Below are positions 1 to 64,000 of a stretch of 64,000 bases of DNA, in pieces. The notes under the pieces were generated by a model, which saw only the letters and a list, made by a program, of their open reading frames with translations, was not told the origin of the DNA and ran no database searches. This stretch comes from Argopecten irradians. Taxonomy: Eukaryota; Mollusca; Bivalvia; Pectinida; Pectinidae. A program made the translations under genes and the position numbers. Numbering within the stretch: the stretch's first letter is position 1; the number at the start of each line of letters is the position of its first letter. The stretch is from positions 9,148,075 through 9,212,074 of the forward strand of contig NC_091135.1 of assembly GCF_041381155.1 (NCBI RefSeq), written 5' to 3'.

Positions 1-985
1 GCAGACTAGGTTGTGAATAGCCGGCATGGCGAACAGAACTTATAAATTTCTTGATTTTCAGTCAAAAGCTGGTCATGTATAATTAATCTTGATTCTTGCA
101 TATAATGATATACTTTTGATTTCCACTATTGCCATACTATTGCTTTTGATCTAGGCCTACCATTTGTTATCAATCTTGAAGCTCTTTGCCATGCTTTCTG
201 TCAAATTACATTATGATCACATTGTGTATACTACATGGGTGTACAAACATCTGTTTGACCATGACTAATTATACCGATAAATCTGTGTAGTCAGCTTCAT
301 AGCTCAGATTTTGTTGCACGACCCGTAAATGTATCTTAAGGACTGTGATATCAACTCTACATCAGCCTAAACAAGTATCAATGGCACTAAAATATCCACC
401 TGCCCAGTCGGGCAAGTCACAGACGTAACTGACCTGCCCGACAGGAGGTCTGACCTGCTCCGGGCAGTTGGGCAATGGTTAATGTCGAGCCCTGAATTGA
501 TCTTTGCAAACTTGTTTTGAATTGGAAATCACAAAATTTAAGTAGCCGCGAAAGAGATTTGGTTTAGAATAGATTAGCCAACATTCATATTTAGTCTGTT
601 GTCATACACTGCTCAGAACTCTTTCATATTTTAAACGTCTTGTCAAGTTCCACATGTGGTATTGAGATGAAACTGTCATGGAATGATTCTGAGGTAATTT
701 TGACAAAGTGTAGATTTTGGGTGATCCGAATTTCAAGATGGCTGTCACAGCTGCCATCTTTAAAAACATGTATTTGTTATTTTCAGTTTCATGAAAGAGA
801 TGATAGAGCTCAGTCATTTTGGTTCAAAATCCATCAATTTTTTAGCCCACTTATCTGATGATGGTGGGCTTTTCATATCGCCTTCTGTCTGTGATCCGTC
901 CTTCCGTCTGTTAACAATTCTTGTTATGACAATAGGGGTATGGTGACTGACAAGCTATTGTGCCTTAACTGTCATTATTTTTCAG
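1..985. other. Intronic/upstream sequence with dispersed repeat pieces
   Basis: No coding exon is supported here. Around 845-930 is a repeat end with an imperfect hairpin (agcccac...gtgggct), followed by 'ccgtccttccgtctgttaac'; the same kind of text recurs at 9000 and 16260. A GC-richer stretch at 395-480 repeats 'cctgccc'/'gggca' motifs and looks like another dispersed repeat. The segment ends in a pyrimidine-rich acceptor (tgtcattatttttcag) that opens the exon at 986. Confidence 0.5.
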
Positions 986-1070
986 ATGAGAGAATGGAGA
1001 AACCAACGTTCCATAATATCTGCTCCGGTCTACCTTACATTGTGAAGAGGCTAGAAGAGTTAAGTAAAGG
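986..1070 (+). CDS. SSBP1: Mitochondrial ssDNA-binding protein, internal exon
   Basis: This 85-bp exon is bounded by a 3' acceptor (tttttcag) and a 5' donor (GTAAGT at 1071). With 2 bases carried in from the previous exon it reads open through MEKPTFHNIC...LPYIVKRLEELSKG. This aligns with the part of animal SSBP1 that reads WHRISVF..GLRDVAYQYVKKG in human, the OB-fold strand and helix before the SRIYLEG strand. It ends on two bases (GG) that join the exon at 6434 in frame to give KG-SRIYIEG. The family coats single-stranded mitochondrial DNA as a tetramer during replication. Earlier exons lie left of the window. The protein is fairly diverged from human, so a paralogue is possible. Confidence 0.75.
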
Positions 1071-1661
1071 GTAAGTAGCTGTACATTCAAAACTATGTGC
1101 TGTCAACAAGTGTAAACTAAAGTTCCTGCCATGGGATCTACTTTCCATATAGAAACTTGAGTAAATTAATGACAATCTGATTAAAATAAAGATCCTTATT
1201 ATCACTACGTTTGATAAGAGGATCTGACAACACCCCATTAGGGGTCACGTGCTGGTGACCTTTGGAAACGGCCAATCAAATTGCTGTCTCCAGAATTTTG
1301 ACTGGGGATGAAACACTTTGAAAAACTGTCAGAATAATTTTGTGTACCTGTGTAGAAAATGCATTTGATCTGAATTACGGGTACAGGTCGTATACAGGCC
1401 ATCTGAACATGACCCTTATAGGATGTTGTCAACGTGTCTCACAATATGGGATGTTGAACAGAGTGGTTATAAGAATCAATACTTTAAACAGATTGAATTA
1501 GTGACTGTACCTAATACATTGTAAACATTGTATGAAATGGAACATTTCAATGATATCAGAGTGTTTTACGGGTTTAACTTTCACTATTTTCACTTTCGCT
1601 TTGATTAGTTACTGTTACTATGGAATATTTTTCAACAGTTTGAAAACTTACAATAAGACTT

Positions 1662-4600
1662 CTTACCTAGGTTTTAGTCCTACATAATGTACCTCACTCA
1701 TATTCCAGAGTGTCTCATTGTAATAGGTGACATCTTACCTAGGTTTAAGCCCTACATAATGTACCTCATTCATTCCAGAGTGTCTCTTTGTGATAGGTGA
1801 CATCTTACCTAGGTTATAGTCCTACATAATGTACCTCACTCATTCCAGAGTGTCTCTTTGTGATAGGTGACATCTTACCTAGGTTATAGTCCTACATAAT
1901 GTACCTCACTCATTCCCTAGTGTCTCTTTGTGATATGTGACATCTTACCGAGGTTATAGTCCTACATAATGTACCTCACCCATTCCAGAGTGTCTCTTTG
2001 TGATAGGTGACATCTTACCTAGGTTATAGTCCTACATAATGTACCTCACTCATTCCAGAGTGTCTCTTTGTGATAGGTGACATCTTACCTAGGTTATAGT
2101 CCTACATAATGTACCTCACTCATTCCAGTGTCTCTTTGTGATATGTGACATCTTACCAGGTTATAGTCCTAAATAATGTACTCGCTCAATCCAGAGTGTC
2201 TCTTTGTGATAGGTGACATCTTACCTAGGTTATAGTCCTACATAATGTACCTCACTCATTCCCTAGTGTCTCTTTGTGATATGTGACATCTTACCGAGGT
2301 TATAGTCCTACATAATGTACCTCACTCATTTCCTAGTGTCTCTTTGTGATAGGTGATATCTTACTAGGTTATAGCCCTACATAATGTACCTCACTCATTC
2401 CTGAGTGTCTCTTTGTGATAGGTGACATCTTACCTAGGTTATAGTCCTACATAATGCACCTCATTCATTCCAGAGTGTCTCTTTGTGATAGGTGATATCT
2501 TAACTAGGTTATAGTTCTACATAATGTACCTCACTCATTCCAGAGTGTCTCTTTGTGATAGGTGATATCTTACCTAGGTTATAGCCCTACATAATGTACC
2601 TCACTCATTCCTGAGTGTCTCTTTGTGATAGGTGACATCTTACATAGGTTATAGTCCTACATAATGTACCTCATTCATTCCAGAGTGTCTCTTTGTGATA
2701 GGTGATATCTTAACTAGGTTATAGTTCTACATAATGTACCTCACTCATTCCAGAGTGTCTCTTTGTGATAGGTGACATCTTACCTAGGTTATAGTCCTAC
2801 ATAATGTACCTCACTCATTCCCTAGTGTCTCTTTGTGATATGTGACATCTTACCGAGGTTATAGTCCTACATAATGTACCTCACTCATTCCAGAGTGTCT
2901 CTTTGTGATAGGTGACATCTTACCTAGGTTATAGTCCTACATAATGTACCTCACTCATTCCTAGTGTCTCTTTGTGATAGGTGATATCTTACTAGGTTAT
3001 AGCCCTACATAATGTACCACACTCATTCTGAGTGTCTCTTTGTGATAGGTGACATCTTACCTTGGTTATAGTCCTACATAATGTACTCATTCATTCCAGA
3101 GTGTCTCTTTGTGATAGGTGATATCTTAACTAGGTTATAGTTCTACATAATGTACCTCACTCATTCCAGAGTGTCTCTTTGTGATAGGTGACATCTTACC
3201 TAGGTTATAGTCCTACATAATGTACCTCACTCATTCCCTAGTGTCTCTTTGTGATATGTGACATCTTACCGAGGTTATAGTCCTAAATAATGTAGCTCGC
3301 TCAATCCAGAACGTCTCTTTGTGATAGGTGACATCTTACCTAGGTTATAGTCCTACATAATGTACCTCACTCATTCCCTAGTGTCTCTTTGTGATATGTG
3401 ACATCTTACCGAGGTTATAGTCCTACATAATGTACCTCACTCATTTCCTAGTGTCTCTTTGTGATAGGTGATATCTTACCTAGGTTATAGCCCTACATAA
3501 TGTACCTCACTCATTCCTGAGTGTCTCTTTGTGATAGGTGACATCTTACCTAGGTTATAGTCCTACATAATGTACCTCATTCATTCCAGAGTGTCTCTTT
3601 GTGATAGGTGATATCTTAACTAGGTTATAGTTCTACATAATGTACCTCACTCATTCCAGAGTGTCTCTTTGTGATAGGTGACATCTTACCTAGGTTATAG
3701 CCCTACATAATGTACCTCACTCATTCCTGAGTGTCTCTTTGTGATAGGTGACATCTTACATAGGTTATAGTCCTACATAATGTACCTCATTCATTCCAGA
3801 GTGTCTCTTTGTGATAGGTGATATCTTAACTAGGTTATAGTTCTACATAATGTACCTCACTCATTCCAGAGTGTCTCTTTGTGATAGGTGACATCTTACC
3901 TAGGTTATAGTCCTACATAATGTACCTCACTCATTCCCTAGTGTCTCTTTGTGATATGTGACATCTTACCGAGGTTATAGTCCTACATAATGTACCTCAC
4001 TCATTCCAGAGTGTCTCTTTGTGATAGGTGACATCTTACCTAGGTTATAGTCCTACATAATGTACCTCACTCATTCCCTAGTGTCTCTTTGTGATAGGTG
4101 ATATCTTACCTAGGTTATAGCCCTACATAATGTACCTCACTCATTCCTGAGTGTCTCTTTGTGATAGGTGACATCTTACCTTGGTTATAGTCCTACATAA
4201 TGTACCTCATTCATTCCAGAGTGTCTCTTTGTGATAGGTGATATCTTAACTAGGTTATAGTTCTACATAATGTACCTCACTCATTCCTGAGGGTCTCTTT
4301 GTGATTGGTGACATCTTACCTAGGTTATAGTCCTACATAATGTACCTCACTCATTCCCTAGTGTCTCTTTGTGAAATGTGACATCTTACCGAGGTTATAG
4401 TCCTAAATAATGTAGCTCACTCATTCCAGAGTGTCTCTTTGTGATAGGTGACATCTTACCTAGGTTATAGTCCTACATAATGTACCTCACTCATTCCCTA
4501 GTGTCTTTTTGTGATATGTGACATCTTACCGAGGTTATAGTCCTACATAATGTACCTCACTCATTTCCTAGTGTCTCTTTGTGATAGGTGATATCTTACC

Positions 4601-6350
4601 TAGGTTATAGCCCTACATAATGTACCTCACTCATTCCAGAGTGTCTCCTTGTGATAGGTGACATCTTACCTAGGTTATAGTCCTACATAATGTACCTCAT
4701 TCATTCCAGAGTGTCTCTTTGTGATAGGTGATATCTTAACTAGGTTATAGTTCTACATAATGTACCTCACTCATTCCAGAGTGTCTCTTTGTGATAGGTG
4801 ACATCTTACCTAGGTTATAGTCCTACATAATGTACCTGACTCATTCCCTAGTGTCTCTTTGTGATATGTGACATCTTACCGAGGTTATAGTCCTACATAA
4901 TGTACCTCACTCATTCCCTAGTGTCTCTTTGTGATAGGTGATATCTTACCTAGGTTATAGCCCTACATAATGTACCTCACTCATTCCTGAGTGTCTCTTT
5001 GTGATAGGTGATATCTTACCTAGGTTTTTGTTCTACATAACGTACCTCACTCATTCCAGAGTGTCTCTTTAAGATAGGTGACAGCTTACCTAGGTTATAG
5101 TCCTACATAATGTACCTCACTCATTCCCTAGTGTCTCTTTGTGATAGGTGACATCTTACCTAGGTTATAGTCCTATACATAATGTATCTCACTCATTCCC
5201 TAGTGTCTCTTTGTGATAGGTTATGTCTTACCTAGAATATAGCTCTACATAATGTACCTCACTCATTCCTGAGTGTCTCTTTGTGATAAGTGATATCTTA
5301 CCTAGGTTATAGCCCTACATAATGTACCTCACTTATTCCAGAATGTCTCTTTGTGATAGGTGACATCTTACCTAGGTTATAGTCCTTCATAATGTACCTC
5401 ACTCATTCCCTAGTGTCTCTTTGTGATAGGTGACATCTTACCTAGGTTATAGCCCTACATAATGTACCTCACTCATTCCTGAGTGTCTCTTTGTGATAGG
5501 TGACATCTTACCTAGGTTATAATCCTACATAATGTACCTCACTCATTCCAGAGTGTCTCTTTGTGATAGGTGACATCTTACCTAGATTATAGTCCTACAT
5601 AATGTAGCTCACTCATTCCAGAGTGTCTCTTTGTGATAGGTGACATTTTACCTAGGTTATAATCCTACATAATGTACCTCGCTCATTCCTAGTGTCTCTT
5701 TGTGATAGGTTATGTCTTACCTAGAATATAGTCCTACATAATGTACCTCACCCATTCCAGAGTGTCTCTTTGTGATAGGTGATATCTTACCTAGGTTATA
5801 GCCCAACATAATGTACCTCACTCATTCCAGAGTGTCTCTTTGTGATAGGTGATATCTTCCTATGTTATAGCCCTACATAATGTACCTCGCTCATTCCCTA
5901 GTGTCTCTTTGTGATAGGTGACATCTTACCTAGGTTATAGTCCTACATAATGTACCTCACCCATTCCAGAGTGTCTCTTTGTGATAGGTGATATCTTACC
6001 TAGGTTATAGCCCAACATAATGTACCTCACTCATTCCAGAGTGTCTCTTTGTGATAGGTGATATCTTTCCTAGGTTATAGCCCTACATAATGTACCTCAC
6101 TCATTCCAGAGTGTCTCTTTGAGATAGGTGACATCTTACCTAGGTTATAGTCCTACATAATGTACCTGACTCATTCCCTAGTGTCTCTTTATGATAGGTG
6201 ATATCTTACCTAGGTTATAGCCCTACATAATGTACCTGACTCATTCCCTAGTGTCTCTTTGTGATAGATGATATCTTACCAAGGTTATAACTATAGCCCT
6301 ATATATATATAATGTACCTCACTCATTCCCTTGTGTGTCTTTGTGACAGG
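1662..6350. repeat. 70-bp minisatellite array, about 67 copies
   Basis: The unit is about 70 bp and is recognised by 'tacataatgtacctcac', 'gtgtctctttgtgatagg' and 'tcttacctaggttatag'. In the regular middle part matching lines are 420 bp apart, six units exactly. Edge copies are more diverged (1660-1760 and 6240-6350), as expected for an array homogenised from its centre. The whole array lies in the intron between the two SSBP1-like exons. Unit variants include 'taccgagg', 'taactagg...gttctac', 'gccctac...cctgag' and 'ccctag...gatatgtg'. No open frame persists. Confidence 0.97.
2160..4640. repeat. Higher-order repeat of about 16 units (1.11-1.12 kb)
   Basis: Rare unit variants recur at a spacing of about 1,113-1,120 bp. 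The variant 'cctaaataatgta' occurs near 2168, 3281 and 4401. The variant 'taccgagg' occurs near 2294, 3409 and 4527, and also 2856 and 3967. The variant 'taactagg' gives spacings of 3, 6 and 7 units twice in a row (2505, 2710, 3125, then 3615, 3825, 4245, 4735). The array therefore grew partly by duplicating blocks of 16 monomers, not only single units. Confidence 0.85.
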
Positions 6351-6433
6351 GAATAACTTGGTCCTTTACTTTATTCCTTATAGTTTTTCATAGTGAAAAA
6401 CTATTGTCTTTAAAATTTCATTCCTTTTTGAAG

Positions 6434-6522
6434 GTCAAGGATTTATATTGAGGGCAGACTTGATAACCGGGAATATGTAGATAATGAAGGAAAGAGGAAC
6501 ACAATGACACAAGTAAGGATTG
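6434..6522 (+). CDS. SSBP1: Mitochondrial ssDNA-binding protein, next exon
   Basis: This 89-bp exon has an acceptor at 6432-6433 (ttgaag) and a donor GTAAGT at 6523. Joined to the exon ending at 1070 it reads G-SRIYIEGRLDNREYVDNEG and on to MTQVRI. Human SSBP1 has SRIYLEGKIDYGEYMDKNN at the same place, so strand, loop and spacing agree well. It ends one base into a codon. The final exon should encode the 'ADNIIFL' strand and the stop. I could not find that exon downstream, so the gene is incomplete in this annotation. The intron before this exon is enlarged by the 70-bp minisatellite. Confidence 0.78.
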
Positions 6523-8145
6523 GTAAGTAAACAGAACTTTTCATTAGCCTTTACTAAATATTGATGGGTAATTTGAATCTCTTTTCTTTGTTGTTCTGCC
6601 ATTCATTCATAATTTGTAAAATTCTTGTTGCTGTTATTTCTCAAATATTGTTGCAGAGATTTTCATGCATAGGTTATCCTAGGTGTCTATAGTTATGCAT
6701 ATTGCATATAGTCAATTTTTGATTTGGAGTAGTTGAAAATTTTATGATTGTGGTCACACGTTTTGAATAGGAATTCTGATATAACCTGAAAGTTTTAAAC
6801 ACAACATTGATCTGTGGCTGTTTTCAAAATACATCATATTTCATCTAACATTGATTTTCCTCTATCTCAAAGGTATGTTGGTTCTTTTATTGGTCTGAAG
6901 CATCATATATATGTATGCATCACACACTCTATGTTTTGTAACAGTTTGTTAGAGTGATAATTACATGAAATATAATTATATAGCTATATTAAAGGGCAAC
7001 TTGTCCAATGTTAAAATTTGTTGCTTTTTTTTCAATGAGTAAATTAGGACCATTATTGTAGTGAAATATTTATTTGTTTTCAGAGGAGCTTGTTTCTGTA
7101 GACAAAAGAGAGAGATAAGAATCAGATATGAATAGAGAATTGATACTGATGACAACATGTGTTACTTTACTATATATGACGGGGCTAATTAACAAGGACA
7201 AGGCTAATTAACTGCTACGTACTAGAAGCCATTATCACCGCCTATGTCTATCTTCACCAGGCGTCTATCTCTGGGGTATATAAGATCAAGATCGACAGCC
7301 TGATCTTGAGGACACATTATGTATGGAACGCTACTTGTTTTTATGTGTGGATTTTTTTCATTTTCTTTTAATCAATTAATTAGCATAAAAACTTGTCTTA
7401 CACCTGCAGGAATGGCCTTTTTTTAATCCAGAATATTTCACCAAAATTTTTATACCAATACAAAAAAATGTATATGAAAATGCTGTTTAATTAGTACTTT
7501 AATTCAGTAACTTAACTGTATGAAGCATATATTGGAATTATTTTTCATAACTGTAAACCAATTCATTTTCACGTGCGATTTATTTTTGCCTGTTTCGCTG
7601 GCTATTAGATCTCCAAAAATAAATCTCTGTGAAGAAAATTCAACTTTTACTACAATAGAGAGTTTTACATGTTAACCGCCATAAAATGTTACCAAGCATG
7701 AAAATGTGAAATGAACTTGCCATGAAAACAAGTTGGTTTACAGTAAATTAATTTTAAGCCTTTAAATCTTCATTTCGGATTTCTCACCAGGAATTTCTGT
7801 ATGGATGGTAATATAGTGATACCGGGGTAGCGAAGCTCCCATTCTGTGGCATTCTGTCATGTCTTGTCCCCATTTCATATTGATGTCAGAAATTTATGTC
7901 TACATACATAATTTCTAAGAGAATTAAGTTTATAAATGATGTGAAAACACGATACAAATCATGTGAGTATGATGTATTTAAGAGAGTGTATTTGTTGTTT
8001 GAATGACAGTAGTTTGAATAGATTTGTATAGATTAATGATATTTAATGTAGTTTTGTGAAGATTGTACTTTGTCTTGGTGTGATTTTTAGTACATTTAGT
8101 TTTTGGAAGACGTTTTAGTCTGTAAGATAAATTGTTTATACATGT
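6523..8145. other. Non-coding, AT-rich, with repeat fragments
   Basis: No exon is supported. 6590-6790 matches the dispersed repeat better seen at 16270-16640 (shared 'ttatgcatattgca' and 'ttatttctca'). At 7178-7212 'ggctaattaac' occurs twice. 7275-7300 has 'ggggtatataagatcaag' with the small inverted repeat 'gatcaag...cttgag' after it, a TATA-like string with no downstream gene to support it as a promoter. Confidence 0.5.
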
Positions 8146-8696
8146 ATTAAAGGGACAATTCAGTGAGGCTAATTCGTAACATAACCACGAAGCAAAGTAT
8201 GACATAAATGTATTGTTCTACAATCCTTATGAAACATATGACAAGAAATAGTGACATATTCCACAACATTGTTAAGTATTTTAATTAATATCATTGAAAT
8301 TCCAAATCGTTGATCAAAAGGATTAAGCAGGTACAACATATACGCTGTACCCTTGCCCGAGTCAAAGTCACGCACGTTAAACAAAAGCAATGCATAACCA
8401 CTGAGAAGTTGATGAAATTATTTTTAGACAAGAACATGCATCTTATAATGTTAACACAACTGTGAGAACGTTTTGAGAACTTCAAGACAAAAAAATCTGT
8501 ACAACACAGGCAAGGGTCAGGGTTCGGCATACAAGGCTATGTGTAATGGCGATTGAACAGTTCAAAAACATTTGACTACAGTGGGCTTTTCTGACATATC
8601 ACAGTTAACCATATAATCTTATTTCCATTAGAACTGGTTTGTATCCGAAATATGTGCAAGTTTGAATGTACTCTTAGATCGTATTGTCTCTTTAAC
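8146..8696. mobile_element. Short non-autonomous element with terminal inverted repeats
   Basis: The left end reads ATTAAAGGGACAATTC. The right end is TATTGTCTCTTTAAC, whose complement GTTAAAGAGACAATA matches with about three differences. The interior (about 520 bp) has no lasting open frame. Size and ends fit a MITE. No clear target-site duplication is visible, so the superfamily is open. Confidence 0.5.
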
Positions 8697-9219
8697 AATG
8701 TTTTAACAGTCATTAATATAAGTCTATTACATATCTAAAAAAATATATTTAAAAGGACATAGAAAAAAAAAGAAAAACATATAACTGAAAAAACCATGCA
8801 GAAAAAAATGTGCTTGGTAAATAGAGATACATAAAATATGTAACTGTCTGTAATGGATCAATATGTTTATGTATATTTGATGTTTTTTAACAAAATAAAA
8901 TTGTACAATTAAAACTTAACTCTTGGGAAATCTTTGTTTTCTTTATACTAGTAATGTCATCATCAGGTACATTGTATATGTAGTTGGCAGTTCAAATCCC
9001 TTTCATCCCTGGTCTGTCACCAGTCTTCTGTTAACAATTCCTGTTATTTCTCAGAACGTCTTGGAGGACACTTTCTGAAACTTAAAACCAGTAACCAAGA
9101 TGTAGTGTTTATACATCATCATGTATGTGTACATGTACTTTTTATCAGAAAATTCTGTTAGTCCAGTAAAGATAGGGTGTTACCCCAAAATAATTGCAAC
9201 AGAATTTTTTCTTTGTTTT
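8697..9219. other. Non-coding, A-rich, with a repeat end
   Basis: A-rich runs occupy 8735-8810. 9003-9100 carries the 'gtctgtcaccagtcttctgttaac' type of dispersed repeat. The AG in 'ttatttctcag' there resembles a splice acceptor but belongs to the repeat. Confidence 0.45.
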
Positions 9220-10990
9220 TCAATACAGATCTGATTTCATCCATATTTGGTTTGAAGCATCATTAGGGGAAGGACAATCATATTTTTATATAATGAGCCT
9301 GGTCCGACCCCTAGGGGCTTGAGGGGTGGGGCACCAAAAGGCAAATTTTCTTATTTTAAGCTTTAAAATCCTACTCCTCCTTCAATCCTTGGATGGATTT
9401 CATCCATATTTGGTTTGAAACAATCATTGGGGAAGGACAATCATATTTTTATATAAATGAGCCTGGTCCGACCCCTAGGGGCTGAGGGGAGGGGCCCCAA
9501 AAGGGCAAATTTTCTTATTTTAGCTTTAAAATCCTTTTTGACCCCTAGGGGCTGAGGGGTGGGGGCCCCAAAAGGGCGAATTTCATTATTTTAAGCTTTA
9601 AAATCCTACTCCCTCCCTTATCCATATTTGGTGTGAAACATTATTGGATGAAGGACCGACAATCATATTTTATATAAATGATGCCTGGTCCGACCCCTAG
9701 GTCAGAGGGGCGGGGCCACAAAAGGGCAATTGTTTCTTCACAATTTTAGCTTTAAAATCCTACTCCTCCTTCATCCTTGGATGGATTTCATCCATATTTG
9801 GTTTGAAACATCATTGGGGAAGGACAATCATATTTTATATAAATGAGCCTGTCCGACCCCTAGGGGGCTGAGGGTTGGGCCCCAAAAGGGCAAAATTTTC
9901 TTATTTTAGCTTTAAAATCCTACTCCTCCTTCATCCTTGGATGGATTTCATCCATATTTAGTGTGAAACATCATTAGGTAAGGACATTTCATATTTTATA
10001 TATTTGAGATAGGTGTGACCCCTAGGGCTGAGGGGGTGGGGCCCCAAAAGGGCGATTTTCTTATTTTAAGCTTTAAAATCCTACTCCTCCTTCATCCTTG
10101 GATGGATTTCATCCATATTTGGTGTGAAACATTATTGATGAAGGACAATCATATTTTATATAAATGAGCTTGGTCCGACCCCTAGGGGCTGAATGGTGGG
10201 GCCTCAAAAGGGCAAATTTTCTTAATTTTAGCTTTAAAAACCTACTCCTACTTCATCCTTGGATGGATTTCATCCATATTTGGTGTGAAACATCATTTGG
10301 GATGGACAATCATATTTTATATAAATGAGCCTGGTCCGACCCCTAGGGGCTGAGGGGTAGGGCCCCAAAAAGGCAAATTTTCTTAATTTTAGCTTTAAAA
10401 TCCTACTTCTCCTTCATCCTTGGATGGATTTCATCCATATTTGGTGTGAAACATTATTTGGGACGAGGACAATCATATTTTATATAAATGAGCGTGGTCC
10501 AACCCCTAGGTGCTGAGGGGTGGGGCCCCCAAAGGGCAAAATTTTCTTTATTTTAAGCTTTAAAATCCTACTCCTCCTTCATCCTTGGATGGATTTCATC
10601 TATATTTAGTGTAAAACATTATTGGGGAAGGATAATCATATTTGATGTAAATGAGCGTGGTCCAACCCCTAGGGGCTGAGAGGTGGGGCCCCAAATGGGG
10701 AAATTTTCTTAATTTTAGCTTTAAAATCCTACTCCTCCTTCATCCTTGGATGGATTTCATCTATATTTAGTGTAAAACATTATTGGGGAAGGATAATCAT
10801 ATTGATGTAAATGAGCGTGGTCCAACCCCTAGGGGCTGAGGGGTGGGGCCCCAAATGGGGAAATTTTCTTAATTTTAGCTTTAAAGTCCTACTCCTCCTT
10901 CTATATTCAATTATATTTTATATAAATGAGTCTGGTCTGAACCCTAGGAACTGAGGGGTGGGGCCCCAAAGGGCAAATTTTCTTAATTTT
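9220..10990. repeat. 161-bp tandem satellite, about 10-11 copies
   Basis: Units carry 'tttcatccatatttggt', 'ggacaatcatattttatat', 'gagcctggtccgacccctag', 'ggggccccaaaagggcaaa' and 'tttaaaatcctactcctcc'. Unit starts near 9787, 9948, 10110, 10268, 10431, 10595 and 10752 give a period of about 158-164 bp. Copies near 9536-9620 and 10900 are truncated. The texture (gggg/cccc stretches, heavy divergence) is that of an old dispersed repeat expanded locally. Confidence 0.9.
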
Positions 10991-10991
10991 A

Positions 10992-11580
10992 GCTGGCTCA
11001 CTTCCTGTTTTAAGGTTTCAGTCTCCGATCTCAATAAAAATTGGTCTATAGGGGTTTTAATTGATGCCGAACAACATGCAAACATTTTCGTAAAGATCTT
11101 GGTATTCCAAGATGGCCGCTGGCCCACTTCCTGTTTTAAGGTTTCAGTCTCCGATCTCAATGAAAATTGGTCTATAGGGGTTTTAATTGATGCCGAACAA
11201 CATGCAAACATTTTCGTAAAGATTTTGGTATTCCAAGATGGCCACTGGCCCACGTCCTGTTTTAAGGTTTCAGTCTCCGATCTCAATGAAAATTGGTCTA
11301 TAGGGGTTTTAATTGATGCTGAACAACATGCAAACATTTTCGTAAAGATTTTGGTATTCCAAGATGGTCGCTGGCCCACTTCCTGTTTTAAGGTTTCAGT
11401 CTCTGATCTTAATGAAAATTGGTCTATAGGGGTTTTAATTGATGCCGAACAACATGCAAACATTTTCGTAAAGATCTTGGTATTCCAAGATGGCCGCTGG
11501 CCCACTTCCTGTTTTAAGGTTTCAGTCTCCGATCTCAATGAAAATTGGTCTATAGTGGTTTTAATTGATTCAGAAGGGGA
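10992..11580. repeat. 126-bp tandem repeat, 4.7 copies
   Basis: 'gctggc' occurs at 10992, 11118, 11244 (as actggc), 11370 and 11496, exactly 126 bp apart. Copies are nearly identical and therefore recent. Because 126 is divisible by 3 and the unit lacks stops in two frames, it gives an open frame of more than 200 codons on each strand with a perfect 42-residue period. I read both as by-products of the repeat. Confidence 0.95.
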
Positions 11581-12333
11581 ACTTTAGGTAAGGACAATCA
11601 TATTTTATAAAGGACCGAGGTAAGACCCATGGGGATAGTATGACCGAGGTCCAAAATGGGAGCTTTGCTGAAATGGCTTTAAATCTGACTCCTCCTTATA
11701 TTAATCCTTGAATGGGTTTCGACCATATTTGGATGAAGGGCTACCAAGTTTGTTCAACAAATGACATTTACCTTTTTCAGAAACTTACATATTCAACTAG
11801 GGAGTTCCTTGTATTGTTTATATTAATCGTTAACCAATACTTTATACTGTGACTTTGTTGTTTTGTGCCATGAGTCAGATGACCGTTAAGGCCCATGGGC
11901 CTCTTGTTTTATACAAGAAAAAAAGTCGCCACAAATAAAAATTTGGGAAAGTGTTTTTCTCGACCCCAAAAAAATCAGAAAAATAGGGATATTTGCATAA
12001 TTTGCTAACTTTGAAACCAAATATAAACTTTCATGGTTATCATGAGATAGTAGAAAATTATTGTATTGCAAGAACGTTATAAGGACAGCACAGATTGCGT
12101 TATAAGGACAGCACAGATTGCCAAAAATATAAGTTGAAATCAACACGGAAGAAGTATGACAACATGAAAATAGCATAAGTATGTCCTTTGTAACAGCCAA
12201 ATATGCTTTTTTTTGGATTGTTTAAGATAATTTCAACAATACCATTGATGATTAAAGGCTTTAAAAGTAAAACATTTTACTTCCACTACCTGAGATAACA
12301 TGGTTGCCTCAAAGTTGGTCTTTTGGCCTTTTT
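11581..12333. other. Repeat tail and non-coding DNA
   Basis: 11585-11740 is a degraded 161-bp-type unit ('aggacaatcatattttata', 'tctgactcctcctt'). 11860-11910 is a repeat terminus ending in 'gcccatgggcctcttgttt', which recurs at 28110-28140. 12075-12120 duplicates 'cgttataaggacagcacagattg' in tandem. Nothing coding is supported. Confidence 0.5.
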
Positions 12334-14165
12334 AGGTCACCTGAGACGAAGTCTCAAGTGACCTATTCTAATCGCCTTTTGTCCGTCGTCGTCCGTCGTC
12401 CGTCGTGCGTCGTCCGTCGTCCATCGTGCGTCGTCCGTCGTCCGTTGTATGTCCGTAAACAATTTACATTTTCGACTTCTTCTCAAAAAACCACTGAAGC
12501 AAATTCAATGAAATTTTGCACAAACCTTCTAAGGCTATAAGGCCAATCAAAATTGTGAATTATATGGTCCCCAACTCCCTGGGGGCTGTGGGAGGGGCCA
12601 AAAGAGGTTAAAATTGACTATAATTTCAAAAATCTTCTTCTCCACTCACAGATGTGATGGAATCAATTACTCTTCATAGATAGAAAGGTCTAAAGGTCCT
12701 TTACAAAAATTGTGAATTATATGACCCTGGGGTCTCAGGTTTCCCCTTGGGGAGGGGGGTTAAGTTTACTATAGTTTATATAGGGAAAACACATTTTTGA
12801 GCATTATTTGGTCATTTGTAAAAGGAAATGAGTCAAATGTTATCAGAATTATCCCTATGAAATGGTCATTGAATCCTATAAACAAATTTTCCATGGCTGA
12901 CTCCCAGGGGCCTTATGGGTGGGGCCAAAAGGGGTCAAATAAGCTAAAACTTCAAAAATCTTCTTCTGAAATTCTGGAACTGGTAGAATCAAATACTCTT
13001 CATAGATGGAAAGGTTTTAAGGTCCTTTACAAAAATTTGTGAATTATATGACCCTAGGGTCTTGTGTTTCCCCCTGGGGAGGGGGTCAAGTTTTACTATA
13101 GTTTATATAGGAAAAACACATTTATGAATGTTATTTGCTTATTTTTTCATAGGAAATTAGTCAAACTGGGTTAGAATTATTAGCCTGAGATAGCATTTTA
13201 TCGTCATATCCATATTGGTTCCTGGCCGACTCCCAGGGGCCTGAGGGGCCGGGCCAAAAAGGGGTCAAATAGGCTAAAACTTCAAAAATCTTCTTCTGAA
13301 TTCACAGATTTGATGGAACTAAATACTCTTCATAGATTGGAAGATGTTATGAGCCCTTTACTACAAATTACATGTGAATTTCATGCCCTCTGTGGATCTC
13401 AGATTTTTCCCTGGGTGAGGGTTACAATTTACTATATATCTATATAGATGGAAAAACACGTGAACATTATTTGGCGAGTAGTGATTAATAGGAAATGAGT
13501 CAAACATGGGTGTTTGAATTACTAACCTTGAAATAGCGCCGTTTTAACACCATACTCCTTGTTGGTACGTTGGTTGACCCCCAGGGGACCAGAAGGGGCG
13601 GGCTGCCAAAATGGGTCAAAATGGCTTAAATTTCAAAACATCTTCATTTCCTGACATGCCAAGGTTTGATCGGAACCCAAATTATTCTCCTTAAGATAAA
13701 AAATGTGTAAATCTTCATAAATATCACTGGACCCTGACCGGACTTCTAGTTTGGTAGACAAAATATCTGTGAATTTCATCACCCCAGGGTCTCCAATTCT
13801 TCCCTGGGGAGGGGATGAAAATTTACTTCAGTTATGATGAAAAGAGGAAAAACAAATATTTTGTTCATTTTTGTGTATTCAATATGTCACACCTGATTGA
13901 CTTTTGAATTATCATAGTGAGATGACAGTTGGAACATCACTTCTAGATTGAGCCATGTTATGGCCCAGGGGCTTCAGGGGACGGGGGTCAAAAAGGTCAA
14001 AATGACAGAAAATTCTTTAAATTCTTCTTTTCAATTTAGAAGATATGATTACAATTAGATTTAGTCACACGAAACTGATAGGTCTTAAGATGCTTTGCAT
14101 AAATTGTGAATTCTGTGACTCATGAGACTTTGGGAGGCGGAGTCAGTTTGGCTATGCATAGTTAC
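12334..14165. repeat. Dispersed element with ~330-380-bp internal repeats
   Basis: It opens with a hairpin (12334-12364: AGGTCACCTGAGAC, loop gaa, then its near-exact complement) and a gtccgtcgtccgt-rich stretch. It continues as about five diverged units marked by 'aaaatcttcttct', 'actcttcatagat', 'gtgaattatatgaccct' and 'ggggccaaaaggggtcaaa', near 12632, 12960, 13290, 13641 and 14021. The hairpin start also occurs in altered form at 53706. This looks like a non-autonomous transposon whose body has expanded in tandem. No coding potential is seen. Confidence 0.75.
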
Positions 14166-14339
14166 ATTTGAATAAATATTTTTTAGTTATTTGTAGAATT
14201 GTCATTCTGTTCTTCTTTTAATTTTTTCTTTAAAAACTTTTCAATACAAAAATATTTATTTGAAAGTTATTAAGACAGAAAGCCAGGTGTAAAAAAAAAA
14301 AATAGTTAAAAAATAGTTTTAAAAAAATCAATTAGGCAA

Positions 14340-14412
14340 GAATTGGGATTTGAACTCAAAATATTGTCTATGTATCTCTGTAAGGTAAGGGAGATAAACT
14401 CAGCTAAGAATA
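14340..14412 (-). repeat. tRNA-like promoter (possible SINE head)
   Basis: On the minus strand TAGCTGAGTTT (A-box-like) is followed 45 nt later by GTTCAAATC (B-box-like), the spacing normal for tRNA genes. The T-arm nearly folds, but the acceptor ends do not pair, so a working tRNA is unlikely. A tRNA-derived SINE head or chance are the alternatives. Confidence 0.35.
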
Positions 14413-16255
14413 TCCTTAACAAACCGGAAGTTGATAGAATTGTGGGATATATGCAACAAGGTAACATGGCAAGGATGGCATGCCGTTTCAAGAATAAGTC
14501 TGTGCAAATAACATCTAAAAACTTTAATTCTAGATGTTTTTATTGTATTTTTTCTCGAATTGAGATTATATATATTTCAACAGTTTTCTCTTTGACATTG
14601 TACGTCATTCCTGCCATGATTAATTCTCTTGGATATTTTTTGGACATTAGTTGGTTGAAAAAAAACGCCGAATTGTTGATTCTTTGTTCCAGGGCCAAAG
14701 CCTACTTCACAACAGACCATGGATAATTCCCCATAAAAAATGAGTTATTGTCTATCATATATTAATAGTCTATAAATGGCAATACAGCATGGATCTGTCA
14801 AATATTGTTTCAACAATATGTTTTGTATTAGGTTTTTAAGCTCCCGAATTTCTATTAAATTGACAATTTAATATTGTACTCGCACTTTTGAAAAAGTGAG
14901 GATACCAGTATAACTCATGACTTGGGTGCAATATGTTTGTTACATGCTATAAGTGCCTATAATTTTTACACTACAACCTTTCCCTATCAGTCACCTTCAG
15001 AATAATGTAAATTTAGGCAAAGCTATTCTGAGAGCTGCTGCAAGTTAATCCATTGTTTGTTTATTGTTTTTTTAACTATTACCAAATATAAATACATGAT
15101 TGTTATGAATGCAGTTTAGATGCCATGTATATAATTAAAGGATATCTTAACGGCGAAAGAGTTATCTCCCCTGACCCAACAGGCTATCAATATCGTGTGT
15201 TAACTTAAGTTTTTAAAATGCTTATTGTGCACATTATTGACTTACTGTACGGCTTGAAACCATTTTTATACTAGAATGATAGCCTTGCTGAATTACTAGT
15301 ATTGAGTTTATAACAAGAAAAACAATATTTAGCATAAAATACTTCTACTTTCACTTTATGCAAAGATATGTGACGGCGGCTACAAAGTATACCTCAACGT
15401 CATTCTCTGTCAACAGGCAGAAAGTTCTGAAGCAAATGGTCACGTAAAACTGCTTTTAAGTTAAGATTCAGGCCAAAATGTAAATGTTTGATTCACTTAA
15501 GAATTAAATTGGAAGGTTTATGCTGGATCTTGTTGAGATTTCCGTTTTCTGTTTATGAGAATGTTTTCCAACTCTACATATACAGGGCATCCATTAACCT
15601 GAGACCTCGGGTCATTGCACAGCAAAATTTATTCTGACGCACGAGCTGTGCATGCCGTGCGTCAATCTGACGCTTCACATTTTTACTACCACTGCCCATC
15701 AGACTTGTGTATGTGTGTGTATTATTTGATGGCCAGCCCTCAATAAAGTGTATATTAGCTAGGGTCAGTGACACTAATTGGTAGAACACACCCCACGCCA
15801 AATAAAAGATTCACTCAACTGTGACATAACCCGACCGTAATCTACTAATTGGAGCACAGGTAAAGAAGTCAAACCTCTACTGAGTTCCTATACCTACCTC
15901 TAGTTTGCTAATACTGCACTTTGTTATCAGCAATCACATTGTAATCAAAGCTTTATTAGATTCCCATTTCACTAAATTAATGTTACATAACTTGCAATCA
16001 GGTATACAACAGAGTTGAGATTGTAGATAGGCCAAGCTTAGTGCATGCTGCAGTAGCCATTTTGTTGTTAACTTGAATAATCTTGCGTGTGCATTACCCA
16101 CAAACCATCAGCTTGGGAGTGTGAGATGCGTAAATCGTTCCTGTTACCGCTTCTTATTTGTTTTTTGGCGGCAAATATGAAAAGAGGATTGACGTGGAAA
16201 AGAAACACAAATGAAATAAAAAACATTGTATTTATTTTTAAAAGGTAGTTTAAAT
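14413..16255. other. No gene or clear repeat seen
   Basis: This 1.8-kb AT-rich stretch has only scattered short open frames with no family resemblance and no matched splice sites. Small runs (tttttt, gtgtgtgt near 15710) are the only structure. Confidence 0.4.
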
Positions 16256-16775
16256 TTTAGAAATGCCATTCGTCTGTCCGTCCGTTAGCAATTCTTGTTA
16301 TCACTATTTCTCAGAAAGTACTGAAGTGATCATTCTCGAATTTCATATGTAGGTTGCCCTAGGGCCCCTTGTTGTGCATATTGCGTTTTGGGACTGATTG
16401 GTCAACAAGATGGGCGTCAAACAGCCATCTTTGATTTTGATTGTTAAAGTTTGTTATCACTATTTCTCAGGGCCGCCAGGAAGCCATCTTAGATTTTGAT
16501 TAGTTAAAGTTTGTTATCGCTATTTCTCAAAAAGTACTGAATGGATCTGTCTCAAATTTCATTTGTAGGTTCCCCTAGCTATAGGGCCCTAGTTATGCAT
16601 ATTGCATTTTGAATTGTAATTGATTGGTCAACTATTCCTTAGAAAGTTCTGAAGCGATCTTGTCTCAAATTTATGTGTAGTATGTTTGAAAAAGTTTGAA
16701 AAGCGGGGAAAAGATCCCTCTTTCCATTGTCAGACATAAATCATTCTTTGGTGGGCGCTAAGATCCCTTTGGGAT
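16256..16775. repeat. Dispersed 'gtccgtccg...ttctcagaaagtactgaa' repeat
   Basis: Three internal, diverged copies of 'gttatcactatttctcag...gtactgaa...tctcaaattt' are followed by 'ttatgcatattgcatttt'. The same text is found at 6600-6760 and 9000-9070. The end (16690-16775) has 'aaagatccctctttcc...aagatccctttgggatct', a short imperfect inverted repeat. It is non-coding. Confidence 0.7.
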
Positions 16776-17947
16776 CTCTTGTTCCATGGTTAGGATATGG
16801 GGACACCATAAACGCAAACCCTGATTGCATTTGCTTAAACATTGCAATTAAATGCTTCATCATTGCAATTACCCGGTATATAAGAAAATACTATTTAGTT
16901 ATTGTGCGGACAATGTGTTTTCATTATTAAACAGAATTGTAATACATTTAAAGGTCAAGTTGCTATAACCACTGTAATTGTCTTCTGGCTTCATTTAGTC
17001 ACTTTACATGTGGATTTCCTTAGAAATTTTTGAATACTTTTTTAAATGATTATGTACCATAATACTATGTTTTCGCTGTCTGTTGTGAAGTCTTGTGTAA
17101 TTCTTCTATATATGCACTAATTCAAATTGCATACACCATACAGGAAGTCACTGTCTAATCCAGTCAATCCTGTTTAATAGATTTTGTGATGATTTAGTGA
17201 TACACCAACTGTGAATGAATAACTACATTATGTATTAACATTTTCTGTATTGGTCACGATATTCAAAGCATCTTGTAGACTTTATAAACTTCTGTTACAA
17301 TCCGAAGTCCATAAAATGCTTAGAATTTCAAGACCGATACAAGTATTTGTATGATGTGCAGCTTGAAGTTAACCTGAATTTTTTATTTAGCCAATAAATT
17401 TAAATGAAAGGAATGAAACGGATGACTTTTGAGTACTAGCCAAAGACAGCGGACAAATTTACAGCATTATTTAAATGGTTTATATTTGATTTATTTCATA
17501 CAGGGTTGTGGATATATCCGCAGGTTATTATGTGTGTTTATACTTTCCTTTTCATTTTTATAGAATTTTTACCAGCAGTTAAGTTCCTACATGTAAGATG
17601 TAACTATCTTATTTGTTGTGTGCAAAATATCTTGTAGCAAAGGCCATATATATATATGTACATGTACGGGAAATGAGGGTTTTAGGAAGTAGTTCGTGAG
17701 CACTTGATATCTAACAGACATATTTCTAGTTTAAAATGAGTAGCGATGCGATAGCGGTATCAAATACCGGTATCCAACGCTAGGAGTCAATATGTAATTG
17801 TCACTTTTCCTGGCTGAATTTTATTTCCCAGGTTTTCTCTTATTAAAAAGGGAGGTTTCTGATTATGACTAATACATATAGTTTGTTATTAAGATAATTT
17901 GGACATTGCATTTGATAAAAAGGTCGCTTTTTATATTTTGCAGAAAG
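16776..17947. other. Non-coding sequence 5' of the Helentron
   Basis: No exon is supported. 17740-17775 contains 'agcggtatcaaataccggtatcc', a small inverted repeat. 17925-17942 has an acceptor-like 'ttttatattttgcag' just before the first Helentron ATG. The Helentron 5' terminus must lie in or before this stretch, but I cannot fix it. Confidence 0.4.
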
Positions 17948-18600
17948 ATGCCTCGTAAAAAGACATGGAAGACTTCCCTGGCGAAGAAGAACAACAGAAA
18001 TAGACTCGTGGATACTGGCCACGTAAAAAATAGTACCTATGACATTACGAGTGACTGTGTGACGAGTGACGGACCTGTTAGACTTGTGGATCCTGGCCAC
18101 AGTAAAAACAGGACCATGAGACGGGGGGATACCGCCTCCTTAAAAAGGGTACCATGTTTGCCTTCGGGCGCCTATAGCTTGTATGAACAGCCTTCGGGCG
18201 CCAAAAACTTGTCTTAACAGCCTTCGGACGCCAAAAACTTGCCTAAACTGCCTTCGGGCGCCAAAAACTTGCCTGAACTGCCTTCGGGCGCCAAAAACTT
18301 GCCTGAACTGCCTTCGGGCGCCAAAAAACTTGTCTGAACTGCCTTCGGGCGCCAAAAACTTGTATGAACTGCCTTCGGGCGCCAAAAAGTTGTATGAACT
18401 GCCTTCGGGCGCCAAAGCGTTGTATGAACTGCCTTCGGGCGCCATGAACTTGCTAAATGAGCCTTCAGGCACGATTAACATGCCAAATGAGTCTTCACTA
18501 ACCACGAAAATGAACTTTGGTTCAGTTCACCAAGCAAGTGAAATATTTCCAACAGTTTCAAGAGGAATGCAGTGTACTTGCAACAGTTTAGTTTCACTGA
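17948..18600 (+). CDS. Helentron N-terminus with 30-bp repeats and protease Cys box
   Basis: It begins at ATG 17948 (MPRKKTWKTS...), a basic start. From 18161 to 18491 eleven 30-bp units encode a ten-residue repeat close to PSGAKNLYEL. The second unit has a stop, and the sixth is 31 bp long (one extra A), which changes the frame. After the repeats comes RGMQCTCNSL, which fits the catalytic-Cys box of herpesvirus-tegument-type deubiquitinases. The frame moves once more just after this box to continue in the next segment. The decaying frame and the 10-residue periodicity are directly visible. The protease assignment is from family memory. Confidence 0.65.
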
Positions 18601-19494
18601 TCTCTGTAAAAATGAGCATTACCAAACATCAAAACGTCAAAACGTTGATGATATTCTCTTAGCTGGTGATGAGTTATTCAGAATAAGAATGGCAGAATTA
18701 AAATCAACAAACACATTTGTTTCAAAAATGCTTCAGTTTAAAGAGCTACCTTTGATTGTTTCCCTGTCGGGTAAAAACTTTAAAGTTCAGTACCATGATC
18801 AGATATATGGCTGTGTTACACATTCTGATTGGAATGATTCACAAGATAGCTTGAACCTACAGGAAGGTGTTGACAGATTATTTTCTAATCACAATGAAGG
18901 TCTTATTATTGTTGGAGGGATTTGTTCAGCTTTGTATCTAGATAGCAACAAAAACCCGTCAATATTTGATTCACACTCCCATGGTTCAGATGGCCTATCA
19001 TGTGTTGATGGAAGAGCAGTTGAAATGAATTTTCAAAATACACAACATTTGGTCGATTTCATGTTTTCATACTATCGAAGTGCAAATATCTCCATGAACA
19101 GTCACTGCCAGTTTGAAATTCAACCAGTTACTATTTCCAAACAGACTTCAGGGAGAAAATCATTGCTTGACAAATACTTTGACTTTCAAAATGAAAAGGC
19201 ATTATTGAAAGAGGAACAATCATCAGCAAAGAGAAAAATGTATATGAAACACTATATGCAGAAAAGAAGGGAATGTTCAAGTTTTAGGGAAAGACAAAAT
19301 CGCTGTTGTGTAGAGAGCAAACAAAAAGCTAGAGAAAATCCAGAATATAAATTGAAAGATCGAGAAAACAACCACAAAAGAATTAAGAAGGCTAGACAAT
19401 GTGAGGAGTTTAGAGAATCTGAACTTAAAGCAAAACAGAGATCCAGAGAAGAAATAGAAACAAAACAAAAAGAAAGAAAAAGCACACTTAAAGC
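18590..19494 (+). CDS. Helentron tegument-type cysteine protease-like domain
   Basis: The segment reads TDLCKNE...LLAGDELF...GLIIVGGICSALYL and then FDSHSHGSDGL. The Asp-x-His pair in DSHSH, together with the upstream Gln-Cys box, matches the Cys-His-Asp layout of the peptidase C76 / Herpes_teg_N fold, which removes ubiquitin. Similar domains occur at the head of large Helitron-like proteins in molluscs and fish. It then passes into a charged, Lys/Glu/Arg-rich region (YMKHYMQKRRECSSFRERQ) likely to be coiled coil. An OTU protease is the alternative, but the FDSHSH..DG signature fits the tegument type better. Confidence 0.65.
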
Positions 19495-20310
19495 TATGAC
19501 AAAGGCCAGACAAAACAAGGAATTTAGAGAGTCTGAACTTAAAGCAAAACAGAGATCAAGAGAAGAAATAGAAACAAAACAAAAAGAAAGAAAAAAGCAC
19601 ACTTAAAGCCAAGACAAAGGCCAGACAAAACAAGGAATTTAGAGAGTCTGAACTTAAAGCAAAACAGAGATCAAGAGAAGAAATAGAAACAAAACAAAAA
19701 GAAAGAAAAAACACACTTAAAGCTATGACAAAGGCCAGACAAAACAAGGAATTTAGAGAGTCTGAACTTAAAGCAAAACAAAGATCAAGAGAAGAAATAG
19801 AAACAAAACAAAAAGAAAGAAAAATCACACTTAAAGCTAAGACAAAGGCCAGACAAAACAAGGAATTTAGAGAGTCTGAACTTAAAGCAAAACAGAAATC
19901 AAGAGAAGAAATAGAAACAAAACAAAAAGAAAGAAAAAAACACACTTAAAGCTATGACAAAGGCCAGACAAAACAAGGAATTTAGAGAGTCTGAACTTAA
20001 AGCAAAACAGAGATCCAGAGAACAAATAGATACAAAACAAAAAGAAAGAAAAAAGCACACTTAAAGCTATGACAAAGGCCAGACAAAACAAGGAATTTAG
20101 AGAGTCTGAACTTAAAGCAAAACAGAGATCCAGAGAACAAATAGATACAAAACAAAAAGAAAGAAAAAGCACACTTAAAGCTAAGACAAAGGCCAGACAA
20201 AACAAGGAATTTAGAGAGTCTGAACTTAAAGCAAAACAGAGATCAAGAGAAGAATTAGAAACAAAACAAAAAGAAAGAAAAAGCACACTTAAAGCCAAGA
20301 TAAAGGCTAG
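19387..20310 (+). repeat. 114-bp coding repeat (38 residues), about 8 copies
   Basis: Units carry 'aaaggccagacaaaac' at 19501, 19616, 19730, 19844, 19959, 20074 and 20188, with diverged copies near 19387 and 20302. Spacings are 115, 114, 114, 115, 115, 114 and 114 bp. Each 115-bp unit has one extra A in the 'agaaagaaaaagcacac' run. The translated unit is KARQNKEFRESELKAKQ plus a KxRSREEIETKQKERK-type tail, so it is very charged and helical. The three extra bases add up to one codon, so the frame after the array equals the frame before it. Confidence 0.93.
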
Positions 20311-21484
20311 ACAACGAAAGGAATATTGTGATCTTGAAATAGAAATGAAAAGGCTTTTAAGGAAGAATCCTTTGCAGTTGGAAAAAGAAAGATTAAAAAA
20401 GCAAGAAAATCGGAAAGTTCACCGACAAATGGAGAGGTGTAGAGACAAACTTTCTAAAGCTACAAAAAGAAAAACGTTTGCATTGGTAGACCATGAAAGA
20501 TTACTAAACAAAAAAAGACACATAGGTTGTACAATTGATGAATCGATTGTAAAGTTTCATGCTAGAGTAGCAAATGGCCCAATATATGCTTGCTCCTGTT
20601 GTCATCAAACATGGTTTCGCAAAAGTGTTGTCCAACTTGACAAGGCCCACATTACATTGGAGAGCAGACAACTATGTACTGATCTTACATCTGTTGATGG
20701 AAAACAATGGCTTTGTTCCACTTGTCTGGCATCATTAAAAGAAGAGAAGGTACCAAAATTGTCAGTAAAAAATGGGATGTTGTGGCCCAAAAAGCCCGAG
20801 GTTCTGAATTTGCATCCACTAGAAGAAAGGTTGATATCACAACGGATACCTTTTATGCAAATACGTGAACTTCCCAGAGGAGGTCAATTATCTGCGAAAG
20901 GAAATATTGTTAATGTACCTGTTGACATACAACCTACTATTAACGCACTTCCGAGGCAAGTGGATGAACATGTAACAATTGCAGTGAAATTAAAGAAACG
21001 GTTATCTCACAAGTCATCATGTTTTTCTGAAAACATTCGCCCCAAGGTTGTGCTCAAAGCTCTAAAATGGTTGATGGAAAACAGTGAATTATACAAAAGT
21101 GAAAACATCAAAATTGATGAAACATGGGAGAAAAGAATCACAGAAGCCAATGATGAGCTTATCACAGAATTAACAGGAAGTTCTCGTTCAAAAGATGACA
21201 GAGATTCTGAGGAGGCATCTGATGATTTTTGTGAAATTTCTGCAGATGATGGAACTCAGGGCAATACAGATACATTAGTGGATGACACAGATTTTGACAC
21301 AAACAAAATATATGTATTTGCTCCAGGAGAAAACCAGAAACCTATTAGCTTATATGAAGACAAAGATGCAGAGTACCTTTGCTTTCCTTCAATTTTCTGT
21401 GGACAGCGAAGATTGGACAATGAAAAGAGACACAAAAATGTACATTACAGTGACATTGCAAAATGGGGAATTGAGAAGTGTTGA
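20303..21484 (+). CDS. Helentron DUF6570-like zinc-binding module
   Basis: The frame opens inside the repeat array and ends at 21484. After the charged region (20320-20550) it has YACSCCHQTWFRKSV, a two-Cys pair, then WLCSTCLASL, a second pair. These are followed by LPRGGQLSAKGNIVNVPVD and NALPR. This series is the signature of the DUF6570 region that precedes the Rep of mollusc and fish Helitrons and is thought to bind DNA. An acidic stretch at about 21200-21290 (DDRDSEEASDDF) separates it from the next block. The frame breaks at its end; the next block continues WELRSVDRRAAQ in another frame. Confidence 0.8.
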   Translation, partial: KARQRKEYCDLEIEMKRLLRKNPLQLEKERLKKQENRKVHRQMERCRDKLSKATKRKTFALVDHERLLNKKRHIGCTIDESIVKFHARVANGPIYACSCCHQTWFRKSVVQLDKAHITLESRQLCTDLTSVDGKQWLCSTCLASLKEEKVPKLSVKNGMLWPKKPEVLNLHPLEERLISQRIPFMQIRELPRGGQLSAKGNIVNVPVDIQPTINALPRQVDEHVTIAVKLKKRLSHKSSCFSENIRPKVVLKALKWLMENSELYKSENIKIDETWEKRITEANDELITELTGSSRSKDDRDSEEASDDFCEISADDGTQGNTDTLVDDTDFDTNKIYVFAPGENQKPISLYEDKDAEYLCFPSIFCGQRRLDNEKRHKNVHYSDIAKWGIEKC

Positions 21485-23205
21485 CAGAAGAGCTGCTCAG
21501 TCTGTTCCAAATATCTTTTTCAAATTGAAGAAAATCCAGATCAAGCAAGTTAGTGACAAGGTCAATCTTGCTGTTAGAAGATGTAAATCAGAAGGAAAAA
21601 AGATAACTGCTGGACAAGTTAGAAATCAGTTCATCTGCAAATGAAATTGTCAGACTAAACGAAGGCTACTACATTTTTAGAACATTGAGAAACTCCCCTG
21701 CATACCTGTCATCTAAGAAAAAAGATGCATTTGCCATGATACGACAGCTTGGTCTACCTACGTGGTTCATGTCATTGTCATCAGCTGACACAAGATGGCC
21801 AGACCTTTTGAGAACACTGGCAACACTAGATGGTACTATTCTGTCAGATGAAGACCTTGAATCAATGGACTGGAACAGAAAAACCAACTTGGTCAAAAAG
21901 GATCCCGTGACCAGTGCCAGATTTTTTGACAACAGAGTACGCGAATTCATCACATCTTTCTTGAAAAATGATCACAACCCTATCGGAACTGTAACAGATG
22001 TTTTTAGAAGAGTTGAGTTCCAAAATAGAGGTTCACCACACATACACATGCTTCTGTGGACAAAAGATGCACCAAAGTATCCTAACGATGATGAGAGTTC
22101 AATAGTAGAATATGTTGACAAATATGTCACTTGTTCACTACAAACGGATGATCCTGAACTTCAAAATCTTATTGATCTCCAAGTACACAAACATTCAAAA
22201 ACCTGTAAAAAAGGTGGTAAATCAGTGTGCAGGTTTGGTTTTCCTCTACCACCATTACTACAAACTATGCTTCTTGAGCCTCTAGAAACTGACGTTGACG
22301 AGTATAGAAAGAAGTACAAAGATCTGCAACAAAAGATGAATGATTACAAAGATGGCTGTGACTTGGAATTTGAAACTTTCCTCCGTGATATTGCAGACAT
22401 GCCACTTGAAGAATACATCAAGTGTATAAGAGCGTCACTGAAGGGTCCCAAAAGTTTTCCTCAAAAGACGCCCATCAGAAATGAGAGTGAACTATTATAA
22501 TCCAGCTGTTCTCAAAGCTTGGACCGCAAATTTGGACATTCAGTTTGTGCTCGACCCATATGCCTGTGCAACTTACATTGTGTCATATATCAGTAAATCA
22601 CAGAGAGGCATAAGTGCTATGCTAGACAAGGCATCAAAAGAAGCAACAGAAGGAAATATGGATTTGAAGCACCAAGTAAGGCATATTGGTAACAAATTTC
22701 TTAATTTTGTTGAGGTCAGTGCACAAGAGGCTAGTTACCTGATACTACAGATGCCTTTGACACAAGCTTCTCGAGAGGTGGCGTTTATCAACACCTCCAC
22801 ACCTGATGCAAGGGTCTTCCTTCTCAAAACAGAAAATGAACTGAATGAACTTCCAGAACATTCAACAGATATCCATGCAACAAGTATGATTGAGAGGTAT
22901 TCAAAACGTCCAAAACAGTTAGAATTATGGTGTTTGGCTGATTATGTCTCACAACTAGAAGTGACATTTCCTAAAGACCTGGAAAAGCCAGTTCCAAAAG
23001 AAGAAAAAAATGATGACGATGATGAAGAAGAAGAAGAAATAACATGTGATGATCAGATTGACAAACAAGAAACATCACATAGTGAAATGGATGGTGAGGA
23101 ATTCAGAGCAACAGATGTACTTGTAAAATTGAAAAATGGAATTAAAATTAGAAAACGTAAAAATGACCGCGTTATCAGATTTGTTGGATTTAGCAAAAAA
23201 AACCA
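21470..23205 (+). CDS. Helentron HUH Rep endonuclease region
   Basis: The Rep domain is in three frame segments (to about 21635, 21636-22490, 22480-23205). The N-terminal helitron-like domain is seen as MIRQLGLPTWFMSLSSADTR. The HUH metal motif is RGSPHIHMLLW at 22031-22059 (His-x-His). The paired catalytic tyrosines lie in TYIVSYISK, with codons at 22574 and 22586 (YxxxY). They nick and join DNA in rolling-circle transposition. The end is acidic (DDDDEEEEE) and likely a linker. All known catalytic residues are kept despite the frame changes near 21635 and 22480. Confidence 0.88.
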
Positions 23206-25080
23206 ATGCTGAAAACTATTACAGAGAGAAACTCCTTTTGTATCTGCCATGGAGAAATGAGCAAACAGATGTTCTTGGTAACTATGACACTTACGAGGAA
23301 CATTACAGAAACAAAGCTGATGTAGTTCAAGTAAAGCAAAGGGTTTATGAACACTTCATGGAAGAGTTAGAACAAGCTATACAACAGGCAGAAGACGACT
23401 CGTGTGACTTTGATGAAGTTGCCCCAAATACCGAACACATTGAGGCTGAAGATGCAGATGTTGGTAGTACACCTTCTGAGGATTTTATCCATTTTGACCC
23501 CGATTCTGTTCAGCATAAACATGTTGACATTGGACCTGAACTTGGCCTAGGGTCAAAACCATCAGATGTGGAAACTAGTGCAGTTCGCTTGCCTGATAAT
23601 GAGTACCACACACTGTTACAGTCTCTAAACCCCAAACAAAGAGAGTTTCACAATCATGTCACAAAGTTCATAAGAGATGAAGATGAACCATTGTTTGCCT
23701 TTCTCACTGGAGGAGCAGGAACAGGGAAATCTGTAGTAATTGATGCAGTGTATCAGACATTACATAGATTATTGTGCTCTGAAGAAGGGGAAGACCCTGA
23801 AGATGTCAGAATTATGTTATGTGCATACACAGGGAAGGCTGCATACAACATTGGTGGCACTACCATTGCTTCAGCGTTTCCACAAAAAAATGTATCAAAC
23901 ACAGCAACATATGCATGCTGACGAATTGAACTCTCTCAGAACAAAGTTCAGAAATTTGTCAGTTGTTATTATAGATGAGATTTCTATGGTTGGCAATAAG
24001 CTGCTAACATTTATCAATGAAAGGCTCCAACAAGTGAAAGGCAAAAAGACAGACTTTGGAGGAATCAGTGTTATAGCTGTAGGTGACTTGTATCAGCTTC
24101 AACCTGTTGCTGACTCTTGGATATTCAAAGATCTTTCAAGCCCTGGTCAAGGTTTGGCAACAAATTTATGGAAAAAACATTTCAAAGTGTTTGAACTTGA
24201 TGAAATCATGAGACAGAAAGGAGATGTTCCATTCACTGAACTTCTCAACAGACTTCGACATGGTGAATTATCTCCACAGGACAAGTTACTGCTTTCAGAA
24301 CGTAAGGTAGACCAGGGTCATGAAAGCTATCCCAGCTCTATTCCTCATCTCTTCATTGAAAACAGATTTGTAGATGACTTCAATTCAAACCTGATACAGA
24401 AACTTCATACAAGTAAAGTGACAGTCAAGGCTGATACAGACATTCTTTCACAAACTAAAATGTCAACAGAAGTGAAGAAAACCCTAGTTCAAGCCCTGCC
24501 TGACAAACAATCAACTACAGGACAGCTCAAAACTAGCCTCACAATAGCTGTCGACATGATATATGATATATCTGTGAATCTTGAAGTGAGTGATGGTTTG
24601 ACCAATGGAGCAACATGTGTTGTTAAACATATTGAATACAAAGATTCCAATACACGACCTGCGATTGTCTGGGTTCTGTTTAATGACCACAAAGTCGGAG
24701 TGAGCCGACGAAATCAATACAAGCACCTTTATACATCAGGTATTCATGAGAATTGGACACCAATCTTTGAAACAAAAAGAACTTTTGTATACAACAGAAA
24801 AACTTATGAAAGAATTCAATTCCCTCTTCAACCATCTGCAGCAAAAACAGTACACAAAGCTCAAGGTGCCACTCTGACTGATGTTGTGGTCAGTTTGAAT
24901 CAAACAAGAGTTCGAAAGATACCACATATCCATTATGTTGCACTTTCTAGAGTAAAATCCTTGAATAAGCTACATATCCTTGATTTCAATGAGCTAAGCT
25001 TGGCCAAAGATGAAGCAGTTGATTCAGAAATGCAAAGACTCAGAGAACATGTGTTAAAACTTTGCTTCAGACCACTGTAT
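23196..25080 (+). CDS. Helentron PIF1-type helicase region
   Basis: This SF1B helicase follows Rep after a frame change at an A8 run near 23196. Walker A is GGAGTGKS (23709-23732). Motif Ia lies in AYTGKAA. Walker B is VVIIDEISMVG (about 23964). Motif III is GDLYQLQPV. Motif VI-like is VHKAQGATL with YVALSRVKSL. A second change at an A7 run near 23885 separates Ia from Walker B. The family unwinds the displaced strand in rolling-circle transposition. All core motifs are intact, so the break pattern looks recent or technical. Confidence 0.9.
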
Positions 25081-25734
25081 GACATTGAAGCAGAAATAAA
25101 ATGTCTGTTCAACAATGCACGATCTCTTCACAAACATTTTGCCGACATTAAGTCTGATCCGAATGTCTGTGCTGCAGACATAATTGGAATAGCAGAATCC
25201 AGACTTTGCAACAGAGATACTGATGACACTTTTGCTTTAAGCGATTACCAAATTTACAGGAATGATTCTCACTGTTCAGGTACAAGGCCACACCATGGAC
25301 TTGTTGTGTATGTCAAAAGAAACCTTGAAGTGCTAACATCCTTGTCATTTTCTTCTGAAAATGTAGAGCTATCTTTTCTGGTAGTGAAATTGTCTTCCAC
25401 AATTCTACAGTATGTAGCTGTCTACAAAAAGCCTTCATGTTCATTCTCAATGTTCTCAGGTTTTGTTGAGACAAACTTGCTGCCTCATATTGATCCCCAA
25501 AAGGCGATTATGATAATGGGAGATTTCAATGTTGATCTGCAAAAGCCAACAAAGTCCTTTCTTGACTTTATGGAAAACACATTCAGATGCAAACAGGTTC
25601 TTGATGAACACACCACAAAGTCCCACACACAAATAGATCATATCTACACAAATGCATTATTCATACAAAATGGTGTCCTTGAGGCATACTGGTCTGATCA
25701 TAATATGATTTACAGTGCCATTAACTTACAGTAA
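25081..25734 (+). CDS. Helentron AP-endonuclease-like (EEP) domain
   Basis: Fused in frame behind the helicase, it runs from IKCLFNNARSL through IGIAESRL, GLVVYVKRN, IMIMGDFNVDL (25515-25535), TQIDHIYTNA and YWSDHNMIYSAI (SDHN at 25692-25703). Asp and Asn in GDFN and the terminal SDH are the catalytic signature of the EEP fold shared with LINE endonucleases. In Helentrons this domain is thought to derive from CR1-like retrotransposons. It ends with a TAA at 25732. Whether it cuts the target site is not known. Confidence 0.9.
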   Translation, partial: DIEAEIKCLFNNARSLHKHFADIKSDPNVCAADIIGIAESRLCNRDTDDTFALSDYQIYRNDSHCSGTRPHHGLVVYVKRNLEVLTSLSFSSENVELSFLVVKLSSTILQYVAVYKKPSCSFSMFSGFVETNLLPHIDPQKAIMIMGDFNVDLQKPTKSFLDFMENTFRCKQVLDEHTTKSHTQIDHIYTNALFIQNGVLEAYWSDHNMIYSAINLQ

Positions 25735-25736
25735 AG

Positions 25737-25742
25737 AATAAA
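25737..25742 (+). promoter_or_regulatory. Poly(A) signal of the Helentron
   Basis: AATAAA begins two bases after the TAA stop, so the transcript would have almost no 3' UTR before the hairpin. Confidence 0.6.
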
Positions 25743-25759
25743 ACCCGCCAATACTATAA

Positions 25760-25824
25760 TCTCTATCAAGCATGCTTTGCTCCATTCACATTGAGTGAAT
25801 GGTGCAAAACATACTTGGTAGAGA
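25760..25824 (+). repeat. 30-bp-stem hairpin 3' of the Helentron
   Basis: The left arm (25760-25789) and right arm (25795-25824) pair over 30 bp with four mismatches around a 5-nt loop (attga). The inner 14 bp (TTTGCTCCATTCAC) pair with one mismatch. It sits 25 bp after the stop codon, where rolling-circle transposons carry a termination hairpin. I infer that role; the element's last base is not fixed. Confidence 0.75.
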
Positions 25825-28393
25825 ACAGAGTGGTTTAAATAAGAGAGGGTTTCCACTCAATTTATTAGAAGCCTGTGTAATCATCTTAAAAGTATAAGGT
25901 AGCCTTATAAGGTAGCCTATCCATTAACTCTCAAAATGGATTACATAGGTTTCTGTAATTGTGAAATGTTCATAATTTATCAAATTCTTCTAGCATTTTG
26001 TTGTACTTATTACTGTTTAATATATCAACCATATTTTTGATATGATTGGTAAGAACTCAAATGAGGGGGTCTCAAGGTTTTAGAGTTGAAAAAGTATTCG
26101 AAAACTTATGGTAATTACTTTCATTCTAAAACGAAGATGAAACCTGAGAAAATATGCTGTTGTGTTGAGTGACAGTGACAACAAAGGATGGCTTAACATG
26201 CATCAAGAATTTAGAATACAGAAGTTATTGATGTTCAACTACATTTTGTAAAGTAAAATGTTTTTCATCTAAAAGAAGAAAAAGTTAGAGAAAAAGTGCT
26301 GTTGAAATTTTATCTTCTTCACTGCTGTTGCACTATATTAATTTGTTTTGTTGATGAATAGAAATTAATGTTTGCATTATTCTTGTGTGTACAATTTACA
26401 TGCTACAGTAATTGGATAGTTTATATTCATTGATTAAGGTTGTATATGTATACACATGCATGTCGCTAAAAATTGCTAAAAACTTTCGTATTATTTGATG
26501 TAATTTTTAAAATGCATCAAAGCGAAATGGTTACTGATATACATACTTCCAATCAATTATAAGTTAATTAATTTATCTGAAACTTCATACCACCAAATGC
26601 TATAATGTACAATATACATACAATACCTCTAATTATTAAATGAAAGTTGTTTAACTCATTATGGTTGTAGTTGCTTTAGAATTTTTTATCATGTTTATGA
26701 TTTGCAGACGTTAACATTTTTATGACATTATTATATGATAATGTTCAGTATAATGAGTCTTGTAAAATGGAATGATGTATAATAGTACATCATCATTGAA
26801 ATTGAAATGTATTAATTTACAAATCAATATATATTTCTGAATAGTGCAATTGACAAATAGCCTTGATATATTTGAAAGTGTATATTTATACATATAAAAG
26901 TTATCGAATATCTGTGTGATTGCACTCACATTATTGAAATATTTTTTCATTTACCAATTGACATATTACATGATGATTATACTATCTACAGATTTACTAG
27001 TCTGATCCATAAAACTAAGTACCACCATGGTAAGTATACATGGAGGGTGTCACTGGCCTGTCCGTAAAGGACGGTAAACTTCCCTCCATAAAACAAGCTG
27101 ATGCGGGTGGAACTAAAGCTGAAAGCAATCAAAATTTGCCAAAACCGAATATTTGGACAGACATATGTGATCATCATGTTTCGTGCTTACAATATACCTC
27201 AGATATGAAGGAAATAGTATATGTGGTGCATAAACAAGGTATTCAAGGCTTTTTATGGAAAAATACATTCTCATTTTGCTTGGAATATTTGTGATTTAAT
27301 TTTGCTTAAGTCGATACACATGTTTATGGTTTGTGTTTCACAAAGACATACAATGTAAATAAATGTTTAAAAAAACTACATTGTTTATCATTCTTTCCAA
27401 TTAGTACATTAGTCTTGCATCAAAAGATATCATCTGTAAGCATGTTTGAATATGCATTCTTGAACTAATATAAGGCAATCAAATAATAAAAAGTATCTAC
27501 TACTTGTATATATGTTACTTTAGTTTGTTTTCGGAGTTTGAACATCCTGTTAATCATCAGCAGTCATTTAAGGACATGTGAGATTTTAATAGTTGAGACA
27601 ACCGGATTACCTTGAGGATATCCTACAATCTACCACATTGTCATGATTTTTCTAAACAATACGACATTTGAAAAATTATTTTAAAATCCAGATATTTATT
27701 AATAAAAGGTTTTATTAGTAAAAGTCACCATTTTTTTTCAATAATATTTCAAATCTCGTATTTTCTGAAAAAAAATCACATGACTGTTAGGTATATTCAT
27801 CAGTCCATCCACCAAACACAAAAAATGTACGACCACATTTATTTTCATTGAGTTGGCCCCCTTTGCAATCTATAGCCAGAACTACTTTACATAGAATTGG
27901 AGCTCATGCAATCATTACACAGAGCTTATCAAGTTCACATTTGTCCAGAAATATACTGTAATGAAAAATAGTCTAAGGACCTTTGGTATTTATTTGATGT
28001 TGATATACTTCTGTTGTCAGACGAGTCTCATTAAAGTAACCTACGCTATCTACAAATGTATTCAAATTAAAGCAATATCTGTGAGTACACATCCTGTCAA
28101 CTGATCAGGTGACCGTTAAGGCCCATGGGCCTCTTGTTTCTTAATCTGGTCCCCTTTTGCGCTTAAACTTTCGTTTTCTTACCAGTTTAAGCGCTCAAGT
28201 GATAAGGATTTCAGCGTGTCTATAAGCACAAACCAGAAACGGGAAGGGAAAAATCGGACTTTCGTTCTTCGGATTTCCGAGCATCTGAAATAGGGGCGGT
28301 ATTTTTTTTATTGAACAAAAAAACTAATTCAACTATTCCTGTCGTTTAAAGATAAAACTTGTTATTCATCCATGGGTTGTACCATACGATCTC
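25825..28393. other. Mostly unstructured AT-rich DNA
   Basis: No gene is seen. 27026-27095 holds a small element with inverted ends (tggaggg...ccctcca) around 'tgtccgtaaaggacggtaaa'. 28105-28140 repeats the terminus 'gaccgttaaggcccatgggc' also seen at 11880. The short open frame at 27040 includes the small element and is not credible. Confidence 0.45.
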
Positions 28394-29515
28394 CAGTGGC
28401 GTAGGAAGATGAAACGTAATGGGGGCAAAGGTCCTCAATATTTCGACCCCCTCCCCCCCTCGCAAGCCCCGTATCCACGGTAGATAATTGATATATTTTT
28501 TCATATATTTTTACATACAATCCTTGTACACATCTATAGAAGTATTCCAAATTAAGGTGCGAGTTTGGGGGGGGGGGGGGGGGTCCGGGGTATGCCCTGG
28601 AAAAATATTACGATTAAGAATGACTGAGATGAGCTTTACGATGCATTTTGTTGAATTTGAGAGCGCCGAAGGCGCAAGATTTAGGTAAATGAAGAGTCTG
28701 GGGGTTGACCCGGGAAAAAAATTGCGATTTAGAATGGCTGAGATGGGTTTTATGATGTATTTTGATGATTTTGGGGGCGCCGAATGCGCGAGATTTTGGT
28801 GTTTGGGGGGTCCGGGGGTCTCCTCCGGGAAAAAATGTACGATTTAGAATCGTAGAGATGAGTTTTACGATGCATTTTGTTGAATTACGAGCGCCGAAGG
28901 CGCGATAATTTAGTTTATAAGGGGTCTGGGGGTCACCCCGGGAAAAAATGTACGATGTAGAATTGCTGAGATGAGTTTTACAATTTATTTTGATGATTTT
29001 AAAGCGTTCTTTACACGGTAATTTTTCTATTTAAAGTTACCCGCATTTAGAAATGATAATTGTGAGTGTTGTCATACCATTATGCAACCCAGCTCGATAT
29101 GAACATACCGGATTCACACCATCGGCACATTATTGTGTAACTCAAAATAAATATGAATTGATTGTCTTGCTAAGACATATAAACAAATTAATCTTTTAAG
29201 AAGCATACTTTGAAAAAGTATAATCCCTTGATGGACATTTTAAGTCTAGTTCGTGTGTATTGAATTTTTATTATTAAGATTTGAACATTACGTACTTGAA
29301 CGTTTTAGGAAACGCGCCGCGCAGCGGAAAATTTTCTAAATTGTAGTACAAAAATGTGAAAAAGGTCGCTTTTTTCTTTCAAATGTGCATTTTTAGAACA
29401 TTTCACTCGGCGAAAATGGGGTGAGGGGCAGCAAAACGACATGTTTGCCCCCCCCCCGTCCTGGGGAACGGGGGGGGGGGGGGGGGGCAATTGCCACCCG
29501 CTTCCTACGCCCCTG
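28394..29515. mobile_element. Non-autonomous inverted-repeat transposon, hAT-like
   Basis: The ends are CAGTGGCGTAGGAAG (28394) and CTTCCTACGCCCCTG (to 29515), complementary except for two positions. 'atctc' directly precedes the left end and directly follows the right end, a 5-bp duplication (6 bp if 'gatctc' is counted with a shifted edge). CAGTGGCG-type ends are typical of hAT elements, although those normally make 8-bp duplications. The 1.12-kb body has G17- and C9-type runs and a tandem repeat but no transposase. Confidence 0.75.
28560..29005. repeat. ~115-bp tandem repeat inside the hAT-like element
   Basis: About four diverged units carry 'ggtccggg', 'gggaaaaaatgtacgattta', 'gagatgagttttacgatgca' and a hairpin (gcgccgaaggcgc). 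Spacing is roughly 110-120 bp. The GC-rich hairpin is kept in three units. Confidence 0.75.
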
Positions 29516-30782
29516 ATCTCTAAATCGTAAGTGATCGAAACCTCTGGAGTATCGAGGATGTCGATGGTAGAGCATCTTTAAATACTTTCAATCCATTAAA
29601 ATAAGAAGCTCAAACTTTTCAATGATTGTAATAGCACAAAGTAAAATTACCGATGGTTGGCGGTCAACTGGTAGTACCTTTTAAAAACCCTATATAGATA
29701 ATTCAAAAATTGGCCGAACATACTTAAAAAATTCAATAATGATGACAAAAATGTCAATATACTTCCTCTTTAAAGATGCTTCATCGCCGACAGAGCATAA
29801 ATGATATCCATCATTTGAAACATAATTGGTGTTTTATCGTGTATATATATGCCTAAATAACACAAAAAATAACATTATATAATTTATTTCGCTTTTTGTG
29901 CATGCGCAATCATTACTTCATTCCATATAAGATAACGTGCCACGGAATTTTATCGGGATGCAATTAATTATTTTTCATATTTTTAACATGAAGTAAAATA
30001 AGAAGCTCAAACTTTTCAAAGGTGGTAATGGTGTAAAGTAAGTAACTTTTGAAACTGAAGAAAAATACGAAATCGTTTGCTCCTGTTTTTGATAGTGAAA
30101 AAATACCATTTGTCAGCGGTGGAGCATCTTTAAGAGTGCATGTTCTAATAGAAACGACTTTTAGTTTTTAAGCGTAAAACTGTAAAATAAGATTGACAAT
30201 TTTGTATAAACCCAAAGTTATACCAGAAATACTGCACTTATCATACCTTCCTAAACAATCGAAAATAAATGTCACTGGTTATGTTAAACTCATGTGTGTA
30301 AAACTGTTTAAACCAATACACTTAAAGTTTACTTAAGAACTTAAAGGGACGTGAACCTTAAATAAAGCGTTTTGTATGCTTAGACATGGTTTTCAGATGT
30401 TTATTGAATATTTATTACAATGGTTGGTTATCTAACACGACAGGAAAACGTGGGGAATAACTACCCCAAAAATGATTAAAAAAAGACCGTCATATTCTAT
30501 TTTTAGAAAACAAAACGAAAGCTGGCCGAAAGCGAGGTTATAATGAACAACAAACTTGCTGACATGATCTATGTCAATCGGAACACGGCATGATAAGTCT
30601 AGAAATATCCCAGCTGTTGTTGCATGCGTTCGATTTGAACGTTTTCGAATCTTCTATTGGTTCAGTTAATCGATATTGGACCAAATTTCTTACATGTATG
30701 ATGTTGATATGACAGTTTTCTCATAATGGTACCAATATGATAGTAGTTTTAAAATTAGTAATAACTTTTATTTTTGTTTCAG
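29516..30782. other. Upstream region of the zinc-finger gene
   Basis: AT-rich and non-coding. 'aaaataagaagctcaaacttttcaa' occurs at about 29598 and 29995, so part of this stretch is a diverged duplication. Its end (ttttatttttgtttcag, to 30782) is a strong splice-acceptor-like string, suggesting an intron in the 5' UTR of the next gene. Confidence 0.5.
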
Positions 30783-31016
30783 AGGTGTAATGAGTTGCAT
30801 TTGAACCGTTCCCTTCGAAATACACAGCATACTATGTTATTACTGAACTCTGAGACACGATTATATACGTGGAAATCTTCGTCTGAGCCTTGATCTAAGT
30901 GTCATTTTTTGGAAGAGGATTCATTGTTTCAACGTCTATCGTAGAGAAACCATCCAGGAACAATATACTCGTAACAGATTTGATTTTTGTATGTGTGTGA
31001 ACCAAAACAGTACAAT
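30783..31016 (+). other. Probable 5' UTR exon part of the zinc-finger gene
   Basis: It follows a pyrimidine-rich acceptor and runs without a second acceptor to the ATG at 31017. Upstream in-frame codons from 30987 are open but begin with TTG, so they are not used as the start. Confidence 0.5.
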
Positions 31017-33401
31017 ATGGAGGACACTGAAAATAAACAGTTCGAGTGTAAAATTTGTGGCAAGATATTTAGTTTGGCTGATCAAGACAATCATCTTAAA
31101 ATACATGCAAACGAGAAACCTTACAAGTGCAGCTTCTGTGGCAAAGAATGTGGCCGACCAGGTTACCTAACTGTACACATTAGAACGCATACCGGAGAGA
31201 AACCATACGTGTGTAATACATGCGGTAAAGGCTTTATGAGTTCAGCAAATCTTGCGTCTCATCTCAAAGTACACGAACTTGAGACGAGTACACACTGTGA
31301 TATTTGTGATATGAATTTCAGTACTCCAGATGAGCTTAAGGTACACTCAAGAACACACACTGAAAAACGTTTCAAGTGTGAATTGTGTGGCAAAGGATTT
31401 GATTCTTCGAGTTGTTTTAAAATGCATACAAAATTTCACGACAAAGGGAAGCCATACACGTGCGAAATATGTAGCAAAAGCTTTGTGGTACGCGCGTATT
31501 TAAAGGCACATCTTAGAACACACACCGACGAGAGACCATACAAGTGCGATACTTGTGGTAAGGCGTTTCGGAAGTCCACCCACCTTACTGCTCATACAAG
31601 AATACATACCGGTGAAAAACCTTTCAAATGTGATGTATGTGGCAAGACGTTCTGTACGTCAGGCGAGCTTGTGCTGCATGGAAGAGTCCATTCCGGGGAG
31701 AAGCCATACATCTGCAAGATTTGCAGTCAAGGATGTGTTTCTTCAAGTAGCCTCAAGGCACATATCAAAACACACTCAGCAGACACGTCTCACACGTGTA
31801 AGATATGTGGCAGAGGTTTTAAATCGCCAATCTACCTGAAGAATCATCTTAAAATACATGCCGAGAGAGAAAGGTCTTACAAATGTGGAATATGTGACTT
31901 AAGCTTTTTCACACCCCTGACTCTTAAGCAACATACGAAAAGACACGAAGACGATGTTCCTAGCCAGTGCGATTTATGTGATGAGGAGTTCCGTTCCTTA
32001 AAAGAACTCAAGCATCACAAAAAGACACACAACATCAAGAAGCGTTTCAAATGCGACATTTGCGATAAAACATTTAGTTCTTCAAGTTATCTTAACAACC
32101 ATGTCAAATACCACGACGAAGAAAAGCCTTACAAATGTGATATCTGTAGCAAACGCTACGGTTTACTTGGGACGTTGAAGAAACATTTACTAATGCACGC
32201 AGATGAGAGAAAATTCAAATGCGACATATGCAGCAAGAGCTTTTTGACATCATCAGTGCTCAAGCAGCATAAAAGGAAACATACGGGAGAGAAGCCGTAT
32301 AAATGTGAGATTTGTGGTAAGGGCTTTGTTTCCTCCAGTAGCAGAAAGATGCATCTAAGAACACATACTAAAGAGCAACCCCACAAGTGCGAAATTTGTG
32401 ACAAACGCTTTAGTCAGTTAGGAAACCTAAACCAGCATCTCAGAGTGCATGCTGGAGAGAAAACATTCAAATGCGATATCTGCCGAAAAGGATTTGCTTC
32501 TTCAAGCGAACTTCAGCTACATCACCGATCGCATACCGGAGAGAAGCCTTTTAAGTGCGAAATATGTGGTAAAAGGTTTAGCTCTTCAGGTTGCATAAAG
32601 AAACATATGAGAACCCATACCCAGGAAAGGCCTTACAATTGTACTTTTTGTGGTAAAGGCTTTAACCAAGCAGGGAATCTTAAAACGCATATCCGTGTGC
32701 ATACAGGAGAGAAGCCTTACAAATGTGATACGTGTGGTAAGGCATTTGGCCATTTAGATTCCCTTAAGATACATGTCAGAACACATACAGGAGAGAAGCC
32801 TTACAAATGCACCTTTTGTGGTAAAGGCTATAACCAAGCAGGGAACCTAAAAACGCATATCCGGGTACATACAGGAGAGAAGCCTTACAAATGTGATACT
32901 TGCGGTAAAGGATTTGCTCATTTAGATTCCCTGAAGAAACATGTCAGAAAAAATACCAAGGGGACGTTTAACAAATCTGTAATGTGTGGCAAAGGATTTA
33001 GCAAATCAGAAACTGTAGAAAAACACTCCGAACGTGTCGATTCTGGCGACGATATTTCGGGAGAAAATAACTGCCCTGTAACATTTGGGACAAACGTGAT
33101 AAAGACTGAGGTCGATGATACAAGAAATGACAGAGAAACCAACAGAGGAAGGGAAACAACTCGCCTTAGTGAGTTTGGCGATGTAAGGGGGACAACTCGC
33201 CTTAGTGAGTCTGACTGCTTAAGGGATACAACTCGCCTTAGGGAGCCTGGCACTCTCGGGGAAACACACAACACTAACCGTGGTAGTTCCGATATTGTGT
33301 ATCCTGGAATGCAGAAAATCAAGACTGAGGATGGTATTCCAGCGGTAACATATAGCGTAGAGAATGTCATGAAGCATTACAACGAAATCAATCAAATGTA
33401 A
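31017..33401 (+). CDS. C2H2 zinc-finger protein, 22 canonical fingers
   Basis: A 794-residue intact frame starting MEDTENKQF. It holds 22 canonical C2H2 fingers in a row (Cys-x2-Cys...His-x3-His), most joined by TGEKPY/F-type linkers. Two degenerate fingers follow: one ends in Asn instead of the last His, the next lacks its first Cys. Such arrays bind DNA in the nucleus, probably as a transcriptional regulator. No KRAB, SCAN or BTB domain is seen. The C-tail has three TTRLxE repeats (about 33156-33245) and two IKTE sites (VIKTEVDD, KIKTEDG) that fit the SUMO consensus. Fingers 20-21 and 22-23 are a near-identical duplication. The whole coding region lies in one exon. I cannot name an orthologue. 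Confidence 0.95.
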   Translation: MEDTENKQFECKICGKIFSLADQDNHLKIHANEKPYKCSFCGKECGRPGYLTVHIRTHTGEKPYVCNTCGKGFMSSANLASHLKVHELETSTHCDICDMNFSTPDELKVHSRTHTEKRFKCELCGKGFDSSSCFKMHTKFHDKGKPYTCEICSKSFVVRAYLKAHLRTHTDERPYKCDTCGKAFRKSTHLTAHTRIHTGEKPFKCDVCGKTFCTSGELVLHGRVHSGEKPYICKICSQGCVSSSSLKAHIKTHSADTSHTCKICGRGFKSPIYLKNHLKIHAERERSYKCGICDLSFFTPLTLKQHTKRHEDDVPSQCDLCDEEFRSLKELKHHKKTHNIKKRFKCDICDKTFSSSSYLNNHVKYHDEEKPYKCDICSKRYGLLGTLKKHLLMHADERKFKCDICSKSFLTSSVLKQHKRKHTGEKPYKCEICGKGFVSSSSRKMHLRTHTKEQPHKCEICDKRFSQLGNLNQHLRVHAGEKTFKCDICRKGFASSSELQLHHRSHTGEKPFKCEICGKRFSSSGCIKKHMRTHTQERPYNCTFCGKGFNQAGNLKTHIRVHTGEKPYKCDTCGKAFGHLDSLKIHVRTHTGEKPYKCTFCGKGYNQAGNLKTHIRVHTGEKPYKCDTCGKGFAHLDSLKKHVRKNTKGTFNKSVMCGKGFSKSETVEKHSERVDSGDDISGENNCPVTFGTNVIKTEVDDTRNDRETNRGRETTRLSEFGDVRGTTRLSESDCLRDTTRLREPGTLGETHNTNRGSSDIVYPGMQKIKTEDGIPAVTYSVENVMKHYNEINQM

Positions 33402-33487
33402 ACTAAATCAAGTTCTAATTTCATGTTTTTTTCCAATATAATTGTTTTTATATTTTATTTTCAAACGGAAGAAAAAAAGTATTTTTC

Positions 33488-33493
33488 ATTAAA
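33488..33493 (+). promoter_or_regulatory. Poly(A) signal (ATTAAA) of the zinc-finger gene
   Basis: ATTAAA lies about 87 bp after the stop, in AT-rich sequence ('tttttcattaaagttgattc'). It is the common variant signal. Confidence 0.5.
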
Positions 33494-34903
33494 GTTGATT
33501 CATACATACATATTTGTCTTTTATTTGAGTTAAAACGGACCCCAAAAACAGTTCTCTTCTAAAGTTTCTATTTAAAGTATGGACCCTTTTTGGCCCCCAA
33601 ATCCTTCATTTTTTCAAACCTGTTATTTTGTGATTAAGTCCATGAAATCCAAATATCGGGAACATCCTTGATATAATAGGCATGGTGTTTCTGTGTCACT
33701 GCAGCTGCAGTTACTATGGTAAACATCCTAAACATGCATATATTATGCAAATGCGGAGATGTGGTCAATTTGTTTGGTATGTGTTTCATCTAAAAACCAT
33801 TGAGTGCATCAGTGAACAATCCTTATATTTCTGAAGTGCTGACATATTATCAATAAGCATGAAGTTTGTTCAATATTTTGTTGTATTGTATCTTATGCAA
33901 AAACTAACGAAAATGGGCAAAAATGACTTAAAGCAAGAAATTGAATTTTTAACGAAATGATATTTTATGATTCTAACAGCAAATAAGATTACTCTTCACT
34001 TGAAATTATTTCACGGATTGAATTTTCGCGACTACATTGTTCCCCGAAATTGGAAAAAAATATTTCCTCCAAAAATATCAACAATACGACATATCTAAGT
34101 TAGCGATCATACAATAATATAAAAGATAAATAAACATTTGTATGTATATCTTTATATCTCTTTGACAAAGAGATTACTTGGAGTGGTCTTTAAAGAAGGC
34201 GATTCCGGAGCCGATTTAAGATACCCTATTCGGGGGGTCGAACATGTCTTGGTTTGTGAAGGTGTAATTTGGTATGCGAAGCAAATATGTCGTCGACAGC
34301 TCCGCTTCGAGGATCAACCGAGATTTGGAAATCATTCCTGTCCCTTCTATGCTTCATGCAATACTCTTATAGATATTGCGTTTGGATGATAAAATGATAG
34401 CAGTTTCTAAAAATACAAGAGATGATTGCTGTCTTCATTTAGCTAAAAATCTATTGAAGAAAAACCACGCGATTGTCACGCAAAAAAACAGCATCTGGGC
34501 ATGGTACAGGACCTTGTTTGGCTGAATGTGAAATTGTAGTTCGTTAGAACAGTCGTATACTACACAGAATATATTATAGAAAAAAACCGGTGTAGTATCA
34601 CATGGTGGTCGGATTATTTTTTCTGCACACATGAAATGTTGTACTTCCTGTTTGGATGTGTTACAGAGGCAGCGCTGGACCCAGAGAGAGAGAGAGATTA
34701 AAAGTGAGGAAATTCAAGAATTGTAAAGAAAATTATGATAGAACAGTTTCCTGAAGCCTACAATTGGCTCAACTAATTGGAAATTCACTTTATGTTATGA
34801 CTTGACACAAATGGCACACGCCTTTCAAACACTGTTTAAGACTAACATTTTGCAGAATAGTTACAGGTTTAACCTCTTTCGCAAGTAGAAATTCATTATA
34901 TAT
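33494..34903. other. Non-coding stretch
   Basis: No exon or known element was recognised. There is an (AG)n run at 34685-34697. The 83-codon frame at 34138 has no family features. Confidence 0.4.
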
Positions 34904-35473
34904 GGAAACTGGTTGGGACACATTATCTGAAAGACGTAAGCAGAAAAAAAATTATTATTTCATAAAATTCATCACAATATAGCTCCGTCTTATTTACATG
35001 ACATTTTACCTGATAGGGTTAATGAAAGTACCATTTAATCATGATTATGTATCACCTAGGTGATGCCTAGTGCTATTTGAAAAATCGTTTCTTCCCAGTA
35101 CGGTGAAACTTTGGAATTCATTAGATTTGGCAGTAAGATCTTCAGAAACTGTTTCAAAATTTAAAACCTTAATCAAACGGGAAAAGACTGTAGCAAGACG
35201 GTCAGTTGGAAACAGAAAACTTGATATTATGCATACAAGACTTCGTCATGGTTGCAGTGCGTTAAATGCTTACTTATTCAAAGTTAATTTAGTTTCATCA
35301 CCATCTTGTCGTTGTTTATTTCCTAGAGAAAATGCATATCATTATTTTTTCCAATGTGACCAATTATTTTGAAGTTGATACTTAATGGTTCTGATTCACT
35401 CAGCCCGAAAGATAATGAAAGCATGCGCCTGACAATCCAAGAATATATAAAAAATACTAATCGTTTTGTTTGA
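34904..35473 (+). mobile_element. LINE fragment: end of reverse-transcriptase ORF
   Basis: Translated pieces read ETGWDTLSERRKQKK, HKIHHNIAPSYLHDILPDR, then FLPSTVKLWNSLD, KLDIMHTRLRHGCSALN and CRCLFPRENAYHYFFQC. The stop is at 35471. This order, with 'LWNSL', 'HTRLRHG' and the 'C.C....E.A.H.FF.C' zinc-like end, is the C-terminal part of non-LTR retrotransposon ORF2 as common in molluscs. The endonuclease and catalytic RT core are missing, so this is a 5'-truncated copy. Frames change at least twice (near the A9 run at about 34947 and around 35030-35070), and it is not functional. Confidence 0.8.
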
Positions 35474-36172
35474 TCTAACAACATTCACTGGTTGCTAAAT
35501 GATAATTGCTGGTATTTCATTTTCAAAACTTGTTTCATGATATGTATATTTTTTTCTTTCTAAAGAACATTAATACCAAAATGTATTTGTAAGATGTCTA
35601 TTGCAAAATCATTATTATTATATATTATTTTAGATTGTTTACAAAATTAATGTTCAATTGTACGGAATTAGTCACGTCATGAATGTCAAATGTTAAAACA
35701 ATTTTACAAAATGACACAATATGGCATGGTATTATGTCGAAGCTAGGCTAGACCGACGAAAAACGGCGACAGTGCTAATGAGAACCAACTTTATCACAAG
35801 AGCTCTTTGATTAATATCGACAGATATCTGATAGACTGATAGAAACATAAAGAGTTCATAAAAGCGAAACCAGGCATACTCAAACCTACAAGACTATCAC
35901 GGAAAAGTCGGATTTAAATAAGATCGTATCTTACCTTTCTAGTGGCGCGAAAAATCCCATTATCCTACGTCAAAATATGTGGTTTAGATAAATCACATTG
36001 TCCACGTTGTCTCTCGTGGAATAGAATTCCATCATCAGCTAAATCACCTCAGCAGCGTCCTTCCCCAAGCGCTGATTCGGAACCGCATCACTACTATTGT
36101 AGGGTATCTACATTGCGCGATATTAACTGTTACTTCAAGAGATGTAATGATTAAATAATTTGAAAGTGTATG
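35474..36172. other. Non-coding stretch
   Basis: No gene is seen; the 70-codon frame at 35942 has no recognisable features. Confidence 0.4.
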
Positions 36173-36219
36173 TTATTTTGTAGATTTTTACGTATAATAC
36201 GTAAAAATCTACAAAATAA
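36173..36219. repeat. Perfect 23-bp palindrome with 1-nt centre
   Basis: The left arm 36173-36195 (ttattttgtagatttttacg + tat) is exactly complementary to 36197-36219, with a single A between. Confidence 0.95.
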
Positions 36220-36434
36220 TACGGTATTATTGCTAAAATAAAGTTTGATGTGGTATGAAATGTACTTTTGATTATTTTATTTATGATACCACGAGCAACT
36301 ATATTATATCTGGAAAATATCCGCTGTTCTGGTATTTGTATATAAATGTACGTGCTGACGTCAGCGATGTGACGAGCGGCAAATTTAAACGCATTATCAG
36401 CGACGTTTCTTCAAAAAATAGTTGAATGTAAATA

Positions 36435-36590
36435 TAAGCAATAAACAGTTACCAAATTATAGTATATAGTCAATATGAATACAATTTGAGTGACAGATAA
36501 ATAATCATGCGGGCGACATTCAATTTATCTGTCACCCAAATTGTATTCATATTGACTATATACTACAATTTGGTAACTGTTTATTGCTTA
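36435..36590. repeat. 68-bp-arm near-perfect inverted repeat
   Basis: Arms 36435-36502 and 36523-36590 match with about two mismatches around a 20-nt loop (aatcatgcgggcgacattca). The arms include 'ggtaactgtttattgctta' and its complement. This looks like a foldback MITE; no target duplication is evident. A CRE-like tgacgtca lies 75 bp upstream. Confidence 0.9.
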
Positions 36591-37937
36591 AGAATATGTA
36601 AATTGGTATCAATTGGAATGCCTCCATATTTGGCATATTTACGTGATATAAATTACAACCGTCATTTGCATGACGCCAACAAGGACTCGATGTGTATGCT
36701 TTTGTGACGTCGAATCCGGTAACACAAACGCTCTTTGTACCTGTTATAGATACTAGTACACATAACAACATGATTATTTGGTGACAGAAATATATACCTA
36801 ACCCTGTGGACTTGCAATCCTGAAAAATGCATGTTTTCCTATACATTACTACAATTTAAAAGCAATACAACAATTTACAATGTTAGCCCCGATGTATACC
36901 ACTTTTTATCAACATGGGTATGTACAGGAAGTGATATATACATATGTAGGCATACAAAATATTGCTAATTGAAATGGGGGCTAAGACCTTAAGCAAGGTA
37001 CCAATTTGCATGATTTGAGTTCACATCATAAATATAGATGTACTACGATAATCATCTTGATACCAAAATGACGAAACTGTAGTCGATAAAAGATCCAAGA
37101 TCTTAAATAAAGATAAACAAAAAAAGCGGTTATCAACTCTGGAGATACAATCGTAGCATAACACAAACAACGATGGTATGGAAAAGAAACCGGCGAGTTG
37201 GTATTAAGTCAATAAACGGTGTCAGGTCAAACAAAAACTCGTACAAATGTACGCTTGAGTAAATGTACCTATCAACACACCATAATATTCCGTACATACA
37301 TGGCCATTTCTTAAAATCAGAAATACTTTACAACGAGAAGGCTGGCAGTGAATTGTTTAAGACGTAGTAAAATATGATATATTATTAAATCTGATTGCGT
37401 AAAATGTAGAGTTAGGAAAATTTTGAAGGATTATCATCTTAACGAGTTTTGCACTGAGAATCCTCTCTCGGTTCACGACAGATTAACTTTATTGCATTTA
37501 AGTAAAGGGGTTAGTATGTCTTAAACTGTAATACACGACCTGCATAAGGTGCATGGCTAATGGCGACCAATGAACCATATTTTTATTATGATCTTTAGCT
37601 CAACGCCGCATGGATTGACGATTGGGATAACATGAATGGTTCATTACAAGTTCAATGACTGATCTGACTTCTCGGCTAATTTGCATGAATACAAAGGCTT
37701 AGAGGTATTTAATTAAAGTTGTTTTGTCTCTGCAAGCCTTTATTCTGCCAAATAAGCAGCGCGGGATTTTAAGTGATTGTCTTGTAATTGTGCGAAATAT
37801 TTTTTTCATTCTAATATTTGTTATTAAACATACTCAAATATATTATAACATGGCCTCAAAACGCCGTAGCTCGAAGAAACACGGGGAAAATATCATGACG
37901 AAAAAGGAAACAAAACAGTGAACTTTTACTATTTATC
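36591..37937. other. Non-coding stretch
   Basis: No exon, tandem repeat or element was recognised. Confidence 0.4.
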
Positions 37938-38143
37938 AGGTTTGGGTTTATTAGTTTAACGTCCTATCAACTGCCATGGTCATGTAAGGACGTGCTAGGT
38001 TTGTTGGTGGAGGGAAACCGGAGTACCCGGAGAAAAATCACCGATCAGCAGTCAGTACCTGGGAACTGCCCCACATTTGATTCGAACTCGCGACGAACTG
38101 GAGGGCTTGTGGTAATATGTCGAGACATCTTCATCGCGGCCAC
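37938..38143 (-). mobile_element. tRNA-derived SINE
   Basis: On the minus strand it starts GTGGCCGCGATGAAGATGTC, has the B box CGAGTTCGAATC, then a body with 'ctccgggtactccggtttcc' and 'acgtccttacatgaccat'. The same body is at 41083 (+) and 62224 (-). It resembles the abundant tRNA-headed SINE of molluscs. Confidence 0.8.
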
Positions 38144-39580
38144 ACTATCTATCATTATTCTAATATCATGAGATGTCGTAATATAGATGTGTTTATTTTA
38201 AATAAAAAGCTGTATTCAATAGATTATATAGATTATAGCTGATTTTATCTCGTCAAATGATATATGTAAATGATGGTATCGGACAGGAGTAGAAATAGCT
38301 TTAAGTGACGGCCATCCAATGTTGGCATACAACAAAGGCTTTGCATTTGCACATTGCGTCTGTCAACCAATCATATTCAAGGTTTCGTTTCTTATAACCA
38401 ATCGTAGTCAGAGTTTCAATTTAGACATGTAATACCGGGTGTAGTGTTTAAGGACAAACTGGACGATTTTACGGTCATTTGGAATTTCGATTCATATAAA
38501 GTCCAGTTTTGAACAGGTTTGTATACGATGAGCAATTCTTTCTGATGTGGTATGCAGTTGTCATTTATTTTTTGTTAGAAGGCATGAACGAGTTTTCGAT
38601 AAGTATTTTAAATTAAATGCAAACAATCAAGGCAAGATTGGAATCGTTACATGGATTTTTTTTCATAAATCCATGCATTTAGTAATAGTAAATGAATTAC
38701 ACCAATTTGATCCTAAACATTCTTGGGGGAAATACATAAGATTTATGATTATGATCAGTATGACCCCCTGGGGCTAGAGGGGTATGGCCAATAACAGATG
38801 AGGGGGATGTCTTAAAAATGTTACTAGTATAATGTATATTTGATGAATTTACACAATATTTGGTCAGAGGCGAATATACATTGATGTCTCGTAAAGGCTT
38901 TTGATATTATGTGAGGCTTTATAACCGCCAGTTTTGCGAAACCTTGAAAAACTAAGACTTTGCATTGGCGTTGCCAGCTTGACAAATAGTCTGGGGACAA
39001 AGGTAATTTGCCAAGCCACACTAGATTCCTCTACAATTATTAACAGTATTAACAATAGTATTTTTCATCAACTGATGTCGTTATTAGGATATAAACTCCA
39101 GGCAAAATTTGGAAATTTTGTTACATTAAAAAGTATTACAAAAACATAATGTGGCATTAACATGCAATATTGTTTTGTGTTTTTGTGTCCTGGTTTAGGA
39201 ACAGATCGCCTAATAAACATAATATCAATTTTATAGTTTTATTTGATTGGATCCAGTACTTAATTGGTATGTAACTATATATTTACAGTTTGTACTGACA
39301 TGGACTCAATAACCATGCTTTCTAGTATTATCATTATCTGTATATAATGTTATTACAACACGGGCGGTGATTCTATTGTTACGAGAATAGTTGCTGGCGT
39401 AGCAATGCAGGGTCATGACCCCACTTTTGGTGGGAAAATATGAATGACTCGATTCTAATCAGCTGTTCAATCGAATTCGTTGACGATGACGAGAGGGAAC
39501 AAAATATTGGTATTTTAATAAAAACTATGCAACTGTCACGAGAATAGATATTATTCATTTACTTGAAAAACTGTAAATAT
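38144..39580. other. Non-coding, upstream of the RRM-UBL-GTPase gene
   Basis: No coding exon was found. 38755-38795 has a fragment ('gaccccctggggctagaggg') related to the 161-bp satellite. A first non-coding exon could lie here, but no donor could be paired with confidence. Confidence 0.4.
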
Positions 39581-39705
39581 AAGGAATATGTTTTTATTTT
39601 ATTGAGGTTATAAGAGTATAATGATAATGGAGCCCGTGTAAATTTTACACGTGCTCCATTATCATTATACCCTGATAACCTCAACAAAATAAAAGTCTAT
39701 TCCTT
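39581..39705. repeat. 62-bp-arm palindrome just 5' of the RRM exon
   Basis: The arms are symmetrical about 39643 with no gaps and about six mismatches. The core is cgtgtaaa-t-tttacacg, preceded by 'gtataatgataatggagc'. It lies 52 bp before the ATG at 39758. Confidence 0.9.
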
Positions 39706-39757
39706 AAATATCGTCACTTACTTGAACATATAAATCATATTCTAGATACATGCACAG

Positions 39758-39842
39758 ATGGATACCATTTATGTGTCTGGGATACCGAAAGGGCTAAACA
39801 GCAAAGCGACTTGTCTGTTGATCAGAAAATACATTGAATCTG
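39758..39842 (+). CDS. RRM-UBL-GTPase gene, exon 1 (RRM strand 1, helix 1)
   Basis: From ATG 39758 the exon reads MDTIYVSGIPKGLNSKA and TCLLIRKYIESG, then a donor GTAGGT at 39843, ending one base into a codon. IYVSGI is a good RNP2 strand of an RNA recognition motif, and the following stretch is its first helix. The ATG follows 'tgcacag', so it could also be an internal exon. It joins exon 2 in frame (G|TG = Val). Confidence 0.7.
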
Positions 39843-40833
39843 GTAGGTACAAATTTCATTATTTATCATATAACTGCCTGATTTGTCTTTTTTCGATGCT
39901 ATTATTTTCAATTCCATACATATATGTTACAAAAATGACACAAAATGAATAATATTTTAATAGCTAAAAAAAACAACTTCATCATCTATGTACACGAACA
40001 TTACAAAATCAATGTATTTCGTTTTATCGTATATCAATATTGTAGGTATGTAGTGTGTTTAGAGGGATACCGATATGGTTCTCAACATCACAGTTAGTAC
40101 TTGATATTATTATCATTATCATTTTTCTTCTTATTTCATCCTATCTTTTTCGTCAAATAAATTTTCACAGAATTTTTTAGAAACTACTGAATGGGACATT
40201 TAAATACAAACCTTAAATGTGGTAGTTGGAATAGAGAAGTTCTTTATAGATAGTCCAAGAGAGCCGATTTCATTTTTATCAGATTCATGAAATAGGGAAC
40301 AAACTGTATGGGATCGAAAAAAAAATGGCGTCGTTTAAAAACTAAAAACTGAAAGCTAAAAACTAATAAAATCATCTATGGCATGGTAAATAAGGCCAGT
40401 TAGTGATTAAGACGCAAGGAAAATATGGAAATCAATGCATAAGTATTGTAAAAAAAGATATATCGTATAATGGGATAAGTTGGTTTGCCATAGTTCGCAT
40501 TAAAATCAGTTATTATGATATTTACGAAATAACGAATTATATTAACAATGCTTAAGAAAATGACGTACAACTGAGTCTGTTCAAGTTGTCAGTTATGTCT
40601 TTAGCAATGATATAACTAATAATCATTTCTAAGCCACTAAAAAGTATTTGTTCTTACGAAATACAAATAATAAAACAACAGTCGGTCTCTTGCCTGAGAG
40701 AAAATAAATACAATGCTAGAAAATGAACCAATCACTAAATATAGCATGTTATGTTTGAATACAGATTCTCATTGTCAGCAATCATAATGATAATGATTTT
40801 TCTAAATTTTCCAATTTTCCTTTTTTTTTTCAG

Positions 40834-40871
40834 TGGCTCAAGTGAAGAAAGTATGGATAAACAAAGAAAAG
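40834..40871 (+). CDS. RRM-UBL-GTPase gene, exon 2 (RRM strand 2)
   Basis: A 38-bp exon after a long T-rich acceptor (ttttttttttcag) with donor GTACGT at 40872. It adds VAQVKKVWINKEK, the second strand and loop of the RRM, and ends between codons. The exon is tiny, but frame, acceptor and donor all agree with exons 1 and 3. Confidence 0.7.
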
Positions 40872-41082
40872 GTACGTGAATTATTATCCAATACGGTGTG
40901 TAATGATAGTGTAAACTACATTTTTTGAATGGCAACATGGCCCCAATGCAATCGTTTCAAATGGGAATATTTCGCATTCAGTACTTAAGAGTACTTAAAG
41001 TGATAATGGAAGATAAAAAACATTCAATTGAGCCACTTTTAACTTTACCGACACCTATATAAAGCAGACGAAAGCAGAATAA

Positions 41083-41263
41083 AGGCTGTGGTGACCGAGT
41101 GGTTCCAACATATTACCCCGAATCCCATGTGGAGCAATTGCCAGGTACTGACCGCTGGTGGGTGGTTTTTCTCCGGGTACTCCGACCTTCTTCCACCAAC
41201 AAACCTGCCACATCCTTAATGACTATGACTGTTAAGGACGTGCTTCTAATAAAAACCATTTTT
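41083..41263 (+). mobile_element. tRNA-derived SINE in intron 2
   Basis: The head 'tgtggtgaccgagtggttcc' carries an A box; 'tttctccgggtactccgacc' and 'aaggacgtgctt' match the SINE at 37938 in opposite orientation. It is more diverged than that copy. Confidence 0.75.
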
Positions 41264-41328
41264 TTCAATAACCGCATTAGCCAACCAAGTTTCCAGGAAT
41301 TGCCAAACAACTTTCTGTTTATCATTTT

Positions 41329-41521
41329 AATAATTGGGTTTCTAGATCACAAAACGACGTAGGTAAAGTACAATTTACCTTCGATTAGTCCCACCTTTCG
41401 GTGATTATGACGTCACGAAACTCGCGTCAAATGGTGACGTCATAATCACCGGATGGTGGGACTAATCGACGTTGAATTGTACTTTACTCACCTCGTTTTG
41501 GGATCTCGAAACCCCCGTATT
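41329..41521. repeat. ~87-bp-arm inverted repeat (foldback MITE), intron 2
   Basis: Arms 41329-41415 and 41434-41521 match at roughly 85% around an 18-nt loop. The inner ends are 'ggtgattatgacgtcac' and its complement, so a CRE-like tgacgtca stands on each side of the loop. Confidence 0.85.
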
Positions 41522-42632
41522 AAGGTTATTCCTCTAATAAGTAAAGAAATATTTTTTTCACATCTTAAAGGCCCATTACCTTTCCGGATCAAAATATAAA
41601 GGTTTCTTAAAAAACCATTAATAACATCAGAAAATGCATACCGATGACCTAAAATAAGGTTACGACACCAAACATATGCAAGATTTCCTGCGTAATATAT
41701 GAAAACAGTGGAGAGTCAATTCGCTGTTTTGCCGTCTGGCGCAGTGATAGTCAACTACCGCGCGGTATTTAGGACGACGGCGGGAAACATAATACGACCC
41801 GCGTTATGAAAATAAACATTTTATTTATTTTAATCAAATCGTTCAGAAGGTGATGATAACTGTTGCATTGACGGTAAGTTAATAATTTTTGCGACTCTAC
41901 AAAATTACCGATCTTGTTTTACATTCCCATTTTAAAAATAAAAAAAGCCGTTTCGGAAAGGTAGCGGGCCTTTAAATGTCTTTAGATTAATCAATTCCTT
42001 ATCAAAATATAATTTGGATATCTCATGTAGGTGCACTCTAAATTCAATACCCTGCAAGTAAAATCTAGTTTTCCCCATTATAAATTTAGCTCTGGTAGAA
42101 AGGCCGCATTACTCAAATGAACCGTGCTTTATCAACATTAAGTTTTAAACCAGGGATTCTGACAGAATGTATGTGGCGGATGGTCTACTTGAGAGAAGCC
42201 GCTTTGATTTGGAGAAACGACACTCTTTAAGAACAAAATCTTGATATTTGTTGCCAAATTTTATTCTCTAGACTTTTTGTTGGGTTTGATTTTTCTTGAT
42301 ATTTCTTTGGATTGTCACTCTCTTCTTGCCATCTTGATCAAACGACACTTTTTAATTTCATTAAATTCTATTTTTTTCTCATTCCATTTTTATTCACTGA
42401 TACTTAAGCATTCACATGTTCTTGTTCTTCTCAATTTTGAATATTTTCTTAAGATTATCTCCGATGCTATTTAGCTGTTTCTCTTTAAAGGAGACGTAGG
42501 AAATACCTTTACTCCTGATTACCATTATAGTTTTGAGAAAAGTTGGTCATTAATAACACATTGAACATCTGTAGCAGGAACTGATGTTGTCCTATTATAG
42601 ACTATAGATATAAAAGTGAGAAATTGGAGTTC

Positions 42633-43031
42633 TCCCATACTTCACAGGGATATCCCGCGGTTGCTAGTGAAAAGATAACTCTATCTTACACAGGGGGGTG
42701 TAAGACAGCTCACACGCGCTAGACAATAACGTGACGTCATCAATACATGCGGCGTAACTGCGCCGCGCATTGTAGATGACGTCATCAATTTTGACGCATA
42801 ACGACGTTCCTGCGATAATGGCGCGATGAAAAAGCTGGAAACCAAGTGGAATCTCATCATTTTTTCTACTAAGTATGGGAGAAAAAGAATCAAACATGGG
42901 TCTGTGAAGTGGACAGGGATATCTCAACCCTCGTGAAAGATTTTGGCCGTCAACCCTCGGCAAGCCTCGGGTTGACCGGCCAAAATCTTTCACTCGGGTT
43001 GAGATATCCCTGTCCACTTCACAGACCCATG
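42633..43031. repeat. Nested inverted repeats, intron 2
   Basis: The outer part has 'ttctcccatactt' at 42633 and its exact complement at 42871, enclosing two 'tgacgtcat' sites and a GC-rich imperfect hairpin (42725-42785). It abuts a second hairpin at 42895-43031, whose 60-bp arms (starting catgggtctgtgaagtggac) match with two to three mismatches and one gap. The 117-codon frame on the minus strand here is a by-product. Confidence 0.8.
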
Positions 43032-43559
43032 TAAGATTATATTATTCCAGAGCTCCTTGTTTCGTTTGAATTCATTTTATGTAGATCCCTATAAAATGAT
43101 TCTCAATAATTTCTAAAACCCCTCTCCCTTGCCTTTTGGTAATTTATAACTGTTATAGCTTGTAAATTTACAATTTTAAAATCACAATTTGAGTTTATTG
43201 TCTAGATTTCCAAGTAAAATGTACTTATCGTTAACAAAATATTCTAAAATATTTGGTATAGAGTCATAAAAAGTAGGTGTTTCAATGTTTGACCTTATTA
43301 CGTGATGAAATTCATTTTGAATCTTCAAAATAATTCTCCATAAATCTTGTCATTCTCTTACAGCTTAAACTTCAACATTACAACTAAAAAAACCAACAAT
43401 TCCCCTTGAGTTAGATTTTAATGAACTAAAATTACAGTCACAACACCATAAACTTCTTGTAGACAGCATTTCAACAATTGTTATTCTTCACATACGCACG
43501 TACGTCTTTACAAGTCCGATACAATTCGCTGATAATATCGACACCCACTCCATTGTCTA

Positions 43560-43913
43560 ATAATTCAATTTTGCTTGTTACGAGCATTTTCATTGGCTTA
43601 AAAATTTACTTTATCAGCCCTTAAAGGAAAAAATGGCGTCGCCGTTTATAACGTTGCTTCTGATTGGCTGAGATGACGGCGTAATGATTTCATAGACAAA
43701 AGAGTCCCATAATGAATTTTGAATATTGAAGAGATTATCTTTAGTAAATTGAATTATAAGGATTAATTTGAATAGATTTTTTATGTTATGGAGATATAAC
43801 ACAAAAATCTGAGTGTACTCTCATCATAAACCGCTTCGCGGTTTATTTAGAGTACACTCAGATTTTTGTGTTATATCTCCATAACATAAAAAATCTTTTC
43901 AAGTTAATCTTTA
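43560..43913 (+). mobile_element. 354-bp hairpin-ended element, copy A
   Basis: It starts 'aattcaattttgcttgttac', passes 'cattttcattggctt' and 'ttctgattggctgagatgac', and ends in a long hairpin (43761-43909) centred on accgcttcgcggt, with arms containing 'tatggagatataacacaaaa'. Copy B at 52068 is the same element on the other strand; a worn copy C lies at 59291. There is no coding capacity. Confidence 0.88.
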
Positions 43914-44257
43914 AATATTTCAATTAACTATAAAACTGATGATATCAACCTACAGAAGACAGATATGAAGAATTAACATATCAAACAAGCTAAAGGTCAA
44001 TGTTGATTTCTCGACATGCTATTCTGGCATTATAATAATTCCACGTTGATAAATTGAATGTTTACAAATTTGAATGTCGGTCATTCTAAAGAACATGGTG
44101 GCGGATTAGATTGAAATCTATTTAATTGGTGCTACATTGTATATAAAGAATTAATCATGGACCAGAAAACTACATACATGCATAAAAAGGTGCACAATCT
44201 TTATGTTAATCATATTTTACAATCACAATTGAATTACAGTGTTTTATTGTTTTACAG

Positions 44258-44320
44258 GGATGCGGACATATAACATTGTTCGACTCCACATCTGTGGATA
44301 TGGTACTATCACTTGACGGA
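44258..44320 (+). CDS. RRM-UBL-GTPase gene, exon 3 (RRM strand 3, helix 2)
   Basis: A 63-bp exon of 21 full codons between 'tgttttacag' and GTAAGT. It reads GCGHITLFDSTSVDM and VLSLDG. KGCGHITLFD across the junction fits the RNP1 strand, followed by helix 2. The aromatic residues normal in RNP1 are partly replaced, so the RNA-binding mode may differ from a canonical RRM. Confidence 0.72.
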
Positions 44321-45243
44321 GTAAGTTTAATGATTGTTTAATTGATTATAGAATTTCATGTGCATTCATTGAGGTTTGAGGGTATAGGATCAGTGACTTA
44401 CCGTCAATGACAAATTTGTGGGTGGTGCTTAAAGTAATTTAAATCCCATTAACCTTTATATTACGTTGGACGAGAAAAATATAATTGATAAAGCGTGACT
44501 ATGATGGCCCGCCTAATATGACCTCCTTATTATCTTTCATTGGAGTGTACATTCCTTGAAAGACCATTGAGTTATTCAAATTGCTCCTAGTCATGATCCA
44601 CTGTATACATTTAAATTAATTTCAAAATATCTATGTTGACTCTGAAAACTCCTTCCCCCCGTTACCGCATTAAAGCTGGAGTTTTGAGACCTCATAGCCT
44701 GATTTGGTTTTAAATTGTACTTGAAATCGCTACCGGTCATGATATACTAAATGCAACAAATGGTATAACTTGTCTCTTAAAGGCCGAAGGGGATGCACAA
44801 TTATAGTTAGTAATGAAATATTGACTAGAATGATAAGACAACTCTTTTGTAGCCAAAATGGCTGGTTAGAATTACAAAAAAACACACAAAAATCAATAGT
44901 TGCACATCCTTTAACCATTGTTGTTAACTAAATACGCAGGTGAGCCCTCCAGGTTCCTTGGAATTTTTAAAGCTGTAAAACAAATTAACATTCACATCAT
45001 TTTAAGCTTGTTAAGTTTTGACATTTAGAAATGAAACCTCAATTTTTATTTAAAATACCCTCGTCCTCGTCTACTTGATATAATATATAAAATAAAATGA
45101 CCTTCAGAAATATATTTATATATTTACAAATGCCAAAATTTCTTATAAGCTGTACCATTGTACAGAATACATCCTATCTAAAATAACTACTAAGGGCTTT
45201 ATCAAAAACAATTTAAAATCTACAATAATTGATCTAATTTCAG

Positions 45244-45576
45244 AAGGTCAATGTCAACGGATGTCTACTCACACTTTGTAGAAACCGTAAAGTTAACCCT
45301 CTGACAAAACCTAAAACAAAAGAAAATCGTCAGAACGATCTGATTCAATCTCATGATTACACAAGACCGACAAAAATAGCATACGAGACTTATGCTGCAT
45401 ACAAGGAAGATGTTCCACAGACGGATACGCTATACCAATATGCTGCCCCAGTACCGACAAGATGTCAGCGAAAGAAAAGAAAACCATGGAAAGATACAGC
45501 CCGAATATCTTCTATACAGACTCCTAAGTCAGGAAGAGTACGTAAACGGCACAGTCGGCATAGGAAGAAAAATCAG
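45244..45576 (+). CDS. RRM-UBL-GTPase gene, exon 4 (RRM end, basic linker)
   Basis: 333 bp, 111 codons, with acceptor 'tctaatttcag' and donor GTAAAC. It begins KVNVNGCLLTLCRNRKVNP, the last RRM strand. A linker with Tyr-rich text (YTRPTKIAYETYAAY) follows, then a very basic end (TRCQRKKRKPWK; RVRKRHSRHRKKNQ). The basic clusters could be nuclear-localisation or RNA-contact segments. Frame and phase fit exons 3 and 5. Confidence 0.72.
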
Positions 45577-46118
45577 GTAAACTAATGTTGCCGAAATTTT
45601 ATTATTATTAGATTAAGTTTAATATTTTTTGACAAATGAAAATCGGTTTGAGGGAAATAACAATGATTGTTTTGCCCGATCGCTTGAAACTGGGACGTTA
45701 GTAATATGATATATGTTAATATTTGAGAAGTTAACACATATAGTTTTGTTAAATTTATAACGTTATAGCTATGATCGTCTCAAATTCAGCTTTGATAAGA
45801 TCTCGTTAAAACGCGTTTTAAGCTATATGGTTTTACATTAAGACAAGAAGAGTTTTGGGATGAGGTTATGTGTGCACTTCTGTTATAAAATTGTAAATCG
45901 CATTTCAGTACAAATAAATGAAAAACGAATGTACCAATACATTACTTTTATTATTAAAAGTGTATCACCGGAATCCTTCGATTATCAGGTATTTTGCTTC
46001 TATTCATTTGATTAAACAGTGTCATTTAAGAAGATTGTATATTTCTAAATGCAACTGCAAGATAAGTTTAAGTTTAAAAGTAATCTCTGATTATTATCTA
46101 TTTACTTTTGATAAACAG

Positions 46119-46567
46119 TATAGATCGCAGCGTGCGCAGTGCCATACAAATATAAGAAACCAAAAGGCAGAAAAAGAAAACTTAGACTGTCGAAGAAAAT
46201 CTGGAGCCATGGAAATAAACGATGTCATCACACATCAGATTATAGATACAAATTTAGACAGAGGTGATCATTTGGGTATGAAACCAGACAAAGATGTGTC
46301 ACAGCCTTCATTCTCCCAAGTTCATGTGTACGACCACGGAACACATGTGTGCGACATCTATGTTGACAATGACAATATTTTTCAAAGTATCAACGACGAG
46401 GTCTCAAGTAAACGCAAAATCCCAGTGTCGCTTCTTCGGCTAGAATACAAAGGGAAGACTGTTAATGAAAGTTGGCCATTACATATCGAGAATGGTGATA
46501 AATGTTCATCTTTCTGTGAAGTGCAAGGGAGGAATGATGGAAGGCACTGATTCATCTCAATCAACTG
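46119..46567 (+). CDS. RRM-UBL-GTPase gene, exon 5 (ubiquitin-like domain)
   Basis: It begins after 'ttgataaacag' with YRSQRAQCHTNIRNQ and, after a polar linker, has a ubiquitin-like fold: QVHVYDHGTHVCDIYVDND, IFQSINDEVSSKRKIPVSLL, LRLEYKGKTVNESWPL, then HIENGD. The annotated frame stops at 46548. One base fewer in the A run at about 46500 gives NVHLSVKCKGGMMEG and runs open to a good donor (GTAAGG, 46568). That is the natural end of a UBL and keeps the phase needed by exon 6. I take this as an indel in the sequence or a real frame break; which one cannot be told from the sequence. Confidence 0.68.
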
Positions 46568-47548
46568 GTAAGGATATAAATAAATATTGAAAAATGGCAA
46601 TATTAATATTATCTACACATGTTAAGAATTGTCAAATGAGCACGTGGACAATATCAACTCTTGTATATTACTTAATGCATATTACCTAATTTCAAAGCAT
46701 TTAATTAATTGGAGATGTAGATTCAGCTGACTATTCCAAATGTGTTACTGTGCAAAACCCTATAGCAATTTTTATGAATAAAAGGTAAATTTTTATTGAA
46801 ATAGAGTGAAATATTTTCTAAATAGCATATTCCTAACAATTTGTTAGCAGTACTCTCCACATTTATGGACCAGATATGTTACGGATGTAGGAACATACAT
46901 TATTTCTCTATGCGTCGCCAGGAAATGAGAAAATGTTAATTATTAATCGCGGAATAGATACAAAATGAGCTTCCGACTCAAAATAACAATTATCATTAAC
47001 TTGATGCAACGATAATTAACAATCATATTAGAGGGTAAAAGTTAATTCAGGTACGTGATCTTTTATTTAATCATTTTCAAAAATCAAATAACAAAATCCA
47101 GTGTGCTTCAAAAGTCGGTGAACAATAAAGGTATCACACTTCTGGTGGTAATTACTTCATCGAACTTTCTCGATGTCTTAGCATTAGTAATACTTAAGTT
47201 GAAGTTTCAAGACGATTATAACAATTACATCATCATATTTTGATTGCCGCCTAGTATGAGTTAATAATCTATGTGATATATTTTCAACTTATCGCTAAAA
47301 CATTGCAAATGTTCAACTAGAATGATGAGTTTTGAAAAAGGCCTCGGTGTGTGTGATGGTGTCCAAGATGAAAGGATAATAAATCAGACGGTAGATTACC
47401 AATATTTGGCTAAGAAAGATTTGCTTTAAAATCGTTTGCGCTTTCGTTTGAATTGTTTAAAGTAGTTAGAGATGACAATTATCATTAGACACATTATCAC
47501 TTGTATCATATAGAATGAAACTCTTTTCATGTTTTTGCTCATTTTTAG

Positions 47549-48264
47549 GTAAAATGCCTGGTTCACAGAGAGATTTTCTGCAATTCGATTACTCTGGACA
47601 TTTCAAAATCAATATCGTTTCCGAAGGCCTTGCTTCCGTAAAAATAATTAAGCTGAGCATAGAAGAGGAAGAATTTGTAAAATTTTGTCACCTCTTTTCG
47701 TGTGATAGACGGTTACGTGCATTAAAGAAAGCCTTGGAATACAAACTGCACCTTGATATAGTAAAAAAGGGTATCCTCCTAAAGTTTGTCTACAACAAGG
47801 GTTCACAGATGTAAGTGAAGCAGGCAGACATCAGAGAATCACTAAGAAACTATTTGTGGTCACCAGGATGCTATCGACTTTTCCACAACGCCTTGGAATA
47901 TCGATCAAATTAAACATTTTTTGTCACCCTTGGACGGTTATCAGGATGGTACTGTTATCGGTTACGAAGTGTCAAGTGAAACAATAACATACTGGCTTGT
48001 TGGTGAAAATAGTTCTATTGCCAAAGTTCGTGACATTTTGAATCGGGAGCTAGGTAATGAACTTCTATCCGACAAAGAATTCGGCAGAGCAAAAGCTGGT
48101 GAAAATAATTTGTGCGGAGATAATGATGACTCATTAAAGTCAATTAAAACGCAAGGGGCTATTACAGATGATTCGACTGTCAAGGAGAAAATTCTGATAT
48201 TTGAGACAAAAGCAACCTCTCAGGCAATCAAAAACAAATCCATCGTCAGCTTTAACACAAAAAG
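47549..48264 (+). CDS. RRM-UBL-GTPase gene, exon 6 (unrecognised domain)
   Basis: After the acceptor 'ttgctcatttttag' it reads GKMPGSQRDFLQFDYSGHF, joining exon 5 in phase. Then come IIKLSIEEEEFVKFCHLF and RRLRALKKALEY. The frame breaks near 47813 and about 47845. It goes on as DAIDFSTTPWNIDQIKHFL, DGYQDGTVIGYEVSSETITY and SIAKVRDILNRELGNE to a donor at 48265. The second half, with alternating strand and helix, could be a KH- or RRM-like fold, but I recognise no family. An alternative donor (AT|GTAAGTG) exists at 47814. Confidence 0.55.
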
Positions 48265-49985
48265 GTAAAATAAGATTATTATTATGATCATATATTCAGG
48301 ACAAAACTGGCATTTGTACGGCGACACAGAGGTGACAAAATAAAATATGTTTTTAATGTAGAGTGAAAATTTTTTTTTGTTTATGTAAGACGAAAAATAA
48401 TTTATTTTATGTAGTGCCATAGATTTTTTTTCTTTTACCGGCTCACGTAAAACGTATGTTTCACCCTACATAAATAATTTTTTGTCCTAAATTATTTTTT
48501 TTCTGACACCTCTGTTCCGCCGTACATTTCTGATTATGTTTTTAAAAAAACACCAAATTAAAATATTTCAATCACGCTTACTTATGCTTTTCTGCAAATG
48601 ATATATCTTCCGATATGATGAATATGATAGCAAAAAACAGTCGTATATGTGTTTTAAATGTTTCAATAGATAGTATTGAAGCTATGCTGTACTCTATTCT
48701 CACTTGGGAAGCAGAGTTTTTATCAACGCATTTTGTAACTCATTCATTCGGTCTACTTAAAGGAGGGGTATCAATTTAGGTCTTTTCACATCCACTTACA
48801 AATAAGCAAAATTTTTGGCATCAACTTTAGGGTCAGCTTCATATTATGTGTTATTCAAAACATTTTTCTCGGTTCGTGGTAATTTCAGAGACCAATGTCA
48901 CGGGTTGAAATAGGATTTCCATTTTTCAAGTTTCTTAAACTTGCTTGTGATGTTTGATTTTAAAACATTCCTAAAACTACTAGTATGAATAGACCACAGT
49001 GACCTACGTTAGTATTTAAACATTTATTTATCACCAAAACATACCATAACAATGCATGTTAACCATTTGATAAATTAGAACAGTTGCTTTTCATTTATGT
49101 TGACACATCCCAGTGTATACACATTGACATCAAATCTCATCCCCAGCCTCTATTATTTCAAACTGGCTTTTAATTACGGACTACTTTTATATTCGTCTAT
49201 TCTTATTTTCTTAAATATAACAAAAATATTAAAAATAATTAATTGCGTTCCGAAAAAACTCCATGGTAGTATGCCCTATATGGAATGACTGAATGCACAT
49301 GCACCACAAGCAGATTTTTTTTTATATATTTATTTTTGTGTTAATGAGACACATATATGCACGATTAAGACATCAGATATTGTTCAAATGATGGGCTTGG
49401 GAACTGCAGTGAACCCTGAGTGGAAATGTAATTGAATATGGCAATATGACTGGCGGTTCATATAGTCTTGAAAAAGTTTAATCTATTTATTTCTCATTCA
49501 AAGGAAAATTATTTAGGATGAATAATTTTGTTTTTGACCTATATTTGTATCAACATTTTATAGACTAGAATTGCCATTTAGTCCGCTATCTTGAATCATA
49601 TTTCTTACTTTTGTCAATATCTTTTAATTATTTTAACACCTCATTCGTCACGTTTGATCACTTGAGGTAATGAAGTGATTACATATTTTTTACATCTTTA
49701 TGAAAATTCTTTATAATCATTTTTTGGAATAATGATTTGTATTAATGGGAAGTTAATACTAGCATATATTGTAATCAAAGAGATGAAAACATTGCTCCAT
49801 TAGGAGGAAAATGATATAGTTGTTCACGCATAGGTCATAGTTGACTCTCGTGTTAAAAAGCTAAACATAAATAGCCACGGAATGACTTCCTAGAAATTAA
49901 AGATTAGTCATTTCCCAGCATTATATTTCAATAATTTAACATCAAAATGTCTGATTTTCTTTTTTTAATATTTTCATAAATGAAG
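48265..49985. other. Intron between exons 6 and 7
   Basis: AT-rich. 48330-48500 contains a loosely symmetrical block ('gacgaaaaataatttatttt' ... 'aaataattttttgtcctaaa') that may be a decayed foldback element. No coding exon is seen. Confidence 0.4.
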
Positions 49986-50048
49986 CATTTGAAGATAAAT
50001 CAGCAGCCCAGGTTCCCATATCTGCCTTCCCGACCTGTAGATCACCTG
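49986..50048 (+). CDS. Candidate exon 7 (linker)
   Basis: 63 bp between 'ttcataaatgaag' and the donor GTGAGT. In the phase that suits the GTPase exon it reads AFEDKSAAQVPISAF and PTCRSP, ending one base into a codon, so that G|AT makes the Asp that opens the GTPase exon. The incoming phase fits exon 6 only if the short A run at its end is one base shorter. A second frame is also open, so this exon is tentative. Confidence 0.4.
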
Positions 50049-50569
50049 GTGAGTGTTTATCTAAAACCTGCCTATTGAATTAAGTGAACGAACATCTTTA
50101 TGTCAAAGTAGCATGTACAACAGATATGTGGAATTTCATATCTACCGTTTGGCACATTCTGGCACGTTTGAACAGTTGTCTCCATTAGATTTCACCGTTG
50201 AAATCATCAGGTAAGCGTTATGCAACTTATCATATATCCTAAAATTTACAATTTTTCTCAATTACAGAATTTCAAAATGCCGACAAGCAATTAAAATATC
50301 GTATAAAAATTGCAAAAGTAATCATGCCGTCTCACACAAAATGCATAAATTACCGTCCGTAAGCAATAATATGCGCGTTCATTGAAAACAAAAACTAAAA
50401 CAACATGGCGGATTTTTAAACGAAAAAAATGAACTTGACAGCTAATTACGCGTGTGCTACATGCATGTATTAAATGTAGCCATGACAGTAAACAAGTACG
50501 GTAGATCTAGGGATATCCTAGTTGTACGGTATGATATCATATCATTCTTATACTTTTTTCTTCTTTTAA
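50049..50569. other. Intron sequence before the TTAA element
   Basis: 50176-50210 looks like a mini-exon (acceptor aacag, donor gtaagc) but its phases fit neither neighbour. Nothing else is recognised. Confidence 0.4.
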
Positions 50570-51824
50570 CGTAGACCGTCCCTTCCGTGACGTCATACGT
50601 TTGTAACGTCGCTATCCGGATTCCGGCAAACGTAATTTATTTCTCCGTACCCATCTATTATAACTCGCTTCTAACATCGGCATTCGAGCAAATAATGTAT
50701 TTCGTCTAGAATCTTTCCGAGTGTTTACTTGAAGTGTATCAATCTAAAGGGGTGACAATCGGTAAATATAGTATAATTTTGAAGATTCATGCATGAAGTA
50801 AAATCCAAGAATCCTATAATAGTCGCTAAAACAGTCAGATGGAACACACATGAATTACGGGGACCCAAAATGAAAAAAAAAACTTCACGTCATCAGTACA
50901 GTAGCCTAGTAACAAATGAATGACCGTTATCATTATAATTGTTTACCTATCTTTTTGCAAAATAGAAATAAATTTAACACAGTACATGTATATGGATGCC
51001 AAAGGAACTTAGTGGTGTTTTGAATGGAAACATTCGAGTTTCGAGCTTCAATAGGCACTCTTCGTAAGATGCCGGTATACTAATTTTTTCGTACGGAAAT
51101 GGACAAAAAAAAAATACGGAAATAAATTGCTGCAAAATATTTTCATTTTATTTTTGTTATCTTGTATGCTCCAATAATATAATAAATATAGAAAATTAAC
51201 AAAGGTAAATAAAAAACATAAAACGTTGAAAAGTGCTACGGATTCGCTTATTCTTATCGTTTTCAGGCCAAAATTTAAGGGGTCTTAGAAAGCAAATCGG
51301 TCACATTTTGAAAAATAATGTGGTAAGGTATACTTTTTATTGGTTGTTCTTATTGCAAAAAAAGTCAATCTTCATGGAAATCATAAAAAAATCGATTTTT
51401 TTGAGATCATTTTTTTTCAGAAAAAAGAAAAGATGACTATTTTGATGCAATTTTTCACTAAAATTGGGTCCGCATTTAATTGTTTAAAATAACGATATTT
51501 CGTTTTATTGTGGAAAACCAAGCTTATTTGATATAGTTATAAATTCTATATCACCTACTGAAGGTATGAACATGTTACGGGCATATTCTTTATATGTTAA
51601 GCGATGTTACACAAAGGAAATATTATTCATTTAAAAATCCTTAAAATCCGAAATTTTAAGTCATTAGTACATATCTTTAATATATATATATAAGTAACCC
51701 GGCAGAAAAATTAACCCGGTGACAAATAATTTTTATGTGGTTTTTGTGATCAGGGTATACCTAAAATCAAAATAATAAAAAATAAACGAAATACTTGAGA
51801 TAAAACCAGAAGGGACGGTCTACC
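50570..51824. mobile_element. Non-autonomous piggyBac-like element (TTAA flanks)
   Basis: The ends CGTAGACCGTCCCTTCCG and CAGAAGGGACGGTCTACC are complementary over about 16 bp, and TTAA stands immediately outside each end (50566-50569, 51825-51828). TTAA duplication is the mark of piggyBac-type insertion. The 1,255-bp body has no transposase; its only open frames are short. Confidence 0.8.
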
Positions 51825-52067
51825 TTAAAGAATTGTATAAATTCTCTATTTTGCTAGTGAGACTTATACATGTACGAGTGGAAAACGTAGTTGGGCCCAA
51901 ACGGGGGTAATACGATTTTATTCCTTTTGCCACGTTCCCAGCCATTTTCCTAGCCCTCGGCAACACCTACGACCACGCCCTCTTGGTTCATGATCATGGG
52001 TCTATCGGACGAGCTAGATTCATGATCAAGACTTGTGAAGCTGGCGATAGTATGTATCAATTTAATT

Positions 52068-52421
52068 AAGGATTAACTTGAATAGATTTTTTATGTTATG
52101 GAGATATAACACAAAAATCTGAGTGTACTCTAAATAAACCGCGAAGCGGTTTATGATGAGAGTACACTCCGATTTTTGTGTTATATCTCCATAACATAAA
52201 AAATCTATTCAAATTAATCCTTATAATTCAAATTACTAAAGATAATCTCTTCAATACTCAAAATTCATTTTGGGACTCCTTTGTCTATGAAATCATTACG
52301 CCGTCATCTCAGCCAATCAGAAGCAACGTCACAAACGGCGACGCCATTTTTTTCCTTTATGGGCTGATAAAGTAAATTTTTAAGCCAATGAAAATGCTCG
52401 TAACAAGCAAAATTGAATTAT
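52068..52421 (-). mobile_element. 354-bp hairpin-ended element, copy B
   Basis: The same element as 43560-43913 but on the opposite strand and about the same length, with very high similarity (for example 'aagcaaaattgaatta' and the gaagc-centred hairpin at 52071-52209). It lies in the intron before the GTPase exon. Confidence 0.88.
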
Positions 52422-53156
52422 TTATCAATAGCATAAACCATGTTTTTCACACTGCACTATAACAAAAATATTATTTACATGTGAAGGACAAAAAGGATCC
52501 CCATTTGTATTGATTTCTAGTTTTGAAAAGTAACTATTAATCCGAAATCCTTGTGTGTAATAGAATATCGGTTTGTATTTCACGATCGACCTTCAGTCTA
52601 TTTAATTATCAGGACTAAAATTAACTTGCCTTAAATATTTTCAAATTGAAGATTTAACTAAGCAGGTATATGTAATGTGACCATTTTTATATATATAGCT
52701 CAATGCTTCCGCGGTATAAATGACATTCCCAGCCGAGCGTTAATTATCCCATAAGAATCCCACAGTATGTGTTATGTGATGAGAATCGTGTAGTTCGCTT
52801 TGAAGAGCAAAACACATTATACAAGATTCATTTTTTACGTATTGACCTATTTCCGACAAAAGTATGTATACGTACCAGCGCGCATGCTTCTCTGTGTTCA
52901 TGTGGCTTTCTCCGTTCGGTTAACAAACATTTTACCGAATTTAAATGTTAAATATATTTGGAGAGAAGTTCTAAGTTTTAGGATATATAAAGGGTTGCAT
53001 AACGCTTGGTTTTTGTTTTCAGTGGTGAAATCTTAAGAAATTTACAGTTGTGTAACAACATTACATCGTACGGTATATATACGATTTTCACGATGTGCGA
53101 TGTTATGCAGTGCAGTTCATACATGTCTTTAGTACATCACGTGACTGAATACCGGA
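52422..53156. other. Intron sequence, nothing recognised
   Basis: AT-rich. Short open frames at 52769-53036 overlap one another and show no family features. Confidence 0.4.
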
Positions 53157-53682
53157 TTCTGATTGGCTACACACATGGGCACTATTTGCAATAGTGCCCG
53201 GGGCAAATAGTGCCCGGGCATGCGGGCACTATTGAAGTGGCACGAAATTGAACGTGAATATATTATGACGTCTTTATAACGTTGCGCTTCGACCAAGACG
53301 TCAAGATGGCGGACAGGCTGTTGTGTGCAAATGTTGCTTTTCTACATATCACTAATGTTCTATGGATCTACTTTTCATGAAGCTGAATCCCGTTTTATAG
53401 AAACACATATTTCTATGACAATACATATCTTGCACTTTTAATGGTACAACGTGGTGTGGAAATGACGATAGCGTTGCGAGGTGTCGCTTCATGCCTGACT
53501 TGACTTTTTTTGTTACGATGACATGAAAACGAGTCCCGTGTGAGGGTGATGTACTGAACCCATTATGGCCTGGATGAGAGGGCACTATCGTGATGGGATA
53601 GTGGCCTCGCCTTCGGCTCGGACACTATTCCATCCCTCGACAATACTATGAGGCAATAGTGCTCTCTCAACCAGGCCATAAT
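53157..53682. repeat. Element bounded by 'gggcactatt' hairpins
   Basis: The left side has gggcactatttgc at 53177 and its exact complement at 53203. The right side is a hairpin (53563-53588 with 53656-53681, arms ttatggcctggatgagaggg-type, about two mismatches) around a second inner stem (gatgggatagtg/cactattccatc). 'gggcactat' is shared by both sides. It is likely one non-autonomous element. Confidence 0.65.
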
Positions 53683-53907
53683 AGATAAATATAGCGTTTA
53701 TACTAGGTCACCTGAAACGAAGTCACGAAACGCATAATTTCGATAGATATTCGTCTGGAAAGTCATAAAGGGAAGTAACACTTATATATCAGAATGGTAA
53801 CACATGGCAGCTTTAAATTGGAATTACATATAAAAATATGTTACATAATTTTATGAAAAAGTATCTTAGTTATTATATTGTATTTAACGAACATTTTATT
53901 TATTCAG

Positions 53908-56900
53908 ATCAGAGGGAAATGATTAAAGATCTAGGGCTGAAGGAATACTTTCCTGGCAAGCTCAAGTTCGATGACGTAATGGCAATTACCAAGAATGAAA
54001 ATGATGAAACAGCGACACTAGCAGATATCCCAATCATCATTGTGCGTAAACTAATTATGTTAGATTACACAGGAAGAGAAGTTATTTTACATCAGTTCTA
54101 TCATAGAAACCATGTGAATGTTAGTTTTAAACGTAATCCAATAGACATACTTCTTACAATTTTTATGTGTCTCAGTCCATCGTTAAAAAGCATCGTTTGT
54201 TCTAAAATGTTTATGTGTCGTATGGCAATACCTCTGCTTTATCCTTCGCCCATTTACGAGGGAAAACTAAACCTCAACATTTGGCCACTTCATACAATAG
54301 TCGCTAATGATGGTGATTTAGAAAGGAATGTATTAAATAGTGACCAATATATTCTCTCCATTGTAAGGATAGGTCGTCCTCCTTTATCAAAATCCAAAAT
54401 AGCCAATGAAATACTATGCGATTCCAGTTTTCCTACGTTCTTTCATTATGATTGTAAGTTGGGGTCCCTTGAAAAACGTTGCAGCAGAGGACTCATAGAA
54501 GCCGCATGGTACCTGCCATCGACAAAGAAAAGCGATAATTTTCGGTAAGCTAACACAGGTTCTTAATTTAAGGGGCGACCTCTTACAGCATGAAAAACAT
54601 GCGGCGTTTTTGAAAGCTGTTTCTAACGTCATGATAATTGTGACAGATCAAGAGACATTGGACAGAACAAATTTCATGCAACACTTCGTAGGTTCTGTTA
54701 ATGCGGTATTTCTCATAGATGGTGATAATTTGAATAACCAGGAAGCTAAGAAATTAGAAAACAAAACAGATATACATTGTATTTATCTAAAGGAAGATAA
54801 AAAACAAATAAGTATGTCTGAAATAACGGAATCACTATTAGCGATTCTTGAATGTTTACTTACTGGGAAAACAAACGCGTTGACATTTTCACAAATTTGC
54901 CACATGGCAAGAGAAATGGACATCAGTATCGATACAGAAGGTCTCCTTGATGGGAAAAGCAAAGCGGATGAATTGTTTGCTATGTTAAAAGATGAGAGTC
55001 TTCATAAAATAAAATCCAGGTTCACGCCACTTCAAACAGATTTGTGGAAATCATACTCGGACACAGAAAAGGAACTAAGAAAGGGCTGTGAATTAACAAT
55101 ACATGCAGCAAGTGAGCTTTCTGAAAAAATGACAAAACTAAGGAACAACCAGGTTAAGAAATACAGGAATATAGCAAAACCGCATTTGATGAAAACAATT
55201 ATCATGTATATGGATAAATTAAGAGATGCAGAATTCTGCAATTTTTTAGAAAGCTTAAAATTTCATCTTGACGAAAAGAAACGAAAAGAATTACCTGCAT
55301 ACCAAGAAACATTGGATGCGGCATATAAGTTGCAAAATAAACAGCCTGAGGGAAAACAGTCAAAACAGAAACAAGTGAAAGAAGCAGAACAAAATCTTCA
55401 CGAGGCATCCTTTGGAATAGAGCATTTATTTCGAGAATTTGGACAAATTTTTGAAGCCCATACTGGTGTTGAAAATTTTGATAGAAACAGAATAGCCAAA
55501 AACGTTGCTAGATCAATAATGTTAGGATATCCTTTCGAAATAATGGATGGGGACGTTGCTAACATACCTTTAGGATGGATAGAGGAGGTTTTTTAAGGAA
55601 CTGAAGAACATGATGGGGAGTAGTGCAAAGGTTGTGTCACTTTCAATTCTAGGACTTGAAAGTTCAGGCAAGTCGACTCTATTAAATGCTATGTTCGGTT
55701 TTTTTCCTTTTCCGTGAGCGTTGGTCGATGTACCCGGGGAATCAATATGCGAATGTTACCTGTGAAAAGAAACATGTTTAAGTTTGACTACGTGTTGATT
55801 TTTGATACGGAGGGACTACGAACCTCTGACGTAGGTAGGAAAACATATCAGCATGACAATGCTTTAGCTACTCTCGTTCTCGGGATGGCAGACATATCAA
55901 TTATAAATATAAAAGGGGAAAATACTAGCGGTATAACAGATATACTTCAAATCTGTGTTCACGCTTTTTTGCGATTGCAATTAGCTTATAAGAATTTGAA
56001 ACTAAGACAGTCTTGTATTTTCATCCATCAAAATGTACCAGATGTCAATGCTAAGAAAAAGATGAGTTTTTCTCTAAACAAATTAGAGGAGACACTTGAC
56101 AGAATTACCCTAGAAGCAGCAGCTGAAGAAAATATTTCGGACATAACACGTTTCAGAGAGGTAATTGAATTTGATATCAATAAAAACGTTTGGTACTTTC
56201 CAGATCTATGGAAAGGTGATCCTCCCATGGCACCAGTTAACCTGGGATATAGCATGAACATCGATAATGTTAAAAATGACATCGTCAAAAGATTTGTGCA
56301 GAATGAAACAAGTTACAGTGATATACATGATTCTTTTATTCACTTGCGTGATCTATGGAATGGAATCCTAGCAAATGATTTCGTTTTCAGTTTTCGAAAA
56401 TAGTATAGAAATGAGAAACTACAACAAATTGGAAGAATATTTCAATGGTTTTGTTTGGGAACTTGAGCTTTATAAAATCGAAATATGTAAAATATTTAAT
56501 CAGCACATCAATCAGTTTGAATCATACGATGACCTGAAGAAGGAAGAAAACGAAATAAAAAGACAAACTAAAGATCTTTTTTCAAAAAAAGGTATTCAAA
56601 TTAAGGAACGTTTAAAGGGTGTTTTTGAAGAACATAAATCAGATTTCGTACATTGGAAAAACACAAAGCTTATAGCTTGGGACAACCAATTCCAGCGTTT
56701 AGAATCTATCTTGTATCAGGAAATAGCTAGTTTACAGGAACACTGCCGCATGGATTTAGACATGAAGAACGCATACGATAGTAACAAAAGAGAAATCGTC
56801 GAAAAAGCTTCGGAATTGGCAGAACAAATGAAAGGTAAATGTTTAGACGAAAATAAGATGCTTAAGGATTTTGATAAAATGTGGTCAGCATGGATAGAAA

Positions 56901-58545
56901 AATGGGATGTTCAAGAAAATTATGAAGACGTTGCAGTAGCACTGGAAAGGATTTTATATGAAAGGTTTGAACGTATTAAAGAGCAAATCGATTCAGAAAA
57001 GGAAACATTCCGTAAGGAGAAGAGGAATAAAGAATTACACTGTTTAGTGGAAAGCTTTGCTTTTGTTGATTTAAAACCTTACATTATTGCCAAGTGGTCT
57101 TTCAATCCAATAAAACATCTCAACAAAAAGGAAATAAAGTCACAACGATATTCTCAGGTTGTTTCTTTAATCAACAATATATTCACAGAAATAGACACCA
57201 AGTTAGCGACTATATCCAGGTCTAACTGGAAATTTAATGTAACGGAAGTGAAGGATATGACGAAATGTATTGTCGAACGGATCGATAGACATAATCAAGA
57301 CGAAGCAAAGGATTTCACTGTTTCAAAAAACTGCAAAATTAAATTACATATTGCAGTATTCGATCATTGCTTACCACTGTTCCAAAATTTGAATAAGCGT
57401 TACATTGAAAAACATAGCATGAAAGCTAAGCTAATGAAACAAAAAGAAATTGTCTGGGGTCATTTCACTGACACCGTTCAACAAAAGGCTTCGGACATCG
57501 TTGCAAGGAACAGATTGTGTGATATTATCCGTAAATATGTCGAGGAATACGTTAGACAGCAAATTCCCGATTTGATATATACAAGGACTATAGAAGGTTT
57601 TTTCGATTTCAAAACATGAACTATGCATTGCTATATTAACAGATCTTGCTGAGAAGGAGCAATTTCATTTATACAATGACTACATACGTGATGCATCTGG
57701 ATATGCATTAAATTGGATAAAAGATCACATAAACCGAAAATGTTTTGAAAAACCAAATTCTCAGTACTATGAGTTAGCAAAAATGAAAACCGACCAGATA
57801 GTCAAACAAGTATTACAAATCGCCTCTGTAAACAGAAAAAAACCTCTAGCAGAATGGCTTAGTGAATTTCATAATGAAATTAAAAACCATTTACCAATTA
57901 GCCCTGGCTCGCTTTATCTTGTTCGAGAACAAAATGTTTCAGATATGGAAAACTTTCAAACTAAATTGGTCCAAGATCTAGAAAAACTGTCGAAAGAAAT
58001 ATATGAGAAATTTGCAGGAGACACGGTAGATTCAGTAGCATGGGAAGGCATAACTCCATACAAAAAAGGTAATGGATAAATTATGGGGATGTGAGTGTGT
58101 TTGTCCTTTCTGTAAAGAACCATGCCAATGGAACTCCATTCATACGGGCGCACACTCTTGCATACAACATCGCCCTCCAGGATTAGCTGGTTGGCATTAT
58201 TTAAACAGTGAAATTATTGTCATTGAAAGCTGTTCATTTCAGATCCAATCAGGTCAAACGTTTCGTTGTGGAAGTGGCGGTACGTTATGTAAACGGGATT
58301 CAAACAAATGTTCAATAAGCAAAACATCTGAGGATTATCACCCTTTTAGGGATTATAAGAAATACACAAAAGATTGGGATATCCACCCTTGTCCTGATAT
58401 CTCCTCCTCCAAATACTGGGCTTGGGTGATGTGTAGGTTTAATGGGGATCTCGCTGATCATTATAAAATCAAAAAAGCTGATATTCCTTCCTCTTGGAAG
58501 TCATATAAAAAGGATGACGCGATTAAAAGTTTAAGGGAAACATGA
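53908..58545 (+). CDS. Very large interferon-inducible GTPase (VLIG/GVIN), exon 8
   Basis: One 4.6-kb exon after 'ttatttattcag'. In order it has the family N-region (LGLKEYFPGKLKFDD; PIDILLTIFMCLSPSLK; PLLYPSP; LNIWPLHTIV), RGDLLQHEKHAAFL, then the G domain with P-loop GLESSGKSTLLNAMFG (55652), GRCTRG, DTEGLR (55805), LGMADISIINIKGEN and FIHQNV. A long helical stalk follows (56400-58070). The end is a Cys/His module: CECVCPFCKEPC, HSCIQHRPPG, WDIHPCPD, LADHYKIKKADIP. Vertebrate members are interferon-induced and linked to cell-autonomous defence. The frame breaks about six times (near 54540, 55590, 55700, 56390, 57599, 58062), mostly in T or A runs, yet every motif is present. About 1,540 codons. 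Confidence 0.93.
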
Positions 58546-58617
58546 ACATGAGAGTGCGGTGCTATGAAAGAATAGATAATACTTTTCAGCTTGAGACTTT
58601 TATTAAAGCTTAAGTCA

Positions 58618-58623
58618 AATAAA
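58618..58623 (+). promoter_or_regulatory. Poly(A) signal of the GTPase gene
   Basis: AATAAA 73 bp after the TGA at 58543-58545; the expected distance for a short 3' UTR. Confidence 0.6.
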
Positions 58624-59290
58624 GAGCAAAACATGACACACAAGTCCATGAATTCAAACGAGAACAGTGATTTAAATTATACATGGTACCTTTCGTTAAA
58701 CATTTTTTCTCTCTCCTGTAATCAAATAGTTTACCGTCGGAGAAACTGTGAAACCTCATAGACAGACATTGATGACTTTTCAGGAAACACCTGAAACCCA
58801 CATCTCAATACTTTGGAGTTTCTCCAAGTCATGTGTTTCTAGACAAAGACGGACCTAGGTTTATCTTTCCTAAAATTATCATACATTTTATGCCGATTTT
58901 GATACAACGAGAATACTATATTGGTTAATTGATAACTGGCATTCTTCTGTGTGTTTGGTAAAGATATGTCCAGTCTGTTTGGGTGAATTGAACAAAATGA
59001 GAAATGAGTTTCTTATTAGAGTACATGTTCGTGTTTTTTACTCTATATGCAGCATGGTAAGGGAGGTACACCCAATCGAAAAACCAGTTTTTGAAAAACA
59101 ATCGAAGGTTTTGCGTGTTTTACGTCGACATTCAACATTAAACGTCAAACATGAAAACAGTCGGTGCGGTACATGCTTTGTGGATTTCATTTTTGAGGAA
59201 ATATTCAGAAATCGAAATGATAAAGTTTTCGATGTTACGTATACGTACAGCTGTTCAACATTACTCTTATATATCACCTTTTATTTCAAG
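58624..59290. other. Intergenic, nothing recognised
   Basis: Open frames of 62-117 codons at 58949-59302 on both strands overlap each other and show no family features. No splice partners were found. Confidence 0.4.
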
Positions 59291-59572
59291 GTTTGTTTGT
59301 AATGAGTACTTTCATTGGCTTAAGACAAGCCATCCGGTCATAAAGAATAACATGCATATGACGTTGTCGTTTGTAATGTCACTTCTAATTGGCTAATGCA
59401 ACGGCGTAATAATTTAATAGAAAAAAGTCCCAAACTGGAATATTTTTAAAAGATTATCTAAGGTAGATTGAGTTATAGGAATTGATTTGAGTAATTTGTT
59501 CATCATTTTTAGAGTATACTCAGATTTTTTGTGTGATATATCTCTATGATGTGAAGGATCTTTTTAGGCTGA
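59291..59572 (+). mobile_element. 354-bp hairpin-ended element, diverged copy C
   Basis: It shares 'ttcattggctta', 'cttctaattggctaatgcaa', 'cggcgtaat', 'agattatct' and the end 'tactcagattttttgtg' with copies A and B, but with many changes, and one arm of the end hairpin is missing. It is the oldest of the three copies. Confidence 0.65.
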
Positions 59573-62223
59573 TTCAATAGTTCATCTAATCATCTTACTG
59601 TATTGACTATATCTGATTGGTACATGTTACGTGTGGGATGAAGTTTAATTTTGAACTAAAGCGTTTTCAATCTATGTATCAGCTAAACTTTTACCGTATT
59701 ATGTTAAATATACATGTTCGGTATTAGAGTTGATGAAAGCACAACATAACGCTTTGCTATGATATTAAATGAAAATCATATGCATACATGTAATGTAAAA
59801 TTAAAGGTGAGACTTGCTGAACAATTGTTTAGATTGACATCATTTGATGTAATTTATTTCACTATATATTATCATCAGAATGTAATGGGTTTTTTTCTAC
59901 ACATTCGCATATTTCATGATATTTATATATTGTTTGAATTGGTTGACGACCATAACGATTTTACATTTTTGCGTTAAAGAAAAGTTATATGGATATACGT
60001 ACATGTACATAGTTCGATTGAATCTTAAAATGTAACTTAGACAAGTTTTAATCGATTGGTTTCGTTATATCTTTACATAATCTCGTGTGACAATTAAAAT
60101 CTAAAATGAAGATATTGTGTTCCTCTTTATTTTTACAGTGGGTTGCGTTTACATAATAGATTATGATTTTGTTTGGTTATAGATAATATTTTTTGTCTAT
60201 CAGAATCAATATCAATCTAATAAGATAATGTAGTGTCATTGTTAAGTTTGAGTTATGATTTGTTGAAAGCTGAATTACTTTTTTTAAAGGTAGACTTCAA
60301 ACTAGAGCTGTTGTGAGAACATTCTTAGTCGCTGGTCAATGTGTTTATCTCAGTGGCAGCAGGTCAATCTGTAGATCGTCTATATATATAAATCAAAATT
60401 ATACGTATTTTCTTTATTCAAAGTTTCTGTTCGCTATACTAATACCCTTGTTAGATACGATTTCATTTGATATATAGCTACTTTATTTTACTGTCACGTC
60501 CAGCTGAAATTTTTATCACTCATTCGGAAAACCATTAGGTTAACCACACCATGCAAGATTACAGTTATTGTTACATATATCGACAAAATAACAGATGCCT
60601 AATATACCCCTTCCCAACCCGAGGGGTGGTTCATGAACATCCAATCCGAGGCTGTCGAGAAATGGACATTCAAAAAATTCCCCTGATGGTTCTTATTTCG
60701 TTATCACACTCTCAAGTTTGAATTATGTGTCTCCCATATACTAAAGAAAAGGATGACATATTAATTTCAAAATATACATGGTATTTTGATCGGTCGACAG
60801 CATGTCAATATTAATGACGTCATCAAAAAGTCCCGCGTGAGGTCATGGCGTAACGTTATTATTTTTGCATTTACTTATATATGAAAAGGTTAGCGCGCAC
60901 AATATGTCGTACCCAAGAGGTTGACAGAGTGAATGGTGGGAGAAAATATCTGTCCCTCAGAAAAAAAGGCATAGTTGGTTTTAATTCTGTTTTGGGGCAT
61001 ACTAAAATGTTTTCTGGTAATGCATTACTTTGAAGACATATAATTGGTTTTATTAATACAAAATTCTACAATATTAAGGATGGAAAAAGGAGTTCATACC
61101 ATTAAAGAAAATGGAATAAAAAACATATGTCCGCGTGCTCGTTTTTGAGCTTTTGTCACTCAAAGATACCTAGTTGACAAAATATTGGATTTTATGGGAA
61201 TTTTGTCGTCTTGACCATATAAGATAGAGATTAAAGCCATAATTTCCTAATGGGGTGTTTGATATGTATGAATGTTTGTAGAATTTGTTTTCTAGTAGTC
61301 TTCTTTAATAATATATCAGTTTTGATCAATTAGACTAATATTTTTTTCGGAATAAGAACATATGCTACCCCTACCCCTTAATTTTGAGCTACAAAATGCA
61401 CCATTTTCAGCCATTTTTGCCAAATTTAACCCTTTATAGAAAAAGTTCTGGTATTAAACTTTTGTAATTATTTTGCATATCAATAGGGAAACGGTTGCTC
61501 TTTCTAAATCAGGAAGAAAAAATTGGGTGTCTGTGTGCTTCCTTTTTTGCCCCATTTGAATTTTTGTTATTTTTCCAGTATTTCAGAGTAAAAAATAAAG
61601 GTGCCCAAATTACCATTAAATGTAAAAAATAAGGTCACAAAAGTGTATCATTTCACATATTAATGCTTAATATTTTAATTACTACGAACCGAGTAACAAT
61701 TTGCAGCAAAAATTAGTTCAATACAGCAAAAAATGCTGGCGCAGTGATGATTTAAGTAAAAACAATTTCAGTAAAAAAATGGTAAAACTGTTGGTCTACT
61801 TGAAGCGGGAAAAAACACAATTTCAAAATGGCTACCAAATGGGCCATTTCTTAAAATCCCCGTATAAAAAATTCTCCTAAAATAGAAATGTAATTTTTGA
61901 CAACATTTGCATCTGGCAACTTGCTGCAGATATTGATAGATTTTATTTGAAAATCTCAAACTCTTCTTTGATCTATGTTGAAACGAGACTTCAAACGGAA
62001 CTCGAAGTCCTACAGAAGAATACATCCTTTAAGTTACCAATAAATTGAATATGACTTCCGCGTGAAATACATATACTAATATATAATCATGTCAACAACT
62101 TGGGGGATAATTATGTGTACCAATTCGTCACTGAGGAAAGCTAACACAAATGGCTGCTAATCACTCTTGGTTGATCAATCTCATTGCGGAGTTGAAATCG
62201 CAAGCTCAGTTCCGACTGAATGG
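59573..62223. other. AT-rich intergenic DNA
   Basis: No gene, tandem repeat or transposon end was recognised in 2.6 kb. Microsatellite-like 'tatatata' occurs at 60380. Confidence 0.45.
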
Positions 62224-62470
62224 TTGGGTTTTTTTAATTGTTCGCACGTTCTATAAACGAACCTGGCATTAACCTAGGAGCGCACAGGTCTTGATAGTGG
62301 AGGAGCCGGTGTACCCGGAGAAAACAACCTGGGCTGACCAGTCGCTCAGTAGGTGGTCAATTCTACATGCCCAAAAGGGCTTCGAACTGCGTAGATCCAC
62401 GGGTGGAGGGCTTCTGGGTATGAAATGTATTAATATCTTATCCATCTACTGCTATCCGCGGCCATCCTGA
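62224..62470 (-). mobile_element. tRNA-derived SINE, third copy
   Basis: On the minus strand it has the B-box-like CAGTTCGAAGCC and the body 'tctccgggtacaccggctcc' shared with 37938 and 41083. The head (GGCCGCGGATAGCAGTAGAT) is kept. Confidence 0.7.
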
Positions 62471-63513
62471 CATCCTTTAACAAATTTATTCAACCCAATT
62501 AAACATCAATTTGTTTAATATATCACTCTGCTTATCTACAAATCGTTAACAGGCTGCAACTATGTTTCTATGATAAAATGTTTTGTAGTCGTTACTGGTT
62601 CATCAATACATATATCGCATTTTTCCACTTTATCAGTCGAAATATTTTGATCAAAAAAAAATATTATTAGACAGTTTGGTGAGAATAGCCAATATGAATT
62701 CGTTTTCTGTTTGATTAATGAATCATTTAAAATGCACTTTTATAGTCGCAATAACGTCAAAGCAGAATGTGTAGCCAAACTACTGATTGCCTAGTTGATT
62801 AGACATGAAACATTGCTTACGTTACAATATTAGAACACTAGGTATGTGACAAGATTGTTTACGCACATACTCTGCACCTACCTTGGAGTCAAATTGTACG
62901 TAACTACTTCTCTTATTTATACTTTTCCTTTCTGTTACAGATTCTTTCAGAGTCGCTGAAAGATGAACCGACACAATAGTTTGAGACTGTTACGGAATAT
63001 ACGAATTAGATCCACTATGTGGTGTAAGAGTGGGCAACGTTTAGATTTGCAACCTCTACAGTTCATTCCTTAGTAAATAACGACGCAGTATACATGTTTG
63101 AGATGTCTTCGGGAAACTGGGTATGCATCACATAGAAGGTAGTCTGTCTGCACCCGCCTCATTCGCGCGCTCTTCGAATGGGTACCTATATCCTGAGTCG
63201 TTTCCGCGATCACTATGGTAATTCTGTCTCACTCCCTCAATATATACCTCAGGTCCGTATTAATAGTGACTGATCTTTTCACTGTCCAAACGTGGCGTGA
63301 TATGTATGTCTGCTTCGTGTACTTAACTATAGATATCTTTGGTATCTTCTTTCTGACTTGTAGAGATCAATGAAAAAAGGGTAGTCGTTAAAAATGTTTA
63401 TATATACCAGTCTCCTTTTGCGATCTGGAAAATGGATTCTATGTCCTTTAACGAGGGAAAAGCGACTTAATCTATCTCAATTCCACAGTGTGTTTCATCA
63501 CAATGAAGACAAT
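62471..63513. other. Non-coding; probable LINE 5' region at right
   Basis: 62915-62940 is an acceptor-like 'tttcctttctgttacag' followed by no lasting frame. 63130-63300 is GC-richer with 'cattcgcgcgctcttcgaat' and may be the 5' UTR of the ORF1-like element that follows. Confidence 0.4.
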
Positions 63514-64000
63514 ATGGCGGGAAGCACAGGACATCAGAGGCTAGAAACATCTTTTCAGCAAAGAATCAATGCATACCAATACNNNNNNNNNNGCTTCGAG
63601 TGGATTCAGCAAAGAATATTGTTTCTAGCATACGAATGATACGCCAAATTACAGCTGAAGGATATGGCTCAGCAAAACCAATCTTCTTAATGGAAAAAGA
63701 CATATTTGGTTTAATCCAGCCGCAGAAAAAAGACTGGCTTACACACCAAGAACTGTACAAGGCCATCGGCGAAAAAGTAGAGGCAAACCATGTATGTGGT
63801 CTGCAACGGACAGGCAAAATGTGGCGAATATACGTGGACAACATGGCAGACCGAACAAAACTCCTGACAACAGGTATCGTAATACGTAAAAAGATGGTCC
63901 AATTAATATCAACCAACCCCAGACGCCCAGATAACAACCCCGAATACACATCCCGAGTCAGAGTGTCAAATGTACCCTTATCTGCTGATGACGGACAGAT
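63514..64000 (+). mobile_element. LINE ORF1-like frame, runs off the window
   Basis: ATG 63514 reads MAGSTGHQRLETSFQQRINA up to the gap. From 63594 a frame open for 135 codons reaches the window edge: LRVDSAKNIVSSIRMIRQ, FLMEKDIFGLIQPQKKDWL, THQELYKAIGEKVEANHVCG, KMWRIYVDNMADRTKLL and finally SRVRVSNVPLSADDGQ. The strand pair at the end (RVRVSNVPL) and the 'LWQ/MWRIYV...L' pattern fit the RRM-like part of ORF1 of non-LTR retrotransposons common in molluscs. A zinc-knuckle domain would be expected just beyond the window. The frames before and after the gap may or may not match. Confidence 0.6.
63583..63592. other. Assembly gap, 10 N
   Basis: Ten N between 'gcataccaatac' and 'gcttcgag'. The string 'ttcagcaaagaat' lies on both sides (63553 and 63605), so the true gap size is uncertain and a local duplication or collapse is possible. 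Confidence 0.98.

Follow-up and report, generated by a model that had tools for sequence, protein, structure and literature searches.

The window, a stretch of 64,000 nucleotides from Argopecten irradians, contains on its forward strand, between positions 39758 and 58545, exons that appear to belong to a single gene joining an RRM and a ubiquitin-like domain (UBL) to a giant GTPase. Five exons encode the N-terminal half: exon 1 (39758-39842, 85 nt; phase 1 at its end) holds the start of the RRM (MDTIYVSGIPKGL) with the RNP2-like motif IYVSGI, exon 2 (40834-40871, 38 nt) the middle of the RRM (VAQVKKVWINKEK), exon 3 (44258-44320, 63 nt) the RNP1-like KGCGHITLFD, exon 4 (45244-45576, 333 nt) the end of the RRM and a basic linker, and exon 5 (46119-46567, 449 nt) linker sequence and the UBL, the end of which (46528-46536, VHLSVKCKGGMM) reads Gly-Gly-Met in the frame of the paralogues. 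All of these exons were recovered as initially proposed, with GT-AG junctions and phases 1, 0, 0, 0, and their translation to the first stop (316 amino acids) is letter-identical to an NCBI protein of A. irradians.

Exon 5 contains one base too many, as the initial annotation had recognized by discounting a single A; comparison with the paralogues at loci C6 and C352 places the extra base at about 46494-46502. The NCBI model ends at 316 amino acids because this base leads to a TGA at 46548, and when it is skipped, the donor of exon 5 is in phase 1. The acceptor of the GTPase exon (53908-58545) is also in phase 1, as it is in all 11 copies inspected by eye (11 of the 12 GTPase clusters, the second cluster at C9 being left out), and protein similarity extends up to the acceptor. 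Exon 5 can therefore be spliced straight to position 53908.

Between the two lies an optional, symmetric cassette (47549-48053; phase 1 in, phase 1 out) with two frame breaks, which is homologous to the N-terminal part of the Mizuhopecten macro-domain proteins P0002 and P0003. It comprises the sixth exon of the initial annotation and part of the seventh, the end of which had been set at 48264; both the homology and the phase-1 donor place it at 48053. Routes to 53908 through 48264 or through an exon at 50004-50048 were rejected, since the cassette ends at 48053 and the direct join from exon 5, phase 1 to phase 1, makes them unnecessary. It had also been stated that no poly(A) signal intervenes; 12 AATAAA hexamers, the first at 46579, lie between 46548 and 53908, a count that is little informative because the DNA there is AT-rich. 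Another AATAAA (58618-58623) stands 73 nt past the stop codon of the GTPase exon.

The GTPase exon encodes an URGCP domain, an URGCP_GTPase domain with the P-loop GLESSGKST (55652-55678), a long stretch without a Pfam match and a Cys/His-rich end. When the pieces of the frame were compared with Pfam, both domains scored far above the curated cut-offs (115.3 and 57.9 bits versus 27; 200.6 and 85.3 versus 55). The P-loop (GxxxxGKS/T) is accompanied by a DTEG motif (DTEGL), and the Cys/His-rich C-terminal segment aligns with the Mizuhopecten yessoensis protein P0001 and two fish proteins.

Frame breaks and the state of the window copy

The GTPase exon had been described as one open exon, which it is not: as assembled, the 4.64-kb stretch changes frame six times (~54537, 55589, 55699, 56397, 57598 and 58068), and about nine small breaks affect the gene as a whole. 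These breaks favour a reading in which the family is real but its member in the window is a pseudogene or a null allele, making at most the truncated 316-residue RRM-UBL protein; we regard this as a serious minority possibility. It is also favoured by the state of other loci. When 10 other GTPase copies were compared with P0001, a single frame was kept from end to end only in C16a, which is open over 1572 codons; C16b shows one frame change and each of the others one or more. The cassette, found at two of the eight loci read, is degenerate at both, with two nonsense codons at C208. An 805-residue zinc-finger open reading frame is intact, as is C16a, which counts against a uniform assembly error.

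Nevertheless, the comparison with a second, 98% identical copy (C738) points the other way. C738 has none of the six GTPase breaks of the window and carries different ones of its own; relative to C738, each of the six adds 1-2 bases, four of them within runs of at least 4 T or A. The substitutions that separate the two GTPase exons keep a coding pattern: over 1464 codons, and with uncorrected P values from this one pair of copies, 43 nonsynonymous changes were counted versus 50.7 expected (P 0.021), 10 second-position changes versus 22.4 (P 0.0005) and no nonsense change versus 3.4 (P 0.027). The corresponding ratio was 0.43 by plain site count (P 0.0017) and 0.58 when the observed base changes were used, the latter value being adopted. 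The count leaves out the codons at 56578-56616 and at 57088-57256 as well as three gapped ones, and 5 of the 15 exon indels between the copies fall in these two intervals and were assigned to neither copy. At the sequence level, the substitutions show signs of purifying selection. Given these signs and the absence of the breaks from C738, the breaks in the window probably arose for the most part through errors in the assembly or as null changes of very recent date, and an old pseudogene was rejected by the same comparison.

Linkage of the N-terminal and GTPase halves

In the A. irradians genome, 10 of 12 clusters of N-terminal (RRM/linker/UBL) matches are followed on the same strand by an URGCP-type GTPase, and an N-terminal cluster precedes 10 of the 12 GTPase clusters; these counts derive from the best 15 and best 30 candidates, grouped into clusters by the analyst. 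The exceptions are C732 and the second N-terminal cluster of C208, for which no GTPase match was found downstream on the contig, and the GTPase of C593, with no N-terminus within ~20 kb. The remaining exception is the GTPase of C738, whose contig starts ~100 bp ahead of the exon. This linkage led to the rejection of a chance neighbourhood of the two halves. Several loci share the order of modules, the phases of the exons and the phase-1 junction. The start of exon 1 and its donor pattern were found again at C6, C352, C1 and C9, homologues of exon 2 at C6, C352, C1, C16a and C9, and phase-1 UBL donors in the window and at C6, C352, C9 and C208. A pattern search across ~14.8 kb did not retrieve exon 1 at C16a, no UBL donor at C1 reaches a score of 7 of 9, C6 and C352 have no GT at the exon-3 donor, and exon 3 of C352 contains a frame break.

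The same order of modules exists in a related genome, where its absence would have spoken against a single gene. P0001 (2130 amino acids, NCBI), deposited for M. yessoensis as "interferon-induced very large GTPase 1-like", aligns with 37% identity overall across RRM, basic linker, UBL (with GGMM) and GTPase. It differs from the window gene in that it has no aligned counterpart of the cassette at 47549-48053 and contains a long low-complexity linker instead. The deposited name mentions neither RRM nor UBL. The initial proposal that RRM, UBL and VLIG/GVIN-type GTPase belong to one gene is thus supported, as an architecture, by an independent gene model from Mizuhopecten and by the repeated pairing of the two halves in the genome of Argopecten. 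The copy in the window, as assembled, is not intact. Taken together, a gene family in which an RRM and a UBL are joined to a giant GTPase of immune type seems to be present in scallops. That the architecture was inherited through duplication and predates the split of Argopecten and Mizuhopecten is suggested by homology and by small trees of the N-terminal and GTPase parts, which are congruent (five taxa).

It should be considered whether a small RRM-UBL gene and an adjacent, separate VLIG GTPase gene were duplicated as a unit and wrongly merged in the Mizuhopecten model. The NCBI Argopecten model at the locus does cover the RRM-UBL part alone, and the distance between UBL and GTPase varies from less than 1 kb at C1 to ~26 kb at C286. 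However, the end at 316 amino acids stems from the frame break, and the paralogues read through Gly-Gly-Met to a phase-1 donor; moreover, the phase-1 acceptor of the GTPase exon, with similar protein up to it, calls for an upstream exon, and P0001 is one model. Two genes are therefore improbable, and we infer that the RRM-UBL and GTPase exons form one transcript. Searches of the protein database, limited by shared words, found no fused Argopecten protein, and among open-access papers no title or abstract start was found to report a VLIG/GVIN GTPase fused to an RRM or a UBL; two clam papers contain "gvin" or "very large GTPase" (PMC8674894, PMC11592408).

Domain assignments and possible functions

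The RRM assignment is good from the predicted fold and weak from sequence. The window has RNP2 as IYVSGI and RNP1 as KGCGHITL, which lacks one aromatic residue present in P0001 and C6 (paralogues have KGIGFVTLFD, KGYGAISLFD and KGYGSVSLYD), and the best Pfam match of the single sequence, RRM_PARP14_3 (E 0.0058), is below the cut-off. In an AlphaFold2 model, residues 1-74 are predicted to adopt a beta-alpha-beta-beta-alpha-beta fold (mean pLDDT 69-85 per ten-residue block), and most of the 50 PDB matches listed by Foldseek are named RRM proteins, some being unchecked chains of large complexes.

The UBL assignment is good as a five-sequence profile and weak from one sequence (16.3 bits, under the Pfam cut-off of 25.4). 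The profile (A3) matches tetra-ubiquitin with an E value of 2.4e-27; for single domains, the alignments displayed give ~0.0006 to 0.02. It aligns with ubiquitin over 61 positions including Gly-Gly-Met, the first 16 profile positions being unaligned. The AlphaFold model of P0007 gives its UBL low confidence (blocks 26-47), as expected from a UBL end that is out of frame. The UBL of C16b holds a stop and that of C208 frame breaks. That both domains merely reflect chance resemblance, as the single-sequence scores and the low-confidence UBL model might suggest, is very improbable in view of the confident RRM fold, the ubiquitin alignment and the conservation of both domains between loci.

The best explanation as a whole, which we consider likely, is that the window holds a member of this fused family, its breaks being mostly assembly errors or recent. 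One gene would encode the RRM, the basic linker, the UBL ending in Gly-Gly-Met, the optional cassette and, in a huge last exon, the VLIG/GVIN-type GTPase. The product would most likely work like the vertebrate GVIN/GBP defence GTPases, that is, in the cytosol, dimerizing or polymerizing on a target; the RRM might bring the GTPase to RNA or a ribonucleoprotein, and the UBL might dock partners of the ubiquitin pathway or be cut after Gly-Gly. RNA sensing, a ubiquitin-like handle and a defence role are thus proposed functions of the fused protein.

All nine UBLs read, which represent 8 distinct sequences, have the same Gly-Gly-Met end (the UBLs of the second C9 cluster, C286 and C732 lie outside the nine); this end is internal in the protein, not terminal. 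This invariance was unexpected, and the end matches a cleavable polyubiquitin junction. With its K-x-(K/R/N)-Gly-Gly-Met ending, the UBL aligns at the GG-M junction of polyubiquitin and also with the ubiquitin-eL40 and ubiquitin-eS31 fusions; unlike in these, it is internal, with an RRM ahead and a giant GTPase behind, and single-sequence similarity is weak. Another ubiquitin-like-ribosomal fusion is that of FUBI. It is conceivable, though rather unlikely, that the RRM-UBL half is a processable modifier, with a deubiquitinase cutting after Gly-Gly to free a GTPase with a new N-terminal Met and to release an attachable RNA-binding tag. If so, one gene would have two products, like the ubiquitin-ribosomal fusions: a defence GTPase and a ubiquitin-like modifier guided by RNA.

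With VLIG/GVIN proteins the window gene shares the URGCP domain, the VLIG-type GTPase with its P-loop and the Cys/His end, individual segments being ~22-32% identical to those of fish members. Human GVIN1, in which two large GTPase domains and a helical linker lie between an N-terminal and a C-terminal domain, coats cytosolic bacteria; until this coating was found, no function had been reported for GVIN proteins. The portion of its description available mentions neither an RRM nor a UBL, in which it differs from the scallop gene (PMC11974893). The scallop RRM resembles RRM3 of PARP14, its best Pfam match (below the cut-off), and the cassette resembles P0002/P0003; neither the window pieces nor P0001 yielded a macro or PARP domain, which sets them apart from PARP14 and P0002/P0003. 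OASL is an antiviral RNA-linked protein with ubiquitin-like domains, which unlike that of the scallop gene lie at the C-terminus, and its catalytic domain is another one. An RRM and a cleavage-type GG-M UBL hard-wired to a GVIN-type GTPase suggest what such proteins may sense and how they may be controlled, and the window locus exemplifies a gene that was seemingly annotated only in part by a pipeline.

A fused protein and the linkage of the two halves

The initial annotation had proposed that an RRM, a ubiquitin-like domain (UBL) and a VLIG/GVIN-type GTPase form one gene (39758..58545, forward strand), and a database protein does unite all three: P0001, a 2130-aa Mizuhopecten yessoensis "interferon-induced very large GTPase 1-like" protein, runs from MDTIFVSGIPKGL through the linker and the UBL to the end of the entire GTPase. 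With words from the first 560 residues of the joined RRM-UBL-GTPase reading as query, just three of 6034 candidates were retrieved at E values up to 1, all from Mizuhopecten, namely P0001 and the macro-domain proteins P0002 and P0003. When the 7991 candidates with the greatest word overlap were aligned, P0001 came up together with two VLIG proteins from fish and an unnamed protein, the latter three giving no evidence of a further fusion, and P0007 was the only shorter relative found among 6348 candidates. No fused Argopecten protein was found among these 6034, 7991 and 6348 candidates, in searches that detect only proteins with short exact words in common. The GTPase family is already known, and P0001 is held by NCBI under a generic name; no report of an RRM-UBL fusion to a VLIG/GVIN GTPase was found among the listed titles and abstract openings of the open-access literature searched.

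The window lies at C2:9148075-9212074 of the 846-Mb Argopecten irradians assembly. P0007, a 316-aa "uncharacterized protein [Argopecten irradians]", matches window exons 1-5 up to the first stop in every letter, and thus the locus is already partly annotated. These exons splice consistently, with GT-AG sites and the phases 1, 0, 0, 0 originally described.

At least 12 clusters of URGCP matches (from 16 listed) and at least 12 clusters of P0007 matches (from 30 listed, E up to 10) occur in the genome; the clusters were grouped by us, both lists comprise the best candidates, and the weakest matches are poor when taken singly. Among the matches listed, a GTPase lies downstream on the same strand for 10 of the 12 N-terminal clusters (the window on C2, C1, C6, C352, two on C9, two on C16, C208 and C286), at distances from under 1 to about 26 kb, the second C9 GTPase match being a fragment (92 of 299 positions). 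The C732 cluster and the second C208 cluster have no downstream URGCP match on their own contigs among those listed; no N-terminus lies within about 20 kb of GTPase cluster C593, and contig C738 starts about 100 bp ahead of the exon. The RRM exon pattern recurs at C6, C352, C1 and C9, and partly at C16a, where a pattern search did not find exon 1; the exon-3 donor lacks GT at C6 and C352, and the reading frame of exon 3 is broken at C352. For the five taxa compared, the N-terminal and GTPase trees are congruent and place Mizuhopecten between two clades of Argopecten; so few taxa make this no more than supporting evidence.

The RRM-UBL parts of C6 (L012/L011) and C352 (L014/L013) are about 97% identical and their GTPase exons only about 82%, while the C6 GTPase exon is 90% identical to that of C286; it looks as if this exon had been exchanged between copies. 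Upstream at the C9 locus (L031, about 5162-9220) is a partial second copy of the linker and UBL start, and therefore the N-terminal half is internally duplicated there.

Domains, the Gly-Gly-Met motif and the junction

Residues 1-74 of P0007 are predicted by AlphaFold to fold as beta-alpha-beta-beta-alpha-beta (mean pLDDT 69-85 per ten-residue block), and named RRM proteins (such as NONO, SFPQ, raver1 and U2AF65) made up the majority of the 50 PDB hits listed in a fold search, some hits being chains in large complexes. Sequence evidence for the RRM is weak (third RRM of PARP14, E 0.0058; RRM_1, E 0.02 in one member; neither above cut-off). The UBL section of the model has low confidence and its single-sequence match is weak (16.3 bits vs a cut-off of 25.4), but a five-sequence profile matched tetra-ubiquitin with E 2.4e-27 (individual domains giving about 0.0006 to 0.02 in the displayed alignments), covering positions 17-77 of 83.

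Read in the frame of its paralogues, the window UBL has VHLSVKCKGGMM at its end. GGM ends all nine UBLs read (window, P0001, C6, C352, C1, C16a, C16b, C9 and C208; eight distinct sequences), a count that leaves out three further UBL clusters; the window and C208 UBLs were read across frame breaks, and that of C16b contains a stop codon. The two glycines and the methionine are invariant, as are the preceding N, H, V and K, and the profile aligns GGM onto the GG-M junction of polyubiquitin. The boldest reading is that the UBL would be cleaved at GG-M; conservation of GGM could also reflect the fold.

The acceptor of the GTPase exon is in phase 1 in all 11 copies read by eye, with protein similarity right up to it. 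The UBL exon donor is likewise in phase 1 in the window, C6, C352, C9 and C208; C16a has two phase-1 candidates, both within its repeat, and no phase-1 donor scoring 7 of 9 was found in the C1 UBL exon. At C16a (L016) the UBL exon continues into tandem TDGQTSSSQPGN-type repeats encoding a low-complexity linker.

A cassette at 47549-48053, similar to the N-terminal part of P0002/P0003, lies between UBL and GTPase at two of the eight loci read: the window and C208, where it has two nonsense codons; it was not found at C1, C6, C352, C16a, C16b or C9. The two cassette copies end at one shared donor, CTAG|GTAATG, in phase 1. The window cassette has two frame breaks, and its 505 nt, two below a multiple of three, would fit these if each were a single-base loss; we read it as a symmetric optional exon, now in decay. 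The region is flanked by a MITE-like inverted pair (43618-43917 and 52063-52362; 95% complementary over 300 nt, 8.1 kb apart), each copy containing a palindrome.

Within 53908-58545, URGCP and URGCP_GTPase domains were matched, and the P-loop GLESSGKST, DTEGL and the Cys/His end are all present. Identity by segment is 28-56% to P0001 and about 22-32% to fish VLIG proteins. Human GVIN1 is described as coating cytosolic Burkholderia thailandensis (PMC11974893). The scallop proteins are probably defence GTPases that form coats or polymerise; the RRM would direct the GTPase to RNA or ribonucleoprotein, and the UBL would serve in its control.

Frame breaks and other elements in the window

The GTPase stretch, initially described as a 4.6-kb exon, does not stay open, its frame changing six times. 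In exon 5 one extra base occurs at about 46494-46502, where the paralogues keep one frame. C738 carries a second copy of 53.8-60 kb (97.9% identical), from which the GTPase exon of the window differs by 15 one- or two-base indels, five of them assigned to neither copy; two further indels lie in the flank. Each of the six window breaks comes from extra bases that C738 lacks; C738 has four others.

The breaks may be either assembly error or a recent null. A simple assembly error is opposed by the finding that only C16a among 10 other copies compared with P0001 keeps one frame throughout (1572 codons), and by the intact 805-aa zinc-finger frame in the window; the integrity of these two frames means that any assembly error must be uneven. 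Long-standing decay of the window copy is unlikely, since its substitutions relative to C738 follow a coding pattern over 1464 codons: 43 nonsynonymous (50.7 expected, P 0.021; ratio 0.58) and 24 synonymous, no nonsense changes (3.4 expected, P 0.027) and 10 second-position changes (22.4 expected, P 0.0005).

The zinc-finger frame is of the C2H2 type (30984-33401). A Helitron-type element (18542-25734) encodes Helitron_like_N, DUF6570 and a PIF1 helicase in several overlapping frames, its endonuclease match being weak and below cut-off. Its first frame (18542-19606) matches Herpes_teg_N (PF04843; 27.8 bits vs a cut-off of 25, E 2.3e-6), which may be an OTU-like protease domain. A tandem array at 1657-6289 comprises about 66 copies of a 70-bp unit with 91% matches.
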